DNA of 64,000 nt from a virus. This document shows positions 1-64,000 of the stretch, piece after piece; position 1 is the first letter of the stretch, and each line of letters starts with the position of its first letter. The translations under genes and the position numbers were made by a program. The stretch spans positions 58,924 to 122,923 of the IMG/VR virus record IMGVR_UViG_3300044970_001619; one strand, 5' to 3'. The notes under the pieces were generated by a model, which made no database searches, was not told the DNA's origin, and saw nothing but the letters and a program-made list of their open reading frames with translations.

Positions 1-1668
1 AAGTCCTTGAAGACCTTGAGTTCCCTGTGTTCCTTGTGTTCCTTGTGTTCCCTGAGTGCCCTGTGTTCCCTGAGTACCTTGAGTACCTTGAAGACCTTGA
101 AGACCTTGAGTACCCTGAGTGCCTTGAGTTCCCTGAGACCCCTGAGTTCCTTGTGTTCCTTGTGTTCCTTGTGTTCCCTGAGTGCCCTGTGTTCCCTGAG
201 TACCTTGAGTACCTTGAAGACCTTGAAGACCTTGAGTTCCCTGAGTGCCTTGAGTGCCTTGAGTTCCCTGAGTTCCTTGTGTTCCCTGAGTTCCTTGTGT
301 TCCTTGTGTTCCTTGTGTTCCCTGAGTGCCCTGTGTTCCCTGAGTACCTTGAGTACCTTGAAGACCTTGAAGACCTTGAAGACCTTGAGTACCTTGAGTT
401 CCCTGAGTGCCTTGAGTGCCTTGAGTTCCCTGAGTTCCTTGTGTTCCCTGAGTACCTTGAGTTCCCTGTGTTCCTTGACGACCTTGAAGACCTTGAAGAC
501 CTTGAGTGCCTTGAGTGCCTTGAGTTCCCTGTGTTCCCTGTGTTCCCTGTGTTCCTTGAGTACCTTGTGTACCTTGTGTTCCTTGAAGTCCTTGAAGACC
601 TTGAAGACCTTGAAGACCTTGAGTTCCTTGAAGTCCTTGAGTTCCTTGAGTACCTTGTGTACCTTGTGTACCTTGTGTACCTTGTGTACCTTGTGTTCCC
701 TGAGTGCCTTGAGTTCCCTGTGTTCCCTGTGTTCCTTGAAGTCCTTGAAGACCTTGAGTTCCTTGAGTACCTTGAGTACCTTGTGTACCTTGTGTTCCCT
801 GAGTGCCTTGAGTTCCCTGTGTTCCCTGTGTTCCTTGAAGTCCTTGAAGACCTTGAGTCCCTTGAGTTCCTTGAGTTCCCTGAGTGCCCTGTGTGCCCTG
901 TGTACCTTGAGTACCTTGAAGACCTTGAGCACCTTGAGTTCCCTGTGTTCCTTGAGCACCTTGAGTACCTTGTGTACCTTGTGTTCCCTGTGTTCCCTGA
1001 GTACCTTGTGTTCCCTGAGTACCTTGAGTACCTTGTGTTCCCTGAGTACCTTGAGTACCTTGGGTTCCCTGAAGACCTTGAAGACCTTGAGTTCCCTGTG
1101 TGCCCTGTGTACCTTGAGTACCTTGAGTACCTTGAGTACCTTGGGTTCCCTGAAGACCTTGAGTACCTTGGGTTCCCTGAAGACCTTGAGTACCTTGAGT
1201 TCCCTGAGTTCCCTGAGTTCCCTGAGTTCCCTGAGTGCCTTGAGTACCTTGGGTTCCCTGAAGACCTTGAGTACCTTGAGTTCCCTGTGTTCCTTGAGTT
1301 CCCTGAGTACCTTGTGTTCCCTGAGTACCTTGAGTACCTTGGGTTCCCTGAAGACCTTGAAGACCTTGAGTTCCCTGTGTGCCCTGTGTACCTTGAGTAC
1401 CTTGAGTACCTTGAGTACCTTGTGTTCCCTGAGTACCTTGAGTACCTTGGGTTCCCTGAAGACCTTGAGTACCTTGAGTTCCCTGTGTTCCTTGAGTTCC
1501 CTGAGTGCCTTGAGTACCTTGTGTTCCCTGAGTGCCTTGAGTTCCCTGTGTTCCCTGTGTTCCCTGAGTGCCTTGAAGACCCTGAAGACCTTGTGTTCCC
1601 TGAGTTCCCTGAGTACCTTGTGTTCCCTGTGTACCTTGTGTTCCCTGAAGACCTTGAGTTCCTTGAAG
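1..1668 (-). repeat. Collagen-like (GTQ/GLQ)n 9-bp repeat tract
   Basis: A degenerate 9-bp tandem repeat encodes Gly-Thr-Gln, Gly-Leu-Gln or Gly-Ala-Gln triplets on the minus strand, without a break, for at least 556 residues. It reaches the window edge. Synonymous third positions vary, so the protein repeat is more regular than the DNA. Unit gain or loss would keep the reading frame. The tract contains no proline. Confidence 0.95.
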
Positions 1669-4389
1669 AGCAGCATTTTGAATAGTTGCTTTTCCTACAA
1701 CTGCTCCACTCACATCATAAAGTGCTATAAAATCATTACTTTGTGGGTCATTAATTGTCGTAAGACCATTAATATCAAGATTTGTTGCTGTTCCAATAAA
1801 TCTGGTTGCTGTTATAAGTCCAGAAGAATTAATATTTCTAACAACTGCTAAATCATTTTCAGTAAATTGTACATTACCAGCAGCAAGTCTTGTTCCAGTT
1901 GGGAATTGTGTTGAACCAATACCGACTGCATAATTGATTAACCAAGCATCAGTTCCAAGTCCAGCAAAAGTGCCTTCCTTGAACCACATAATTTTCTTAT
2001 ATGTGGAAGGTGCTGTCTCAATTCCAGTAACAAATAAATTAACTAATGGATTTCCTTCTGTTGAAGCAAGAGCAACACCACCATGATTTGCAGTATTATC
2101 GTTAGAAACATCATTACCAAATGCATCAGTTCTATAACCAAGAATAATATCAGGGTCTGTGACAACCAATTCTTGAACATTAACAAATGCAGTTGTACCA
2201 CCAATTGTGATATTTCCAGTTACATTTAAGTTACGATTGATTTGAACATCTCTAGTTACTGTTAAATCTTGAGGAACAACTAGATTATTTGGAAGACTTA
2301 ATACTGGAGTTGAACCTTCACCAGTTCCACCAGTAACAGTAATTTGATTTGAAGTTCCAGAAACTGACTGAATATAATCACCAGTAGTATCTGAACCAAG
2401 AGCAACACTATTTGGTTGAATTGTTGCTGCTAAAGATACATTACCAGTTCCATCAAAACTGACTGGTGAAGCAACAATATCTCCAGTAATTTCAAAAGTT
2501 CTTGCAGTTTCAAGGTTTGTTGCTGTAGTTGCTGTACCTGTTAAGTTACCTACAAAACTTGAAGCAGTTACAACACCTGAGGAATTAATAGTTTGAGCCG
2601 TTAAATTAGTAACACTGGTGACTCCGAGTGTTGATACTCCGATAACTTGAAGATTTTTAGTTGTGGTAAGACCAGTAACACCCAAGGTTGCTAAAGTGGA
2701 AATTCCAATATAAGATAAATTAGTACCTGAAAGATAATCAATCGTACCTGTTGTTACGTCAAGGGTTTCGATTGTTCCAATACCAGTTACATTGATATTA
2801 CGAGCAATAAGTTCATCAAAAGTAATATCATCAGCAACATACAGGTCACCACCAACATAAATGTCACCAGAGAAAGTAGCTATTCCAATAAATGTAGAAA
2901 CCCCAGAGACATAGAGATTAGTATTAGTCAAATAATCAATAGTACCTGTAGTGGCATCTAAAGTAATGATAGTTCCAATACCAGAAGTGTTGAGGTTGGT
3001 ATTTGTTAGGTAATCGATAGTACCTGTATTGGCATCTAATGTTTCAACAGTCCCAATGCCACTAACCTTAAAATCACCATAGACATCAAGTTTTGAAGTT
3101 GGATTTGTAGTTCCTACACCAACAAAACCACTATTTATTATTATAAATTTCGTATCTAAATTTCCAGAAGTAGCAACTTCTTCAAAAGAACCTGAAGTTG
3201 GAATTGTATAAGTATCAAATCTAATTTCTGCTGCTGCTAATCGAATTCTATCTGGTCCTTCAACTGATAAATCGTGGTCGTTCCCTTTAAATATAAGAAG
3301 TTCGGATTCTTCTGTTGCAGGAGTGTAAATTCTTTCTCCAATAAAGGTGTGAGTAAATCCTCCATTAGGAGAATCTCCAGTTGTACCTTTAAACGCAATA
3401 TAATTTGAATCAGAAGAACCTAATCTGATATTTCCATCAACTTGAAGTTTTTCTAATGGATTTTCAACACCAACACCAACAGAACCAATACCAGTAACTA
3501 CAAAAGGGCTGGAATCTGGATTAGCATCCCTAACAACTAATGCATTCCCAGTTCCAGTTTGAGTGATTTTGAGAGCATCACTGGAACTGTTAACTGTTAT
3601 ATCAGTGATTCCAAAATTACTATTCCCAGAAACAGTAAGACTTTGGGCAGTTAATTGTGTTGCAGATGTGATACCAAGAGTACTAATTCCACTATAATAC
3701 AGGTCAATACCAGAAAGATAGTCAATAACACCAGTAGTAACATCTAACGATGTAATAGTACCAACACCTGATACATAAAGATTACCAGTTGTTGTTAAAC
3801 CAGAAAATCTTGCGTTTCTCCATCTATTACTTTCTAAACCAATATCATACGTATTGTCATATTTTGGAACTAAATTTGATACAAATTCACCACCAACATT
3901 AATATCATCAGAAGTAGAGTCACCAATTCCAATTGTCCCACCCCTAAAAATTGCTGTTCCTATAAAGTTAGAACTTCCAGCAACTTCTAAATTTCCACCG
4001 ATATATAAGTTTCCGCCAGTTGTAGTAATGCCACCACCAAATGCTAAGGTTGTTACTCCAATACTTTTTAAATTACCATTTATAACTAAGTCATTTAAAA
4101 TGTCTGCAGATGCATTAATATCTACATTATTATTAAAAGTTGAAATTCCAGAAACATATAAACTACTTAGTGATGTCGCAGAACCAATTAATTCACCATC
4201 AACATAAAAACCCTTAGCAGTAAGAATTCCAGTAAATTCACCATCTCCAATTACATATAAACTTCTACCCTCAGAAGTTGTAGTTCCTATTCCTACATTT
4301 CCAATAACTTCAAGTACTGTTTTCCCTTCTGTATAAGAACTTATACCAATCTTAAAGTTTTTTTGACGATTGCTGAGGTACTTTGCCAT
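1..4389 (-). CDS. Collagen-like tail-fibre protein, C-terminus beyond the window
   Basis: The gene is open from ATG at 4389 to the window edge with no stop (at least 1463 residues). It starts MAKYLSNRQKNFKIGISSY and continues with beta-rich fibre repeats of the type GIGTTNPTSKLDVYGDFKVSG. One SSFVGNLTGTATTA unit is present, followed by the linker KATIQNAALQG, and from about residue 907 an uninterrupted (G-T/L-Q)n stalk. Such stalks trimerise in phage fibres, so a distal side-fibre role is likely. It is the third gene of cassette 3, 8 nt after the 109-residue gene. The receptor-binding tip or chaperone, if any, lies outside the window. Confidence 0.85.
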   Translation of the reverse strand, partial: MAKYLSNRQKNFKIGISSYTEGKTVLEVIGNVGIGTTTSEGRSLYVIGDGEFTGILTAKGFYVDGELIGSATSLSSLYVSGISTFNNNVDINASADILNDLVINGNLKSIGVTTLAFGGGITTTGGNLYIGGNLEVAGSSNFIGTAIFRGGTIGIGDSTSDDINVGGEFVSNLVPKYDNTYDIGLESNRWRNARFSGLTTTGNLYVSGVGTITSLDVTTGVIDYLSGIDLYYSGISTLGITSATQLTAQSLTVSGNSNFGITDITVNSSSDALKITQTGTGNALVVRDANPDSSPFVVTGIGSVGVGVENPLEKLQVDGNIRLGSSDSNYIAFKGTTGDSPNGGFTHTFIGERIYTPATEESELLIFKGNDHDLSVEGPDRIRLAAAEIRFDTYTIPTSGSFEEVATSGNLDTKFIIINSGFVGVGTTNPTSKLDVYGDFKVSGIGTVETLDANTGTIDYLTNTNLNTSGIGTIITLDATTGTIDYLTNTNLYVSGVSTFIGIATFSGDIYVGGDLYVADDITFDELIARNINVTGIGTIETLDVTTGTIDYLSGTNLSYIGISTLATLGVTGLTTTKNLQVIGVSTLGVTSVTNLTAQTINSSGVVTASSFVGNLTGTATTATNLETARTFEITGDIVASPVSFDGTGNVSLAATIQPNSVALGSDTTGDYIQSVSGTSNQITVTGGTGEGSTPVLSLPNNLVVPQDLTVTRDVQINRNLNVTGNITIGGTTAFVNVQELVVTDPDIILGYRTDAFGNDVSNDNTANHGGVALASTEGNPLVNLFVTGIETAPSTYKKIMWFKEGTFAGLGTDAWLINYAVGIGSTQFPTGTRLAAGNVQFTENDLAVVRNINSSGLITATRFIGTATNLDINGLTTINDPQSNDFIALYDVSGAVVGKATIQNAALQGTQGLQGTQGTQGTQGTQGTQGTQGLQGLQGTQGTQGTQGTQGTQGTQGTQGTQGTQGTQGTQGTQGLQGTQGTQGTQGTQGTQGTQGTQGTQGTQGTQGLQGLQGTQGTQGTQGTQGTQGTQGTQGTQGTQGLQGTQGTQGTQGTQGTQGTQGTQGTQGLQGTQGTQGLQGTQGTQGTQGTQGTQGTQGTQGLQGLQGTQGTQGTQGTQGTQGTQGTQGTQGTQGTQGTQGTQGAQGTQGTQGAQGLQGTQGTQGTQGTQGTQGTQGTQGLQGLQGTQGTQGTQGTQGTQGTQGTQGTQGTQGLQGLQGTQGTQGTQGTQGTQGTQGTQGTQGTQGTQGTQGLQGTQGLQGLQGLQGLQGTQGTQGTQGTQGTQGTQGTQGTQGTQGLQGLQGRQGTQGTQGTQGTQGTQGTQGTQGTQGTQGTQGLQGLQGLQGTQGTQGTQGTQGTQGTQGTQGTQGTQGTQGTQGTQGTQGTQGLQGLQGTQGTQGTQGTQGTQGTQGTQGTQGSQGTQGTQGTQGLQGLQGTQGTQGTQGTQGTQGTQGTQGTQGLQGL

Positions 4390-4397
4390 TTTTGGTA

Positions 4398-4727
4398 TTA
4401 GTTAAGTGTTTCTAAAATACTTGCGACAAGTTTCAGATTAGTTGCATTACTACCAGATATAACTAATTTATCTCCACTTTCAAGAACTAATTTTCCAGAA
4501 AGAAGATTTATTGTATCATTTCCAGCAACTGGATATTGCTTTAACATTTCTGTGTCAGTAGAACTTCTGCGATGAAAAACTGTAATATCTTGAGAAGTTG
4601 TTCCGATATTTGTGACTTGTGCTAAAAGTACAACTCCAGTATAACCAACTGGAGCAGTATAAACTTCTGTTGGACTTGCAGATACAACTGCAGTAACTGT
4701 CTGAAATACATTTAACGGTAGTGCCAT
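4398..4727 (-). CDS. Small virion beta protein of cassette 3
   Basis: 109 residues, ATG at 4727. It is a paralogue of the proteins at 22560 and 29299. Shared elements are an N-terminal NVFQTVTAV-like start, VYTAPVGYTGVVLLAQVTN, an HRRS tetrad, and a C-terminal GKLVLESGDKLVISG stretch. All three sit directly after a beta-helix protein and before a fibre gene. The size and beta-rich character suggest a small structural or adaptor subunit. The function is not known from sequence. It lies 2 nt after the upstream gene, so it is probably translationally coupled. Confidence 0.8.
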   Translation of the reverse strand: MALPLNVFQTVTAVVSASPTEVYTAPVGYTGVVLLAQVTNIGTTSQDITVFHRRSSTDTEMLKQYPVAGNDTINLLSGKLVLESGDKLVISGSNATNLKLVASILETLN

Positions 4728-4729
4728 TC

Positions 4730-6544
4730 TTATTCTCCTCCAAGTGCTAAAATGAATGGTGTCATTGATGAAAACAAACTCTTAGAATAAATTGTTCCAC
4801 TAATTGTTCCTGTTTGTTGGTTAATGGTAACACCATCTCCTATTCTAAAATTTCCAGATTGGTCTGTACTTGTATAAACAACTAATCCACCATTTCTCAT
4901 ATCAATTTCATTTTCTTGAATTGCAACACCACCAGTTACAGGTAAAGCAGATGCGATGTTTGTTCCTGACCCAATATATTCAAATGAATGACCAGATGCT
5001 AAAATACGACTTTGCTTAAAGAAAAAAGTTGTAGTTCCAACTCCAACGGAAAATGGAACACTATCATTTAAAATAATTGTACAAATTCCAGATACAATTG
5101 GAGTAGAACTTTGAATTGAATAATAAGATGGAATCAAATTAGCAACCCCTATTGCAGTATTTATTCCAACATTAGGAGAACCAAAAGTAACTGTTGGTGG
5201 AGTTGAACCATATCCTCTTCCACTTGAAACCATTTGAACAGAAACTACTGATCCATTTTCAACTTCAGCAATTCCAGAAGCAGATATTCCCCAAGAAGTT
5301 TCTGGTGAAGAAAATGTAATTGATGTATTTCCACTGTAACCAGTTCCACCAGCACTTACGTTCACACTTCCAATTGTATAATACGGTTGCCCAAAATAAA
5401 CAACTTGACCATCAAATGGACGAACTACATTTATTTTTACAGCACCTCCAGATGAATAAGTGTGCTGAATGGTGGAAACTCCAACATAAACTTCAAATGA
5501 TGTTGATGATGGTAAATTTGCAACCTCAAAAACATATCCATTATTTCCCGAAGGAAATATAGAAGTTCCCTCTCCATAGGAACAAGTAAAAGTAAGATTA
5601 TTAATTGAGACTCCCATTCCAACACTGAAATTATGATTTTGACTGACAGTAATAGTCGTTAAACCAGTTGCATTATCATAAACTGCGTTTGTGACATTTA
5701 ACGTTGGTATATTTAAATCTAAAACAAAAGTATCAGAATTTTCAGATGCTGCTACTGTAACTATTCCTGTATATTTTTTAGCACTTACTCCATCTGCAAC
5801 TAGAGCATAATTTCCAAAGGATGAGTTGGAATTAGTTAAATCACAACCACCACCAGAACCACAATAAACAGCAATATCATTACAAATAGTAAACATAGAT
5901 ACTAACTGTGCGTATCCTTCATTTGTAATGGATGCTCCAATTCCATTCTGATTGTATTGCGTATAAGAATCCAAAACCATACTTTTAGTTGGTCCTATTG
6001 CTTTAGAACCATCAACTTTTAATCCAATACTATTTGGAATAAAATTAGTACAATTTTGAATATAAGGTGATTGATTTATATAAACAGGTTTGGTTGGATT
6101 GAAAGCAAAAACTGCCTTTCCTGAATTTAAACTTCCAGAAAAAGACATATTGGAAACATAATTTCCATTATTAACATAAAAGAAATCAGTATTTGAATTC
6201 TGTGGGACAACTGTAACTTCTCTTAGGTTGTCTCCAACAATACTAATTTGTTTTGGTAAAGAAATTGGATTATTTTCTATGTAAGTTCCAGCACTAACTT
6301 TAATAACAGTTCCCTCTGTTGCAATTCCAACTGCTGCTGCGATAGTTGCTTTTGCTTCTCCGAGTTTTTTTCCTGTGTTTGAATCGTTTCCGTCTTCTGT
6401 GACATATAAAATATTTGAAACTACATAATCAGAGTTTACTTGTACTGCGTCAGCAAGATTTGCTGAAATTACTTTTATAGCATTATTAGTTCCAACTCTT
6501 ACCTTAGTATTATTTGTTCCTACTCTTACTTTAATATTATCCAT
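4730..6544 (-). CDS. Beta-helix (pectin-lyase-like) tail protein of cassette 3
   Basis: 604 residues. After a short N-terminus repeating KVRVGTNN, residues from about 45 (ILYVTEDGNDSNTGKK) match the start of right-handed beta-helix phage proteins, with the rungs GTYIENNPISLPKQISIVGD and SPYIQNCTNFIPNSIGLKV. The C-terminal motif TSTDQSGNFRIGDG and the ending FILALGGE recur in the 1140- and 914-residue proteins. The likely role is a tail adhesin or fibre-base protein, possibly polysaccharide-binding; no catalytic residues can be assigned. A late-type box lies 27 nt upstream. Confidence 0.8.
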   Translation of the reverse strand: MDNIKVRVGTNNTKVRVGTNNAIKVISANLADAVQVNSDYVVSNILYVTEDGNDSNTGKKLGEAKATIAAAVGIATEGTVIKVSAGTYIENNPISLPKQISIVGDNLREVTVVPQNSNTDFFYVNNGNYVSNMSFSGSLNSGKAVFAFNPTKPVYINQSPYIQNCTNFIPNSIGLKVDGSKAIGPTKSMVLDSYTQYNQNGIGASITNEGYAQLVSMFTICNDIAVYCGSGGGCDLTNSNSSFGNYALVADGVSAKKYTGIVTVAASENSDTFVLDLNIPTLNVTNAVYDNATGLTTITVSQNHNFSVGMGVSINNLTFTCSYGEGTSIFPSGNNGYVFEVANLPSSTSFEVYVGVSTIQHTYSSGGAVKINVVRPFDGQVVYFGQPYYTIGSVNVSAGGTGYSGNTSITFSSPETSWGISASGIAEVENGSVVSVQMVSSGRGYGSTPPTVTFGSPNVGINTAIGVANLIPSYYSIQSSTPIVSGICTIILNDSVPFSVGVGTTTFFFKQSRILASGHSFEYIGSGTNIASALPVTGGVAIQENEIDMRNGGLVVYTSTDQSGNFRIGDGVTINQQTGTISGTIYSKSLFSSMTPFILALGGE

Positions 6545-6570
6545 CTGGTATTGAGAGAAAATAACCTCAG

Positions 6571-6578
6571 AATTTATA
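6571..6578 (-). promoter_or_regulatory. Late-promoter-like box TATAAATT
   Basis: Seven of eight bases match the T4 late consensus TATAAATA on the minus strand, 27 nt before the ATG at 6544. The position is typical for a late structural operon. Confidence 0.45.
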
Positions 6579-6637
6579 GATATTTTCCCTGTTCTATAAT
6601 TACTAAGGTAATGGTAGGAACTTCAATTTCTAATTAC

Positions 6638-6664
6638 AAAAGGGACAATATCTTTGTCCCTTTT
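6638..6664 (-). terminator. Hairpin terminator after the 56-residue gene
   Basis: A perfect 10-bp stem (AAAAGGGACA with TGTCCCTTTT) and a 7-nt loop lie 2 nt past the stop of the gene at 6667. The stem is symmetrical with A/T flanks, so it could work on either strand, but only minus-strand genes surround it. Confidence 0.7.
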
Positions 6665-6666
6665 AT

Positions 6667-6837
6667 TTATTCTTCTTCTTGCTTTCCTTCTTCTAACTCA
6701 TCCAATGCTTCTAATGCTCCCTGAACTTTAAGAAATTCTTCTTTTTTGACATTAAATTGTTGCTCAAGTGCAACAAGTTCATCACGAATTTGAACTGCCT
6801 TTTGTGTTAAAGAACTAATCATTTCTTGTTTAGTCAT
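6667..6837 (-). CDS. Small coiled-coil protein, paralogue of the 62960 gene
   Basis: 56 residues, ATG at 6837. It is acidic and predicted helical (MTKQEMISSLTQKAVQIRD..., then EEFLKVQGALEALDELEEG). The EFLKVQGALE segment closely resembles ELFLKVQGAIE in the protein at 62960-63178, so the phage carries two copies at opposite ends of this window. It has its own late box (6862) and terminator, making it a single-gene unit. The role is unknown; a structural or assembly helper is one possibility. Confidence 0.75.
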   Translation of the reverse strand: MTKQEMISSLTQKAVQIRDELVALEQQFNVKKEEFLKVQGALEALDELEEGKQEEE

Positions 6838-6861
6838 AATTTTATAGAATAACTATGAGGG

Positions 6862-6869
6862 TATTTATG
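6862..6869 (-). promoter_or_regulatory. Late promoter box CATAAATA
   Basis: CATAAATA on the minus strand, 25 nt before the ATG at 6837, fits the NATAAATA late consensus of T4-like cyanophages. It lies in the short gap after the stop of the 2510-residue gene. Confidence 0.6.
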
Positions 6870-6872
6870 TTA

Positions 6873-9800
6873 TTATGCAGTTCTCATAATGAATGCAAGT
6901 GCATAATACGGAGGTAAGTTTGCATTTGTTGCTACTGAACCTTCTACACTGACAGAAACATTATGCCCGTGTGTTGCATCAATAGCAATACCACCATCAA
7001 CAAATTGACTATCTGTTTGTGATGGCGTCGCATTTTGAAATGCAGAACGGTCTGAGCGAGATAAAATACCTTCATTAAATACTGTACTAGCACCATAAGA
7101 TTCTGCAATTGGCCAAATGTCACCCGTTAATACTTTACTGGTGTCTGATGTTGATGCTGTATGACTATGAGAAACCAAAGTGGCATCTGCACTACCACCA
7201 ATATCTCCAGGATCATATGGAGAACTTCCACTTTGGGATGTAGTTCCAGTCTTAGTAAGACTATCTGCAGCAACAATAAATTTATTTCTCAAATCTGGAG
7301 TTCCATTACTCCCATTACATAATGCCCATCCTGTTGGAACCGTAGTTCCAGACCACATAATAATTCCACCAACTGGAATAGTTCCATTTCCAACAAATGA
7401 ACCAGCAGTAACAGAACCAGTCCCAACACTTAATGAAGTTCCAGTAATAGAACCATTAAGATTCAGAGAGTTTTTCCACTCAACACCACCAGCTTCATTA
7501 CTATCAGCAGTTAATATTGTTCCATTGGCACCGACAGCAAGTGTTGTTGCTGCATTATCTCCTGTTGCAACAAGAATTTCACCTTTATTGTTCCAATCCT
7601 GATTAGATTTGAGACTTCCCTGCCCACCAAGAGCAAGAATAAAACAAGGAATTCCAGAAGGGGGAGCTTCACTGAAGTCAATTATATTTGTATAAGCACC
7701 ACTAACCTGTCGGATTATATAGTCAGTAGATGGTTTTTGTATTACACCACCAAGAGAAACAATTAAATTATCAGGACCAAGTGGTACAAATGCTGCATTT
7801 GAAGTTCTAAACAATTGGAATGATGTTCCAGTTCCATTAAATAAACCACTAATATCCTTCAATACTTCGGAATTTCCTGTTGGTAAATTTGATGTTGCAA
7901 TTGGAGGTTGAGGGACAAACCCAAGAGCATTTACCACATCTTGTGACTCCAGTTTTGAATTTGACCCATCTGCTCTTAGTATATTTGGAATGCCAGATGT
8001 CGATGGACTTCCATTCACAGCAAATCCAGAAGAAGTTACATTACCACTAACTCCAAGAGTACCATTAAAAGATGAATTTCCTTGAGAATTAACAGTTAAA
8101 ATTCCATCAGAAACAATTGTTCCTTTTGTAGTAACATTTCCAGTATTTCCTGCAACAGTAAATTTGTCAGTATTAATGTTAAAATCAGAAACAGTTACTG
8201 TTTGTCCACTAGTATTAACAAGATTGAAAAGATTTAAATTTCCTCTAATGGTTGAAACTCCAACACTTCCGACTTCAAATCTTGATGGTGTGTTCAAACC
8301 ATTTAGAGTCAATGCACCAAGAACACTTAAATCACCATCTTGATTGAGTTTAAGTTTAGTTTCAATTTGATTTCTTGCTGTATTCTCACCAACTGAATCA
8401 AAACTTTCTTGTCCTGGTGAAACAGAACTATTTGTACTTGCTAATTTCCAAGAATAAGAATCACTTACATCAATACCAGCATACCATCTACGATTACCTG
8501 AATCATTTGAGAACCAAGAAAGAACAACGTCTCCAGGTCCATCATTTTTAAGTTTGAAATGACTTCCAGTCAAGTCAGATCCAGCACTAAGACTTGTATA
8601 AGTTGCTGTTATTCCACTACCAACTCTAAATCTTTCAATTCCTTGATTTTGGAAAACTATATCGGTGCTGTGATTGTGATTTAAGACAAATCCAGAGGTG
8701 CTACTTGAACTAAATTGTGTTCTTCCACCAGGCACAAGATCTTCACTGTCTCCAATAGAAGATATTCCAATTGTTCCGTGAACTTGTAATTTTGATGATA
8801 GAGTTGTAGTTCCAATTCCAAGATTTCCATCACCAGTTATAACAACATTTCTTGAATCACCATCAGAAAATGCAATTTCATTACCATTAGGAACGTTAAT
8901 TACTAAACCGGATTGATATTTTTCAGTTGTCTCTACTGCTTGTATTGTTCCTTTTTTGACTTGATTTGAGGAATATAAATTCAAACTAGTTTGAATTCCA
9001 ACATCACCAATTATAGACAATTTATCTGTTGGATTTGTGGTTCCTATACCTACAGACCCACTTATATAAGCACCACTATTGATCTGTAACAATTGATTGG
9101 AAGTTCCCGTAAAAATTGTTGTTCCGATTCCTACAAGACCACTAAATGTAGAAACCCCAGCAACTTCTAAATCATAAAATCTACTTCTAAGTCTTGGTAC
9201 AGTTTGACTATCAACAAGGTCTCCTGGATTATAAACATAAATGGCATAACTTGTGCCACCAGCACCTGCTCCACTAAAAAATGCAGTTTTTCTGATATTA
9301 ATATTATTAAAATTGACATTATTTAAGGTAATTCCAGATTCAATTTCAACTTGACCAGAAAATACTACGTCCTTAAATTTTGATTTTCCACCAACGTAAA
9401 ATGCAACATCATTAACTCCAGGATCTGAAGTATTTGCAAAATCATTGGAATTACCAATTCCAATTTTATCAACTTTAAAATCTAAAATATCTTTAGATTG
9501 ACTGATTGGACCAAATTTCTTCCACTCTCCATCGACATAAACTTGTCCAATGTAACCTTCGTTTGGAAGGGATTTTAGGGAAATATTACCACGATTTACT
9601 AAATTTGCATCAGTTGGGGTTGATATTCCTACTGTAACTAATTTATAAGTTGTTGTGTCACCTTTTACATAAAGATTTTTAACATTAACACCTTCATCAG
9701 AAGTGCTTACTACTTTTTTATTGAAACTTACTGGTCCATAGAATTGACTTGTCTCTTTTGCTCCATCACCACCCTCAACAGTAATTCTTCCCCTTGCTAG

Positions 9801-12800
9801 AATATTATCAAATGTTACATCTAACTTATTGGTATTAGTTCCTTCTGCATCATCTCCAGTATAACTGAGGATTGGTGCCTCAACAATTTTTTCTTCACCA
9901 GTGGATGAACTTAGTTTCTTTGCACCAGAATAAAATTCACCAACATCATTCATTCCAGTATAAACAACTACACCACCTTTTTGCTTTCTTGCTTGAGATA
10001 CAAGAACGTCATCTTCTGTTAAAATTCTAGTCTGCTTTTGTGGCATACCAGTTGAATAGTTGCCTGGACCATAACCAAGATATTCAAAGGTATGACCAGA
10101 TGCTCTCATAAATGAAGGTCTGCGAACCTCCATTGGCATTACATTTATCTTTTTGACTTGTGTTCCTGCTTCAGCAGTGGTTTTGAAAGTGCTAAATCTA
10201 CCACGAAGAGCATTAAATGTATTTGAAGTTGTTGAGTTAGCAAGACGAATAATTTCATTATTAATGACTACATAATCACCACGATCAAAACCTTTGGAAC
10301 TTGTCAGAGTAATTGATGTGCTATCTACAAGAATTGTTGACGAAAGTGTTGTTGTAATACCAGCATAAAAATAAGATGCTCTAGAACCAAGAGTATCTTC
10401 ACCTCTTGAGAGTACAAGTTCGTTTGAACTTATAGAGTGCTTAAGTAATGTTCCAGTCGTTGAGGATTTAGTTTGTGTTACAACTCCAACATTAAAAGTG
10501 AAGGTATTCAATCCAACATTTTCTTTTACAACAAATGTTTTATCGTATATGGTATGACCACTACCAACAATTGTAAATTTATTTCCTCTAAGTAATCCGT
10601 GAGAATTATTCGTTGTGACTGTAACTATTCCTGTAACAGTGCTGTCAAATCTAAACGAATTGATTCCAATTCCTTCGGCCGATAAAACTGCTACAGGGAT
10701 TCTTCCATTTGTATTTGATTGATATGATGGAACACCACTTGGAACATAAATTTCAATAGATTTTGATGATGGAACGTTTGTAATTCTATAAACTCCATCT
10801 AAATTTGTCGTATTAAAACCACGTATTTCAAGGGCATCTCCAATATTATTGTTGATTTCTAATACTTCTGCTTTTGCATAAATTGTTGGAGTGATTCCAG
10901 ATGGACCAGAAATATCAAGTACATCTCCAACAGAATAAACTGAACCAACATCAACTATTTTAATTGAACTTGTATTAATTGTACCAGTAGAACCAATAAC
11001 AGGAACGTAAAGAGAAGCACCCTGACCAGTACCTCCAATTAAATTAGACGAATAAATTGTGGTATTTCCATATCCTGCTCCTGATGTTCCTGCACCAGTA
11101 GGATTTTTTACTGATATTGATTTGATTGAATTGAAGTTATGTTCAACATTTGTATGAATAGTAACCGTAGTATTTCCAGTTCCACTTACAACTACTCCAG
11201 TGATTCCAAATCCAACATTTGAATTCTTTAAAAACGTGTTTATGGTTTCTCTTGTGACTGATTTTCTTTTATCATCAGTTACAACCTTTCCAATTACAGA
11301 TGCATCAGCATAAGTAACTGATTCAGATGGATCGGAATTGAAATTATCACGATCAATTTGTGGATATAAATTTCTAACATCTTGATTAAACGACTTAGAA
11401 GAAAGATTATATCCAATATCAGAAGATGGAGAAACATTAGATGATAAAACAATCAAATGATAAATTCCATCTTGACCATTTAGTCCTGGAATATGAGATT
11501 TAATTGTATCTACTCTATAGATATAAAAATCATTTTCATATTCTTCTCTGGATACCAAAGGAATTTGACTTCTTTCTTGATTGGTATCACGTTCATCAAC
11601 TTGATTAGTAAATGTTCCTGGATTGATTTTCACTCCAGAAATTTCATATGTAAATGTTTTGGAACTTGGAACTGAAGCAATAACGTAAGAACCATTATAA
11701 GTTGAAGTGATTCCAACTGCAGTAGGATTATTTTCACTTTTGATTCTTTGGACTTTAACTTTGTCTCCAGTAAAAAACTTATGAGGTTTTTCGGTAGTGA
11801 TAGTTACTGTTTGTTTTCCACCAGAAACAGCACCAACAGTAGCATTTTTAATTATTTTTTCGTTTCTTAAATATGCTGGTGGTGTTTGCTCAGTAATGGA
11901 TTGGGTATAATCAAAGGAAATCGGACTAATATTAACAGTCTTGGATTCTTGCAATACAAATCCAGCTTGTGGTGGTCTGGCATTAGTATATTCTTTGGGA
12001 ACTACGTATCTTAGTCTATAAATTCTATCTTGTATTGAACGATTGTCCAATTTACGTTTTACGAAAGTTGAAGATGTTTCATTTCCCAAAGAAGTTGTTC
12101 CAAAACCAACAATTGCTGGAAATATCTGATTATCTGATGAATTGCTACTTAAAATATACCATTGTCCATTTACATCATCATATTGGATTGGACTTCCAAT
12201 ATCTCCAGGTTTTTTGTCAGTTACAGAACTTACAATGGTAAGAACACCACCTCTATCATTAATTCCCTCAATCTCATTTTCTGCAATTGCATCATTCAAT
12301 GAATATGCAAGTTTAACCTGATTTACTGCTAAACCTGTTGTGATTGCATAAGCAACAACTCCTGCAGTTAATCCATTTGGAACTTCACCAGTATCTGAGA
12401 AAATTCTAACACTTTCACCATTAATTAATTGGTGATTTGCATTCAAAGTTAAAACATTGTTTGAAATTTGATTTAAATTTCCAGATCTTGATACGGTGTA
12501 TGACTTTCTTGCAGTAACTCCTACACCAGAAACAACTGGCATTAATATTGGAGAACTATAAACTGTTTGTGCAGTTCCAATTACTATATTAAGATTTAAA
12601 GTATCGTTTGTTTTTGCACCAATTTTAAATCCATCTACGTCTTTTGATGGTGAAACTTCTTTGTTTTTGTAATTATAAAGATATAATCTTTCTGTCAATC
12701 CTACAGAAATAGTTTTTGGAACATCAAAAGAAATCCAGTTAATATTACTTTCTAGTTCATCTACTTCTTTTGGTGGTATAATATGAGTAATATAACCAAC

Positions 12801-14405
12801 GTCATCTCTATCAAATGATTCGTTTCTATAACCAACAGATTCAAGTGAAATGGCACCAAAGTTTGAATTGGAGTTGGTGATACTCATATCACCACCAGAT
12901 TCAGTTATAAAGTGTTTTGCAAATCCAATTGCGAAAATAGAAACACATTGAACAAAACCATTATTTGATACACGAATGTGAAAACCTTCATAATCTGGTT
13001 TATAAATTGCGTTACTATTAGTGTGTAATGGTCTTTCACTACTTGTTAGTGCTAGAACATCATTACCTTCATATTTTCCTGTTGTTTTATTATAAACAAT
13101 AAATGCATTATCATCTTTTTGAAGAGAAACTCCAGTAAATTGGGCAACAACCATACTCTTGAAACCATCTGCCTTGTTGCCATCTGCCCACATTCCGCAC
13201 AATCCATATGCAGAACGAATTGAACAGTTGAAAACATAAGGAGACGCAGAACTTACACTATCTGATTCAATTGTTACGATTCCAGTTTCATAATCTGCAA
13301 CATCGGGGTTCGGATTTGATGGGGAAGACGTTGAAGTATAAGTAAAAGTAGAGACTCCAACGACTTCTCTAACTGTAAATGAACCGTTAAATGCAGAAGC
13401 ATCTGTGGTAATTCCAGAAATTAAAACAGGACTATCCACAAAAAGACCGTGAGGAAGTTCCTCTCCAGTTTGAAGATTTTTAGTTGTAACTTTAATTACA
13501 TTAGTTGCTTGTGTAACTCCATCTCCACCACTGATACTTGAAATGCCAAGTGGATTTGCCTGCAATTCACCAACAATTCTAAATTCATCTTTAGATGGTT
13601 CAAAATCATCAAGAGTTGGATAATCAAGAACTCCTCGTCCTGTAATATCACCATATGCTTTTGCGACCTTGTAATAATACATATCAAGGTCAGTTAAATC
13701 AGTCTGCTCCGTACCAAGAGCAACTTTATTCACACCATCTGCATAAGCGAACGAAACTACTTTATGGTGTGAAAAATTAGGAACAAAACGATTGTCTGTA
13801 TAATCACTAAATACCGTCTTTGTTTGGTCTGCATCTAAGAATGTGAAGGTACTGAAGTAGCAAGTACCAGTTACATTAAAAATGCTTGTGTTATCAACAG
13901 AAGAATCCTCAGGATTTGGTACATAAAGAGGACGAATCTTTGTTTTTCTTAAATCATATCCAATAATTGAAGTTCCACGAGGTAGAATTGCACCACCAAG
14001 AACTGAGTTAAATTTATATAAATCGTTATTTGTATCTAAAATATTATAATTTGAATTTTCATTTAGTTCTGGTAAATTAACTTCAGTCCAAGTTGATGTA
14101 CCTGTTCTTTTTTTATAAATCGCATTGGAACCTTGCTTTGCGATTGAAAAACCAGGTCTATTATCAATGTAATGAGTTCCCGGATAGACTAATATAGTCG
14201 TTCTGTCAATTCTATCGTTGTTTTTGCCACTTTGATATGAAAATCTTGCAGCTTCTATTAATGCTCTTTGAATTGTCTTAAATGGACGAGTTAAAGAATT
14301 GCCTTGATTTTCGTAACTATCTGTAGCATCAAAATCTGATGGATTTACATAAAGAATATTTCCTTCAGCATTCTTTAAAAAATTCTCTAATCTTGACAGA
14401 GGCAT
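6873..14405 (-). CDS. Giant 2510-residue tail-fibre protein with C-terminal collar domain
   Basis: It begins MPLSRLENFLKNAEGNILYV. The first 550 or so residues look like a right-handed beta-helix (KTIQRALIEAARF, ILVYPGTHYIDNRPG). The middle is a long beta-rich fibre with GIGTTNPTDKLSIIGD-type repeats. About 170 C-terminal residues form a phage tail-collar domain (IPVGGIIMWSGTTVPTGWAL and CNG..GTPDLRNKFIV), ending in NLPPYYALAFIMRTA, as in tip domains of T4 gp12-like and microcystin-dependent-protein families. The likely role is a long adhesive fibre acting in host recognition. It has a late box 30 nt upstream. It is by far the longest gene here. Confidence 0.9.
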   Translation of the reverse strand: MPLSRLENFLKNAEGNILYVNPSDFDATDSYENQGNSLTRPFKTIQRALIEAARFSYQSGKNNDRIDRTTILVYPGTHYIDNRPGFSIAKQGSNAIYKKRTGTSTWTEVNLPELNENSNYNILDTNNDLYKFNSVLGGAILPRGTSIIGYDLRKTKIRPLYVPNPEDSSVDNTSIFNVTGTCYFSTFTFLDADQTKTVFSDYTDNRFVPNFSHHKVVSFAYADGVNKVALGTEQTDLTDLDMYYYKVAKAYGDITGRGVLDYPTLDDFEPSKDEFRIVGELQANPLGISSISGGDGVTQATNVIKVTTKNLQTGEELPHGLFVDSPVLISGITTDASAFNGSFTVREVVGVSTFTYTSTSSPSNPNPDVADYETGIVTIESDSVSSASPYVFNCSIRSAYGLCGMWADGNKADGFKSMVVAQFTGVSLQKDDNAFIVYNKTTGKYEGNDVLALTSSERPLHTNSNAIYKPDYEGFHIRVSNNGFVQCVSIFAIGFAKHFITESGGDMSITNSNSNFGAISLESVGYRNESFDRDDVGYITHIIPPKEVDELESNINWISFDVPKTISVGLTERLYLYNYKNKEVSPSKDVDGFKIGAKTNDTLNLNIVIGTAQTVYSSPILMPVVSGVGVTARKSYTVSRSGNLNQISNNVLTLNANHQLINGESVRIFSDTGEVPNGLTAGVVAYAITTGLAVNQVKLAYSLNDAIAENEIEGINDRGGVLTIVSSVTDKKPGDIGSPIQYDDVNGQWYILSSNSSDNQIFPAIVGFGTTSLGNETSSTFVKRKLDNRSIQDRIYRLRYVVPKEYTNARPPQAGFVLQESKTVNISPISFDYTQSITEQTPPAYLRNEKIIKNATVGAVSGGKQTVTITTEKPHKFFTGDKVKVQRIKSENNPTAVGITSTYNGSYVIASVPSSKTFTYEISGVKINPGTFTNQVDERDTNQERSQIPLVSREEYENDFYIYRVDTIKSHIPGLNGQDGIYHLIVLSSNVSPSSDIGYNLSSKSFNQDVRNLYPQIDRDNFNSDPSESVTYADASVIGKVVTDDKRKSVTRETINTFLKNSNVGFGITGVVVSGTGNTTVTIHTNVEHNFNSIKSISVKNPTGAGTSGAGYGNTTIYSSNLIGGTGQGASLYVPVIGSTGTINTSSIKIVDVGSVYSVGDVLDISGPSGITPTIYAKAEVLEINNNIGDALEIRGFNTTNLDGVYRITNVPSSKSIEIYVPSGVPSYQSNTNGRIPVAVLSAEGIGINSFRFDSTVTGIVTVTTNNSHGLLRGNKFTIVGSGHTIYDKTFVVKENVGLNTFTFNVGVVTQTKSSTTGTLLKHSISSNELVLSRGEDTLGSRASYFYAGITTTLSSTILVDSTSITLTSSKGFDRGDYVVINNEIIRLANSTTSNTFNALRGRFSTFKTTAEAGTQVKKINVMPMEVRRPSFMRASGHTFEYLGYGPGNYSTGMPQKQTRILTEDDVLVSQARKQKGGVVVYTGMNDVGEFYSGAKKLSSSTGEEKIVEAPILSYTGDDAEGTNTNKLDVTFDNILARGRITVEGGDGAKETSQFYGPVSFNKKVVSTSDEGVNVKNLYVKGDTTTYKLVTVGISTPTDANLVNRGNISLKSLPNEGYIGQVYVDGEWKKFGPISQSKDILDFKVDKIGIGNSNDFANTSDPGVNDVAFYVGGKSKFKDVVFSGQVEIESGITLNNVNFNNINIRKTAFFSGAGAGGTSYAIYVYNPGDLVDSQTVPRLRSRFYDLEVAGVSTFSGLVGIGTTIFTGTSNQLLQINSGAYISGSVGIGTTNPTDKLSIIGDVGIQTSLNLYSSNQVKKGTIQAVETTEKYQSGLVINVPNGNEIAFSDGDSRNVVITGDGNLGIGTTTLSSKLQVHGTIGISSIGDSEDLVPGGRTQFSSSSTSGFVLNHNHSTDIVFQNQGIERFRVGSGITATYTSLSAGSDLTGSHFKLKNDGPGDVVLSWFSNDSGNRRWYAGIDVSDSYSWKLASTNSSVSPGQESFDSVGENTARNQIETKLKLNQDGDLSVLGALTLNGLNTPSRFEVGSVGVSTIRGNLNLFNLVNTSGQTVTVSDFNINTDKFTVAGNTGNVTTKGTIVSDGILTVNSQGNSSFNGTLGVSGNVTSSGFAVNGSPSTSGIPNILRADGSNSKLESQDVVNALGFVPQPPIATSNLPTGNSEVLKDISGLFNGTGTSFQLFRTSNAAFVPLGPDNLIVSLGGVIQKPSTDYIIRQVSGAYTNIIDFSEAPPSGIPCFILALGGQGSLKSNQDWNNKGEILVATGDNAATTLAVGANGTILTADSNEAGGVEWKNSLNLNGSITGTSLSVGTGSVTAGSFVGNGTIPVGGIIMWSGTTVPTGWALCNGSNGTPDLRNKFIVAADSLTKTGTTSQSGSSPYDPGDIGGSADATLVSHSHTASTSDTSKVLTGDIWPIAESYGASTVFNEGILSRSDRSAFQNATPSQTDSQFVDGGIAIDATHGHNVSVSVEGSVATNANLPPYYALAFIMRTA

Positions 14406-14434
14406 TTTATTAGCACTATAATCTTTTATAGTTG

Positions 14435-14441
14435 TATTTAG
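14435..14441 (-). promoter_or_regulatory. Late promoter box CTAAATA
   Basis: CTAAATA on the minus strand, 30 nt before the ATG of the 2510-residue gene, in an AT-rich gap of about 110 nt that separates it from the early microprotein pair. Confidence 0.55.
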
Positions 14442-14515
14442 TCAAAAACCTTACGATAAAAAAATTTGGGGAAATTTTTTTTGACCATTTTTGTAATCAA
14501 AGGTCAATTTTGGTT

Positions 14516-14788
14516 TTAGTCATCACATGGAAGCATCTCTGGGTTCTCTAACTCTAATTCAAACATAAGTGGATGGCATTCCTCAAGCATTAAGTAATAA
14601 GAAGATTGGTATAAGTCCTCAGGTTCATAGGATAATTCATTGTTTGCGTGTTCTACAATTTCTGTTGTGTAAAGACCACTGTGGGGCAACTCATCAAATG
14701 TAAACGGAATACCATTTATAAAATACATAAGAACAATTTCTGTTCCACAATTATACCAACAATACGTAGTGTCTATGTGGTATTTCAT
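14516..14788 (-). CDS. Acidic 90-residue protein of unknown function
   Basis: ATG at 14788. It is strongly acidic, especially at the C-terminus (EECHPLMFELELENPEMLPCDD region), with four cysteines and many tyrosines. No family is recognised. It follows the 57-residue gene by 30 nt and both are downstream of a host-type promoter at 15018-15046, so it is probably expressed early although it sits inside the tail locus. Acidic early phage proteins are often inhibitors or mimics of host factors; that role is only a guess. Confidence 0.65.
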   Translation of the reverse strand: MKYHIDTTYCWYNCGTEIVLMYFINGIPFTFDELPHSGLYTTEIVEHANNELSYEPEDLYQSSYYLMLEECHPLMFELELENPEMLPCDD

Positions 14789-14818
14789 AGAACGAACCTA
14801 ATTTTCTTTATTTAGAGT

Positions 14819-14992
14819 TCAATTTGAATATGTCAATTCACCACGAAGTTCTGCCAATTTTGCTTCCGCAAGACATTGAACGCAAGTCCAATATGTTTCA
14901 CCACTAATGGGAAAAAACTCTTCAGTGAAATGAGATGCAACGTCCTCCTGCATTCCTTGAAGTTCACGAAGAGTTTCACGACTAATTTGCAT
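14819..14992 (-). CDS. 57-residue protein with a CxxC motif
   Basis: MQISRETLRELQGMQEDVAS..., with a TYWTCVQCLAEAKLAEL segment containing C-V-Q-C. Only one CxxC pair is present, so a full zinc finger would need a dimer or partner. The ATG at 14992 lies about 18 nt after the expected start of the early transcript from 15018-15046. No family is recognised. Confidence 0.65.
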   Translation of the reverse strand: MQISRETLRELQGMQEDVASHFTEEFFPISGETYWTCVQCLAEAKLAELRGELTYSN

Positions 14993-15017
14993 TTTGTAGT
15001 AATATTAGGTCTCTACT

Positions 15018-15046
15018 ATCATAGCACAAAAACTTTTGGTTGTCAA
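15018..15046 (-). promoter_or_regulatory. Host-type early promoter inside the tail locus
   Basis: TTGACA (15041-15046), a 17-nt spacer ending in TGC, and TATGAT (15018-15023) on the minus strand: a near-perfect sigma-70 promoter. The 11-mer GTGCTATGATA is identical to that of the psbA promoter. It overlaps the last codons of the gene at 15043 and points at the two microprotein genes. Confidence 0.8.
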
Positions 15047-15771
15047 GTGGTAATTTTGCCCCTACTATTGCTGTGAAAATAATCGTATCGTTTTTCACTT
15101 TCAATAATTCTATGAATAATTTCCGATGGACACTCAGTTATATCGTCCATATGTCCAACTAACTCATAGTTAAAATGTGGATTGCGAAAAAAATGTGCAG
15201 TGTCTAATCCAAATATCAAATCTTTAGTACAATTCATTCCACACACCCACAAATTTGTCTTTTTCAAGTTAATTCTTCTAATTTTTTCAGAAGGATTAAA
15301 ATCTTTAGGTTTTTTATAATATAAATGAAGTCTATTCTGATTATCGGTGTTTATTCTTTTGAATTTACAATCGGTTATAATATTTGAGCATATTGATTTC
15401 AGCTCTTCAAGTTGATATTGATTATCAACATCTAAAACTAATAGATTACTATTTGAAACTATAATTCCATAACCAGTAGTAAAAGTTAATTTTTTTTCTT
15501 TTTTGAAGTTAAATTTCAGATATGGGTCTTTTGGTTTATCTATCAACGAATATTGTATTTCAAACTGCTTAAACAAATTTTCATATAATTCTTCTTTACT
15601 GAATGGACTTGGAAAAATATATTTTAAATCAGAGGAAACATCTCCAATAAGAGACATCTTTGGGTGCTCATCAGTAGATAAAAAATAACTATATTCTTCT
15701 GATATTTGATTTATTGAATCTAAAACTTTTTTTTGATAATGTATGTTCAAATTATTATGTAGTATTATCAT
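15043..15771 (-). CDS. Primase-polymerase (AEP)-like domain protein
   Basis: 242 residues. The central part reads TGYGIIVSNSNLLVLDVDNQ, then a 30-residue helical stretch, then NTDNQNRLHLYYKKP. This resembles the N-terminal bifunctional primase/polymerase (prim-pol) family, in which a Gly-rich turn precedes an LDVD metal motif and a later T..g..HlYfk motif supplies the second catalytic element. A third acidic motif may be FGLDTAHFF. No helicase domain is attached. It overlaps the upstream gene by 17 nt and is surrounded by tail genes, so it looks like an insertion. The function is inferred from motif pattern only. Confidence 0.55.
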   Translation of the reverse strand: MIILHNNLNIHYQKKVLDSINQISEEYSYFLSTDEHPKMSLIGDVSSDLKYIFPSPFSKEELYENLFKQFEIQYSLIDKPKDPYLKFNFKKEKKLTFTTGYGIIVSNSNLLVLDVDNQYQLEELKSICSNIITDCKFKRINTDNQNRLHLYYKKPKDFNPSEKIRRINLKKTNLWVCGMNCTKDLIFGLDTAHFFRNPHFNYELVGHMDDITECPSEIIHRIIESEKRYDYFHSNSRGKITT

Positions 15772-16267
15772 AAGACTGATAATACACTAAAGTGCTACCA
15801 ACAGACACTTTCCACTCTGATAGTGAAGGAGCGGTTTCATTACTTGCATCTACTATTATAGAAGAAAATCTTATATTGGAACTCCCAAAACTTATACTTG
15901 GGTTCGCTACGTTTATATTTCCAACCGCACCATTGGTGTAAGTAGAATTCAAAACTTCATTTACATAGATACTTAAAGTCCCCGTGAAATCTATTGTAGG
16001 TCTGTTAAAATTAATAGTAAAAACTGTTGGACTACGGGATGAACCAGGAACTACAATGTTTCCTGAATACACATCAAATAAATTACCATTACCCATCATA
16101 TAAGTGGTCCAATTTGCAAACCGACCATAAAAAGTATTAATTCCAATTTGACCAGAACCAGGAGCACCACCACTTGAATAATACTCATCAATTCCAATTG
16201 GATTTGACCCTCCAAATTCATCTTGGAGAGATAACAAACTAATTTGACCAGAGAGGGGAAGAACCAT
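15755..16267 (-). CDS. Virion structural protein, PLSGQISLL family
   Basis: 170 residues starting MVLPLSGQISLLSLQDEFGG, followed by PIGIDEYYSSGG and GINTFYGRFA. This opening is typical of a cyanophage structural family (PLSGQISLS... with a tail-like DFYGK element). The remainder is beta-rich. It probably decorates or caps a fibre. It sits between the fibre pair upstream and the primase-like gene downstream. Confidence 0.7.
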   Translation of the reverse strand: MVLPLSGQISLLSLQDEFGGSNPIGIDEYYSSGGAPGSGQIGINTFYGRFANWTTYMMGNGNLFDVYSGNIVVPGSSRSPTVFTINFNRPTIDFTGTLSIYVNEVLNSTYTNGAVGNINVANPSISFGSSNIRFSSIIVDASNETAPSLSEWKVSVGSTLVYYQSYDNTT

Positions 16268-16278
16268 ATTTGTTAAAT

Positions 16279-16605
16279 CTATGAGTTCCAGGGAAATTGA
16301 GATTCAACAACTAATGATTTATTATATTCAATTTGTTTTTGAATATTTTCTTCAACTTTTTCAATATCAATTTTACTCAGAATCCATTCAATAATTATAT
16401 TTTCTGATAAATTTGAGTAAGGAACAAATACTTCAGATTCAATTGGAATTTCAAGTTGCAAATTAGAAGTCAATGAGGTTGCAATATTGGTTTCTAAATC
16501 CAATCCACTTATTGTCCAGACTACATTATAAATTACATCATTATGCAATTCTGTATTCTTTTTATTTAAAGAATTTATTTTCCAAGAATATTCTATATTA
16601 CTCAT
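16279..16605 (-). CDS. Small fibre-associated cyanophage protein
   Basis: 108 residues: MSNIEYSWKINSLNKK..., with VVWTISGLD in the middle and a helical end (IIEWILSKI, IQKQIEYNK). It resembles short proteins found beside tail-fibre genes in many cyanophages (pattern YtWkI...l......v...W...g, ...W......IQkQI). The start codon overlaps the upstream stop as TAAATG, which indicates translational coupling to the 1486-residue fibre. An assembly or adaptor role is possible but unproven. Confidence 0.7.
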   Translation of the reverse strand: MSNIEYSWKINSLNKKNTELHNDVIYNVVWTISGLDLETNIATSLTSNLQLEIPIESEVFVPYSNLSENIIIEWILSKIDIEKVEENIQKQIEYNKSLVVESQFPWNS

Positions 16606-19600
16606 TTAGTCTTCTCCAATAATTAAAGTTAGTTTTTCTTTAAGAATATTTATTTGAATTTGTTGTTCTTTAATTGCTTCAATCAACAATGGAACAATCA
16701 ATTCGTACTTAACTGCTTTTTCACCATCATTTCTTGTTGCCACTGCTTCAGGAAGAACTTTTTCTATTTCTTGAGCAATGACACCAATATCATGTTTTTT
16801 TATGAAATAACCATCAACTCCTCCTTTATTTTGAATATATTCATCGGTCCAATCAAATTCAACTCCATTTATTTGCATCAGTTTTTTGATTGGATTTTTT
16901 ATATTTTCAATATTGTTTTTTAGTTTAATATCTGATGAATAGTAAGCAATAACATTTCCTGTCGCTCTTATTTCACCACCCACAAAAAGTTTTGAGGTTG
17001 GATTTGTGGTTCCTATACCAACATTGCCATTATAAGGTGCTAATAGAACGGTATCATCTGCATTTACATCAATACTTGGAATACCAGAAGAATCGGATAC
17101 AGAGAATATAGAACCACTGGTAAGATTATTTGTAATTGTAAATAATTGACCTGCAGAACCTTCAAAGGTTAAAGTTCCAAAATTTAAAGTATCATTGTGC
17201 TTGATAGTAATAACTGTTCCAATTCCTAATGTTCCAATTCCAGAAACTGGACCAGTATATGTTAAACTACTTGACCCAGTTACTGTATTAGAGGAATCTT
17301 TATAGACAATTTGATTTGAAGAACCTGCTACTGGTCCAGTAATTCCTTGAGTTCCCTGAGTACCTTGAGTTCCTTGAGTTCCCTGAAGACCTTGAGTGCC
17401 TTGAGTTCCCTGAAGACCTTGAGTGCCTTGAGTTCCTTGAGTTCCCTGAGTACCTTGAGTTCCCTGAGTTCCCTGAAGACCTTGAGTGCCTTGAGTTCCT
17501 TGAGTTCCCTGAGTACCTTGAGTTCCCTGAGTACCTTGAAGTCCCTGGAGACCCTGAGTACCCTGAGTTCCTTGAGTACCCTGAGTTCCTTGAGTGCCTT
17601 GAGTTCCTTGAGTTCCCTGAGTACCTTGAGTTCCCTGAGTACCTTGAAGTCCCTGGAGACCCTGAGTACCCTGAGTTCCTTGAGTACCCTGAGTTCCTTG
17701 AGTTCCTTGAGTACCCTGAGTACCTTGAGTACCTTGAGTACCTTGAGTACCTTGAATGCCCTGAGTTCCTTGAGTACCTTGAGTTCCTTGAAGTCCCTGA
17801 AGACCTTGAGTACCCTGAAGACCTTGAGTACCCTGAGTACCCTGAGTACCCTGAAGACCTTGAGTACCCTGAGTACCCTGAGTACCCTGAGTACCCTGAG
17901 TTCCTTGAGTACCTTGAGTACCTTGAGTACCTTGAGTTCCTTGAAGTCCCTGGAGACCTTGAGTACCTTGTCTTCCTTGAAGTCCTTGAAGTCCCTGAAG
18001 ACCTTGAGTACCTTGAGTACCTTGAGTTCCCTGAAGACCTTGAGTACCTTGAGTACCTTGAGTTCCCTGAAGTCCCTGAGTACCTTGAGTTCCCTGAAGT
18101 CCCTGAGTACCTTGTGTTCCTTGAAGTCCTTGAATACCTTGAGTGCCCTGAGTTCCTTGTGTTCCCTGTGTACCTTGAGTTCCCTGTGTACCTTGAGTTC
18201 CCTGTGTTCCTTGTAATCCTTGTAATCCTTGAGTACCTTGAGGTCCCATAGGACCAAATACAAGGTCTTCAAATGCAAGATTGGATGTAAAAATTGAACT
18301 ATCAAGATATAATGCATTTCCTGTAGAACGGGCAACAGTTCTCAGTAAAGATGAATTTTTATAGTATCTAATATTTGCACCATCATAAGTAACTGAAAGA
18401 TAATCACTAATTTCATATGTAGTGCCAAGACCAGTAACAGAACCATTTTCAATTGATTTGATGTCACCATTATCCAAATACATACCGTAATCAAAATTTT
18501 GATTACTAGATGCTGATGGATTTGTTCCTAGACCAACTATAGCACTACCACTTGTTGATGATATTCTTGATGATATGTAAGCACCAAGAACAAAACCTTG
18601 TTCTGAATAAACAGATGAGTCCCAAGTAGAATCAGAACCACCAGTTTTGGTGAATTTTGTTGGGTCGGAGGAATCTCTCGTCACATTAACTAAAACTGCA
18701 GTCCAATTGGAAGAACCACTAGTTCCACTAGTTCCACTAGTTCCCTGAAGACCTTGAGTTCCCTGAGTACCTTGAGTTCCCTGAGTACCCTGAAGTCCTT
18801 GAGTACCCTGAGTACCTTGAGTTCCCTGAGTACCCTGAAGTCCTTGAGTACCCTGAGTACCTTGAGTTCCCTGAGTACCCTGAAGTCCTTGAGTACCTTG
18901 AGTTCCCTGAGTACCCTGAAGTCCTTGAGTACCTTGAGTTCCCTGAGTACCCTGAAGACCTTGAGATCCCTGAGTACCTTGAGTACCTTGGGTTCCCTGA
19001 AGACCTTGAAGACCTTGAGCACCTTGAGTACCTTGGGTTCCCTGAAGACCTTGAAGACCTTGAGTTCCTTGAGTTCCCTGAGTACCTTGAGTTCCCTGAA
19101 GACCTTGAGTGCCTTGAGTTCCCTGAAGACCTTGAGTGCCTTGAGTTCCTTGAGTTCCCTGAGTACCTTGAGTTCCCTGAGTACCTTGAAGTCCCTGGAG
19201 ACCCTGAGTACCCTGAGTTCCCTGAAGACCTTGAAGAGCAGCATTTTGAATTGTTGCTTTCTTTAAGTTTGTTGGGTCACTTACATCGTAAATTAACAAA
19301 TAGTCACTACCAGATACCTGACCAGAAGTAAGTTCTGTTCTATCAGTTATGATTCCAGAACTAACACTTCTAATACTGGAGATAGTAACACCAGAACCTA
19401 ATGTTGTTGATGTAAGAACCGAAGTGTCATTGATTTGATAAGTCTTTCCTGATTCTAAATTCCAATTCTCGGAACTCTTTAATGTGTTAGATGCATAATG
19501 CCATCGTATAAATTTTCTTACAGATGTAGAACCAATCCCTATTCCAGCTCCATTTAAGTCAATATCATTTCCTATTGTACTTGCAACTGCTATAAGTTTA

Positions 19601-21066
19601 TCTGAAGAAGTTAATACTAATTCTTGGGTAGTGGATGTTGTTCCCTCAACAATCAAGTTGCCAAGGATTCTAACTGTTCCTGTAGAAACTCCTACGGTGG
19701 CAGGATTTATGAGTAATAAATTTCCACCACTAATAATATTTGTAGTAATTCCAATTGATTCAGTTACACTAGTTCCAACTCTTAAAACTGAAGCAGTTAT
19801 AATTCCTGTAGTATTAATGCTAATTGTTGTTGATACACCAAGTGCTGTAGTTGCTGTAGTTGCTGTACCTGTTAAGTTACCTACAAAACTTGAAGCAGTT
19901 ATAATTCCTGTAGTGTTAATGCTTGATGTTGTACCTAAACCAACTGCTGTAGTTGCTGTTCCAATTAAGTTACCTACAAAACTAGAAGCAGTTACAATTC
20001 CAGTAGTGTTTACACTTGATGTTGCAGTTAATCCTGAGGCAGTAGTTGCTGTTCCAGTTAAGTTACCTACAAAACTTGAAGCAGTTATAATTCCTGTAGT
20101 GTTTATATTAATACTAGAATTTACATTATTTGCTGTAGTTGCTGTAGTTGCTGTACCTGTAAGATTTCCAGTAAAACTAGAAGCAGTTATAATTCCTGTA
20201 GTATTAATGCTAATTGTTGTTGATACACCAAGTGCTGTTGTTGCTGTAGTTGCTGTACCTGTAAGATTTCCAGTAAAACTAGAAGCAGTTACAATACCTG
20301 TAGTGTTTACGTTAATAGTAGAACTTACATTGGATGCTGTAGTTGCTGTACCTGTAAGATTTCCAGTAAAACTAGAAGCAGTTATAATACCTGTAGTGTT
20401 TACGTTAATAGTAGAACTTACATTGGATGCTGTAGTTGCTGTACCTGTAAGATTTCCAGTAAAACTAGAAGCAGTTATAATTCCTGTAGTGTTTATATTT
20501 GATGTTGCAGTTAATCCAGAAGCAGTAGTTGCTGTACCTGTTAAGTTACCTACAAAACTTGAAGCAATTAAATTTCCTGTAAATCTTCCAGTACCAACAA
20601 CATCTAAATTATAATTTGGAGTCGTGCTTCCAATTCCCAACAAACCTGATGGGTTAAAAACAAGTTTACTGGATGGAACTACAACTGTTGAATAAGTACC
20701 AGCATTTGCTGAAGATGGAGTCAGAATTGGATAATAATAATTATTCTCGTCAATTGCAGATATTGTATTTTTTGCTACTCCAATGAGATCAGTACCAGAT
20801 CCCACAAAAGATGTTGCAGTTACTGAACCAGAAACATTTATATTCCCTAAAACATCAAGTTTTTCTTTTGGTTGAGTAGAACCAATACCAATAGAATAAG
20901 AACTTGAGAGAATTATATTTGAGTTTACCTTCCCACCGACAGAAAAATCTGTGCTAACAGAAAATAAAGGAGCATTTACCTGCAGAGTATCTCCACTCTC
21001 AATTAATGAAGTTCCTGCTATTCCAGTAAAATTTAGTTGATTTAAACCGAAACCTTTATCTGCCAT
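16606..21066 (-). CDS. Collagen-like fibre with internal lectin-like domain and S74 chaperone
   Basis: 1486 residues in clear modules. About 1-600 is a beta fibre with eight SF(V/T)GNL(T/I)GTATTA units. About 610-776 is a first (GTQ)n stalk. About 777-940 is a globular beta-sandwich (SSNWTAVLV..., YDGANIRYYKNSSLL) resembling concanavalin/lectin folds. About 941-1242 is a second stalk. About 1374-1486 is a peptidase_S74 intramolecular chaperone (SSDIKLKNNIENI, IGVIAQEIEKVLPEAV, LIEAIKEQQ). S74 domains drive trimerisation and cleave themselves before the Ser of the SD motif, with the nearby Lys. The mature fibre would therefore lose its last 110 or so residues. Confidence 0.88.
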   Translation of the reverse strand: MADKGFGLNQLNFTGIAGTSLIESGDTLQVNAPLFSVSTDFSVGGKVNSNIILSSSYSIGIGSTQPKEKLDVLGNINVSGSVTATSFVGSGTDLIGVAKNTISAIDENNYYYPILTPSSANAGTYSTVVVPSSKLVFNPSGLLGIGSTTPNYNLDVVGTGRFTGNLIASSFVGNLTGTATTASGLTATSNINTTGIITASSFTGNLTGTATTASNVSSTINVNTTGIITASSFTGNLTGTATTASNVSSTINVNTTGIVTASSFTGNLTGTATTATTALGVSTTISINTTGIITASSFTGNLTGTATTATTANNVNSSININTTGIITASSFVGNLTGTATTASGLTATSSVNTTGIVTASSFVGNLIGTATTAVGLGTTSSINTTGIITASSFVGNLTGTATTATTALGVSTTISINTTGIITASVLRVGTSVTESIGITTNIISGGNLLLINPATVGVSTGTVRILGNLIVEGTTSTTQELVLTSSDKLIAVASTIGNDIDLNGAGIGIGSTSVRKFIRWHYASNTLKSSENWNLESGKTYQINDTSVLTSTTLGSGVTISSIRSVSSGIITDRTELTSGQVSGSDYLLIYDVSDPTNLKKATIQNAALQGLQGTQGTQGLQGLQGTQGTQGTQGTQGTQGTQGLQGTQGTQGLQGTQGTQGTQGTQGLQGLQGTQGTQGAQGLQGLQGTQGTQGTQGSQGLQGTQGTQGTQGLQGTQGTQGTQGLQGTQGTQGTQGTQGLQGTQGTQGTQGTQGLQGTQGTQGTQGTQGLQGTSGTSGTSGSSNWTAVLVNVTRDSSDPTKFTKTGGSDSTWDSSVYSEQGFVLGAYISSRISSTSGSAIVGLGTNPSASSNQNFDYGMYLDNGDIKSIENGSVTGLGTTYEISDYLSVTYDGANIRYYKNSSLLRTVARSTGNALYLDSSIFTSNLAFEDLVFGPMGPQGTQGLQGLQGTQGTQGTQGTQGTQGTQGTQGTQGIQGLQGTQGTQGLQGTQGTQGLQGTQGTQGTQGLQGTQGTQGTQGLQGLQGLQGRQGTQGLQGLQGTQGTQGTQGTQGTQGTQGTQGTQGTQGLQGTQGTQGTQGLQGTQGLQGLQGTQGTQGTQGIQGTQGTQGTQGTQGTQGTQGTQGTQGTQGTQGLQGLQGTQGTQGTQGTQGTQGTQGTQGTQGTQGTQGLQGLQGTQGTQGTQGTQGTQGTQGLQGTQGTQGTQGTQGTQGTQGLQGTQGTQGLQGTQGTQGTQGTQGITGPVAGSSNQIVYKDSSNTVTGSSSLTYTGPVSGIGTLGIGTVITIKHNDTLNFGTLTFEGSAGQLFTITNNLTSGSIFSVSDSSGIPSIDVNADDTVLLAPYNGNVGIGTTNPTSKLFVGGEIRATGNVIAYYSSDIKLKNNIENIKNPIKKLMQINGVEFDWTDEYIQNKGGVDGYFIKKHDIGVIAQEIEKVLPEAVATRNDGEKAVKYELIVPLLIEAIKEQQIQINILKEKLTLIIGED
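17341..18243 (-). repeat. Second collagen-like stalk of the 1486-residue fibre
   Basis: About 300 residues of Gly-Thr-Gln, Gly-Leu-Gln and occasional Gly-Ile-Gln or Gly-Arg-Gln triplets encoded by 9-bp units. The stalk starts with MGPQGTQG, the only classical G-P-Q-like triplet, at its upstream border with the lectin-like domain. Confidence 0.93.
18739..19239 (-). repeat. First collagen-like stalk of the 1486-residue fibre
   Basis: About 165 residues of (GTQ/GLQ)n. It begins after the linker KATIQNAALQG, which is the same linker used in the fibre at the window's left edge. It ends in GTSGTSGTSG before the lectin-like domain. Confidence 0.93.
19800..20580 (-). repeat. Imperfect repeats encoding SF(V/T)GNLTGTATTA units
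   Basis: Eight imperfect direct repeats, spaced roughly 80-110 bp, encode TTGIITASSF(V/T)GNLTGTATTA with variable connectors such as NVSST or ALGVSTTIS. Close copies occur at 21545-22000 in the neighbouring gene, so the two loci offer long patches for recombination. Confidence 0.85.
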
Positions 21067-21079
21067 GAGAGTTTTTAAG

Positions 21080-21087
21080 TATTTATG
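21080..21087 (-). promoter_or_regulatory. Late promoter box CATAAATA
   Basis: CATAAATA on the minus strand in the 45-nt gap before the 1486-residue fibre, only 13 nt before its ATG. That is close for a late promoter, so the mRNA leader would be very short. Confidence 0.45.
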
Positions 21088-21111
21088 TTTTCATTTGAAA
21101 TGATAAATTAA

Positions 21112-22554
21112 TTATAATAAACTTCCTCTTACGAATCTATATGTGGTCACTCCATTTACTCCAGACTGAGGTGTAACTTGCAATTTACAGTCAGTCCCAT
21201 CCAAAGTTGCTCCAATTGCAACCAAAGCATTTTTGTTATACATAATGCCATAAGATTCAGCATTTGCAATAATGCCATCTTGCATAATTAAAACTTTTTG
21301 AACTTGAATACTGCTACTAAATCCAATATGAACAGAATACTCAACTAATTTGAAGTCTGTAGTTGTAATGGAAAAACTATCTATGGATGTAGTAATTCCA
21401 ACTGAAGCAATAAAATTACCAGTTCCTGTTTTTACTCCATAAGTTTCAACTTGTAATGGTGTATTTGTGGAAGTTGTTGCACTTCCAATCGTAGTTATGC
21501 CAGAGACATTCAATGAAGAAACAGATGCAAAACCACTAATTACATTTGTTGCTGTAGTTGCTGTGCCTGTTAAGTTACCTACAAAACTTGAAGCAGTTAT
21601 AATTCCACTAGTGTTTATATTAATACTAGAACTTACATTATTTGCTGTAGTTGCTGTTCCAGTTAAATTACCTACAAAACTTGAAGAAGTTATAATTCCT
21701 GTGGTATTGATGCTAATTGATGTTGATACTCCAAGTGCTGTAGATGCTATGGTTGCTGTGGTTGCTGTGCCTGTTAAGTTACCTACAAAACTTGAAGAAG
21801 TTATAATACCAGTAGTGTTAATGTTTATTTCTGTGGAAACACCAGAAGCAGTGGTTGCTGTTCCAGTTAAGTTACCTACAAAACTTGAAGCAGTTATAAT
21901 ACCAGTAGTGTTTATATTTGATGTTGCAGTTAATCCAGAAGCAGTAGTTGCTGTACCTGTTAAGTTACCTACAAAACTTGAAGCACTTACAGATCCAAGA
22001 AACTTACCATTTCCACTTACATCCAGTATTTCAGTTGGAGAATTACTTCCAATTCCAATATTTCCTGAAGAATATACAAATCCACTTGCTGCTCTAATTA
22101 AATTACCACTTCCGTGATACATTATTTGATTTGCTTGACCAGGCGCTTTTAGTGAAAATCTAATTGTCGCAATTCCAGTTTGATCGGAAACCCCAGAACC
22201 AACTGGATCTACTGACACAATATCACCAACTAAATTAAAAACATTAAAACTATTTGCTGCTCCTACTTGAATATTATCATCAAAAATAGTGAAAGAACCG
22301 GGAATTAAACCACCAGTCAATACCTGAGAAGATGCAATCCAATATCTTTTTCCCGGATTATTTTTATTGGCAACGAGTAAATATTGATCACCAGATATTG
22401 AAGGTGGTGCTGGATTTGCACCAACTGAAGAAGGACCAACCAATGGATCTCCGAGATCTGGCTCTGCTTGATTTAATCCTAAAAATTCATATCTATCGGA
22501 TGTGATTCCTGTTCTTGTTTCTTTTTTAACTCTTCCGGAAGTGTAATTATACAT
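21112..22554 (-). CDS. Tail-fibre protein of cassette 2, without a collagen stalk
   Basis: 480 residues. The N-terminus (YNYTSGRVKKETRTGITSDR, then LNQAEPDLGDP) is shared with the 682-residue fibre at 27248, so both probably attach to the same partner. The middle holds five SSFVGNLTGTATTA units, and the C-terminal 120 residues are a compact beta domain (ASVGITTSIDSFSITTTDFK, VQKVLIMQDG). It is the short, stalk-less member of the fibre trio. It lies 5 nt after the 117-residue gene. Confidence 0.82.
   Translation of the reverse strand: MYNYTSGRVKKETRTGITSDRYEFLGLNQAEPDLGDPLVGPSSVGANPAPPSISGDQYLLVANKNNPGKRYWIASSQVLTGGLIPGSFTIFDDNIQVGAANSFNVFNLVGDIVSVDPVGSGVSDQTGIATIRFSLKAPGQANQIMYHGSGNLIRAASGFVYSSGNIGIGSNSPTEILDVSGNGKFLGSVSASSFVGNLTGTATTASGLTATSNINTTGIITASSFVGNLTGTATTASGVSTEININTTGIITSSSFVGNLTGTATTATIASTALGVSTSISINTTGIITSSSFVGNLTGTATTANNVSSSININTSGIITASSFVGNLTGTATTATNVISGFASVSSLNVSGITTIGSATTSTNTPLQVETYGVKTGTGNFIASVGITTSIDSFSITTTDFKLVEYSVHIGFSSSIQVQKVLIMQDGIIANAESYGIMYNKNALVAIGATLDGTDCKLQVTPQSGVNGVTTYRFVRGSLL
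21545..22000 (-). repeat. Imperfect repeats encoding SSFVGNLTGTATTA units
   Basis: Five imperfect direct repeats with the same core as those at 19800-20580. At the DNA level several units are nearly identical between the two genes. Confidence 0.85.
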
Positions 22555-22559
22555 TTATA

Positions 22560-22913
22560 TTATCCTTTTGCAGTTTCTAAAACACTCAACACAATATTTA
22601 AATTATCATCAGAATTTGCCGAAACTTTAATTACATCACCAGTTTCCAACACAAGTCTTCCGTCTGGAATTAAATTTACAGAATCATTGGGGGGAACAGA
22701 AACATTATTTGCAAATTTATAATCAGTGGGAGATTCTGTGCTTCTAGAATGAACAGCAGTCACTGTATAAGTGGTTGATCCTGTTGAGACATTTGTTACT
22801 TGTGCCAAAATTACAATTGAAGCAACTCCAGATGGACAAGTATAAATTCCAACGTTGGAAGTGGTTAAATTTTTTCTTACAGTTTTAAATGTATTAAGTG
22901 CTACTACTGCCAT
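22560..22913 (-). CDS. Small virion beta protein of cassette 2
   Basis: 117 residues, a paralogue of the genes at 4398 and 29299. It shows NTFKTVRKNLTTSNVGIYTC, VILAQVTNVS, HSRS and DGRLVLETGDVIKVSA. It lies 1 nt after the beta-helix gene and 5 nt before the fibre gene, so all three are likely made together. The conserved position suggests it joins or caps the two large neighbours. There is no direct evidence of function. Confidence 0.8.
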   Translation of the reverse strand: MAVVALNTFKTVRKNLTTSNVGIYTCPSGVASIVILAQVTNVSTGSTTYTVTAVHSRSTESPTDYKFANNVSVPPNDSVNLIPDGRLVLETGDVIKVSANSDDNLNIVLSVLETAKG

Positions 22914-22914
22914 T

Positions 22915-25900
22915 TTATCTTCCTAATGCAATGAGTAAAGGTGTTACTGTATTTAACAAACTTTGACTGAAGGATCTTCCACTAATGGTTCCAGTTAATT
23001 GATTGATAACTACTCCCTCACCAATTCTAAAGTTTCCTGACTGGTCAGTACTAGTATAAACAACTTCTCCTCCATTTATCCTAACGACTTCATTCTGTTG
23101 TCTTGTCACACCACCTTTAGATGGTCTTGCAGATTCAATTGCATTGCCTGCTCCTATATATTCAAATGATATTGTAGATGCAACCTGCAAACTCATTCTA
23201 GAGAAATAAGCAGTAGTTCCTGCACTGACTGTATTATTTAGATTTTCAGTTAATGTGATAGTTGAAATGCCAGCAGATGGTAAAGTTGCACCATCAACTT
23301 TATAATATATTGGTGCAAGATTTGCAGAAGCAGTTGCCGTAACCCCAGCACCAGGACCACTGATCGTTACAGTTGGTGCAGTTACATATTGATTACCAGT
23401 ACTAATAACATTAATTGAAACTACTTTTCCATTTTCAATTACAGGAAATGCCTCGGCAGTAATTCCATTTGGACCAGTTGGAGAACTAATTGTAACAGTT
23501 GGTTCCGATGTATAACCAGAACCACCATCAGTGACACTTATAGATTCAACAGAATAATATAAGTTTCCAAAATAAATTGCTTGCCCTTGATATGGTCTAT
23601 TGGTTCCCAAACCAGAAACTGTAATTATATTTTGACCTATAGTAGCATTTGTATTTGCAGTTCCAGTATATCTAAAAATTGATCTACTAGAGTAATCCCC
23701 TACACCATTTGAATATAATCCATAAGTTCCGAATGAATTGTTAGAATTGGTAATATCACACTGACCACCAGAAGATGTATAAATCGCAATATCATCACAA
23801 ATTGTAAAGATAGAAACTAATTGAGCATAACCACCATTGGTAATTGACACTCCAATACCACCTTGATTATATTGTGTATAAGAATCAACACTCATAGAAC
23901 CTTGAATGCCATTATCAATTTCATCTCCAGGTTCTGCATCAAAACCATTTACCTTTAATCCAATGCTATTTGGTATAAAATTTGTGCAGTTGCGAATATA
24001 AGGACCTTTTGAAATAATTCCGACACCAGGTGAGAACGTTGTTCCTTCAAGTTTTGTGCTGGACCAATTGTTACTTGATTGTCCATCATATGCTGATGGT
24101 AGTGTTGTATTAATTCCTGCTCCACCAAGAGCACTCAAACCATCATTAATTATTGTAGTCACAATTCCAACACAAGAATATAATGCAGAAATTACATTTG
24201 AACAAGAATTTAAATTAGTATTAGATCCAGTTGCAGAATCTGCTTGAATGGAAACATCCTTTACTTGTGTATAATAAGACTGATAATTTCCACCACTTGT
24301 TTTTGCAAAAGAAACATTATTAATACAAGACCTTGCAATTCCTACTGCATAATTAAAGGCATCTATTGTTTCGGTTTTAAATCCAACAATATTCTGAAGT
24401 GCTCCTCCTGCAGTGTAATATGATTTTCCTGCAACCACACACTTAGAATTTCCACCCCTTGTAATGTCATGGCATACTGCCTTTAATGCAGATACAACAC
24501 CTTTTCTAATTGTACTTATTCCAGAATTAAATATAGGATTTTTATAATCTGTGCTGGTTAAATATCCTACAGTTTCTTCAGAAATAAAATCAAGATTCAT
24601 ACGAATCATTCTTGCAGCATCAAAAAATCTATGAGTAGAAACTCCAGCAAGTGGTTGAAATGATACTACCGATGCACCATTTGTTGATGGAGCACCAACA
24701 AAACTTAAATCTGTTAAATGACATCCATTATTAACGTGGAATAAATCAAGTCCAGTGTTTTGTGGTGAAACTAAACAGTTACGCAACTCTGTTCCTTCCA
24801 CTGAAACATCTTTTGATAAAACTATTGGATTATTTTCAACATAAGTTCCTGGAAAAACTTTAATTGTATCTCCAGGTAAAGCAAGTGCTGCTGCTGCTTT
24901 TATAGTTTTCTTTGCATCATTATTCAACAATCCAGTGTTTGAATCATTTCCTTCAAAGGAAACAAAGATTGTTTTTCCTATAGTAGTGCGAATTCCTACA
25001 TTAACTATTCCCTTTCCTGCTGTTTGTGTAGATGTTAAAGTAAGACCGGTCCCAATATTAATTTGAGTTACAATACCTACTATGGATTCCCCATTTCCAA
25101 GATAATTATTAGTGAAAATTGTTGTTGCAGTTAAAAGACCAACAGTAGCAGTTCCAGAAACACGAACATCAGTTGCGGTTAAAAATCCTATAGTAGCAAT
25201 ACCAACAGAGGCAAATCCTACAGTTGCAATACCAATTGATGCAAGTCCGACATTTGCATAACTAATTGTTGCAATTCCAATAGAAGCAGCAGCAGCAACT
25301 ATTCCTCCACTAAAATTACCAGAAAATGTACCTGCAGTTAATATTCCCGATACTCGTACATTTGTAAAAGTTCCAAATCCTATTGTTGCAATTCCAATTG
25401 ATGCTGCAGTTCCAACCAATAAACCCGATGTAATCCTAGTATTATTAATAAAATCAAGGGTTGCATCATACGAAGATAATGTATTAAGACCAGTGAGTGT
25501 ATTTGCAGTAACAATTCCCAAAGTTGCATTGGGTGAATTTAAATTAGTTGCAGTTAAAAATCCAACAGTAGCAGTTCCAGAAACACGAGCATTAGTTGCT
25601 GTTAAGAACCCAATTGTAGCAGCACCTGATATTCTGACATTTGTAAATGTTCCAAATCCAATCGTTGCAACTCCTACAGAAGCAAACCCAATTGATGCTA
25701 AATTGGTTACATTTAAGTTAGTTGTTGTTGTTAAACCAGAAACACCTAAAGTTCCAATTGTACCAATGTCACTAATATTTAAATCAACACCAGAAACTGT
25801 TCCACCAGAAAGATTGACTGCTGTAGTAGCAGTAGCAGCATTTCCTCCAATACTAATATTCTGAAAACTTCCAGGAGTAATAATGTTTGCAGTGTTTGCT

Positions 25901-26337
25901 GTTCCTACATTAATGTCGTAAAATCCCTCTAACCTTTCGGAAGGAACTATACCACCTGTAATATTTGATGCATCAGTCAAAGCATCAGAAGAAGAAGCAG
26001 AATCAACAGAAATTGGATAATGACCAGATAATCTTGCACTGCTGATTGTTCCTGCAGCAATATTTGCAGCATTCGTAAGTATATTTGCACTATTTACATC
26101 AATTCCATAATAACCAGATAATCTAGAACTACTAATAAATCCACCAGTTATATTCGCAGCATTATTTAATCTATCAGCAGTTGCTGCGTTTCCTTGTAGA
26201 GTTCCAACAAACTTATCTGCGGTTATAGTTGTAGCACCAACTATTCCACTATTCTGTAAATTGAGATTATCTCCAGGTGCTAATTCCTCAATCTGTTGAG
26301 TTGTTGGATTTGCTATAAGTGGAAATCTGTCCGTCAT
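22915..26337 (-). CDS. Beta-helix tail protein of cassette 2 with repeat-rich N-terminus
   Basis: 1140 residues. The first 440 or so are degenerate beta repeats (ASIGIATIGFGTFTNVRVSG, TATVGFLTATN). Then IFVSFEGNDSNTGLLNND opens a right-handed beta-helix (GTYVENNPIVLSKDVSVEG), interrupted by a 150-residue helical-looking insertion (GKSYYTAGGALQNIVGFK, SCINNVSFAKTSGGNY) that the 604- and 914-residue paralogues lack. The C-terminus has TSTDQSGNFRIGEG and ends LLIALGR. It is probably a tail adhesin. Confidence 0.82.
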   Translation of the reverse strand: MTDRFPLIANPTTQQIEELAPGDNLNLQNSGIVGATTITADKFVGTLQGNAATADRLNNAANITGGFISSSRLSGYYGIDVNSANILTNAANIAAGTISSARLSGHYPISVDSASSSDALTDASNITGGIVPSERLEGFYDINVGTANTANIITPGSFQNISIGGNAATATTAVNLSGGTVSGVDLNISDIGTIGTLGVSGLTTTTNLNVTNLASIGFASVGVATIGFGTFTNVRISGAATIGFLTATNARVSGTATVGFLTATNLNSPNATLGIVTANTLTGLNTLSSYDATLDFINNTRITSGLLVGTAASIGIATIGFGTFTNVRVSGILTAGTFSGNFSGGIVAAAASIGIATISYANVGLASIGIATVGFASVGIATIGFLTATDVRVSGTATVGLLTATTIFTNNYLGNGESIVGIVTQINIGTGLTLTSTQTAGKGIVNVGIRTTIGKTIFVSFEGNDSNTGLLNNDAKKTIKAAAALALPGDTIKVFPGTYVENNPIVLSKDVSVEGTELRNCLVSPQNTGLDLFHVNNGCHLTDLSFVGAPSTNGASVVSFQPLAGVSTHRFFDAARMIRMNLDFISEETVGYLTSTDYKNPIFNSGISTIRKGVVSALKAVCHDITRGGNSKCVVAGKSYYTAGGALQNIVGFKTETIDAFNYAVGIARSCINNVSFAKTSGGNYQSYYTQVKDVSIQADSATGSNTNLNSCSNVISALYSCVGIVTTIINDGLSALGGAGINTTLPSAYDGQSSNNWSSTKLEGTTFSPGVGIISKGPYIRNCTNFIPNSIGLKVNGFDAEPGDEIDNGIQGSMSVDSYTQYNQGGIGVSITNGGYAQLVSIFTICDDIAIYTSSGGQCDITNSNNSFGTYGLYSNGVGDYSSRSIFRYTGTANTNATIGQNIITVSGLGTNRPYQGQAIYFGNLYYSVESISVTDGGSGYTSEPTVTISSPTGPNGITAEAFPVIENGKVVSINVISTGNQYVTAPTVTISGPGAGVTATASANLAPIYYKVDGATLPSAGISTITLTENLNNTVSAGTTAYFSRMSLQVASTISFEYIGAGNAIESARPSKGGVTRQQNEVVRINGGEVVYTSTDQSGNFRIGEGVVINQLTGTISGRSFSQSLLNTVTPLLIALGR

Positions 26338-26445
26338 TACTTATTGCTGGTACTTTTTTTCTTATAATATATAGGTTTCATTCTATGGAGCATTTTTAAA
26401 CAGTTCCAATATTAACAGTAGAAGAAGATATTTTTCTAATTTATA

Positions 26446-26474
26446 TCTATAGAACCAATTTGGGGTCCTGTCAA
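26446..26474 (-). promoter_or_regulatory. Possible host-type promoter upstream of cassette 2
   Basis: TTGACA (26469-26474), 17 nt, then TATAGA (26446-26451), followed by a late-like TATAAATT (26438-26445). It lies about 105 nt before the ATG at 26337. The -10 is weak and lacks the TGC seen in the other early promoters. The rest of 26338-26486 shows no gene. Confidence 0.35.
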
Positions 26475-26486
26475 CCAATTCAATTC

Positions 26487-26913
26487 TTAAGAAAACAGTT
26501 CAACCCAAGAATGTATGGTTTTACCCCAGTCATAATGCTCTCTTGCATAATGTTGTATCTCTTCACATTTTTCTTTATATTCCTTTGGATTATCTTTATA
26601 GTATAGTAAATTTTTTCTAGTTTCGTTTAGAAATCCTAATTCATCTAAAGGAACTAAAATTCCTCCACCATGTTTTCCATTTTCTTCAAAATATCCAACA
26701 GGAGTTCCTATAACAAGTTTGCCAGTCCTCATTTGTAATGACTGAAACGTGCTCATTGCAAATTGCATCAGAATCTTCATGACCATAATGAATAATATAG
26801 TGCCCACGAGCACTCATCATCTTACAAAATTTAACTACTTTTTGAGTATATGCACAGGCATTAAAATCTTTACTAGAAACCGTGTGCGGTAAACCAAGAA
26901 CATGAAATCTCAT
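26487..26913 (-). pseudogene. Collapsed glycosyltransferase remnant
   Basis: Two fragments in different frames. From ATG at 26913, MRFHVLGLPHT...ACAYTQKVVKFCKMM, then GHYIIHYGHEDSD and VSVITNEDW match the N-terminus of cyanophage glycosyltransferases. Near 26712-26732 the similarity jumps to another frame: RTGKLVIGTPVGYF, GGILVPLDELGFLNETRKNL, then a C-terminus with YAREHYDWGKTIHSW. The middle of the enzyme is missing and the frame is shifted, so an internal deletion is inferred. The catalytic core is gone. Homologues may glycosylate virion or host surface components. Confidence 0.75.
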
Positions 26914-26942
26914 AATAAAAAGTATCTTCAGTATATATTATA

Positions 26943-27251
26943 TCACGGTTTTGGATATTTTTGCTTTATTTTATCAATCTCTGCTTTCCAAGCATCATAA
27001 CCACCATGATATAAGAGATCAAATTGATCAGCAAAAGATGGATATTCTATTGCTCTAAGTCTTTGATATTCATTGTGATCATATTCTGCTTGAAGTCGTT
27101 GCATCTCTGCTTCAATTTCTTCAAAAGTTGGTTTTGGAATATCTTCAGAAAACCACTTTAATTGTTCATAATCACAATCAATACAAAACCATTGTGATTT
27201 TGGTGCTAAAGATGAAATTGCCTTATAAAAAAAGTTTGATTCTATTGTCAT
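26943..27251 (-). CDS. Tail-fibre assembly chaperone-like protein
   Basis: 102 residues. The C-terminal half (EYQRLRAIEYPSFADQFDLL, then YHGGYDAWKAEIDKIKQKYP) is the hallmark of small phage proteins encoded beside tail fibres (pattern R...YP...DQLD.L.H.......W...I..vK..yP), often called tail-assembly chaperones. The N-terminus has FCIDCDYEQL. Its ATGA overlap with the 682-residue fibre gene ties its translation to that fibre, its probable client. Confidence 0.75.
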   Translation of the reverse strand: MTIESNFFYKAISSLAPKSQWFCIDCDYEQLKWFSEDIPKPTFEEIEAEMQRLQAEYDHNEYQRLRAIEYPSFADQFDLLYHGGYDAWKAEIDKIKQKYPKP

Positions 27252-29296
27252 GCTACTATCTCCATTGCCGTAATTGATGCTGCTCTAGTTTCACCACCAG
27301 TTCCAGTTAGAGCACTTACAGTTCCTCCCAATTTACTTCTAAAATAAAGTTTATATTCTACAGAAGATGTTGTACTTGGAGAATCTATCCAAGTGAGCGA
27401 TGCACCTGAATAAACTGGTGGTGAATTCGTACCTACAAATATCATACCATAAGTTGCATCTCCAAGATTAGTACCACTTCTAAAAATAGAAAAATATCCA
27501 CCATCTCCACTTGATGCTTGAGTTTCTTGATTTGCTGAGAAATGTGAAATTATAAGTATTTTACTAGAAGTAGAGTTTGGGATGATTGAAACTGCTAAAC
27601 TTGATGCCTGAAAAGATGTTGATGTTGTTGAGTTCGTTAAACTAGATGTTGCATATGCAACTTGTATAATACTTCCACTAACACTAACACCTGAAGCACC
27701 TTGAGTTCCTTGAGTGCCCTGAGTGCCCTGAGTACCTTGAGTACCTGTTCCTGTAGTACCTTGAGTACCTGTTCCTGTAGCACCTTGAGTACCTTGTGTG
27801 CCTTGAGTACCTTGAGTTCCTTGAGTACCTTGAGTTCCTTGAGTACCCTGAGTACCCTGAGTACCCTGTGTTCCTTGAAGTCCCTGAAGACCTTGAGTAC
27901 CTTGAGTTCCTTGAGTACCCTGTGTTCCTTGAGTACCTTGAGTACCTTGAGTTCCTTGAGTACCCTGTGTTCCTTGAGCACCTCCTCCACCAGAGATACC
28001 TTGAGTACCTTGAGTTCCCTGAGTACCCTGTGTTCCTTGAGCACCTTCTCCACCAGAGATACCTTGAGTACCTTGAGTTCCCTGAGTACCCTGTGTTCCT
28101 TGAGCACCTCCTCCACCAGAGATACCTTGAGTACCTTGAGTTCCCTGAGTACCTTGAGTTCCCTGAGTACCCTGTGTTCCTTGAGTTCCTTGAGTTCCTT
28201 GAGCACCTCCTTCCCCAGAGATGCCTTGAGTGCCCTGAGTTCCTTGTGTTCCCTGAAGACCTTGAGTACCTTGAGTTCCCTGAGTACCCTGTGTTCCTTG
28301 AGTTCCTTGAGTTCCTTGAGCACCTCCTTCCCCAGAGATGCCTTGAGTGCCCTGAGTTCCTTGTGTTCCCTGAAGTCCTTGAGTACCTTGAGTACCTTGA
28401 GTTCCCTGTGTTCCTTGAGTTCCCTGTGTTCCTTGAGTACCTTGAGTACCTTGAGTACCTTGAGTTCCCTGTGTTCCTTGAGTACCTTGAGTTCCCTGTG
28501 TTCCTTGAGTACCTTGAGTTCCCTGTGTTCCCTGTGTTCCTTGAGTACCTTGAGTTCCCTGTGTTCCTTGAGTGCCCTGAAGTCCCTGAAGACCCTGAAG
28601 ACCAGCAGCATAAGGGGAGGTCCAAGAAACTCCAGCACCTGTAGAAACAAGAATAGAACTTTCAATACCTACATTGTTATTAAAATCTTTAAGACCAGAA
28701 CGAAGTCTTATATTTCCATTTACGTCTAATGGGTCTGTTGGGGTTGCAGTTCTAATTCCAACTAAACCATCTAAAGTTGCAGTCAAAACAGTGGCACCAA
28801 TACCAACATTAATGGATTTTCCTGCTGTTAAAATTCCAGTAACATTATCAAAAATCAATAATGAAGAAGTTCCAAACTCATTGTTATTATTAAAAAATAT
28901 TTGTTGATTATTTCCTGGAGCAAAAACTCTAACAGTAACTCCAGTTCCTGGGGAATTATCTGCATTTAAATAACCAGTTACACTAATTGCAGATCCAACA
29001 AAATTTATTTGAGTAATGCTACTCACACCAGCATTACTGGGGACAATAATATTTTCATCATAAACACTAATAGAACCAGGTATCAATCCACCTCCAGGTG
29101 GAATCCAATATCGTTGTCCTGGATATCCAGGTACTGAAACAACTTGATATGGTTGACCAAAAGGAAGAGATTGTTCCAGTAAAGAAGGATCTCCAAGATT
29201 TGGTTCTGCTTGATTTATTGCTAAGTACTTATATCTATCACTTGTTAAATCGGACTGTGACCTTCTTTTTACTCTTCCACTTAAATACTTTGTCAT
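27248..29296 (-). CDS. Collagen-like tail fibre of cassette 1 with globular C-terminal head
   Basis: 682 residues. Residues 1-100 share the anchor TKYLSGRVKRRSQSDLTSDR...LNQAEPNLGDP with the 480-residue fibre. About 233-534 is a (GTQ)n stalk broken several times by GISGEGGA- or GISGGGGA-type hinges. About 535-682 is a beta-rich head (SIIQVAYATSSLTNSTTSTS, then ILIISHFSANQET and GYFSIFRSG) of a type seen at the tips of cyanophage fibres, so it is a plausible receptor-binding domain. There is no S74 chaperone; the downstream 102-residue protein may serve instead. Confidence 0.87.
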   Translation of the reverse strand: MTKYLSGRVKRRSQSDLTSDRYKYLAINQAEPNLGDPSLLEQSLPFGQPYQVVSVPGYPGQRYWIPPGGGLIPGSISVYDENIIVPSNAGVSSITQINFVGSAISVTGYLNADNSPGTGVTVRVFAPGNNQQIFFNNNNEFGTSSLLIFDNVTGILTAGKSINVGIGATVLTATLDGLVGIRTATPTDPLDVNGNIRLRSGLKDFNNNVGIESSILVSTGAGVSWTSPYAAGLQGLQGLQGTQGTQGTQGTQGTQGTQGTQGTQGTQGTQGTQGTQGTQGTQGTQGTQGTQGTQGTQGTQGTQGTQGLQGTQGTQGTQGISGEGGAQGTQGTQGTQGTQGTQGTQGLQGTQGTQGTQGISGEGGAQGTQGTQGTQGTQGTQGTQGTQGTQGISGGGGAQGTQGTQGTQGTQGISGGEGAQGTQGTQGTQGTQGISGGGGAQGTQGTQGTQGTQGTQGTQGTQGTQGTQGLQGLQGTQGTQGTQGTQGTQGTQGTQGTQGTQGTQGATGTGTQGTTGTGTQGTQGTQGTQGTQGASGVSVSGSIIQVAYATSSLTNSTTSTSFQASSLAVSIIPNSTSSKILIISHFSANQETQASSGDGGYFSIFRSGTNLGDATYGMIFVGTNSPPVYSGASLTWIDSPSTTSSVEYKLYFRSKLGGTVSALTGTGGETRAASITAMEIVA
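27693..28594 (-). repeat. Collagen-like stalk with regular Gly-Glu/Gly-Gly hinges
   Basis: About 300 residues of 9-bp units. The stalk is interrupted five times by an 8-residue hinge, GISGEGGA or GISG(G/E)(G/E)GA, encoded by near-identical 24-bp segments. A second run of TGTGTQGTTG occurs near the head. The hinges are absent from the other two stalk genes. Confidence 0.93.
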
Positions 29297-29298
29297 AA

Positions 29299-29979
29299 TT
29301 ATACAATGCCAGATACATTAGTTTCAAGAATGCTACAAAGGAATTCCATTTGCAACGGACCCACTTGACCACCACTTACATAAGTGTGTGCAATACCAAT
29401 GGTTATACCAGAATTGGTCACAAACGTTTTTGATGTTCCTACACTCCCAATAATAGAATCTATAACAAAAGACTTTTGAGGTGATGGAAAAATTGTAGTA
29501 GTAAGTCCTATAAACTGACTTGAACAAGTAAATGCAAGACCACTCATTGTGACTTCATCACCTGCTACAAAATTATGAGGAGTTACTGTTGTGACAGTTG
29601 TAATTCCTGTTTGATTATCATAAGTGCAAGTAGAAATTGAAACAATCCCGGATTGTATCCCGGAAAGAACGATTGAGTCAGTGATAATTGCACTCTTTTC
29701 CAAAACCAGACGACCATCAATCAAAATAGCAACATCATTTGGAGGAACTTCTATATTTTTCGCAATCCTTGTATTCCTTGTATTCCCTACTGTTCTTTGA
29801 GAACTACTTGTTCTTCTATGTGTAAGTGTAACTATTGGATAAGTGTTGACTCCAACATTCGCAACTTGAGCATATAACAAAATAGAAGATTGTCCAGTGG
29901 GGACTGTATAAACAGTCTGCTCTCCTGGTGCGACAGGAACTGCTATGGTCAAATATGTATTAAGTGGTGAAACTGCCAT
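29299..29979 (-). CDS. Virion beta protein of cassette 1, enlarged by an inserted domain
   Basis: 226 residues, about twice its paralogues (109 and 117). The first 115 residues align with them (NTYLTIAVPVAPGEQTVYTV, LLYAQVANVG, HRRTS, DGRLVLEKSAII). The extra 105 residues (VSISTCTYDNQTGITTVTTV and following) resemble beta modules found in the beta-helix proteins nearby (VYDNATGLTTITVSQNHNFS in the 604-residue protein). The tail end, MEFLCSILETN, returns to the family pattern, so the module looks inserted. Confidence 0.78.
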   Translation of the reverse strand: MAVSPLNTYLTIAVPVAPGEQTVYTVPTGQSSILLYAQVANVGVNTYPIVTLTHRRTSSSQRTVGNTRNTRIAKNIEVPPNDVAILIDGRLVLEKSAIITDSIVLSGIQSGIVSISTCTYDNQTGITTVTTVTPHNFVAGDEVTMSGLAFTCSSQFIGLTTTIFPSPQKSFVIDSIIGSVGTSKTFVTNSGITIGIAHTYVSGGQVGPLQMEFLCSILETNVSGIV

Positions 29980-29983
29980 ATTA

Positions 29984-32728
29984 CTATCTTAATGCTAAAA
30001 TCAGTGGTGTAACTTCTGCCTGAATTGCTCTACTAAAATCTCTCCCTCTAATTGTTCTTGTCGGTTGATTAATCTGAAGACCTTCTCCGATATCAAAATT
30101 ACCTTTTTGGTCTGTACTTGTGAATGGCACTTGTGCCCCATCTAAAGCAACAATTTCATTTGCTTTTATAGGAACTGCCCCCTGAAAAGGTGTGGAAGTA
30201 TTTATACTTGTGCCAGTACCAATATATTCAAAAGAGTGAGAACTCGTAAGAATTCTGCTAATTCTTTTTAATGAAACATCTTCATCACCATATAACTCAT
30301 AAGGAATTCTTTCATTGAATGTAACTGTTGTTGTGCCACCAACAGAAACTTGAGTGGCAACATCAACTGTATAATAAATTGGTTGTGTAATAACTATTGC
30401 CGTTGCAGTAGTACCTATACCAATTGGTGAATCAATTTGAACTATTAAATTTTGAGTAGGTAGATAATTTCTCCCACTACTTATAACATCAACTGAAAGG
30501 ATACTCCCATCATTTGTATCTACTGTGGGACTTAATTGTGCTATAATACTTTGAGGTCCTTTTGGTTGTTGTGTATTATCGTTACTATCAATAATGCGGA
30601 CATTAGGTGGAGATGAAGCACTATATCCAGATCCAGCATCTATTATTTTAATTTCTTGTACTCTAACCATCGGTAAAGTTAAAGTTGGGAAACTTGCTGC
30701 ATCTGGATATCTCCCATCCAAATTACTAATCTGGAAAAATAAAGCCTGACCATCATAAGGTCTTCGTGGTACATTATATACATCCTTTACATTTGTAAGT
30801 TCAACTTTATCACTATTTGCATTCACACCAGGAGTTACTCTTGTTATAACTGGTCCAAAATTTTGAGGAACAGGATTAACCTTTCCAGTAAATTCTGTAG
30901 AACCCAATCCAACTGCATACAATCCATAATTACCAAATGAAGAGTTGGAGTTTGTAAGGTCGCAAGATCCTCCACTATCACAATAAATTCCTTTATCACA
31001 ATTAATTGTAAAAATAGATACTAATTGAGCATAACCATTGTTTGTAATGGAAACACCAATACCATTTTCATTATATTGAGTAAATGAATCACAAACCATA
31101 CACTTGAGATTATTTCCAATATTATTAATAGGATCTGAAACACTTGCGTGATTTCCATCAATCTTCATACCAATACTTTTTGTCATAAAGTTGGTACAAT
31201 TTCTAATGTATGGACTTCTCCATCTTCCAGATGGACCTTCTAATGTTGGTCCTGCAGCAATATATCCAGTATTTGCACGGTCGGCAATATCTATTGGAGG
31301 AAATGCAACTGCTGCACATCCAGTATGAGCAATTGAAACTGCATTTGGATCTCCTGGTGCTCCACCAGCAAAATTTAAATTTTCTATTAAGCAACCTCTA
31401 CGAACGTGAAATACATCTTTTGTGCGATTTTGTGGAACGATTGTGACTAATCTCAAATCTTGTCCTGATACTGTTACATCAGTTCTCAAACCGATAGGAT
31501 TATTTTCAAAATAAACACCAGGACGTATATAAATTGTATCACCATCTTGTGCAATTGATGCTGCTGCTCCTACAGTTGCTTTTGCATCACCTTCAAGTAA
31601 TCCACTGTTTGCATCATTACCATCTTTGGTTACATATATGATATTTTGAGTTTGAACACCAGAAGGTCTCCAAGATACTCCGGTTCCTACAGAAGAAAGA
31701 CGATAATCAAATTTTCCAGTAGCAGTGCTGTTGTTTATATCAATCAATGAAGAATTAAGTTCTACTGTATTTTGAAATAAAACCTCCTTTACAATATCTA
31801 CATCTTTAATTGGTAAATTGGTTCCAACTCCAACCGAACCAATTCCAGTCGTGGTAAATACTGTGCCTGAAATTCCAACTTGAAATGTCTGAGTAACACT
31901 TGCTGTTCCGACAACATCCAGAGAAAAAGAAGGATTTGAATTGTTAATTCCAACATTAGAATTTCTGTAGATTGATGTACTTCCATTTACATAATCCCAA
32001 TAATCATAAACATAAACATCTGCAATGTTTGAATTACTTGAATTTACAAATGCCTGAACTGGATCAGTGTTAACACCAGCACCTCGTCCTGTGTTAAAAT
32101 TTATTCCAAAAAAAGACTGTCCAGTTCCAATTAAAGACAAGTCATTATAAACAAGAATTCCAGCAGCACTGGCAGGGGTTATTTCAACCCATCTAATTCC
32201 ATTAATGTCTCGGGAAAGATAATATCCAGTAACTCCAGAATAATTTACAGAATCATATATATTTTCATCTACTTTTATACTTCCTGCAATATCAAGTTTT
32301 TGTGTTGGTATGTTGCTGCCAATACCAACATTTCCAGAATAAGTTGAACCGAGTCCAACAATATTTGAGTCTCCACTATTAAGTACAGTAAAAACTGTCC
32401 CACCATACCCAACGTCAAATCTTTTTGTAATTGTTCCAACACCACTTACATTTAAATTACCAAAAACATCAAGTGTTGCTTGTGGATTTGTTGTGTTTAT
32501 TCCCAATCTATTCAAACCAGGATTATAAACTAATCCGAGACTCACACCGGGATCGTTGCTATCAATAGCACTATCGTTTAAATATGGATAATAATTTTTA
32601 TTTTCATTTAATGCAATTCCAACTTTTACAATATCTGGATTTTCACGAAGATACAATCCAAGCCAAGGTTCAATTAAATCGGTTGATGTTATAAGACCAG
32701 TTCTCGTATCCCTTAAAAGTATACTCAT
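29984..32728 (-). CDS. Beta-helix tail protein of cassette 1
   Basis: 914 residues. About 1-330 is a fibre-like region with GIGSNIPTQKLDIAGSIKV-type repeats. About 370-620 is a right-handed beta-helix opening IIYVTKDGNDANSGLLEGD, with the rungs GVYFENNPIGLRTDVTVSG and SPYIRNCTNFMTKSIGMKI. The C-terminus has TSTDQKGNFDIGEG and ends TPLILALR. The ATGA overlap with the upstream 350-residue gene couples it to the baseplate-proximal genes, so this may be the cassette copy closest to the virion body. Confidence 0.82.
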   Translation of the reverse strand: MSILLRDTRTGLITSTDLIEPWLGLYLRENPDIVKVGIALNENKNYYPYLNDSAIDSNDPGVSLGLVYNPGLNRLGINTTNPQATLDVFGNLNVSGVGTITKRFDVGYGGTVFTVLNSGDSNIVGLGSTYSGNVGIGSNIPTQKLDIAGSIKVDENIYDSVNYSGVTGYYLSRDINGIRWVEITPASAAGILVYNDLSLIGTGQSFFGINFNTGRGAGVNTDPVQAFVNSSNSNIADVYVYDYWDYVNGSTSIYRNSNVGINNSNPSFSLDVVGTASVTQTFQVGISGTVFTTTGIGSVGVGTNLPIKDVDIVKEVLFQNTVELNSSLIDINNSTATGKFDYRLSSVGTGVSWRPSGVQTQNIIYVTKDGNDANSGLLEGDAKATVGAAASIAQDGDTIYIRPGVYFENNPIGLRTDVTVSGQDLRLVTIVPQNRTKDVFHVRRGCLIENLNFAGGAPGDPNAVSIAHTGCAAVAFPPIDIADRANTGYIAAGPTLEGPSGRWRSPYIRNCTNFMTKSIGMKIDGNHASVSDPINNIGNNLKCMVCDSFTQYNENGIGVSITNNGYAQLVSIFTINCDKGIYCDSGGSCDLTNSNSSFGNYGLYAVGLGSTEFTGKVNPVPQNFGPVITRVTPGVNANSDKVELTNVKDVYNVPRRPYDGQALFFQISNLDGRYPDAASFPTLTLPMVRVQEIKIIDAGSGYSASSPPNVRIIDSNDNTQQPKGPQSIIAQLSPTVDTNDGSILSVDVISSGRNYLPTQNLIVQIDSPIGIGTTATAIVITQPIYYTVDVATQVSVGGTTTVTFNERIPYELYGDEDVSLKRISRILTSSHSFEYIGTGTSINTSTPFQGAVPIKANEIVALDGAQVPFTSTDQKGNFDIGEGLQINQPTRTIRGRDFSRAIQAEVTPLILALR

Positions 32729-33777
32729 ACAAAATAATCGCCGTAAGTAGAATCAGATAAAGTACCTATAATACTATTTACCGTACTTTTTCTTGAATTT
32801 AAATCACCTTGTGCAAAAACGAATCCATATCTTTGTACATACATTTTTTTGGATTCTGTTTTAAGATGATTGGTTCCAGATAATAAACTATCTCGTTTCG
32901 CACGAAGAGATGACAAATCATTACTTAATATTGTAAATTGAGATGAATATGTCGCACAAGATGTGGAACAAATACTCACATTTCCAGAGGATACGGTGGG
33001 AACAAAAACACTTCCTACACCAGAACTTGCAACAATATAAGTATCTGTACCAACACCAAGAATAGGAGAACCTACACGGGAAATGTTAAAAGATGCACCA
33101 GGAAATGAAAGAACACCAACACTTTGATTAGTTTGATATCCAGTTCCACCATTATTCACAATCACTGAAGTAATTATTGTCCCTCCACTTCCTACTATAA
33201 TATCAACAAGTCCACCAGTTCCTATTTCACCAGTTAATTCTTGACGATAATAAGTTCCTGGTGTGTATCCATAACCAGGATTTGTGATTGTTAAACTTGT
33301 AATGGAATCATTGTCAATTCCATTTACAGTGGTAGCATAACCTATTCCAGTCGTAAAAGTTGTAGAACCGTCAGTTCCAAAATATGGTCCATAGGGATCA
33401 GTTCCAGTATATGAAGTATTTTCTGCATTAATACGATGTGCTTTAACTTGTTCGTAATAATAATAATTACCAATAGTGTAAGTTGTTGTTGTAACTCCGA
33501 CTATAGCACCAACACTATCATAAATGACCTCTGTACGAGTTGCAGTTGAACCACATCCGCAAGCATTTGCATTGTTTGCAACAATTCCAATATCATAAAT
33601 CTTTTGATTAATTTTTACGGTTAAATTGCAAACTTCCAAATCAAGTTGTGCTACAGGGTTAATAAAACGATTAATCTTCAATTGCAATGGATCTACCAAA
33701 GTACCCAAAGAACTTACTTGATTATCCAGTGAAACAATTTCTGATTTATATTCATCAATAATTTCCTGTACTGGCAT
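32725..33777 (-). CDS. Virion structural protein with helical ends and cysteine clusters
   Basis: 350 residues. N-terminal 75 residues are helical (QEIIDEYKSEIVSLDNQVSS) and the last 80 are helical (FTILSNDLSSLRAKRDSLLS), bracketing a beta domain with GYGYTPGTYYRQ and GGTGYQTNQSVG turns. Two Cys clusters (CGCG near residue 74; CSTSC near 270) sit where each helical arm meets the beta domain and could bond or bind metal. The architecture fits an adaptor that anchors fibres to the baseplate. No named family is recognised. Confidence 0.7.
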   Translation of the reverse strand: MPVQEIIDEYKSEIVSLDNQVSSLGTLVDPLQLKINRFINPVAQLDLEVCNLTVKINQKIYDIGIVANNANACGCGSTATRTEVIYDSVGAIVGVTTTTYTIGNYYYYEQVKAHRINAENTSYTGTDPYGPYFGTDGSTTFTTGIGYATTVNGIDNDSITSLTITNPGYGYTPGTYYRQELTGEIGTGGLVDIIVGSGGTIITSVIVNNGGTGYQTNQSVGVLSFPGASFNISRVGSPILGVGTDTYIVASSGVGSVFVPTVSSGNVSICSTSCATYSSQFTILSNDLSSLRAKRDSLLSGTNHLKTESKKMYVQRYGFVFAQGDLNSRKSTVNSIIGTLSDSTYGDYFV

Positions 33778-33780
33778 ATA

Positions 33781-34605
33781 TCAACTCCTTATTGCACTTA
33801 AAACATATTCACGATTATCACCTGGATAATCGTCATAAGTACCTTCGTATTCTGGAATATTTTTAGATGTATCCTTTCTTTCACCATAAACAGTATAATA
33901 ACACTTAATTGCTGAACCAGAATTATTTTTAATATAAATTTTATTTCCCCACTCAATTTTATCTACAAATAATTCTTGATGCATTTCAATTGGTGTAAGA
34001 TGAACAGTAATGGTCTCAACATCAACTAAATTTTTCCAATAATATGGAAGTTCAATAACATTTTTATTATCAAGTTGCCCTCTCACAAAAACATCAGCAG
34101 TTGGACCTTCAATACAAACGTGCCTTAGTCTCCATCCTGGTTTTGATGGATGTGGAATATCAAAATTTTTTTTTCCGACACAAGCACTAATATCTCCAAA
34201 ATATCGAACTGCGGTTACATTTTCAGTAACATTGAGATTTCCAGTAATTACTTTGTTTGCAGTGGAAATGTGTGCTCCCGAATTGACTTTTATAGCAGAA
34301 GATATATCTGCTGCTAATTTCATAGCAAGACCCAAAAATTTAGAAATTCCTATTGTATTTGTATCTCCAACAAAATTTGCGATTCCAGAAACTTCAAGAG
34401 AAGCAGGAACAGTAAGACCTGGCACTGGTGGTCCAATCATACAAGTTGCTCTTGCAACTCCAATCTGTGGGGTCAAACCAATATAACAAGGACCATTAAT
34501 AACTGCTGTTCCCGGAGTAATTTCTGCAGTAGCAGTCAAAAAGGACATATCCAATTGACCTACAATTAGTTTTTCTCCAATGTTAGCAACTGTAAAATCT
34601 GCCAT
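33781..34605 (-). CDS. Virion structural protein with C-terminal IPHPSKP...EGP domain
   Basis: 274 residues. About 1-140 is beta-rich (fibre-like VSGIANFVGDTNTIG). From about 143, KKNFDIPHPSKPGWRLRHVC, IEGPTADVFVRGQL and ELPYYWKNLVD form a domain recurrent at the ends of phage fibre-like proteins (pattern k.F.I.HP..p...L.h...EGpe..Vy.RG). Its role there is structural or chaperone-like; no catalytic residues are evident. The start overlaps the upstream stop (TAATG). Confidence 0.72.
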   Translation of the reverse strand: MADFTVANIGEKLIVGQLDMSFLTATAEITPGTAVINGPCYIGLTPQIGVARATCMIGPPVPGLTVPASLEVSGIANFVGDTNTIGISKFLGLAMKLAADISSAIKVNSGAHISTANKVITGNLNVTENVTAVRYFGDISACVGKKNFDIPHPSKPGWRLRHVCIEGPTADVFVRGQLDNKNVIELPYYWKNLVDVETITVHLTPIEMHQELFVDKIEWGNKIYIKNNSGSAIKCYYTVYGERKDTSKNIPEYEGTYDDYPGDNREYVLSAIRS

Positions 34606-35189
34606 TATTTGCCTCCAGGATTATCAGAGCAAATGGAAGCAAAGAAATTTTTAAACCTAGTAATTGCATCTAATATTTTGCCCAAAACAGAAGACTTATC
34701 GGAGTCTATTCCTGATTGAACTTCTGCTTGTGTATTCGCACTTAAAGATGCAGTGCTTCCAGTTACTGAAGCATTATTTGCTGCTGCAGTTGTTGTATTT
34801 GTTCCTTGTGTAGTGACCGTTGGAGCGTCTTGATGAATTAATTTGGATGCTTGAAATGTAATCTCTCCTCCTCCTGTCCCATCAAGAGCAACAAACCGAA
34901 TGTTTGCTGCAACAATTGTAACAGTTCCATAGGGTGCAGATAGAACTATTCCTCCATTTTCCGCACGAATAATTTTTGCTGGTTCAGATTCATTGGTAAT
35001 TTTTCTTCCGACAACTTCTTTTGATGTTTTATCGGCAACAATATCTAAATCACCATTTTCATAATAGATAAATCCTTGACCTTTTTTTGTTGTGCAAGAA
35101 TAGTCTATCTTCCCATTATGAGGACTTTCTACTCCACAAGCTTCTATAAAATGGTCAGTCTGTCTTAAATGTGGGTCTGGAGTTGTCAT
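34605..35189 (-). CDS. Baseplate-region structural protein of unknown function
   Basis: 194 residues. ATG at 35189 is preferred over an upstream TTG because it gives a 4-nt ATGA overlap with gp5. The first 110 residues are beta-rich (GKIDYSCTTKKGQGFIYYEN, then GGIVLSAPYGTVTIVAANIR), with a periodicity like a short beta-prism or spike. A Ser/Thr/Ala-rich linker follows, then a helical end (ILDAITRFKNFFASICSDN). The position directly after gp5 suggests a hub or spike accessory, but no family is recognised. Confidence 0.65.
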   Translation of the reverse strand: MTTPDPHLRQTDHFIEACGVESPHNGKIDYSCTTKKGQGFIYYENGDLDIVADKTSKEVVGRKITNESEPAKIIRAENGGIVLSAPYGTVTIVAANIRFVALDGTGGGEITFQASKLIHQDAPTVTTQGTNTTTAAANNASVTGSTASLSANTQAEVQSGIDSDKSSVLGKILDAITRFKNFFASICSDNPGGK

Positions 35190-37366
35190 ACACAATCTAT
35201 CACTGAGGTTACTGCGATTCCAGAGACTGCTGGAACACCAGTTGTTGAAGAATAATTTGGAGTAAATTGCATAACTGGAATGAGTTCTGCTCCTACTCCT
35301 GTGTTGGTATTTATAGTTAGTGTGGGAATGGTTTTAAATTCTCCTATAATATTTGTTGGCAACTTAACATCTACAATTGCTCCACTTCCAGGAGAAATAA
35401 TTGGTTCATAAGTATTTTTACCATCAGTAATTTTATCCCCAGTTGTATATCCATATCCTGGTTTATCTACCACAACATCAGTAACTGTGCCAGTTATAGA
35501 AGAACTTATTCCTGGTGCTGTAACATTGCCTTTACAATATCCATCACCAGAATTTAGAATTATAACTTTATCAATACCACCATCTTTTTCATTCACCTCA
35601 ACTCTTGCAGTTGCACCTAAACCATAATTACTTTTATCAACAATTCTTACATCTGTTGTTCCATTTGTATAACCAACTCCCCTGTTGGCAATTTGAACAG
35701 AGAAAATCTTACCATTATCACCAACTATTGGAATTGCTTTAGCACCAACTCCGTCACCTGTGATATAAACTTGTGGTGGTATGCACGTTTTCCATCTGCT
35801 TCCAATTGGCATTCTCATTAAATCATCCTGATTCTGTGGATTAAGAACTTTAGACACACAAGATGCATTATTAAGTGCTCTATCAATCAAACCACCAAAT
35901 CCAGACCCAAAAGTATCAGTTGCAGAATATAAAGGAGTATTACGAAGAGAAACTTCTATTGAACTTCCTGCTTTAGCAGCAGTTTTAAACACATTAACAT
36001 TACTAACCATTTTTTTCCAATCATCTGCTTCTTTTTCACTTGGTCCAAATTTTGCTGCCCAAGTATGTGGTTTCTTGCAAGCAAGTCCAGTGCATTCAAG
36101 AAAGCTAAAAATTTGAGATGCCAAAGAACTTGCTTGATTTAAAATTCCAGAAATTGTTCCTAATCCACCAGTCAACCAACTAATACCAGACATTATATCA
36201 GATAATGCATCTTCAATCGCATTCATTAGTTTAGCAAGAATTCCAGCAGTCCATTCTTCTGCTGCACAAAGAGGGACATTTACTGTTCTATCTACTAAAT
36301 CCTGTAAAGCATTTGTAATAAAATCCAAAAGACTTGATGGAAGTTTTTCTAGAATACAAAAAATTCCATCAAGAATTTTCTTCATTGATTCCAAAACAAT
36401 CTTTTGTTGGGGTTGTGGAACAACAAGACCGACTAATTTTCTAAATGCCCAAGTAATACATTTAAAAATTGTATTTCTTAAATTATTGATAATGAGTTTT
36501 ACGATACTAAGTATAGACCTAGCAGTATTACGAATTTGATTTCCTATATCTACAATTTCATTTAATACAGTATCTACATAAACATTTAAATATCGGTCTA
36601 ATCCATTTGTAATTGCCATAAAGCTCTGAAGAGCTTGTGAAATATCTCCGATTAATCCATTCTGACAACCATTAGGTATTGTAATTTCTACATCTGCTTT
36701 TTTCGCAACTTGCCATATAGATGATGCATCAAATTGAAGTCTATCTCCATACTGAGGAAATACACGAGTAGTCCCAGTGTAAAATCCAACATTTGAATTA
36801 AAAGCAATATCTACTTTGTCTTTTGTTGATAGTGGAGAAGTTTCTGTTTGAGGATTTTCAGGAATAATTTCTTTTTCTTTTCTTGCACTTCTTTGAGTTG
36901 CTGGGATATTATTTCCAGGATGTCCAGTAAATGGTTTGAATTGAGAACTTTTTTCTTTTGCTATTACCTCTTCTGAGATTAAATTCTTAACACCATCACT
37001 ACGATGAAGAAGACCCATTATGACTGGTTGTTGTGCATCATCTCCGTCAATAAAAAATCCAAAGCAAGTCTCACCACCCTTTAAATTTATTGTTGCTCCC
37101 ATACCACCTTGACCACTTCCAAAAGCAGGGTCCATCATAATCTGTGCCCAAGGCAAATCATCATCAGGAAGAACATTACCATCAAAAGTATGATGACCAA
37201 CAATTCTTACCTTACATCTTGCTGCCCACACTTTACCGTCAGAACCCTTTTCCTCCGAAAACTGAGATTTGCTTTTCCAAGAGTTTTGATTTGCTACTTG
37301 TCCAATCCACCAATAAAAACCATCTTTACCAATGTAATTGGATTTCAATAAAGCTTCTTCAATCAT
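35186..37366 (-). CDS. 5: Baseplate hub protein gp5-like, lacking the lysozyme domain
   Basis: 726 residues. Residues 1-150 (GFYWWIGQVANQNSW, KVRIVGHHTF, PWAQIMMDPAFGSGQGG, GDDAQQPVIMGLL) match the N-terminal OB-fold of T4 gp5/VgrG-like hub proteins. T4 gp5 carries a lysozyme domain next; none is visible here. Instead there is a helical region (about 230-440) and a beta-rich C-terminus with GVGYTNGTTDVRIVD and GYGYTTGDKITDG repeats. Cell-wall degradation is probably done by the two enzymes encoded upstream (38887 and 40983). Confidence 0.85.
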   Translation of the reverse strand: MIEEALLKSNYIGKDGFYWWIGQVANQNSWKSKSQFSEEKGSDGKVWAARCKVRIVGHHTFDGNVLPDDDLPWAQIMMDPAFGSGQGGMGATINLKGGETCFGFFIDGDDAQQPVIMGLLHRSDGVKNLISEEVIAKEKSSQFKPFTGHPGNNIPATQRSARKEKEIIPENPQTETSPLSTKDKVDIAFNSNVGFYTGTTRVFPQYGDRLQFDASSIWQVAKKADVEITIPNGCQNGLIGDISQALQSFMAITNGLDRYLNVYVDTVLNEIVDIGNQIRNTARSILSIVKLIINNLRNTIFKCITWAFRKLVGLVVPQPQQKIVLESMKKILDGIFCILEKLPSSLLDFITNALQDLVDRTVNVPLCAAEEWTAGILAKLMNAIEDALSDIMSGISWLTGGLGTISGILNQASSLASQIFSFLECTGLACKKPHTWAAKFGPSEKEADDWKKMVSNVNVFKTAAKAGSSIEVSLRNTPLYSATDTFGSGFGGLIDRALNNASCVSKVLNPQNQDDLMRMPIGSRWKTCIPPQVYITGDGVGAKAIPIVGDNGKIFSVQIANRGVGYTNGTTDVRIVDKSNYGLGATARVEVNEKDGGIDKVIILNSGDGYCKGNVTAPGISSSITGTVTDVVVDKPGYGYTTGDKITDGKNTYEPIISPGSGAIVDVKLPTNIIGEFKTIPTLTINTNTGVGAELIPVMQFTPNYSSTTGVPAVSGIAVTSVIDCV

Positions 37367-37568
37367 CGTAAATTCTACACTCCAGTGCGTTTGGGTTTAA
37401 ATCGCAAAATAATTCTAATGCATTTGGTATTAAAGTATTATTTGGATTATTCTTTTGATATTCCAAAAGTTCTTCCAAATGTGCTTCTAAGTATCTTTTT
37501 CTTTGTTTATTTAATGATGAATTTCCCAATTCATCATTTATATTATGTATGAATTGTTGTAAATCCAT
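37359..37568 (-). CDS. Small helical protein between hub genes
   Basis: 69 residues: MDLQQFIHNINDELGNSSLN, then KQRKRYLEAHLEELLEYQK. Charged and helical, with a C-terminal FCDLNPNALECRIYDD. It overlaps gp5 by 8 nt and follows the gp27-like gene by 5 nt. No family is recognised. The location suggests hub assembly or a chaperone. Confidence 0.65.
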   Translation of the reverse strand: MDLQQFIHNINDELGNSSLNKQRKRYLEAHLEELLEYQKNNPNNTLIPNALELFCDLNPNALECRIYDD

Positions 37569-37573
37569 TTTTC

Positions 37574-38887
37574 TTACTCGTTTTGAGGACCATAAAGACC
37601 GTAACTATCACGAATTAGTTTTACACTTGTAACCATTTGGTTTCCTTCAAAATGATGTCTTAATTCTTTAATCAAGTAGTTTCCACTCTGTTCGTCATCT
37701 GCTTCTTTATTGTCTGTTCTTGTGATTCTTGGAAACTGTGCCTTTATAATATCTCCAACTTTCAATCTTATGTTACAAGGTATAACCATATTTAGTGCTT
37801 GAGTGAACAATAAATTATATCTAGAATAAGACATTGACATATCAGCACCACTTCTAGACTTACCACTTATCGTTCCATCATTATTTAAGTTTCCTCTATC
37901 GGAAGCTTTAAACATAATTCTACTAATACTATCTCCAAATTCTTCAGATACAGCAATACTTTTAGAAGCACCTAATTTATTCTTGACTTGATCTTTCACT
38001 GTGTATTTGTAAATATCTAAAGTACTTGAATACAAATCAAAATAATATGTTTTATTTGCATACATACCAACTCTCAATGCTTTCATCAAGTCAATATTCT
38101 TTTCATACTTATAATTTAAAATTCTAAAATTTGTTTCTACATTATTACTCTCAATGATTGGAGCATACTGATAACTATATATTGACTCCTTATCGGCACT
38201 ATTATTTTGTATTTGAGTGCTTGATACTAAACTGTCAATACTTCTAAAATTAAAACCGTCTTTATTCTCATAAAATAAAAATCCAGCAGTTCCCTTTGCT
38301 ATTCCACTATTTTCACCTCCAGATGTTCCCGAATTTTGCCCATTTGCAGGAACTGCTTTTGGACCTAACCAAGTCAAAACGTGAAATGGTTTTCTATTAT
38401 TTCCAATAAAAGAAAATTCGTTTGATGTTGATTCTATATTTTCACTTTTAAACTTTTTAGTTTTTAATACATCCTTTAAAATTTTAGTTACTGTAGTTTG
38501 AATATTACCTGTATATTTTCTTTCACATCTGACAGTATCATTCGTCAAACCTTCACGAGAAACTAAGTGTAAAGTGAACATTTCACTTGACTTTTGTGCA
38601 TCAAGATTGCTAACCTTATAAACATAAAAAGCAGTATCACCGTCAAATAAAAATTCACCAAATGCAGTATCAACACTAATGGAAACTTTTTCTCCACCAC
38701 GAATTGGTAAAAGATTAAACAAACTTGTACTATTAACTATTTGTGCAGTAGCAGTTATACAAGGAGATAAAATATCCTCAAAGTAATCAAAAAACAATAA
38801 TGAATTGGTAATATCAATTTTTTTGCTACCATCTAATGATTGTATGATAAAATAATTTGGTTTAAATGCTGCTACAGATTGTGACAT
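37574..38887 (-). CDS. Baseplate hub subunit, gp27-like
   Basis: 437 residues. It resembles the gp27/late-control-D type hub ring protein: an early segment DITNSLLFFDYFEDILSPCI, then VSISVDTAFG, MFTLHLVSREGLTN, TVRCERKYTG and a C-terminal KLIRDSYGLYGP. In T4, gp27 trimers form the torus that carries gp5 and attaches the tail tube. The order gp27-like, small protein, gp5-like supports the assignment. Overlaps upstream stop as TAATG. Confidence 0.72.
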   Translation of the reverse strand: MSQSVAAFKPNYFIIQSLDGSKKIDITNSLLFFDYFEDILSPCITATAQIVNSTSLFNLLPIRGGEKVSISVDTAFGEFLFDGDTAFYVYKVSNLDAQKSSEMFTLHLVSREGLTNDTVRCERKYTGNIQTTVTKILKDVLKTKKFKSENIESTSNEFSFIGNNRKPFHVLTWLGPKAVPANGQNSGTSGGENSGIAKGTAGFLFYENKDGFNFRSIDSLVSSTQIQNNSADKESIYSYQYAPIIESNNVETNFRILNYKYEKNIDLMKALRVGMYANKTYYFDLYSSTLDIYKYTVKDQVKNKLGASKSIAVSEEFGDSISRIMFKASDRGNLNNDGTISGKSRSGADMSMSYSRYNLLFTQALNMVIPCNIRLKVGDIIKAQFPRITRTDNKEADDEQSGNYLIKELRHHFEGNQMVTSVKLIRDSYGLYGPQNE

Positions 38888-40983
38888 TAGCTTGCTGACA
38901 GATTAGTAAGTAACATAGTCTTCATAAGACTATTTACCAGTTGTCCTTCATCTGGACCAGGAAGAATTACAGTTCCTCCACCACCACCTCCAACTGGAAT
39001 AAAGACTGGTTTTTGTTGTCCTCCTCCACCTTGAGGACTCATCATCATTGGTATAATTGTTGTAACCTGTTGTAGTTGATTATAAGAAGGGTATTGTTGG
39101 AGATTTTGAATCATTCCAGATTGATATGCAGCAATTGCCTCTGGAGTTAAATCTGGACCTCCTATTCCAGGTCTCTTTGAAGCATCCATTATTGCTTTAA
39201 TTCTGGAAAGATTTGAATTTGGATCACTTGCTTCATTTGCAATAATAGATTTATGGTACATTACATTTAATTTCTGTGCTTTTGCTAATTTTTCAACCAA
39301 TTCAGCAGTTTTTAAATTATATTCCTTTTCTCCAGGAGCACCAGTTTCACCTTTTGTTACATCAGCGTGTCCTGCAAAAATATGATATGCACGTTTAGGG
39401 TCTTTCATCATTGCTTCAACTATTCTTTTTGCATTTGCTTCAGCACCTAATGCCATATCTGACTCTAGAATATTTCCACCTCTATTTGTAACACCCAATC
39501 CTCCTCTAAAATTTTTACCATAAGTCCCGAAACTAGAAACAAGTGCTTGAGAAACAGCAGTATCTGGACTGGTATTGCTTGGGATTAATCCTGTCTTTTG
39601 TCCTTTTGCATTTGGGTCTGCGTGTAATTCTAAAACAAAAGGATTAGAACCTGCTCCCGAAACTCCTGCCTTTGGTTTGACTTTTACATTGCCACCGAAT
39701 CTAAAATACTTATCTCCCTCACTTGTAGGTATTTCTAATTTTTTACTTCCTTGTCTAACTTCAAAATGAACGTGAGGTCCCGTAGAATTTCCTGTGCTTC
39801 CTACATTTCCAATTACAGTTCCAGGTTCTATTTGTTGTCCTTCTTTGACTGATATTTTACTTAAGTGCCCATAAAAACTACTAGAACCACCAGGATGTGC
39901 AATTTGTACAGCATATCCATACCCACCATCATTAAATTGTGCGTATGTTACTTGACCAGGTTGAATCACACTTACTGGTGTTCCTTCCGTAATAGCATAA
40001 TCAACACCACTATGAATTCTTCCCCATCTCCAACCATAAGGAGATGAAGTATATTTGCTGGGCATTTGACCACCTTCAGCAGTCATATCTGGAAGTTCTC
40101 CTGGAATTTCAGGAGCATCTGGAATTGCATCTGGGTCTAAACCGTAATCCAACATCATTTCATCAGAACCAGCAGCAGCTGCGGCACCATTTACCACAGA
40201 AGCAAATGACTTATAGACAAAGTTTTCAAACTTTCCTACAGAGTCACTAAATCTGTTTATTACATCACCAAATCCACTTTCTTGAACTGATGCCTTTTGT
40301 TGTTGTTCTTGTGCCTTTAGTTTTTCTTCAACTTTTCCAGACACACCTCCAGCACCACCAGTTGCAAGTTCATATGCTCTATCTGCGGTGTAACCACCCA
40401 AAAATCCACCTGCCATACTTCCAATTACAAAACCAAGCCCAGGTATTGGAATTAGTGCTTGCCCAATGGCACCACCAAGTAATGAACCAGCAAGATTGCC
40501 CACTGCTCCCGATGCTGCTTGACCTGTGCTTTCTCCCTCTGCCAATCCCTGAGCAAAATCCAATCCAGAAAAAACTGCATTCAAAATACCTACAGATTTG
40601 AGTCCTCCAAATTGTAACTTAGAACCAGAAACTATTGGTTTTGGTGGTCTCAATCCTCTTGTATTTTGAGGAGCACCCATTTTTCCTCTTGGAGGGAACA
40701 TATTACCAAGAAAACCAGCAACATCAAGTGCCCCTCCAAGTAAAGATGATAATAAATTTCCAGGAGAACCAAAACTTGAAGCAATGTTTAAGTTCGCAAG
40801 TTCTTTAATTTTTCTTTTTTCAGGTAATTTTATTCTATTAATTTCTTTATTTTGAGTGTTTAAAAACTTAGAGAAATCAACAACATCTCTCTGAATTCCT
40901 TTTAGTCTTCTTGAGGAATCTCCACTAAAAGAAACTATGTTATTGGAAGCAGAAACTAAAGGAGAAGAAAGTACTTTTTTCAT
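38887..40983 (-). CDS. Tail-associated M23 peptidase with an amidase-like C-terminal domain
   Basis: 698 residues. About 80-205 is Gly/Ala-rich and hydrophobic. An M23 metallopeptidase domain (about 305-430) is complete: H324 and D328 in GRIHSGVDYA, H373 in FYGHL, H404 and H406 in GPHVHFE. M23 enzymes cut peptide cross-links of peptidoglycan. A second domain (about 445-590) has LELHADPNAK (H454) and AGHADVTKGETGAPGEKEYN (H539, E552/E554), resembling motifs of zinc N-acetylmuramoyl-L-alanine amidases but in reversed order. The likely role is cell-wall penetration during DNA injection. Confidence 0.82.
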   Translation of the reverse strand: MKKVLSSPLVSASNNIVSFSGDSSRRLKGIQRDVVDFSKFLNTQNKEINRIKLPEKRKIKELANLNIASSFGSPGNLLSSLLGGALDVAGFLGNMFPPRGKMGAPQNTRGLRPPKPIVSGSKLQFGGLKSVGILNAVFSGLDFAQGLAEGESTGQAASGAVGNLAGSLLGGAIGQALIPIPGLGFVIGSMAGGFLGGYTADRAYELATGGAGGVSGKVEEKLKAQEQQQKASVQESGFGDVINRFSDSVGKFENFVYKSFASVVNGAAAAAGSDEMMLDYGLDPDAIPDAPEIPGELPDMTAEGGQMPSKYTSSPYGWRWGRIHSGVDYAITEGTPVSVIQPGQVTYAQFNDGGYGYAVQIAHPGGSSSFYGHLSKISVKEGQQIEPGTVIGNVGSTGNSTGPHVHFEVRQGSKKLEIPTSEGDKYFRFGGNVKVKPKAGVSGAGSNPFVLELHADPNAKGQKTGLIPSNTSPDTAVSQALVSSFGTYGKNFRGGLGVTNRGGNILESDMALGAEANAKRIVEAMMKDPKRAYHIFAGHADVTKGETGAPGEKEYNLKTAELVEKLAKAQKLNVMYHKSIIANEASDPNSNLSRIKAIMDASKRPGIGGPDLTPEAIAAYQSGMIQNLQQYPSYNQLQQVTTIIPMMMSPQGGGGQQKPVFIPVGGGGGGTVILPGPDEGQLVNSLMKTMLLTNLSAS

Positions 40984-42758
40984 TATCCGTCTACTATATT
41001 ATAAACCATTCTTGAATATAAAACTAAAAAATTATCAGTGTTTGCAGAAGGTAATAATGGAACTGATGGACCATTTTTTTGAGTTGATGGTGGTGCAGAA
41101 ATACCTCCTCCACCACCTTGAGATTGTTGAGGCATTGCACCAGACAAATCTATTGGTACAATATTTGTTTGTGATTGTGCTGCTGTTTGAGCAACTTGAG
41201 AAACACCTGTTGCTAAGTTGTTGTATTCTTCTAATTTTAATTTTCCAGCCTTATATGCTGCAGCATATTCTTTAGGCAATTCCTCATAACTACCTCCTAT
41301 TCCTGGTTTTGGTTTATATGTTTTTTCCAATCCTGGAGTCAATTTTTTATACCATTCTCCAGTTTTAACTGATCCATATTCTGGATCAGGACCCCCAGAA
41401 TAACCACGATCAGTTCTATAAACAATATACTTATCTCTAAGTAATTGTGATATTTTAGCACCAGAATAACCTTGAGTGGTTAATGCTTCAGGAACTCCAG
41501 CACCTCTCGTCTTAATTTCATTTGCAGAAAATCTTGCTTGGAATCTCAATCCCTCAGCAGTTTCTTTTATTTGACCTTTGGTCTCATCCCAAACCCCAGC
41601 CTTTTTGGCCTGATCGATTAAAGCAGTTCTTCTATCTTGATTCCAACTAAACATACCAGTATTAGGAATTTTTGCAGAAGGATCAGTATGAGTTCCAAAC
41701 AAGTTTTTATTGTCCATCCCACCTTCTCTGCCAATTTCAGCAATTAATCTTTTTGCTCCCTCATCAGTATATCCAAGATTTCTATATTCATCATATAAAA
41801 CTGCTGATTTGCCTGCCATAGTAGATATATCACCACTTTTCAAATTACTATAATCCACTGGAGATCCAGGACCAGGACCTCCAGGACCAGGACCTCCAGG
41901 ACTTCCCCCACCACCTCCTGCACCACCACCAGGAGGTTTGGAAGGACCCTTTCCAATACCAATCATTGTATTAATTGCTGTAATAAATCTTTCTATTGCA
42001 GAACTAAACGTTGATATGATGTCTCCACCATCTCCAGGTTGAAGCATTCCTGCTCTAATTTCATCAACATTAGAAAGAGCATTCACTGTGCCAGCACCAA
42101 CAGCACCCAATCCAAGAGCACCAGCACCAAGGGCAAGCATTTTGCCTCTTCCCTTGAACATATTACCAAGTCCTCGTGGTGCGCTCTTTCTGACACCACC
42201 CATGGGAACATCAACATCAATGTCAATTCCACCTCCACCACCTGGAGATGCTTTTGGAAGATTTGATAATTGTTGTACTATTTTTACAATGACCTGACGA
42301 ATCAATTTTGCAACTTCAAAACTTTCTGTAAATGATTTAGAAAGATTTTTTAAATTGTCACTTATTCTATTCACAAATTTTTTGTTGCCAAAAAACTGAA
42401 TGAATTGTATTACACTCTTATAGGTACTTAAAAACTTACTTAGAATGCCGGTTGGTTTCGCAGAATCAACATCAGATACTCTTTTCTTATAATCTGTAGT
42501 GAAACTTTGAAGAGTATTATTTAAAGTGCTTGTTATATTGTTTGTAATATTTGTAGAAATAGTACTTACGATTGAATCTACTGAAGATGGGACTGGTTTT
42601 GCAGTCCCTCTTTGAAATCCTACTATTTTATTTGCAGCAGAAGCAATTGAAGATGTTCCAAGAAAAGAACCACCAGAAATAAAATTTTTGGCGAGTTGTT
42701 GGTTTGTATTCTGCTTACCTACTATTCTTTCTGGGTTCAGAACCGAACCTATTACCAT
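40983..42758 (-). CDS. Tail-associated protein with phage tail lysozyme domain
   Basis: 591 residues. A Gly/Pro linker (about 270-300) separates an N-terminal helical region with a hydrophobic Gly/Ala stretch (about 206-225) from a domain at about 305-450. That domain (LGYTDEGAKRLIAEIGREGG, LFGTHTDPS, GMFSWNQDRRTALID, GLRFQARF) matches the tail-lysozyme/lysozyme-like fold; a glutamate at 341 or 345 is the catalytic candidate. It probably cleaves peptidoglycan glycan strands, complementing the M23 protein, with which it overlaps (TAATG). Confidence 0.78.
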   Translation of the reverse strand: MVIGSVLNPERIVGKQNTNQQLAKNFISGGSFLGTSSIASAANKIVGFQRGTAKPVPSSVDSIVSTISTNITNNITSTLNNTLQSFTTDYKKRVSDVDSAKPTGILSKFLSTYKSVIQFIQFFGNKKFVNRISDNLKNLSKSFTESFEVAKLIRQVIVKIVQQLSNLPKASPGGGGGIDIDVDVPMGGVRKSAPRGLGNMFKGRGKMLALGAGALGLGAVGAGTVNALSNVDEIRAGMLQPGDGGDIISTFSSAIERFITAINTMIGIGKGPSKPPGGGAGGGGGSPGGPGPGGPGPGSPVDYSNLKSGDISTMAGKSAVLYDEYRNLGYTDEGAKRLIAEIGREGGMDNKNLFGTHTDPSAKIPNTGMFSWNQDRRTALIDQAKKAGVWDETKGQIKETAEGLRFQARFSANEIKTRGAGVPEALTTQGYSGAKISQLLRDKYIVYRTDRGYSGGPDPEYGSVKTGEWYKKLTPGLEKTYKPKPGIGGSYEELPKEYAAAYKAGKLKLEEYNNLATGVSQVAQTAAQSQTNIVPIDLSGAMPQQSQGGGGGISAPPSTQKNGPSVPLLPSANTDNFLVLYSRMVYNIVDG

Positions 42759-42779
42759 CTTGCTTTCTTATTTTAGAAT

Positions 42780-42787
42780 TATTTATT
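42780..42787 (-). promoter_or_regulatory. Late promoter box AATAAATA
   Basis: AATAAATA on the minus strand, 22 nt before the ATG at 42758. It overlaps the stop codon of the 57-residue gene. Confidence 0.5.
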
Positions 42788-42956
42788 GAGCATTTTGTTG
42801 TTTTAGTTTCTCATCTTCAATATGTTGTTGGAGAAGTGCTAAGTAAATATCTCTTTCCCAAGGCATCATATTTTCAACATCCCTAATCGGCCATTTATGA
42901 AATTGAAGTAATGCAAAATTAATTCTAAAGTATGACTCCAATTCCATATAAGCCAT
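42783..42956 (-). CDS. Small tail-assembly protein, possibly gp51-like
   Basis: 57 residues, ATG at 42956: MAYMELESYFRINFALLQFH, then KWPIRDVENMMPWERDIYLA and a charged helix ending NAQ. The pattern (aromatic N-terminus, a central PWERdIY.alL, charged helix) is typical of small hub-assembly or tail-chaperone proteins beside gp26 in T4-like phages. The gp51 assignment rests on this and on position. It lies 2 nt after gp26. Confidence 0.65.
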   Translation of the reverse strand: MAYMELESYFRINFALLQFHKWPIRDVENMMPWERDIYLALLQQHIEDEKLKQQNAQ

Positions 42957-42958
42957 AC

Positions 42959-43687
42959 TCAACCGAAAAAAGATGTTAACCCCTCCAACGTAACTTCACT
43001 TTCCACTCCAGTCTTTGGATTCTTAACTTTTACTTTGTGTGCAAGTTTTGGCATTGTATTAAAAAAGTTTTCAACCTGTTTGAATTGATTTGAATCAAGT
43101 GTTTCAATCCAAGAAACTAATTCTTTTTTAGTACAATCAGATGCTGCCCAACTTTCTTCTTCATTAAAGATCATATCAATACAAGAAGCAATAATATCTA
43201 AAGATTTTTCAATATTTGATGTACTTTGCTCTGTGTTAAAATCAAAATTATTTTTAATAAACTGGTCTAAAGATGGATACTTCATTCTTAAAACTAAAGA
43301 ACTATCAAGTTTAATATCCGTGCTATGATTTTCTTCTTTTTGAACTTGAATCTCATCAATATAAATTGTGACTGGAACTTGAGTTTCCATATCATCACCA
43401 CAAGTAATAATTAATTCAATAGACTCACCAACAGATTTTGAACGAAGGTTTAAGAACAAATATTCAATATCAAAAGTTGGAAGTTCTTCTACTTTAATTG
43501 CTTTTGTTAAAATACAATCTTTTAATACTTGCTTGATTGCATTTGTAATTTCTTTTGTATCTTGACTTTCAAGAGCAAGAATTAATATCTTTTCTTCTTT
43601 GACTAGAAATGGTCTGTATTTAATTGTTTTCCCAGTTGATGGCAAAACCAATTCATACGTTGGTGTAGAAATCTTAGGTAATGGCAT
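42959..43687 (-). CDS. 26: Baseplate hub subunit gp26
   Basis: 242 residues: MPLPKISTPTYELVLPSTGK, then IKYRPFLVKEEKILILALES, DCILTKAIKVEELPTFDIEY and LFLNLRSKSVGE. This matches the T4 gp26 baseplate family, involved in hub assembly. The C-terminal half is helical with SWIETLDSNQFKQVENFF and ends KTGVESEVTLEGLTSFFG. A late box sits 22 nt upstream, overlapping the end of the preceding gene. Confidence 0.88.
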   Translation of the reverse strand: MPLPKISTPTYELVLPSTGKTIKYRPFLVKEEKILILALESQDTKEITNAIKQVLKDCILTKAIKVEELPTFDIEYLFLNLRSKSVGESIELIITCGDDMETQVPVTIYIDEIQVQKEENHSTDIKLDSSLVLRMKYPSLDQFIKNNFDFNTEQSTSNIEKSLDIIASCIDMIFNEEESWAASDCTKKELVSWIETLDSNQFKQVENFFNTMPKLAHKVKVKNPKTGVESEVTLEGLTSFFG

Positions 43688-43708
43688 AATTCAATAGTTC
43701 AGTGCTTT

Positions 43709-43716
43709 TATTTATT
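43709..43716 (-). promoter_or_regulatory. Late promoter box AATAAATA
   Basis: AATAAATA on the minus strand, 22 nt before the gp26 ATG and overlapping the stop of the gene at 43712. Confidence 0.5.
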
Positions 43717-44416
43717 TACTCCTCGTTTTATGTTTTTCAATTACATAACGGGAGTAACTAAAGGTAACTATTGTTTTAGTGATTGTACTTCCTTCATAAG
43801 TCACTGGCATTGCTGCTATGTTTGTAGGGAAAGCATCAATCAAACGATAAGTTATTCTTGGCACATCATTAGTTCTATTCAAATCTCTTTCAAATTTTAC
43901 AATTGATATAATTCTCTTATATGTGTCGGGATATTTAAGTCTAAAGAAATCTGGACGATTTTTTGCGTCTCCCTGTCCCCTTGAATTTGCTTTAACTTCT
44001 CCAGCATCTGTATAAACAGGATTGATATAATTCATCCATTCTTCAAAAAGACGAATGAGTTTATAATCATAATCAACATAAAATGTCATTGTAACATCTG
44101 GATAAACTCTTTTAGTTGGAAACCTCTCTATCACTCCTTGACGTGACCCAATCTCTTCCGTGACATCAAAGGTTGCGCCAGGAAGTGAAGTCTCCGCACA
44201 ATAAAAGTCAAATTTTGAAAATTCTCCATCACTTGTAATTCCTGCATCTGCCAACCAATTCATCAATAAATCACCATCACCACGATTAGTCAAGTGCAAT
44301 GATACCTTAAATTGACTTGTAAGGGATAATTTACCAAAGATTTCTAATGCTTCATCTGTTGTCTTATACAAAAAACCAACTTCAGGTTGTCCTGCTCCTG
44401 GTCCTCTTGATGCCAT
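43712..44416 (-). CDS. Baseplate/tail-tube protein, gp54-like
   Basis: 234 residues with a tail-tube-type layout: SLPGATFDVTEEIGSRQG, MTFYVDYDYKLIRLFEEWMN, then YEGSTITKTIVTFSYSRYVI. These parallel T4 gp54/gp19 elements (MPEN..., SFRMD....MQDWVN, SYDGDNQITTFDVTFAYR) as I recall them. gp54 starts tail-tube assembly on the baseplate. The initiator identity, as against another tube-fold protein, is not certain. It is divergent from gp4, with a 31-nt gap. Confidence 0.65.
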   Translation of the reverse strand: MASRGPGAGQPEVGFLYKTTDEALEIFGKLSLTSQFKVSLHLTNRGDGDLLMNWLADAGITSDGEFSKFDFYCAETSLPGATFDVTEEIGSRQGVIERFPTKRVYPDVTMTFYVDYDYKLIRLFEEWMNYINPVYTDAGEVKANSRGQGDAKNRPDFFRLKYPDTYKRIISIVKFERDLNRTNDVPRITYRLIDAFPTNIAAMPVTYEGSTITKTIVTFSYSRYVIEKHKTRSK

Positions 44417-44417
44417 T

Positions 44418-44425
44418 TATAAATA
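44418..44425 (+). promoter_or_regulatory. Late promoter TATAAATA for the plus-strand island
   Basis: Exact T4 late consensus on the plus strand, 22 nt before the gp4 ATG at 44448. The surrounding sequence is nearly palindromic (TTTATAAATA), but the minus-strand gene starts too close for the same box to serve it. Confidence 0.75.
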
Positions 44426-44447
44426 CGATTAAGATTATATAATATGT

Positions 44448-44912
44448 ATGCCTCGTAACGAAGATAGTAAGTATAGGCAAGGAAAATATAGACCACAAAA
44501 CCCAGAAAAATATAATGGTGACCCAACAAACATAGTTTATAGGTCATCATATGAATTGAAGTTTATGCAATATTGTGACCTAACTGAAAGTGTAAATGGT
44601 TGGAAATCTGAAGAATTTTGGATTCCTTATCGTTCTCCAATTGATAATAAAATTCACAGATATTTCCCAGACTTCTTCGTTAAATATAAAGACAAAAATG
44701 GAAATAACAGACATCTGGTTGTAGAAATTAAACCACAAAAAGATTTAAAAATGCCAGAAACAAATCCAAAAAGAAAAACAAAATCTTGGGCATATGCTGT
44801 TAAAACTTGGGCAGTAAATCAAGCAAAATGGGAAGCAGCAAAGGAATATTGTGCAGACAGAAATTATGAGTTTCGTGTTCTGACAGAAAAAGAATTAGGT
44901 ATCAAATTATGA
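44448..44912 (+). CDS. 4: Head completion protein gp4
   Basis: 154 residues. MPRNEDSKYRQGKYRPQNPE, YRSSYELKFMQYCDL, HRYFPDFFVKY and LVVEIKPQKDL are the classical gp4 (gp50/gp65) head-completion motifs, which form a TnsA/PD-(D/E)XK-like fold: E in YELKF, PDF, and E-x-K in VEIKP. In T4, gp4 is needed to finish filled heads before tails join. First gene of the plus-strand island; overlaps the next gene by ATGA. Confidence 0.9.
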   Translation: MPRNEDSKYRQGKYRPQNPEKYNGDPTNIVYRSSYELKFMQYCDLTESVNGWKSEEFWIPYRSPIDNKIHRYFPDFFVKYKDKNGNNRHLVVEIKPQKDLKMPETNPKRKTKSWAYAVKTWAVNQAKWEAAKEYCADRNYEFRVLTEKELGIKL

Positions 44913-45406
44913 TAGCAGAAGAAATTATAAAAGAAACGGGAGGAAAATATAAAAGCACCAGTTGGTATGTCAATTCATTGATGAATTCTTTATTAGAATA
45001 CAACAAAAAAGATATCAATCAATTAGATACTGGATTTATAATTCCTGGTGATTTAGTATTTTTTATGTACAATGCCAAGTATCCTCAAAGATATGATTAT
45101 TGGGATATGCATCCACTATCTTATATCATTGAAGTAAATCCAAGAGAAGGTTCTTTTTTTGGTTCAAATCTTCACTATCTAACACCAAAGTATCGTGAAG
45201 CAGTTGCAAATTCTTATCTAAATAAATCAGGTATTGTAAATGCACCCAAGAAAACTTTACATAAATATCTCTTCTCTGGAGTAATGAGTGATTTCTTTAA
45301 AGTGCCTGAAGGAGAATGGGCAGGAGTATCTTTACTTCCAACAGAGAAATTTGTGGATAGACGAGGACAACCAGTATTTAAAACCAAAGTTTGGGACGCA
45401 CCATAA
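44909..45406 (+). CDS. Conserved phage protein with a YWDMHPL / NLHYL pattern
   Basis: 165 residues. The core PGDLVFFMYNAKYPQRYDYW, then MHPLSYII and FFGSNLHYLTPKYR, follows a pattern seen in several T4-like phage proteins (G.l.fF.Y.pk......yyD..PLi......gf.GlNlHYLp...R). The biochemical function is not known to me. Its position between gp4 and gp48 suggests a virion-assembly role. Co-translated by overlap with gp4 and by TAAATG with gp48. Confidence 0.75.
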   Translation: MIAEEIIKETGGKYKSTSWYVNSLMNSLLEYNKKDINQLDTGFIIPGDLVFFMYNAKYPQRYDYWDMHPLSYIIEVNPREGSFFGSNLHYLTPKYREAVANSYLNKSGIVNAPKKTLHKYLFSGVMSDFFKVPEGEWAGVSLLPTEKFVDRRGQPVFKTKVWDAP

Positions 45407-46927
45407 ATGTCTGACTGGATAATACTAAACGACAATTATTACACATCACAACCAAGTGGTGCGCCAACTTCAATTAGACTTGGAATTGAATACAACTATA
45501 AAACAGGAGATTATCAACTTAAAGAGCAACCACCACATAATGTAATTTCCCCTTCTGTATTTTTTCTAAATGGTAGTTGGACTAGTGATGCTATAAAAGA
45601 TCCAAAATTATTTCAGGATGGGGATCCAAATAAACCCACACAACTAGCAAAACAATATTCAGAAAACATCAATAAAGTATCTTATGCTGCTTTTCAGACG
45701 AGAGGAGGAAGCGCAAAAGGCAATAAGATTAATGCGGCAGCGCAACCACAGAATCAAGGAAGATTTATTGTCTACAATGCCCCTGCTGGAGCAGGACCAC
45801 CACCTTCATTGCCTGGATTGGGAGGAACATCACTCACTGCCCCACCAGGACAAGGAAACTTTTTTGACCCTGGACTTAATTTAGGAAATTATAAAAATTT
45901 CCAAAGTAAAAATGAAAAAGAATTATTCAAAGGTCTTTTAAAGTACCCAAAAGATATTCTTGAGAATCAACAAGATACTCTTCACATTACAATGTTTAAT
46001 TATAAACCACCTCTTGAAGAATTATTTGATCCAGCACCAGGCAAAGCAATAGATATAAAATCTATATTCACTGAAGGAGTTCAAAGAAATAGTGCATTAA
46101 AAGATCCAATCGGAACAGTCATTCTACCAATCCCATCTGGAATCTCGGATTCCAACAATGTGGAATGGGGGGATGATAGAATGAACAACATGTCAATAGC
46201 AGCTACTGGATATGTAGGTAAAAATTTGCTTGGAACTGGAATTCAACAATCTCTTGTTGCACTTGCTGCTGCCATTGCACAACAAAAGGGGGGATTAAAT
46301 CTGCCATCAGGAGCAATAAATCAAGCAGCATTATTAAAGGGTGCAGGTGCTGACTTAAATATGCCAGAGATAAAAACAGCATTAATGTCAATGGTATTGA
46401 AAAATGCTGGATTTGAAGTTTCCCCCGAAAGTATTTTGGCAAGGGGTGCTGGATTGGTTCCAAATTCAAATCTTGAACTCTTATTCAGAGGTCCAACTCT
46501 CCGTCAATTTCAATTCGCATATCGTTTTAGTCCAAGAAGTGAACCAGAGGCAGCAGATGTAAGAAGAATCATCAGATTCTTCAAGCAAGGAAGTGCTGCA
46601 AGAAAACTTAATGCAACAAAAGGTGCTGGTTATGGTTCAGTATTTCTTGGTTCTCCTAATGTGTTTAAGTTGGAATATAAAACTGTAGGAGGAAAATCAA
46701 TCGCAGGTGTAAATAAATTTAAAATATGTGCTCTTCAAGGAGTATCCGTAAATTATGCTCCTGATGGTCAATGGTCAGCATATAAAGAAGGACAACCAGT
46801 TTCTTACACAATGTCTTTAGGATTTCAAGAAATTGAACCCATATACGAAAGTGATTATCAAGATACAATATTTGATGGTCTATCTGGTGATTATAATGAA
46901 ATCACAGAAAACGATATAGGATACTAA
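45407..46927 (+). CDS. 48: Baseplate tail-tube cap protein gp48
   Basis: 506 residues. The C-terminal third carries LELLFRGPTLRQFQFAYRFS, then PRSEPEAADVRRIIRFFKQG and LGFQEIEPIYESDY, a strong signature of the gp48 family. gp48 caps the baseplate and seeds the tail tube with gp54. A Pro/Gly-rich stretch near residues 125-150 (GAGPPPSLPGLGG) separates the N-terminal part. Neighbour gp53 is 1 nt downstream. Confidence 0.87.
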   Translation: MSDWIILNDNYYTSQPSGAPTSIRLGIEYNYKTGDYQLKEQPPHNVISPSVFFLNGSWTSDAIKDPKLFQDGDPNKPTQLAKQYSENINKVSYAAFQTRGGSAKGNKINAAAQPQNQGRFIVYNAPAGAGPPPSLPGLGGTSLTAPPGQGNFFDPGLNLGNYKNFQSKNEKELFKGLLKYPKDILENQQDTLHITMFNYKPPLEELFDPAPGKAIDIKSIFTEGVQRNSALKDPIGTVILPIPSGISDSNNVEWGDDRMNNMSIAATGYVGKNLLGTGIQQSLVALAAAIAQQKGGLNLPSGAINQAALLKGAGADLNMPEIKTALMSMVLKNAGFEVSPESILARGAGLVPNSNLELLFRGPTLRQFQFAYRFSPRSEPEAADVRRIIRFFKQGSAARKLNATKGAGYGSVFLGSPNVFKLEYKTVGGKSIAGVNKFKICALQGVSVNYAPDGQWSAYKEGQPVSYTMSLGFQEIEPIYESDYQDTIFDGLSGDYNEITENDIGY

Positions 46928-46928
46928 T

Positions 46929-47771
46929 ATGTCATACTTCAGAGAACTTCCCAACTTTGAGTACGTCTCAAATTTTCCAAATCAAAGTTTTAATGATGAT
47001 TATACTGTAACAAAAAATCTATTTAAAAGAGCAAAACTTAGAGATGATATTGCAAATGCAGTTTCTGCCTTTGAATATTACCAAATAATAGATAATGAGA
47101 GACCAGACCAAGTAGCACAAAAAGTTTATAATGATTCATCTCTTGATTGGGTTATTCTAATCTCAAATAACGTTACAAATCTAAATGACCAATGGCCTTT
47201 AGATAATAATAGTCTTTATAAGTATCTTTTGGATAAGTATGGTGATGACGAAACAATAGCACAAGTCCATCACTACGAAACGATAGAAGTTAGAGATAGT
47301 TTTGATAGATTGATTCTTCCTGGTGGTTTGCAAGTTGATCCACAAAAAACAATATCAGTCACAACAAACACAACAGATACTGAATATAATCTATCTGAGT
47401 TTCCAAGTGCTGATGCCGACAATGTAATCACAATTAATTTAAATCAATTTGTTCGTGTTTTTGGAAATTATATATCTAACGAAAATACTGATGCCATTGT
47501 AAAAGATATTGAAACTAATAAATCCTTCCTACAAGTAAAAGCACGAGATACAAACACACCAATTTCAATTATAAACACTTTATCAAATTGGCCTAATAGT
47601 TGGGGTGGAAGTTTTTCAGTAGTTGGAAGAAACAGTATATCTACAACTATACAAGTCGGTGATGTTGTCTTTGATAATGATGTTGCATTAGACCCAACAC
47701 TGTATGAAATTGTCGGAGAAATTCAAGACGGAAAGGTTGTTCCAGTATTTAAATTCCTACCTCAATCCTAA
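46929..47771 (+). CDS. 53: Baseplate wedge subunit gp53
   Basis: 280 residues. MSYFRELPNFEYVSNF, KRAKLRDDIANAVSAFEYYQ, DERPDQVAQKVYNDSSLDWV (residue order as read, one short gap) and LISNNVTNLNDQWPL match gp53, whose N-terminus resembles LysM-like folds that clamp the wedges together. The C-terminal half is beta-rich and longer than in T4 gp53, as is usual for cyanophages. Confidence 0.9.
   Translation: MSYFRELPNFEYVSNFPNQSFNDDYTVTKNLFKRAKLRDDIANAVSAFEYYQIIDNERPDQVAQKVYNDSSLDWVILISNNVTNLNDQWPLDNNSLYKYLLDKYGDDETIAQVHHYETIEVRDSFDRLILPGGLQVDPQKTISVTTNTTDTEYNLSEFPSADADNVITINLNQFVRVFGNYISNENTDAIVKDIETNKSFLQVKARDTNTPISIINTLSNWPNSWGGSFSVVGRNSISTTIQVGDVVFDNDVALDPTLYEIVGEIQDGKVVPVFKFLPQS
47765..47771 (+). 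promoter_or_regulatory. Possible late box CTAAATA
   Basis: CTAAATA on the plus strand overlaps the gp53 stop codon, 13 nt before the ATG at 47785. It may give the last island gene its own late transcript. The short spacing lowers confidence. Confidence 0.35.
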
Positions 47772-47784
47772 ATAAAAATAAAAA

Positions 47785-48078
47785 ATGGCAACTCCATTAC
47801 CTGGCGTAAAAATAAAAATATCTACAGAAAAACAAGATACCAAAATCACTGCACCAGCAGGAAACGTAGTATCAACAAAAAATAGTTTTAAAGCAGTTTC
47901 AAATTATGAATATGAGGTTGACCAAAACGAAAAAAAAAGACTTATTTTAATTCTAAAACCAGAATTTCTTTCAGTATTCATAAGTGATATGAAGAACATT
48001 ATGAAATATGATGAGTCTTCTCAATACATTAATCAAACAACTAAACGTGGTTATAATCCAAAAACAACTGGGGTATGA
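47785..48078 (+). CDS. Small basic protein at the end of the gp4-gp53 island
   Basis: 97 residues, lysine-rich: MATPLPGVKIKISTEKQDTK, then VSNYEYEVDQNEKKRLILIL and FLSVFISDMKNIMKYDES. No family is recognised. It lies 13 nt after gp53 and ends 12 nt before the convergent terminator, so it is the last gene of the plus-strand operon. Confidence 0.6.
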   Translation: MATPLPGVKIKISTEKQDTKITAPAGNVVSTKNSFKAVSNYEYEVDQNEKKRLILILKPEFLSVFISDMKNIMKYDESSQYINQTTKRGYNPKTTGV

Positions 48079-48090
48079 ACCCTACAGACA

Positions 48091-48120
48091 AAAAAATACC
48101 CCCGATTTTTTTCGGGGGTA
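48091..48120 (-). terminator. Terminator of the gp32 operon
   Basis: A 9-bp stem (TACCCCCGA with TCGGGGGTA) and 6-nt A/T loop. A run of six A on the left gives a U-tract on the minus strand, so it stops transcription from gp32. It also separates the converging plus-strand island, though the right side lacks a U-tract. Confidence 0.85.
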
Positions 48121-48147
48121 AAATGGATTTAAAAGTTGATTTTGAAA

Positions 48148-49047
48148 TCAGTCTGATGCCAACTTTTGAAAGTATGAAAGTGCGTCATCTTCATCTTCAT
48201 CATCATTAGAAACAGAAGAACGAACTGAAGTAGTTTCTTTCGCAGGACGTGAAACTTCAACTTCTTCCTCCTCATCAATCGTCTCGGGGTCTTGATACTT
48301 AGGAGTTCCTTTGAGACCAAGTGTATAATCAAGACGTTTCTTCAAATCTTCATAAGACTTGAACTCACCTGGAGCAACAAAGTCATTCAAGTTGTTGAGT
48401 GTCTTATAGATTGTTTCCAGTTCATCATCGTCTTCAAGAAGAACAGAAGATGGTGCGAACTCGGACTTATCGTAGTTCCAATAACCATCTTTCTTTACCA
48501 ACTTCAGTTTGAAGTTAGCACCCTTCCAGAAATCAAAAGGATTGATTGGTTCTTCATCATCAAACTCTGGTTGCATAGAAGCCATAATCTTATCAAAGAT
48601 TTTCTTACCAAACTTATAAAGAAAAACTTTTCCTTCGTTTGATGGATTTGCAGGGTCTTTTACAACATAAATGTTTGCAAAATAAGAAAGTTTACGCTTA
48701 CGATCACGAACAATATTTTGATTGTCCTTACTGCCAGTATTCCAAAGTTCACGGTTTGCTTCACATACAGGACAGTTTTGTCCCAAAGTAGTGAGGCAAT
48801 TATCAATCATCCATTTTCCATTTGATTGAAATGCGTGAGACCAAACTTGAACCCAAGGCAGATCACAACCCTCTGGTGCAGGAAGAAATCGAATGATTGC
48901 GGAACCAGTACCACCCTTATCCATTACAGGTTTCCAAAAACGATCATCATCTTTGGAACCACTGTCGTTAAGTTTCTCAACTTGTTTGATGAGTTTTTCG
49001 GTCAAAGAACCCAGCTTTGATTGCTTCTTCAAATCAGCAAATGACAT
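48148..49047 (-). CDS. 32: Single-stranded DNA-binding protein gp32
   Basis: 299 residues with the gp32 layout. The N-terminal LAST-like region (KKQSKLGSLTEKL) supports cooperative binding. An OB-fold core follows (WKPVMDKGGTGSAIIRFLPA, then PWVQVWSHAF), with a zinc site (H74-region plus CPVCEANRELW). The acidic C-terminus (DDEDEDDALSYFQKLASD) binds replication partners. It coats ssDNA during replication and recombination. A GGAGA ribosome site precedes the ATG, and a host-type promoter lies at 49093-49121. Confidence 0.93.
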   Translation of the reverse strand: MSFADLKKQSKLGSLTEKLIKQVEKLNDSGSKDDDRFWKPVMDKGGTGSAIIRFLPAPEGCDLPWVQVWSHAFQSNGKWMIDNCLTTLGQNCPVCEANRELWNTGSKDNQNIVRDRKRKLSYFANIYVVKDPANPSNEGKVFLYKFGKKIFDKIMASMQPEFDDEEPINPFDFWKGANFKLKLVKKDGYWNYDKSEFAPSSVLLEDDDELETIYKTLNNLNDFVAPGEFKSYEDLKKRLDYTLGLKGTPKYQDPETIDEEEEVEVSRPAKETTSVRSSVSNDDEDEDDALSYFQKLASD

Positions 49048-49092
49048 TTGTATTCTCCATATTAGTTGTATTGAGACGTATTGTACATATTA

Positions 49093-49121
49093 ATTGTAGC
49101 AGTAATGAAGTTATTTGTCAA
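49093..49121 (-). promoter_or_regulatory. Host-type early promoter of gp32
   Basis: TTGACA (49116-49121), a 17-nt spacer ending in TGC, and TACAAT (49093-49098) on the minus strand. The expected start lies about 40 nt before the gp32 ATG. The -35 overlaps the end of the DUF1825-like gene. Confidence 0.75.
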
Positions 49122-49443
49122 GTGTTTCTTCAAGGTTTTGGATTGACTCTTCCAGTTTTTCAAAGAAAGCATTCAAATTATCTCCTGGTTTCAATCCAAA
49201 AATTTTGGCAGAATCCAGAATTCTATTTTTCATTTCAATTGCTTCTGGGTCATCAGACAATGATAATCTAAAAACAAAATTTTTTTGTTTTTCTAAAAAA
49301 AGTTTCATCTTATCAAGATGTTCCTTTTTTTGTTTTGAGTCAAAGAAAGGAAGAGAAAACAATTCATCAAAAATACTCTGCTGAAGTTCTTCCAATTCAA
49401 GTAAAGATTCTCTGACTTGTTCCGAATCAAAAAATCTACTCAT
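49111..49443 (-). CDS. DUF1825-like protein
   Basis: 110 residues: MSRFFDSEQVRESLLELEEL, then HLDKMKLFLEKQKNFVFRLS and SDDPEAIEMKNRILDSAKIF. The pattern (FFDSE.V......L..lQ, LLEKQK....RLSLSDDPEA..MK) is that of a small helical family, related to cyanobacterial DUF1825, commonly carried by cyanophages beside replication genes. Molecular function unknown. ATGA overlap with gp59. Confidence 0.72.
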   Translation of the reverse strand: MSRFFDSEQVRESLLELEELQQSIFDELFSLPFFDSKQKKEHLDKMKLFLEKQKNFVFRLSLSDDPEAIEMKNRILDSAKIFGLKPGDNLNAFFEKLEESIQNLEETLDK

Positions 49444-50030
49444 AACACAATCTCCTGAAGAACTTTCTTGTACTTTGCTACATCAATATTTAGAAATGGT
49501 TTGTATTTTATAATTCTTAACCTAACGGTTTCCCATACTGGGTCTGTTATTTTTTTATCAAATTTTTTAACATAACCCAATATCATATCCAATATCACCA
49601 TTGTTTCTAAACTGACTGCTTTTTGAAAATACTTTTTAAGAATTTCTGGATGTTGATTGTTTTTTATCTCAAACAATTTTTCAAAATTATCCTTTTGGAT
49701 AAAAATTTCACATTCAGTTTTAAACAAATAAAAAAGACTCTGAGATTTTTTCAACCAATTAGTATATGTTTCTTCCCCACTACGAATAATTTCACCAATC
49801 CAAAGTGATTGTGGGTCATTACATTCAACAAAATTTGCAACAAAATATGCTTTGATTTCATCATCACTCTTCTGTCTAGAAGTTCGTTCAAAGAAAAATC
49901 TATCTTTCCTCTTATGAAAAGAGTCCAGAGATGCTCTGGACTTTCCACAATACTTAAAGTAATCGTATGATGGTTTATTAAAATGATTTTTTATTGCAAG
50001 ATAGGTTTTATATACATCAAATGGAGTCAC
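49440..50030 (-). CDS. 59: Replicative helicase loader gp59
   Basis: 196 residues. It begins (M)TPFDVYKTYLAIKNHFNKP, then YDYFKYCGKSRASLDSFHKR and KDRFFFERTSRQKSDDEI, matching the T4 gp59 N-terminal domain (fYk.Yl.lK.HF....yDy.ky), with the helical C-terminal domain following. gp59 loads the gp41 helicase on gp32-coated forks. The start codon is GTG (50030), overlapping the gp33 stop as GTGA; no better in-frame ATG exists. Confidence 0.88.
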   Translation of the reverse strand: MTPFDVYKTYLAIKNHFNKPSYDYFKYCGKSRASLDSFHKRKDRFFFERTSRQKSDDEIKAYFVANFVECNDPQSLWIGEIIRSGEETYTNWLKKSQSLFYLFKTECEIFIQKDNFEKLFEIKNNQHPEILKKYFQKAVSLETMVILDMILGYVKKFDKKITDPVWETVRLRIIKYKPFLNIDVAKYKKVLQEIVL

Positions 50031-50281
50031 AACGGCAATTTAGCACGAGTAGTTTTTTTCAAAAAATTCAATTCAATAGCATCATTTTTAATTTTTTCCT
50101 TTAATGGTTTTGAAATTAGTTTAGAAACCGTTTCAATTTCAATGCTATTCTCTTCACAATAAGTAACGATTGCATCAATATAATTAATTTTAGAATTTTT
50201 TACAATATTTTCTATATCCTGTGCAAACCTTTGAGGACATAAAAACTTACTATTTAATTCGTCCTTTACTTTATCATTCAT
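50027..50281 (-). CDS. 33: Late-transcription coactivator gp33
   Basis: 84 residues from ATG at 50281 (MNDKVKDELNSKFLCPQRFA, then IENIVKNSKINYIDAIVTYC). The size, position next to gp59 and the F..DIE..V....i.YidAI..yCe pattern are those of gp33, which links the phage late sigma factor and sliding clamp to host RNA polymerase. The internal ATG is chosen because longer versions run 100 nt into the upstream nuclease gene. It fits the many late boxes in this window. Confidence 0.78.
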   Translation of the reverse strand: MNDKVKDELNSKFLCPQRFAQDIENIVKNSKINYIDAIVTYCEENSIEIETVSKLISKPLKEKIKNDAIELNFLKKTTRAKLPL

Positions 50282-51011
50282 ATTGGTGAAGTTTATCTCT
50301 AACAAATTCTCTAATATATTCGGTGAGTAATTTAATGTATTTTTGTTTGTCATATTCTTCATAAACAATGCATTCTCCATTTTCACAAGCCATAATGATG
50401 ACTAATTTCTTTACCATTATACCAGTAATCTCGTATAACATACAACCATATGCCATACACTGAACAAAATAGTGTTCAATCCACTCTCTTGGTTTTGGTT
50501 TTTTAGAAGTTTTAAAGTCGATTATTGCTAACTCACCATTATACTCTCCGATACAATCTACAGTTCCTGCAATACCAAGAACTTTACTGTAAAGAGAACC
50601 TTCAAGAGCATGAATATTATTTATACAATTTAATTCTGGTTTTGCAATTTTGAAGAGAAAATCAGATAAAGGTTGGACTGGTGGAAGGTCTTTATTGTAA
50701 AGATAATTTTCCACCAGTGTATGCATATCAGTTCCACGACTGGTTGCTTGTTTAGTAATTTTATCTGCTTGCTTTTCCCCAACTTTTTTTCTCCAATCAG
50801 CAAAGAACTGACGGTTCTTATGACTGGTTACAGAGGTAATTGAAACAAGTTTAATTGGTTTATCTTCTTCTGGTATTGTGTAATAACGAACACCATCTAT
50901 GGTTTCCCTTTCAAGTTTTGGAAGATTAATATCAATATGAGTGAAAAGATTACTTTTTATTTGTTTTTCACCATATAATTCATTATATTTTTCAATTAAA
51001 GGATTAGACAT
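50274..51011 (-). CDS. PD-(D/E)XK nuclease, RecB/Cas4-like
   Basis: 245 residues. Motifs in order: RGTDMHTLVENYL (H), GIAGTVDCIGEYNGELAIID (D...D), then DFKTSKKPK (K), followed by YFVQCMAYG (Q motif) as in RecB-like nucleases. These exonucleases act on DNA ends in recombination, repair or host-DNA degradation. It lies between phoH and gp33, overlapping phoH as TAATG. A second conserved ITSVTSHKNRQFFADWRKKV segment in the N-terminus is usual for phage members. Confidence 0.85.
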   Translation of the reverse strand: MSNPLIEKYNELYGEKQIKSNLFTHIDINLPKLERETIDGVRYYTIPEEDKPIKLVSITSVTSHKNRQFFADWRKKVGEKQADKITKQATSRGTDMHTLVENYLYNKDLPPVQPLSDFLFKIAKPELNCINNIHALEGSLYSKVLGIAGTVDCIGEYNGELAIIDFKTSKKPKPREWIEHYFVQCMAYGCMLYEITGIMVKKLVIIMACENGECIVYEEYDKQKYIKLLTEYIREFVRDKLHQYE

Positions 51012-51769
51012 TAATAACCTGCTTCCATTTTTGCAACAATATATTCCTTAACAAGTCCAGACCTACAAATATCATCTACTCCAAATTCAATAATATCAAA
51101 AGATTCCATCTTTCTTAGAATATTCATAAAATCACTAATGCCGTTTCTTTCATTTGTTTTAACCAAATCAGATTGTGTGGCATCTCCACAAAAAATAATT
51201 CTGCTATTTTCACCGACACGAGTAATGATAGAATCCAATTCGTGAAAATTAAGGTTCTGATATTCATCAACAATAATGATTGAATTATCAAGTGTTGTAC
51301 CACGAATAAAAGATGTGCTCCAAAACTTTACAGTTTCCTGAGATTTGAGATTACCATAAAGCATCTCAAAATCAGCATCACTGGGCATTTGGAACATATA
51401 CTTTACCATATTCTTATAAGGAATTTGATAAAGAGCAGACTTATCATCGTGGTCTCCTGGAAGAAAACCAATCTCACGAGTTGCTACAAGAGAACGAACC
51501 ACATAGATTTGTTCGTATGGTGTTGTCTCATCTAATACATCTTTAAGTGCATTATAGAGACTGATAAATGTTTTACCAGTACCAGCACAACCATAAGCAA
51601 CCAAATGTTTTCCGTTTTTATATGATTCAAAAAGTTTTCTTTGATTCTCTGTTAAAGGTTCAACATCAATGAGATAATCAGCACTGATTGGTTTTCTCCT
51701 CTTCATCTGTTTGGATGTGTAACCAACACCAATTGGTTGATTGTCATTGTTTCTTCTTTTTCTTGCCAT
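51011..51769 (-). CDS. phoH: PhoH-like P-loop ATPase
   Basis: 252 residues. Walker A GCAGTGKTF, Walker B SIIIVDEYQN, and IIFCGDATQSDL are diagnostic of the PhoH family, together with VVRSLVATREIGFLPGD. PhoH is related to the motor of superfamily-1 helicases and is very common in marine cyanophages. Its role in infection (RNA or phosphate metabolism) is unsettled. It has a basic N-terminus (MARKRRNNDN). Confidence 0.93.
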   Translation of the reverse strand: MARKRRNNDNQPIGVGYTSKQMKRRKPISADYLIDVEPLTENQRKLFESYKNGKHLVAYGCAGTGKTFISLYNALKDVLDETTPYEQIYVVRSLVATREIGFLPGDHDDKSALYQIPYKNMVKYMFQMPSDADFEMLYGNLKSQETVKFWSTSFIRGTTLDNSIIIVDEYQNLNFHELDSIITRVGENSRIIFCGDATQSDLVKTNERNGISDFMNILRKMESFDIIEFGVDDICRSGLVKEYIVAKMEAGY

Positions 51770-51771
51770 AG

Positions 51772-52014
51772 TTAAATCGGTTTTACGTTTGCCCCAGGAA
51801 CCTTTGAAACTTTAGAAAGTACCTCATTCCATCCAGGATTTCTGCTGACGTGCTTACTTAGCATATCACCAATCTCTCCTGGTGTGGCACATCCTTGTGA
51901 CCAATCACGGGACCAAGGTTTATTATTTTCATACCAATCCATAATATCATGGACACTCATTTCAATAACTTTTTTTTCACCCGTTTCCGGATTATAAACT
52001 GGATATATTGCCAT
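51772..52014 (-). CDS. FmdB-like small regulatory protein without zinc ligands
   Basis: 80 residues from ATG at 52014 (MAIYPVYNPETGEKKVIEMS), chosen because it gives a TAATG overlap with the GIY-YIG gene. The end HVSRNPGWNEVLSKVSKVPG parallels the P.G..eVL.ki.k.pg tail of short FmdB-related proteins of T4-like phages. Cellular FmdB proteins have a CxxC...CxxC zinc ribbon; only one cysteine is present here. Function unknown. Confidence 0.65.
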   Translation of the reverse strand: MAIYPVYNPETGEKKVIEMSVHDIMDWYENNKPWSRDWSQGCATPGEIGDMLSKHVSRNPGWNEVLSKVSKVPGANVKPI

Positions 52015-52565
52015 TAAACCAATCTCCATCCTTTATGTTGTTGTTGTCTTCCTCTACGCAAATCATATATGCAAGAGGGTTTTAAATTGTGTAGTTCACA
52101 AAATTCATTAATATTGTCACCATTATATATTTCCCCCTTTGGAGACATCAATTTAAACGATTTAACATGTAAGGGAGGTTTTATTCCCATATCTTTATTT
52201 CGTTTAGAAAGACGATTTTTCGCATCTTCACTCATACCTGGACCCAATACTCTACCCTTGCAGGAATTTCGTATCTTTTCTTTACTTTTTTCAGTATGTC
52301 CAGTAAAGATAGGAGGAGCATCTCCACCATTTGATTTATTGCGAAGAATTCCAGTTCCCAAATCTTTTCTACCAAAAACATTAATCATATAAATTTCATG
52401 TTTATATGCAGCATCTTCTGTAAGATTATTTTTAAGAATGAGTATTCTGTCTTTTGGTGGAGGAGAAAAGAAATCATGTTTTTGATATGCTCTTCTACCT
52501 TTACCTTTACCAATATACCATGGAGTTTTATCTTCTCGTAAATAAGCGTAAGTATAATACTCCAT
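52014..52565 (-). CDS. GIY-YIG homing-type endonuclease
   Basis: 183 residues. YYTYAYLREDKTPWYIGKGK is the GIY-YIG motif, and the conserved Arg and Glu follow (KGRRAYQ; AAYKHEIYMI). The C-terminal part has NUMOD-like DNA-binding segments (TEKSKEKIRNSCKGR, SEDAKNRLSKRNK, EFCELHNLKPSCIYDLRRGR). Such enzymes cut recipient genomes lacking the gene and promote its spread. It is a free-standing insertion between thyX and the FmdB-like gene. Confidence 0.88.
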   Translation of the reverse strand: MEYYTYAYLREDKTPWYIGKGKGRRAYQKHDFFSPPPKDRILILKNNLTEDAAYKHEIYMINVFGRKDLGTGILRNKSNGGDAPPIFTGHTEKSKEKIRNSCKGRVLGPGMSEDAKNRLSKRNKDMGIKPPLHVKSFKLMSPKGEIYNGDNINEFCELHNLKPSCIYDLRRGRQQQHKGWRLV

Positions 52566-52592
52566 AAAATTACAAAATCAACACAAAAATAT

Positions 52593-53345
52593 TTAGGGAC
52601 TCAGACGTGCTCTATGCAGTCTCTTCTCTTCATAGTAGTTCCAAACATTTGGTGCCCATAGTTTCAGTTCGGGAGCAATTGCATCACAAAGTGCTTGAAT
52701 TTCAAGTTGAGCATCAAGTTTTGAACGAAGATCCATAAAGTGAAGAACAGACCTTAGATTGAAAGAAACCACAAAGTTCTGACGAATTGCCTGAGGAAGA
52801 TAATCCCGAATATGCTCTTCACACATACCCTGCTCATAGTAATCAACATACTCCTCACACTCACTCAAAATGCGATCTAACTTGCGTTGTCGGTGCTCTT
52901 CGGTCCATTCATACTTCTTACCCTTACGATTGGTGTAGAATCCCACAGGGCGCACATAGAAGACCTCTTCAACATCAAGTTCCTTTTTAGCAACCTTAAC
53001 TACACGCTTTCCAGTATAACGCTGAGATTGAACATCCCAACTAGTTCCGATACGATGAGTTCTTGCCTGAACGATAACATTATGAACAAATCCAGCACAA
53101 GAAAAAGTAATGCCAGGGTGCTCAATTGGACCCCAATGCCCTCTCTCATTAGCAAGCAATTGTTCAACAATCCACTGACCACATTCGTGATGGTTAGGAA
53201 CTGGAACGTTATGAATCGGAACTTCAGAATAATCGCCCTTTCCTGCTTGCCAAATAACTTGTTCTGGGATTGGATAACCCTGAAGTTTTACAACTTCAAG
53301 TCTTTTATCCAGTTCAAGAAGGTCTTTTGCTTTAATAGGTTTCAT
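52593..53345 (-). CDS. thyX: Flavin-dependent thymidylate synthase ThyX
   Basis: 250 residues. The ThyX signature appears as ARTHRIGTSWDVQSQRYTG (RHRxxSxxxxSxR-like), with HPGITFSCAGFVHNVIVQ before it and LRSVLHFMDLRSKLDAQLEI near the end, where the FAD/dUMP-binding residues lie. It makes dTMP from dUMP using methylene-tetrahydrofolate and NADPH with FAD. It supplies thymidine for phage DNA synthesis, and its start overlaps the upstream stop (ATGA). Confidence 0.95.
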   Translation of the reverse strand: MKPIKAKDLLELDKRLEVVKLQGYPIPEQVIWQAGKGDYSEVPIHNVPVPNHHECGQWIVEQLLANERGHWGPIEHPGITFSCAGFVHNVIVQARTHRIGTSWDVQSQRYTGKRVVKVAKKELDVEEVFYVRPVGFYTNRKGKKYEWTEEHRQRKLDRILSECEEYVDYYEQGMCEEHIRDYLPQAIRQNFVVSFNLRSVLHFMDLRSKLDAQLEIQALCDAIAPELKLWAPNVWNYYEEKRLHRARLSP

Positions 53346-53509
53346 TTCTTTCCAAATCCTTTTGTTGTTTTTGCTTCAAGTTCTGCAAGTTCTTGTTTTA
53401 CTACTCGCAGTTGTTTTTTCATATCAATCAGTTGCTCAGAAGAATATAGGTGTTCTTGTTTTGTCAATCTTTCAAGCAACTTTACTAGTTCTCGTGCTCT
53501 ATTAGTCAT
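53342..53509 (-). CDS. Short coiled-coil protein upstream of thyX
   Basis: 55 residues, ATG at 53509: MTNRARELVKLLERLTKQEH, then LIDMKKQLRVVKQELAELEA, ending GFGKK. Heptad-like leucines indicate a coiled coil. It overlaps thyX by 4 nt (ATGA) and the next gene upstream by 8 nt, so it is real by coupling. No family is recognised. Confidence 0.65.
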   Translation of the reverse strand: MTNRARELVKLLERLTKQEHLYSSEQLIDMKKQLRVVKQELAELEAKTTKGFGKK

Positions 53510-53666
53510 TATCATCCTCAAAGATTTCGTCGTAATCTAAAATTGGTCTTTTTCCCATCGGTTTCATAGGAGTGTAAGCAGAAACATCAGAATAAATTTC
53601 TGCCTTTAGAGAATCAACTAAAAGTTCCAAATTACGGACAATAAGTTTTAGTTTTTCTTTATCCAT
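53502..53666 (-). CDS. Small acidic-tailed protein
   Basis: 54 residues from ATG at 53666 (MDKEKLKLIVRNLELLVDSL), ending LDYDEIFEDDND. A longer version from 53684 adds MRRKHS, but no ribosome site favours it. It has a helical N-terminus and an acidic tail. It is the first gene of the thyX operon, after a probable terminator at 53698-53726. Function unknown. Confidence 0.6.
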   Translation of the reverse strand: MDKEKLKLIVRNLELLVDSLKAEIYSDVSAYTPMKPMGKRPILDYDEIFEDDND

Positions 53667-53697
53667 AGAATGTTTTCTTCTCACTTTATGTTAACAC

Positions 53698-53726
53698 AAA
53701 AAAAGGGAGAAGACAATCCCCCCTTT
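53698..53726 (-). terminator. Probable terminator after the 85-residue gene
   Basis: A short stem (AAAGGG with CCCTTT, 13-nt loop) is followed on the minus strand by a run of T, immediately after the stop at 53730. It is weaker than the other terminators in the window. Confidence 0.45.
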
Positions 53727-53729
53727 ATC

Positions 53730-53987
53730 TTATTTTTTTGTTTTTTTATCTTTAACTTGATAGTTATATGATTTTGGATTTACAGTTCCTTCTGTCCATT
53801 TAATCTTTAAGATATTGCCTTTACCATATTGGTCGTAGTAATTATCAAATACTTCTACAAACGAACCTGCTTGAACAATATCATATTTTGTTTGATCATC
53901 TTCAAGATATGTAATTAAATAAGAGTTCCTGGGTAAACTTTTATTATTTGATACAGAAGGATCACAATTTTTATGTATTATTAGCAT
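53730..53987 (-). CDS. Hypothetical protein, 85 residues
   Basis: MLIIHKNCDPSVSNNKSLPR, then SYLITYLEDDQTKYDIVQAG and SFVEVFDNYYDQYGKGNILK. A beta-alpha pattern with a lysine-rich end (VKDKKTKK). No family is recognised. It lies 2 nt after the 196-residue gene. Confidence 0.6.
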   Translation of the reverse strand: MLIIHKNCDPSVSNNKSLPRNSYLITYLEDDQTKYDIVQAGSFVEVFDNYYDQYGKGNILKIKWTEGTVNPKSYNYQVKDKKTKK

Positions 53988-53989
53988 AA

Positions 53990-54580
53990 TTAACTTCTAT
54001 TTCCCCAAGTAATATCTGGGTATGCTTCAGAAACTATTTCTTTAGTAATTTTATATCTTGTTTGTAATTTTTTATCTTTACACAAACAAAGAATCTCTGC
54101 TTCTAATGGATGTAAACCTTCCAACAGATTTACAAAAATATTTTCTCTACGAATACCATTTAAAGAATCATTACCACCCTTTACAAAGTTATAAAATTTA
54201 TCATATTCCTTACGTATTGTAGAATACTTTTGGTCAATTGCTCCGATTGAAGAATCACTCAATTGTTTAACTGCTTCTTCAATTCTTTCAGACATTGTTG
54301 TCGTCTTCATCGTATTATCCCCAAAAAAGGGAACATCACCTTCTGGTAAAACGGATATTACCGATTCATCAAAATTCCATATAAAAATTGCTTTTAATGA
54401 ATCGTGCTCATATTTTTTAAGCACTTCGACTTTTTTTACATTAGTTCTTTGTGAACTAGCAAGATTTAAAACTTCAAAAGCAAAAGGATTTGCAGGAAGA
54501 TCTATATTTTCATTTACAACTTCTTTTGCTTTTGAAGTGGTTCTTTTAGTCGTTGTTTTTTCTTTTACTGTCATTGTCAT
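53990..54580 (-). CDS. Conserved T4-like protein, DUF6433-like
   Basis: 196 residues. A Lys/Thr-rich disordered N-terminus (KTTTKRTTSKAKE) is followed by NPFAFEVLNLASSQRTNVKK, VEVLKKYEHDSLKAIFIWNF, and a C-terminal NLLEGLHPLEAEILCLCKDK...YKITKEIVSEAYPD. The latter pattern (lLe.ihp.DAevl...KDk.l...y.glt...v..afP) recurs in T4-like marine phages and matches what I recall as DUF6433. It is probably a DNA- or transcription-related early protein; the role is unproven. Confidence 0.65.
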   Translation of the reverse strand: MTMTVKEKTTTKRTTSKAKEVVNENIDLPANPFAFEVLNLASSQRTNVKKVEVLKKYEHDSLKAIFIWNFDESVISVLPEGDVPFFGDNTMKTTTMSERIEEAVKQLSDSSIGAIDQKYSTIRKEYDKFYNFVKGGNDSLNGIRRENIFVNLLEGLHPLEAEILCLCKDKKLQTRYKITKEIVSEAYPDITWGNRS

Positions 54581-54611
54581 AAAATTAATGCAGAATTAAA
54601 TTAATTAAATT

Positions 54612-54619
54612 TATTTATC
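54612..54619 (-). promoter_or_regulatory. Late-type box GATAAATA
   Basis: GATAAATA on the minus strand, 32 nt before the ATG at 54580, overlapping the stop of the membrane-protein gene. Confidence 0.4.
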
Positions 54620-54854
54620 AATCATTATCACTATCATCTTCATCAATAAAATAATCAGGATCAAATCTTACTGAAACAATTTCTTGATCAATTAACTCAC
54701 CATTTTTATTGTAAAACTCTGGATGATAAGCAATTTGTTTTGGTCCTTCTTGATAGTTCATCATATATTCTCTGGCACTCCATCCGATAAAAAGTCCCAC
54801 CATAAAAAACAAAACAAATAAAAAAGAACCAAATACTAAATACGTTGCTGTCAT
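54618..54854 (-). CDS. Single-pass membrane protein
   Basis: 78 residues. One N-terminal transmembrane helix (TYLVFGSFLFVLFFMVGLFI, residues 4-23), then GWSAREYMMNYQEG and an acidic cytoplasmic-type tail (YFIDEDDSDND). No signal cleavage site is apparent. Small membrane proteins of this kind are common in cyanophages; the function is unknown. Confidence 0.7.
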   Translation of the reverse strand: MTATYLVFGSFLFVLFFMVGLFIGWSAREYMMNYQEGPKQIAYHPEFYNKNGELIDQEIVSVRFDPDYFIDEDDSDND

Positions 54855-54871
54855 TGATCTTCTCCGAGAGA

Positions 54872-55057
54872 CTACTTTTTTTTCATTATATCTAATTCAA
54901 TTTTGAAATATATCTCTCTTTTAAGGAAAGAAAATACTTTTTCAAAATTGAAAGTTCTTAATGTCAATTTTGTTTCCTTTTTCTCTCCTCCTTTTTTTCT
55001 AAGCATTAACTCAAAACCACGATTAATGCCATAATTTCCAAAATTATTTATAGACAC
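54872..55057 (-). CDS. Doubtful small basic ORF
   Basis: 61 residues from a GTG at 55057, 2 nt after the glutaredoxin stop. It is rich in Lys and Phe (RKKGGEKKETKLTLR, FSFLKREIYFKI). There is no clear ribosome site and no recognised family. The only supports are its neat fit between two genes and the otherwise empty 200 nt. Confidence 0.35.
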   Translation of the reverse strand: MSINNFGNYGINRGFELMLRKKGGEKKETKLTLRTFNFEKVFSFLKREIYFKIELDIMKKK

Positions 55058-55059
55058 GA

Positions 55060-55308
55060 TCAGAGCATATTATTTTCTTTCAAATACGAGATCGTATCAG
55101 TACATCCACCAAGATGCAAATCATTTAAAATTACCTGAGGAAATGTTGAACCTTCCCCAAATTCGGAATAGAATTGCTCTCTATTAAAATCAGTATTGAG
55201 TTCATATGAAGTGATTTTATATCCCTTTGATTCACTCAGAAGATTTAAAATTGTCTTTACCTTATCGCAATAAGGGCAACCTTGTTTTGAATAAATTGTA
55301 AAATTCAT
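55060..55308 (-). CDS. grx: Glutaredoxin
   Basis: 82 residues: FTIYSKQGCPYCDKVKTIL (active site CPYC), STFPQVILNDLHLGGCTDT (cis-Pro and GG-C-T/D glutathione-binding loop). A complete glutaredoxin, equivalent to T4 NrdC-type proteins, that reduces ribonucleotide reductase and other disulfides. It has both a host-type promoter (55383-55411) and a late box (55341-55348) inside the end of the HNH gene. Confidence 0.92.
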   Translation of the reverse strand: MNFTIYSKQGCPYCDKVKTILNLLSESKGYKITSYELNTDFNREQFYSEFGEGSTFPQVILNDLHLGGCTDTISYLKENNML

Positions 55309-55312
55309 AATA

Positions 55313-55684
55313 CTATAAAACTTTATTTTGTCTTTGAGGGTATTTATAGAGCACTTGCTCTTGCTTATTGTGCATCCATTTTATTATAGCACTTCTTTTT
55401 TCTTCTGTAAAAAAGATTTGCTTTGAGAACCAATCTTCCCAATCTGTGTGTCCTTTATCATGATTGCATTCTTGGCAGCAACAGACAACATTGTTTGTGA
55501 AATCCGTTCCACCTTTTGATCTTGGAACTATATGATCAATAGTTAATTTTTCTTCAGAACCACAGTAAGCACACTTATGATTCCAATTTTCTTTAATGTG
55601 CTGTCTCCATATTCGTCTTGCTTCTCCAGAACTTGTTGTGTAAAGATTGAACAAATATTCTTCAGACGAATGAAAAGGAGTCAT
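55313..55684 (-). CDS. HNH endonuclease
   Basis: 123 residues from ATG at 55684 (MTPFHSSEEYLFNLYTTSSG); an in-frame TTG at 55696 is less likely. Motifs CAYCGSEEKLTIDHIVPRS, KGGTDFTNNVVCCCQECN and HDKGHTD give the complete HNH core (DH, N, and final H) with two CxxC zinc knuckles. It is free-standing and inserted between the glutaredoxin and the glycine-rich adhesin. A CTAAATA box (55705-55711) lies 20 nt upstream. Confidence 0.9.
   Translation of the reverse strand: MTPFHSSEEYLFNLYTTSSGEARRIWRQHIKENWNHKCAYCGSEEKLTIDHIVPRSKGGTDFTNNVVCCCQECNHDKGHTDWEDWFSKQIFFTEEKRSAIIKWMHNKQEQVLYKYPQRQNKVL
55341..55348 (-). promoter_or_regulatory. Late promoter TATAAATA upstream of glutaredoxin
   Basis: Exact late consensus on the minus strand, 32 nt before the glutaredoxin ATG, inside the 3' end of the HNH gene. 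Confidence 0.6.
55383..55411 (-). promoter_or_regulatory. Host-type early promoter upstream of glutaredoxin
   Basis: TTTACA (55406-55411), a 17-nt spacer ending in TGC, and consensus TATAAT (55383-55388) on the minus strand, inside the HNH gene. It resembles the psbA and gp32 promoters. Confidence 0.65.
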
Positions 55685-55707
55685 AAGTTTTTGCAACTTA
55701 TGATTAT

Positions 55708-57639
55708 TTAGAGATTAAACTTACGTCTAAATGCTTCAAAGTTTATTTGGATTTCTTCATTTGTCAATTCACGATTATAAATCATACAATTGTTCCAATG
55801 ACATTTATAATTAGAATTTGTTCCTGTAGTAATACCTGCAGCAGAATCAGAACCTGTTCCAAAAATTTTATCTAAATTGATTTCTCCTGTTGTCATCCAA
55901 TCAGTTGAAACTCCCACAGATTTAGAACTTCCATTAGTTGATAAAAAACTCTTATAATCTGTCGTAACACCACAAACAACAAAAGTCCAATCAGAAAAAG
56001 AAGCAGATCTTTGCGACAAAACATCCTGAGCAACTGTAGATGAAGTTGAAAAGGTTCTCCCTGTTCCCCACACAATTCTAACACATCCTCTGCCACCATT
56101 TGCAGGTTCTCTCCAACTATTAGAACTATCTGCCTGATAACTTGCCCCACCACCACCTCCATATATTCCACCAACAGCTCTTGTTGAATAATTAGTAAAG
56201 GTGTTCGGTATGCCATATCTTCCACTACTTCCTGTTGGTGCAGTTCCACTAGAACCAGACAATCCAGACTTTGAACTAGTGTCACTTCCACTGGCAGTAG
56301 TTGAAGTTCCTCCAGCTCCTGTTGTTCTGGTTGCATTATAAATTCCTACTCCTCCACCACTATTAAAATTTCCAGAAGATCCACTATCTACATTCAAACT
56401 TCCACCTCCACCTCCTCCACCTCCCTGTCCAGTGCCACCTGCTCTTTGGGCAGCTGTTTGGCTAACATATCCATATCCACCAGTTCCACCAGCTCCTGTA
56501 TATCCTCCTGCTCCTCCACCACCACCTCCACCAAAGGTAGTATAACCATTTCCACCATTTCCACCATTTCCACCACCACTAGATGCTGACCCCTGTCCTC
56601 CAATTCCACCTGTTCCCCCAGTAGAATCGGATGAACTACTTGACCCAGCACTTCCTCCACTTCCTCCACCAGATAAGATTAAAATATCTGTTCCAGTTGC
56701 ATCATAACCAACCCTTTTTATATAACTATCTCCACCATTTGTACCATCAGTTTTAGGTCTATTAGTAGTATTATTGTCTTGATAGTAATTTAAAATTTCT
56801 ACATTTCCACCCTTTCCTCCAGCACCAGATTGAATATAAAGAGTTTCACCTGGAGTTACAGCAAAAGTTCCATACGAAAGTCCTCCTCCACCACCTCCTG
56901 CTCCTTGACCATTACCAGAATCATTACCTCCAGATCCACCTCCACCCCCAACACAAACAGCAGTAATAGAAGTTACACCAACAGGAACTACCCAAGTAGT
57001 TTGATAATTTGCAGTTATTATTCCCGAAGATGATGGTGTTGTATATGTACCAAATCCACTTGAATACAAATAATTGGAAGAGTTTTGTAAATGAGTCTCA
57101 CATGCAGCTGAACTAAGAGAATTATCAACACAATATTGAATTTTTTGATTTGTTATACTACCATTATAACCAGGTACTTTTGAATACCATTCAAAATAAT
57201 CACTATTAACAGAAGAAGTTTCAAACAAAATACTATTTTCATTCTTAGTAGTATCTTTTAGTGAAAATCCTTGCGTAGTTCCATAACGACCAATCTCTAT
57301 TAATGAATTACTAGATGATTGATATTGTTGAAAAAAATAATTCCAAGTAGAACTAGTCAAAGTTTGTGGTTTAATCATCATACAAATAGTAAAACCACTA
57401 CCTGTTGAAGCACTTACACTTACGTTTGTATTGCTTATATAAGATAAAGTAGATGTAGATATAAAATGACTTGTTGTTCCTGAGGATACGAATGTTTGAT
57501 TGAATGATGTATTTGTGGCACCATAACCCACTAAATTCTTGATTGCTGTTCCTACACCAGAATATGACTTGCTATTTCCAGCATCATTCAGATAAATCAA
57601 TCCATCAGTAACAATTCTTGTCTTAATATATCTTCCCAT
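55708..57639 (-). CDS. Glycine-rich adhesin with an interrupted LamG-like domain
   Basis: 643 residues. The N-terminus (TDGLIYLNDAGNSKSYSGVG, FTICMMIKPQT) is the first half of a LamG/concanavalin-like jelly roll. The C-terminus (FSDWTFVVCGVTTDYKSFLS, WNNCMIYNRELTNEEI) is the second half. Between them, residues about 160-535 hold a glycine-rich module (WVVPVGVTSITAVCVGGGGG, TPGETLYIQSGAGGKGG, many Gly-Gly runs) like those at phage fibre tips that form polyglycine-II bundles. It is probably a late virion adhesin, placed outside the tail locus. It has its own late box (57662-57669). Confidence 0.78.
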   Translation of the reverse strand: MGRYIKTRIVTDGLIYLNDAGNSKSYSGVGTAIKNLVGYGATNTSFNQTFVSSGTTSHFISTSTLSYISNTNVSVSASTGSGFTICMMIKPQTLTSSTWNYFFQQYQSSSNSLIEIGRYGTTQGFSLKDTTKNENSILFETSSVNSDYFEWYSKVPGYNGSITNQKIQYCVDNSLSSAACETHLQNSSNYLYSSGFGTYTTPSSSGIITANYQTTWVVPVGVTSITAVCVGGGGGSGGNDSGNGQGAGGGGGGLSYGTFAVTPGETLYIQSGAGGKGGNVEILNYYQDNNTTNRPKTDGTNGGDSYIKRVGYDATGTDILILSGGGSGGSAGSSSSSDSTGGTGGIGGQGSASSGGGNGGNGGNGYTTFGGGGGGGAGGYTGAGGTGGYGYVSQTAAQRAGGTGQGGGGGGGGSLNVDSGSSGNFNSGGGVGIYNATRTTGAGGTSTTASGSDTSSKSGLSGSSGTAPTGSSGRYGIPNTFTNYSTRAVGGIYGGGGGASYQADSSNSWREPANGGRGCVRIVWGTGRTFSTSSTVAQDVLSQRSASFSDWTFVVCGVTTDYKSFLSTNGSSKSVGVSTDWMTTGEINLDKIFGTGSDSAAGITTGTNSNYKCHWNNCMIYNRELTNEEIQINFEAFRRKFNL

Positions 57640-57843
57640 TTAACTATTATTAGTTTTCTTGTATTTATGGGCACAAGCATCTCTTGCCCAAGCACGACTT
57701 AGACTATTTACGTGAGAACAAGATTTCCCAGATTCCCCGCAGTGTGGACATTTAGCATCTGGGGGGTCTCCAACGTAACCCTCAAGTGTATACATCTTTT
57801 TCTTTTTGAGATTCTCTGCTTGTTTATGTTTACGATGGTTCAT
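57640..57843 (-). CDS. Small putative zinc-binding protein
   Basis: 67 residues. A basic N-terminus (MNHRKHKQAENLKKKKM) is followed by C32-P-H-C35, C42-S-H44 and C57-A-H59, enough for one or two zinc sites. ATGA overlap with the upstream gene. No family is recognised; nucleic-acid binding is plausible from charge and Cys/His content. Confidence 0.65.
   Translation of the reverse strand: MNHRKHKQAENLKKKKMYTLEGYVGDPPDAKCPHCGESGKSCSHVNSLSRAWARDACAHKYKKTNNS
57662..57669 (-). promoter_or_regulatory. Late promoter box CATAAATA
   Basis: CATAAATA on the minus strand, 22 nt before the ATG of the glycine-rich adhesin. It lies inside the end of the zinc-protein gene. Confidence 0.55.
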
Positions 57844-58130
57844 ACCACCACAGGTTCTCCTTGACCTTCTGGCAATTTGATTTGCCCAAGTTGTTCCTGA
57901 TGACGAACATTCTCTTGAACATTAGACATAACAACATTAGATGTAGGAAGTGCTTTTGGAATCTCAATATCAATCACAGGACTCATCAGAATCTTATTTC
58001 TTGTAATCGTTCGATTTTGTGGGTCAAAGGAAACCATCGCAAGTGCATCCAATTCATCACCACAATCAACAATCTTTCTTCCAGTCTTGGTGTCAATGAC
58101 TGAAAAATATTCTTCATTATACTTTTTCAT
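57840..58130 (-). CDS. Hypothetical protein, 96 residues
   Basis: MKKYNEEYFSVIDTKTGRKI, then CGDELDALAMVSFDPQNRTI and a C-terminal segment rich in Val/Pro/Gln. The N-terminal FSVIDTKTGRKIVDCGDE.DA looks like a small beta-alpha fold. No family is recognised. It overlaps both neighbours, so it is part of the phosphoesterase operon. Confidence 0.65.
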   Translation of the reverse strand: MKKYNEEYFSVIDTKTGRKIVDCGDELDALAMVSFDPQNRTITRNKILMSPVIDIEIPKALPTSNVVMSNVQENVRHQEQLGQIKLPEGQGEPVVV

Positions 58131-58239
58131 TTTTCAATTCCTTTTCTTCATTATAAGATGATTCTGGTTTTCTGTAAAGACCAGGCCAGGTATTCCTGAT
58201 AATCTCTGCAAGTTTGTATGGTGTCTCCGAACTAATCAT
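58117..58239 (-). CDS. 40-residue microprotein coupled to the phosphoesterase
   Basis: ATG at 58239: MISSETPYKLAEIIRNTWPG, then LYRKPESSYNEEKELKNEKV and stop. It shares ATGA with the end of the phosphoesterase gene and overlaps the next gene by 14 nt, as expected of a real coupled gene. Function unknown. Confidence 0.6.
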   Translation of the reverse strand: MISSETPYKLAEIIRNTWPGLYRKPESSYNEEKELKNEKV

Positions 58240-58940
58240 TTATATTTTTCAAGAGCATAAATTCCATTTTTCTCCACAATCGCAGAGCAAGTATCACACC
58301 AATCACCACAGCACATATACAAAAGTTTATTAAAGTATCTCACATTTCCGTGATGAATATGCCCACAAATTACACCATCATATTTCTTATCTCTTTGAAT
58401 ACAATATGATGCAATATCAGTCTCATATTGATTAATATAATTCTTTCCCCTCACCGTATTCTTCAAAGCATAAACCAAAGAGAACCGAAAGAATCTTTCC
58501 AACCAAAAACTTAATGGTGTAATAATCTCATATCCTTTATTGAACATCAACTGCTTCCAAGACCCAGAAGAATACTCAGAATACTTATCTCCGTGAATAC
58601 ACAAAAACTTATTACCTTTTGAATCTTTATGAGTATATTCGTCTACCATTCGGAAGTTCTTGTGTTCAAAATTAGTATAACGACGAATTTCTGCTTCGTG
58701 ATTTCCGAGAATATAAATGACCTCTGTTCCTTTCTTTGCCAGGTTTAGAATCTGATGAACACATTTTGTATGTTCTTTTGCCCAACGAGTATTATATTTT
58801 TCCATACAGTGAATATCAATAATATCACCAACCAATACTAACTTTTTGGTTTTTAAGTTTTTAAGAAACTTTAAAAACTTTTGAGTATTACAACGAGGGG
58901 TTCCTAGATGAACATCACTGACGAAGACGGCATCAAACAT
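58236..58940 (-). CDS. Calcineurin-like metallophosphoesterase (LpxH-like)
   Basis: 234 residues. All metal-binding motifs are present in order: FVSDVHLG (D, H), VLVGDIIDIH (D), YILGNHEAEIRR (N, H), CIHGDKY (H) and CGHIHHGNVRY (H-x-H). The layout resembles UDP-2,3-diacylglucosamine hydrolase (LpxH)-type enzymes, but the substrate in infection is unknown. Cyanophages often carry one near the photosynthesis genes. Confidence 0.85.
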   Translation of the reverse strand: MFDAVFVSDVHLGTPRCNTQKFLKFLKNLKTKKLVLVGDIIDIHCMEKYNTRWAKEHTKCVHQILNLAKKGTEVIYILGNHEAEIRRYTNFEHKNFRMVDEYTHKDSKGNKFLCIHGDKYSEYSSGSWKQLMFNKGYEIITPLSFWLERFFRFSLVYALKNTVRGKNYINQYETDIASYCIQRDKKYDGVICGHIHHGNVRYFNKLLYMCCGDWCDTCSAIVEKNGIYALEKYK

Positions 58941-58944
58941 TGTT

Positions 58945-59106
58945 TCAAAACCTTTTTGGAGTATAGTCCATTCCTTCTAGGAGTGTGTCTAACATTGCTC
59001 CATATTCTTTGAATCGTTTATCTCCTGCAATAAAACGACGTTGACGCATCCATACAGCATCTGCCAGAAGTTTGATTTGGTCTTCTGTGAAGGTTATAGT
59101 TTTCAT
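58945..59106 (-). CDS. Hypothetical protein, 53 residues
   Basis: ATG at 59106: MKTITFTEDQIKLLADAVWM, then RQRRFIAGDKRFKEYGAMLD and LLEGMDYTPKRF. A helical, basic small protein. The longer in-frame version would run back over the membrane micro-ORF. No family is recognised. It is 4 nt before the phosphoesterase start. Confidence 0.6.
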   Translation of the reverse strand: MKTITFTEDQIKLLADAVWMRQRRFIAGDKRFKEYGAMLDTLLEGMDYTPKRF

Positions 59107-59131
59107 AGTTAAAAGGTAACTGTTGTATGTA

Positions 59132-59212
59132 TTAGAAATCTTGTGCGACTGATAATATGAACATAATAACACCGAAAAGTTCAAAGAGAAAAAGTATTAG
59201 AAGAAATGCCAT
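59132..59212 (-). CDS. 26-residue membrane peptide after psbD
   Basis: MAFLLILFLFELFGVIMFIL, then SVAQDF and stop: a single hydrophobic helix. Its ATG (59212) directly follows the T-run of the psbD terminator, so it would be made only by read-through. The same arrangement follows psbA (61484-61603). Small hydrophobic ORFs can arise by chance in AT-rich DNA, so this is tentative. Confidence 0.35.
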   Translation of the reverse strand: MAFLLILFLFELFGVIMFILSVAQDF

Positions 59213-59237
59213 AAAAAAGGAGTTCTTGTAGAACTCC
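59213..59237 (-). terminator. Terminator of psbD
   Basis: A 7-bp stem (GGAGTTC with GAACTCC) and a 5-nt loop, then six T on the minus strand, 11 nt after the psbD stop. Confidence 0.85.
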
Positions 59238-59247
59238 CTTATTTATT

Positions 59248-60309
59248 TTAGAGTGCATTGCCCCTCGGGAGAACTTCCTCTGGAAATACGAACCGTTCCC
59301 CTGGTTGGTCTACTGGTGCCATCCAAGCACGTAATCCTTCATTCAAAAGAATGTTCTTCGTGTAGAACGTTTCAAACTCAGGGTCTTCTGCAGCACGAAT
59401 CTCCTGACTTACAAAATCATAAGCACGAAGATTGAGAGCCAAACCAATAATACCAATAGAACTAGTCCAGAGACCCATAACGGGAACAAAAAGCATGAAA
59501 AAATGTAACCAACGCTTATTGGAAAAAGCAATTCCAAAAATCTGCGACCAGAATCGGTTTGCAGTAACCATTGAATAAGTCTCTTCCTCTTGCGTAGGTT
59601 CAAATGCTTTGAACGTGTTTGCTTGATTTCCATCTTCAAATAGAGTGTTTTCTACAGTTGCTCCGTGAATTGCACAGAGCAGTGCTCCTCCCAGTATACC
59701 AGCAACTCCCATCATATGAAAGGGGTTGAGCGTCCAGTTATGGAAACCTTGTAAGAATAGGAGGAACCTAAAAATCGCAGCAACACCAAACGACGGCGCA
59801 AAGAACCAAGATGACTGTCCGAGTGGATACATGAGAAACACACTGACAAAAACAGCGATAGGCCCAGAAAACGCAATAGCATTGTACGGTCTAATTCCTA
59901 CTAAACGTGCAATTTCAAACTGACGAAGCATGAAACCTATGAGAGCAAAGGCACCGTGGAGTGCCACAAAAGGCCAGAGTCCCCCAAGTTGGACCCAGCG
60001 GACGAAATCTCCCTGAGACTCAGGACCCCAAAGTAGAAGAAGAGAATGACCCATAGCGTCTGCTGGGGTGCTTACCGCAGCGGTCAACGCATTACAACCT
60101 TCTAGAAATGAGGATGCTAAACCGTGTGTATAAAAACTCGTGACGAATGTAATTCCAGTAAACCATCCACCTAATGCTAGGTAAGCACAAGGCATAAAAA
60201 GTAAACCACTCCATCCAATAAACACAAACCTATCTCTTTTCAACCAATCATCAAGTAAATCAAACCAACTTCGTTGTTGGTTTGGTAATGAAAGTGATGA
60301 AGATACCAT
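59248..60309 (-). CDS. psbD: Photosystem II D2 protein
   Basis: 353 residues, full-length, nearly identical in layout to cyanobacterial D2: [36 protein letters not shown] (redox Tyr region), [16 protein letters not shown] (chlorophyll ligand His), [20 protein letters not shown] (iron and quinone region), and the canonical end [16 protein letters not shown] at 60309 is chosen because AAGGAGG lies 4 nt upstream. With psbA it replaces host photosystem II core subunits so photosynthesis continues during infection. Confidence 0.97.
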
Positions 60310-60333
60310 CAATCCTCCTTTTAGTATTTCTCA

Positions 60334-60367
60334 TATTTAGTTTACAATACTTCACAAAATAGGTCAA
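60334..60367 (-). promoter_or_regulatory. psbD composite promoter (host-type plus late box)
   Basis: TTGACC (60362-60367), 17 nt, then a weak -10 TAAACT (60339-60344), overlapped by CTAAATA (60334-60340). The late box starts 22 nt from the -35, exactly as in psbA. The -10 matches only 4 of 6, so the late element may dominate. Confidence 0.55.
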
Positions 60368-60376
60368 TAGAGATTT

Positions 60377-60955
60377 CTACTTACCGTATCTTTTATCAAT
60401 CGGTTTATCTGGGTCAAGTCCCTTTGCCTCTCTATATTTCCTCCATCTCTCTTTTGTTGCTTCACTTCTTCTCTCTCTTTCTTCTTCACTAATATTTGGA
60501 TTTTTAGAAGCATTCTTATTACCTTTACCTGCCTCACTCAACTTTTGTTTTGTTTCTTCACTCAACTTTTTACCAACCATACGAGTATTACCTTCTAAAC
60601 TCTTTGAGATTTTTGCCTTATGCTCCTCACTCAACTTCATACCAGTTCTAAACTGTCTCAACTTTTCTTTACTCTCTTCTGTATGCTTCAACTTACCTTT
60701 ATGTGATTGACTGATTTTTTGTTTTGTTTCTTCTGTATGAACTCTTCCAGTTGGGTCCATCAGCAACCTTACAATCTCTTCTTTACCAATAGTTCCTTCT
60801 AAACCTTTCCAAGCACAATAATCTTTGATATTACCATATTGCTCCCACAACTTTCTGTGTGCCTCTGCGTGTTCTTCCACAGTCAGTTCAATAAGATTTG
60901 ATGAGTCGTCAGTTCCACCCATATGTCTTGGAACAATATGATGTTTATGTTTCAT
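60377..60955 (-). CDS. HNH homing-type endonuclease with NUMOD3 repeats
   Basis: 192 residues from ATG at 60955 (MKHKHHIVPRHMGGTDDSSN); the 24 codons before it run into a terminator hairpin. The HNH core HHIVPRHMGG...SSNLIELTVEEHAEAH is followed by four NUMOD3-like DNA-binding units (TEETKQKISQSHKGK, TEESKEKLRQFRTG, SEEHKAKISKSLEG, SEETKQKLSEAGKG). It sits directly upstream of psbD and near psbA, so it may mobilise the photosynthesis region. Confidence 0.88.
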   Translation of the reverse strand: MKHKHHIVPRHMGGTDDSSNLIELTVEEHAEAHRKLWEQYGNIKDYCAWKGLEGTIGKEEIVRLLMDPTGRVHTEETKQKISQSHKGKLKHTEESKEKLRQFRTGMKLSEEHKAKISKSLEGNTRMVGKKLSEETKQKLSEAGKGNKNASKNPNISEEERERRSEATKERWRKYREAKGLDPDKPIDKRYGK

Positions 60956-60984
60956 TCTTACTGTTGCTGTCTCTACTACATTAT

Positions 60985-60992
60985 TATTTATA
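60985..60992 (-). promoter_or_regulatory. Late promoter TATAAATA fused to a terminator
   Basis: Exact late consensus on the minus strand, 29 nt before the endonuclease ATG. It shares a base with the T-run of the preceding terminator. Confidence 0.65.
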
Positions 60993-61016
60993 AAAAAAGA
61001 GACCTTCACAGGTCTC
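60992..61016 (-). terminator. Terminator of the 136-residue gene
   Basis: A 7-bp stem (GAGACCT with AGGTCTC) and a 4-nt loop, then seven T on the minus strand, 23 nt after the stop at 61040. Confidence 0.88.
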
Positions 61017-61039
61017 CTCCGTATCATATCACATTATAC

Positions 61040-61450
61040 TCAACCAATAATACTTTGTCTCCACTCTTCACTCATATTCACCATAATAGATTCTGCTGCT
61101 TCTGGTGTTTCAGCATATCCTTCATCAAGTAAATGTGAAAGAATGATGTCGTAAATATCTACTTGTTCTTTTTGAGTTCTTTTCATATTTCTTTCACTTT
61201 TAGTCATTTTTCCAGACATACTACCAAAATTTGTAGTACCTAACATTCCATATTTTTGATTACTGAAAAATGAGGGATTTTGTTTTGCTTTTCTTACTGT
61301 TGGTTTTTCCTGCCCCACTTTTTCAGGATTTCTTTTTGGCATTAATTTTTTTCTTCTTCCGTGAACATCATATTCTTTATCATTAGTTCCTTCACCAATA
61401 ACAACTTCCATATATGCTTCTTGAAGACTACGAAATTCTTGTGCGTCCAT
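61040..61450 (-). CDS. Conserved cyanophage protein with SLQEAY and MVNMSEEWR motifs
   Basis: 136 residues. The N-terminus (EFRSLQEAYMEVVIGEGT) and C-terminal helix pair (DIYDIILSHLLDEGYAETPE, then AAESIMVNMSEEWRQSIIG) are a combination I recognise from several cyanophage proteins of unknown function; the middle is basic and disordered (KKLMPKRNPEKVGQEK). It has an exact late box 20 nt upstream and its own terminator, so it is a late single-gene unit and possibly a virion-internal protein. Confidence 0.7.
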   Translation of the reverse strand: MDAQEFRSLQEAYMEVVIGEGTNDKEYDVHGRRKKLMPKRNPEKVGQEKPTVRKAKQNPSFFSNQKYGMLGTTNFGSMSGKMTKSERNMKRTQKEQVDIYDIILSHLLDEGYAETPEAAESIMVNMSEEWRQSIIG

Positions 61451-61469
61451 AGTACAAATACCTTTTAAG

Positions 61470-61477
61470 TATTTATA
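61470..61477 (-). promoter_or_regulatory. Late promoter TATAAATA
   Basis: Exact late consensus on the minus strand, 20 nt before the ATG at 61450. Confidence 0.7.
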
Positions 61478-61483
61478 TTTTTA

Positions 61484-61603
61484 TCATTCATAAATCATTC
61501 CAACAGTCAGTAAGACAAAGCAGAGTATTGTGAATACCATAATTCCTACACCAGCCCAGATCACCCAGTTTGGCATCTTTTCGTATTCAGTATTGTGAGA
61601 CAT
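61484..61603 (-). CDS. 39-residue membrane peptide after psbA
   Basis: MSHNTEYEKMPNWVIWAGVG, then IMVFTILCFVLLTVGMIYE: a polar N-terminus and one transmembrane helix, with a layout like small photosystem or stress membrane subunits. The ATG directly follows the T-run of the psbA terminator, so read-through would couple it to psbA. No family is recognised. It is better supported than the psbD-linked peptide because of its ordered N-terminus and length. Confidence 0.5.
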   Translation of the reverse strand: MSHNTEYEKMPNWVIWAGVGIMVFTILCFVLLTVGMIYE

Positions 61604-61628
61604 AAAAAAGAGGGTTGTTATACCCTCT
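61604..61628 (-). terminator. Terminator of psbA
   Basis: A 7-bp stem (AGAGGGT with ACCCTCT) and a 6-nt loop, with a T-run on the minus strand, 28 nt after the psbA stop. Confidence 0.87.
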
Positions 61629-61655
61629 TAATTATATCAGTTATTCAGTTTTATA

Positions 61656-62738
61656 TCAACCAATAGAAGGTGCAGTGAGAGCAACAGGAGTGTTCTCAGC
61701 AGCAGCAAGGTCAAGAGGGAAGTTGTGTGCGTTCCTTTCGTGCATCACCTCCATGCCCAGTCCAGCACGGTTCAGGACATCAGCCCAGGTATTAACTACA
61801 CGGTTCTGACTATCAACGATGCTCTGATTAAAGTTGAAGCCATTCAAATTGAAGGCCATCGTAGAAACACCAAGAGCAGTGAACCAGATGCCTACAACAG
61901 GCCAAGCAGCAAGGAAGAAGTGAAGTGAACGAGAGTTGTTGAACGATGCATACTGGAAGATCAGACGACCGAAGTATCCATGAGCAGCAACGATGTTATA
62001 AGTCTCTTCTTCTTGACCGAACTTGTAACCATAGTTTTGCGATTCAGTTTCAGTGGTTTCACGAACCAGTGAGGAAGTAACCAGAGAACCGTGCATAGCA
62101 CTGAACAGAGAACCACCGAAGACACCAGCAACTCCAAGCATATGGAAGGGGTGCATCAGGATGTTGTGCTCTGCCTGGAACACAAGCATGTAGTTGAACG
62201 TACCAGAGATACCAAGAGGCATACCATCAGAGAAAGAACCTTGACCGAAAGGATAGACCAAGAATACGGCAGTCGCAGCAGCAACAGGAGCACTGTAAGC
62301 AACCATAATCCAAGGACGCATACCAAGACGGTAAGAAAGTTCCCACTCACGACCCATATAGCAGAAAACACCAATGAGGAAGTGGAAGACTACCAACTGG
62401 TAAGGACCACCATTATAGAGCCATTCATCAAGACTTGCTGCTTCCCAGATAGGATAGAAGTGAAGACCAATCGCATTAGAAGATGGAACAACGGCACCAG
62501 AGATGATGTTGTTTCCATACATTAGAGAACCAGCAACTGGTTCACGAATGCCGTCAATGTCCACAGGGGGAGCACCGACAAATGCGATGATGAAACAAAT
62601 AGTAGCAACCAATAAAGTTGGAATACATAATACACCAAACCAACCAACATAAAGACGGTTGTCGGTAGAAGTAACCCACTGGCAAAAAGATTCCCAGAGG
62701 TTTTCGCCAGAACGGCGTGAAGCAATTGTAGCAGTCAT
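61656..62738 (-). CDS. psbA: Photosystem II D1 protein
   Basis: 360 residues, uninterrupted by an intron. Conserved elements are all present: [20 protein letters not shown], the [15 protein letters not shown] region (redox Tyr and Mn-ligand Asp), [20 protein letters not shown] (chlorophyll His), [20 protein letters not shown] (quinone region), and [13 protein letters not shown] followed by a 16-residue cleavable extension. The residue equivalent to D1-130 is Glu (GREWELSYR), the form linked to high-light D1 variants. It replaces host D1 during infection. Confidence 0.98.
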
Positions 62739-62890
62739 TTGTTAAAAAGGGTAAGTAAAAATTCAGGGGGGACTGAACGGTACAAGTATTCCCCACGACA
62801 CCCTCCATCGTGGATATGAGAGACGCTTTACTTCTGATGGTCTCGGTTGCAGAAGGTTACGGAACGTAAAGATTTGTCTTTGTTTCCTGA
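62739..62890 (-). promoter_or_regulatory. Long structured psbA leader
   Basis: About 150 nt separate the expected transcription start from the psbA ATG, with no gene. Hairpins can be drawn: CCACGA with TCGTGG (62793-62813) and GGGGA with TCCCC (62768-62794), which share two bases and compete. There is no strong ribosome site near the ATG, so folding could affect translation. Confidence 0.45.
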
Positions 62891-62892
62891 CT

Positions 62893-62926
62893 TATTTATC
62901 ATAGCACTGGGTGCCGATGGTGTCAA
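62893..62926 (-). promoter_or_regulatory. psbA composite promoter (host-type plus late box)
   Basis: TTGACA (62921-62926), a 17-nt spacer ending in TGC, and TATGAT (62898-62903) on the minus strand, with the downstream half merging into ATAAATA (62893-62899). It is close to ideal for host sigma-70, with a late box in the same place as in psbD. Confidence 0.82.
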
Positions 62927-62931
62927 GGCAT

Positions 62932-62953
62932 AAAAAAGTCCCCTTTCGGGGAC
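62932..62953 (-). terminator. Terminator of the 72-residue gene
   Basis: A 6-bp GC stem (GTCCCC with GGGGAC) and a 4-nt loop, then six T on the minus strand, just after the stop at 62960. It insulates psbA, whose -35 begins 6 nt further on. Confidence 0.88.
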
Positions 62954-62959
62954 CGTAAA

Positions 62960-63178
62960 TCATTCTGCTACTTCTGTTTCTGGGAGTGGAATTTCTTCTG
63001 GTTGTGGTTCTGGTTGTGGAAGAGTCACACCTATTTGTGTAAGATACTCAATCGCACCTTGAACCTTCAAAAAAAGTTCTCTTTTTGTTGTGGCCTTAGT
63101 TTGAAGTCCTTCCAATTCAAGGGATAGGTCTTGTGCTTGCTTTACAAGATTCGCAAGATGTTCCTGTTGTTCAGTCAT
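62960..63178 (-). CDS. Coiled-coil protein, paralogue of the 6667 gene
   Basis: 72 residues from ATG at 63178 (MTEQQEHLANLVKQAQDLSL), 20 nt after an exact late box. The earlier in-frame codons (MLFVFMYY...) lie within the promoter. A coiled coil (LELEGLQTKATTKRELFLKV) is followed by a Pro/Glu tail (PQPEPQPEEIPLPETE). The FLKVQGAIE core matches the 56-residue protein near the left end. It has its own terminator. Role unknown. Confidence 0.78.
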   Translation of the reverse strand: MTEQQEHLANLVKQAQDLSLELEGLQTKATTKRELFLKVQGAIEYLTQIGVTLPQPEPQPEEIPLPETEVAE

Positions 63179-63198
63179 AAAATTAAATAAACTCAATT

Positions 63199-63206
63199 TA
63201 TTTATA
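63199..63206 (-). promoter_or_regulatory. Late promoter TATAAATA
   Basis: Exact late consensus on the minus strand, 20 nt before the ATG at 63178. Confidence 0.72.
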
Positions 63207-63241
63207 GTATAATACATAAAGACAAATAACAAAATAACATC

Positions 63242-63249
63242 AATAAATA
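63242..63249 (+). promoter_or_regulatory. Late promoter box AATAAATA for the exported pair
   Basis: AATAAATA on the plus strand, 24 nt before the ATG at 63274. It is divergent from the late promoter at 63199, giving a back-to-back late promoter region. Confidence 0.6.
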
Positions 63250-63273
63250 GTTACAAACATTACTTTTAGAAAA

Positions 63274-63735
63274 ATGAAAAGATTAGCACTTATCTTTTCG
63301 TTATTCTTCACTACTCCTGCTTTTGCTGGTGAAATCACATCAAAAATCACTGACTCAATTCAATTAAATGTTCAGGGTGCTGCGGTACAATCAGAAAGAG
63401 TCGGTGCCTCATATGCAGTTTCAGGCACCAATATTAATGTAACAACTCTTGGAGGAGTTGGTGGAGCAGGTTCTTATGGTATCAATACAAACGGACAAGC
63501 ATTTAGTTTCTCTGAAACATCAATTACTGCAGATGTTGATGTTACCTCTCAGTCGGCAGCTTCTGGAACAATTGCTTCTCCCAACCTTTATAGCAACTCT
63601 ACTACTCAATTAGGTGGAGATAAGGGTTCTCTTGCTGGTACTTTAAGCGGAACTGGTGTTCCAACAATCACTGCTGGTGGTTCAGGAACAACTGGAACAG
63701 CACAACGTAGCGTTGAATTGAGCGTATTTAAGTGA
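63274..63735 (+). CDS. Exported cyanophage protein, SGTNINV family
   Basis: 153 residues. A classical signal peptide (MKRLALIFSLFFTTPAFA, cleaved before GEIT) precedes a Gly/Ser/Thr-rich beta protein (SKITDSIQLNVQGAAVQSER, then SYAVSGTNINVTTLGG). The downstream gene is a paralogue with SYTVTGTNINIPG. Such proteins are probably sent to the periplasm or cell surface, or incorporated in virions. The exact function is unknown. Confidence 0.75.
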   Translation: MKRLALIFSLFFTTPAFAGEITSKITDSIQLNVQGAAVQSERVGASYAVSGTNINVTTLGGVGGAGSYGINTNGQAFSFSETSITADVDVTSQSAASGTIASPNLYSNSTTQLGGDKGSLAGTLSGTGVPTITAGGSGTTGTAQRSVELSVFK

Positions 63736-64000
63736 GACACATAACTCTCGGACTGGTTACAGTTCTGGGAGTTATAAGTCCTTCATACGCTGGACCCGTA
63801 ACTCCCAACTTCACCAGTGGGACTATTACATCTGAGACTAAAACACGCACTGAAGTTATTGAGACTATCAGGCAAATAGAATATACTACTGGAACATCTT
63901 ATACAGTCACTGGCACCAACATTAATATACCAGGAACTCCTGCTCCTGGTATGAATTACACAATTCAAACTCAAGGTGCTCCATTCCAATTTAGTGAGAC
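63732..64000 (+). CDS. Exported paralogue of the preceding gene, truncated by the window end
   Basis: Begins at GTG 63732, overlapping the upstream stop (GTGA). The first residues (V/M)RHITLGLVTVLGVISPSYA form a signal peptide, then GPVTPNFTSGTITSETKTRT and SYTVTGTNINIPGTPAPGMN. The gene runs off the right edge, so its length is unknown. The tandem arrangement with the preceding gene suggests duplication. Confidence 0.72.
   Translation, partial: MRHITLGLVTVLGVISPSYAGPVTPNFTSGTITSETKTRTEVIETIRQIEYTTGTSYTVTGTNINIPGTPAPGMNYTIQTQGAPFQFSE

Follow-up and report, generated by a model that had tools for sequence, protein, structure and literature searches.

A primase-polymerase-like gene in a tail-fibre locus

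What would a primase-polymerase-like gene be doing among the tail-fibre genes of a phage? Phage proteins of the archaeo-eukaryotic primase (AEP) type are known as replication enzymes, and the original prediction for this locus was of a small primase-polymerase-like protein encoded between late tail genes. We analysed a window of 64,000 nucleotides, to which all positions refer unless stated otherwise, from a 122.9-kb virus contig; PsbA/PsbD-like ORFs, picked out by eye, and a gp32 match point to a T4-like cyanophage as the source. The predicted ORF is real at 15043-15771 and lies on the minus strand, which had been left unspecified, running from an ATG at 15771 to a TGA at 15045-15043, with many stops across the same interval of the plus strand. 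In its 242-aa product, labelled P0001, the patterns TGYGIIV...LLVLDVD and T...N.RLHLYYKKP occupy residues 99-116 and 143-155, respectively. The ORF is beyond chance: its frame and motifs persist in relatives with 97%, 48-49% and 39-40% identity, five of six comparisons give dN/dS values of 0.17-0.43, and its Prim-Pol match lies above the Pfam cut-off. The gene and its surroundings are as follows.

14819-14992, minus strand: downstream 57-aa gene, conserved in cyanophages and used as the marker of this slot
15018-15046, minus strand: sigma-70-type promoter TTGACA-17-TATGAT, 11/12 match, with its -35 box overlapping the AEP stop TGA
15043-15771, minus strand: AEP/Prim-Pol-like gene, 242 aa, stand-alone, without helicase or PriCT domain
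15755-16267, minus strand: gene for a small tail protein of 170 aa that resembles an adhesin (MVLPLSGQISLLSLQDEFGG) and shares 17 nt with the start of the AEP gene
16279-16605, minus strand: DUF7936 protein, 108 aa, a member of the fibre cassette
16606-21066, minus strand: long tail-fibre gene, 1486 aa, with collagen-like repeats and a C-terminal Peptidase_S74 chaperone (about 16741-16935)

A small stand-alone gene among tail genes is therefore what the locus holds, as predicted, given its Collagen/Peptidase_S74 fibre and DUF7936 neighbours; tail-fibre genes, and not a replication module, flank it on both sides. Rhizobium phage homologues of the 170-aa protein are annotated as tail fibre adhesin and adjoin an S74 protein.

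The 242-aa protein descends from the AEP superfamily

Judged from its sequence relationships, the 242-aa protein is a member of the AEP superfamily by descent. Pfam Prim-Pol (PF09250) matched it at 23.7 bits against a cut-off of 22.8, and at 24.5 bits in the search of its own genome, while at a relaxed E value the same profile matched six of the seven family members; the next profile match after Pfam was PHROG 695, DNA polymerase/primase. The profile-profile search that the original prediction had proposed found AEP similarity, with a probability of 95.7 and an E value of 9.8e-9 between the family profile and a phage PrimPol profile (hhalign). To guard against circularity we also trained an HMM on 16 canonical phage PrimPols alone, which cannot be taken as an unbiased sampling of AEPs because they were gathered with a phage H103 seed plus family members. 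With database size set to 40,000, this HMM gave E values of 3.6e-9 for L004, 1.7e-8 for L005, 4e-5 for L002, 6.3e-5 for P0001, 0.0028 for L007 and 0.011 for L008 (L-numbers label viral-contig loci), whereas the best of 350 shuffled sequences reached E 27 and no reversed sequence was listed. The proposed resemblance to AEP/prim-pol domains is thereby borne out. A sequence search of the PDB with P0001 returned no match, PDB profile searches returned just non-significant matches to unrelated proteins, and PADLOC and NCBIfam scans gave nothing convincing. The analysis brought up no evidence either for or against the anti-defence or repair role that had been suggested.

The known proteins nearest to it are phage PrimPol replicases whose N-terminal domain is a Prim-Pol domain (Pseudoalteromonas phage H103 gp57, Pseudomonas phage DDSR119 gp34 and, by fold, NrS-1 PrimPol); they share with the window protein TGYG...hhDhD, HLYYKxP and, in the C-terminal part, the order SxH...Y...P. 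There are also differences: the relatives retrieved are 640-840 aa long, with further domains and a motif III Asp (IDFK), whereas the window protein is a single domain of 242 aa without a fused helicase or PriCT and without this acid, and the H103 and DDSR119 copies lie in replication modules but the window gene in a tail-fibre cassette.

Structure prediction gave a weaker indication of an AEP fold. A model from the seven family sequences had a pLDDT of 50, and its top PDB match, NrS-1 PrimPol, was non-significant (E 0.44). Adding the 16 canonical sequences raised the pLDDT to 66 with a pTM of 0.70, and the top 12 PDB matches of this mixed-alignment model were all AEPs (best E 6.6e-3), a match that is partly circular since canonical AEPs were inside its alignment. 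Against viral models it gave seven matches below E 0.001, the best at 8.5e-5, and those with names were primases.

An acid of the catalytic centre is missing from every family member

Catalytic residues were compared in a 23-row alignment (A5) of seven family rows and 16 replicative relatives, in which the following stretches of the window gene were located.

15421-15444, minus strand: motif I, residues 110-117 (LLVLDVDN), with D114 and D116 invariant in the rows covering them
15307-15333, minus strand: motif II, residues 147-155 (RLHLYYKKP), with H149 invariant in 23/23 rows
15262-15273, minus strand: motif III position, residues 167-170 (INLK), with N168 where Asp is expected
15193-15204, minus strand: residues 190-193 (DTAH), with H193 aligned with the second conserved AEP His
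15127-15156, minus strand: residues 206-215 (GHMDDITECP), where conservation within the family is highest

The two Asp and one His sought in the original prediction are conserved across the alignment rows as D114, D116 and H149, and from the homology it would follow that they are placed in one pocket. H193 is present in all rows, the small residue of the motif II sxH is lost in most family members, and the counterpart of GHMDDITECP in relatives is mostly G-S-P-x-D/E-I-x-x-A-P. Motif III departs from the canonical plan: its Asp is found in 16/16 replicative relatives but in 0/7 family rows, the residue being N in the window, L002 and the L006 fragment, K in L004, L005 and L007, and I in L008. 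This placement rests on an alignment beside a family-specific insertion and on strands predicted by the structure model at 166-168 and 173-177. Another register, near G178-N180, was suggested by the HMM alignment and is likewise non-acidic (N180, Ser in L008).

The AEP domain of cyanophage S-2L PrimPol (PDB 6ZP9, PMC8065100) comes from a phage that infects cyanobacteria and shares the superfamily and the motif I/II plan, but by its published description it is set apart as a replicative polymerase with all crucial motifs, including D146 of motif III. In S-2L PrimPol, D146 and the motif I pair hold metal A, and all three acids are described as crucial for activity (PMC8065100). The RepE/RepS family, by the published account, shares a motif III non-acid with the AEP-like family, carrying Gln there with nearby acids thought to be catalytic (PMC5862659); an Asp or Glu close by usually precedes the motif III position there, whereas no conserved acid precedes it in the AEP-like family.

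Since the motif III carboxylate for two-metal catalysis is absent in every member, ordinary primase/polymerase activity is doubtful, and we regard the 242-aa protein as an AEP by homology that should not be filed as a primase-polymerase. With every known copy missing one of the three catalytic acids, the protein has probably been repurposed and would not be a working DNA-copying enzyme. We consider it rather unlikely that it is instead an active small primase/polymerase or nucleotidyltransferase in which D190 or another residue replaces the lost acid, acting in late priming, gap-filling or nucleotide addition, or in the repair or counter-defence originally proposed. D190 is invariant in the AEP-like family, while the replicative relatives have G, E or N there, so that a compensating acid is conceivable, and this alternative would also fit the invariance of D114, D116, H149 and H193 in the rows covering them, the purifying selection described below and the motif variability known in other AEPs. 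It fits poorly with the family-wide loss of the metal-A acid, with the tail context and with a protein that has no PriCT or helicase domain, unlike its replicative relatives.

The sigma-70 promoter serves the downstream gene

The gene had been described as ending at a host-type promoter. Such a promoter is present, and sites of this quality numbered three in the 64-kb window against 0.22 expected, but it serves the 57-aa gene downstream and not the AEP gene. A match of at least 10/12 precedes the 57-aa marker gene in 48/80 loci compared with about 0.8/80 in shuffles, which assigns the promoter to the marker gene, and it is retained in relatives without the AEP gene. Only weak 9/12 promoter-like matches, at background level, lie 5' of the AEP gene, a search for a terminator-like site at the gene found none, and no T4-type late promoter (TATAAATA) was found near it, the count of this motif in the window being not clearly above chance. 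A perfect 12/12 site, TTGACA-18-TATAAT, was also observed at 14393-14422 on the plus strand, the strand opposite to that encoding the tail genes.

The AEP gene moves with a fibre-tip cassette

Comparison with the near-isogenic locus L054 delimited an exchangeable block.

15048-16999, minus strand: exchangeable fibre-tip cassette of 1.95 kb, spanning the 3' end of the fibre gene and the DUF7936, adhesin and AEP genes

Downstream of the block, between 15047 and 13501, L054 matches the window at 98.3% identity, and upstream of it, between 21300 and 16999, at 91-95%. The entire block is missing from L054, with 188 nt of other sequence in its place, and the downstream identity ends at the stop codon of the AEP gene. 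A different gene follows the DUF7936-adhesin-AEP trio in L004/L005, and another gene takes the place of DUF7936 in L008. The missing block in L054 and these changes of neighbour indicate that the AEP gene travels with the fibre-tip cassette. Among 80 loci gathered by the 57-aa marker gene, AEP was present in two, both of which had been found before. This sporadic presence between conserved genes, with absence in L054, is a moron trait, but the suggestion of an independent moron was not supported, as the start overlaps the adhesin gene, the search for a terminator found none, promoter-like matches are weak and the gene moves with the cassette.

Immediately 5' of AEP, or of what remains of it, stands an adhesin-like gene in the window, L002, L004, L005, L007 and L008; the L006 remnant is the exception. 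On this arrangement the AEP protein might have been co-opted for a role in the virion, in assembly or in modification, with the adhesin or fibre tip as its target, which we judge quite unlikely; the same low standing applies to an AEP minus its metal-A acid serving as a fibre-adhesin partner in assembly, regulation or nucleotide-dependent modification and moving with the receptor-binding cassette. While AEP always stands 3' of the adhesin-like gene in intact lineages, as the outer genes vary (L004/L005, L008), and overlaps it translationally, adhesin homologues occur without AEP in L061, S-CREM2 and Rhizobium phages, and the conserved nucleotide-site residues likewise count against such a role. 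An obligate adhesin-partner role was rejected, as L007 has an intact adhesin gene and a broken AEP gene.

Broken copies and purifying selection

Searches of viral contigs revealed five lineages of the AEP-like gene, two of them with broken copies.

Window and L002: 97% identity
L004/L005: 48-49% identity to the window
L008/L009: 39-40% identity to the window
L006, broken: 76% identity over 107 residues, 3' part only
L007, broken: first ~100 residues deleted, usable start absent, adhesin intact

No AEP-like homologue was detected in bacterial and archaeal genome contigs; against cultured phages, tblastn with P0001 or L008 matched nothing, and with L004 it produced only weak, non-significant matches to PrimPol and terminase. 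T4-type primase, helicase or polymerase genes were not found in the carrier records, which are fragments. The literature searched, which took in few subscription papers, holds no report of a tail-associated AEP. In L006 we also noted a 141-aa ORF (7412-7834 of that locus) with a metallopeptidase-like HELYH motif, situated at the fibre-tip gene site 5' of the AEP 3' remnant; a Pfam search with it gave no match.

The AEP-like gene is under purifying selection, with dN/dS between 0.17 and 0.43 in five of six pairs. The values were 0.22 (window/L002), 0.71 (L004/L005), 0.17 (window/L006), 0.19 (L004/L007), 0.38 (window/L004) and 0.43 (window/L008); substitution counts are small for the closest pairs, and synonymous sites approach saturation in the distant ones. 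For the adhesin gene, the two closest pairs gave 0.55 and 1.07. It seems unlikely that the gene is a passenger, that is, a captured PrimPol fragment of little function that is decaying at a fibre-tip site prone to recombination: the broken copies in two of five lineages (L006, L007) and the presence of AEP in just 2/80 marker loci would suit decay, but intact copies at 40-49% identity retain frame and motifs, GHMDDITECP is nearly unchanged, and the dN/dS values of five of the six pairs count against it.

A possible accessory role for the cassette

Our preferred reading is of a divergent, nucleotide-binding and polymerase-deficient AEP, made late and accessory to the fibre-tip cassette; taken as a whole, we consider its chances evenly balanced. 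The stand-alone fold would go back to the N-terminal domain of replicative phage primase-polymerases, with the two motif I Asp and the two His of the nucleotide/metal-B site kept and the metal-A acid of motif III lost. Most likely the protein would bind nucleotide, perhaps also ssDNA or RNA, without processive primase or polymerase action. It would be produced late from the tail-fibre operon, its translation probably coupled to that of the overlapping adhesin gene, and would have spread as the last gene of the exchangeable cassette, for which it may perform some accessory function. The invariant D190 could stand in for the lost acid and counts against this reading, as do the assignment of motif III beside a family-specific insertion, the dN/dS of the L004/L005 pair, and the adhesin of L007, which is independent of an intact AEP. 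If the reading is true, a polymerase fold has been reused in a tail-fibre-tip setting, with nucleotide-site residues retained and the motif III acid lost family-wide, and non-structural genes are able to travel with receptor-binding modules.

Other features of the window

Several further ORFs were noted. By eye, those at 59251-60330 and 61659-62741 (minus strand) read like photosystem II D2 and D1 proteins, and between them an ORF at 60380-61033 (minus strand) resembles an HNH endonuclease (HHIVPRHMGGT). GIY-YIG nuclease-like ORFs, also recognised by eye from YYTYAYLRED or YYTYAWLRED followed by a YIGKGKG-like sequence, look scattered across the genome, lying at 52017-52577 in the window and at 4331-5017 and 12696-13400 in L016, all on the minus strand. 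Several fibre genes of the genome, at 16606-21066 and 27251-29317 (minus strand), contain long stretches of collagen-like GTQGTQG/LQG repeats, opposite which long antisense frames stay open.
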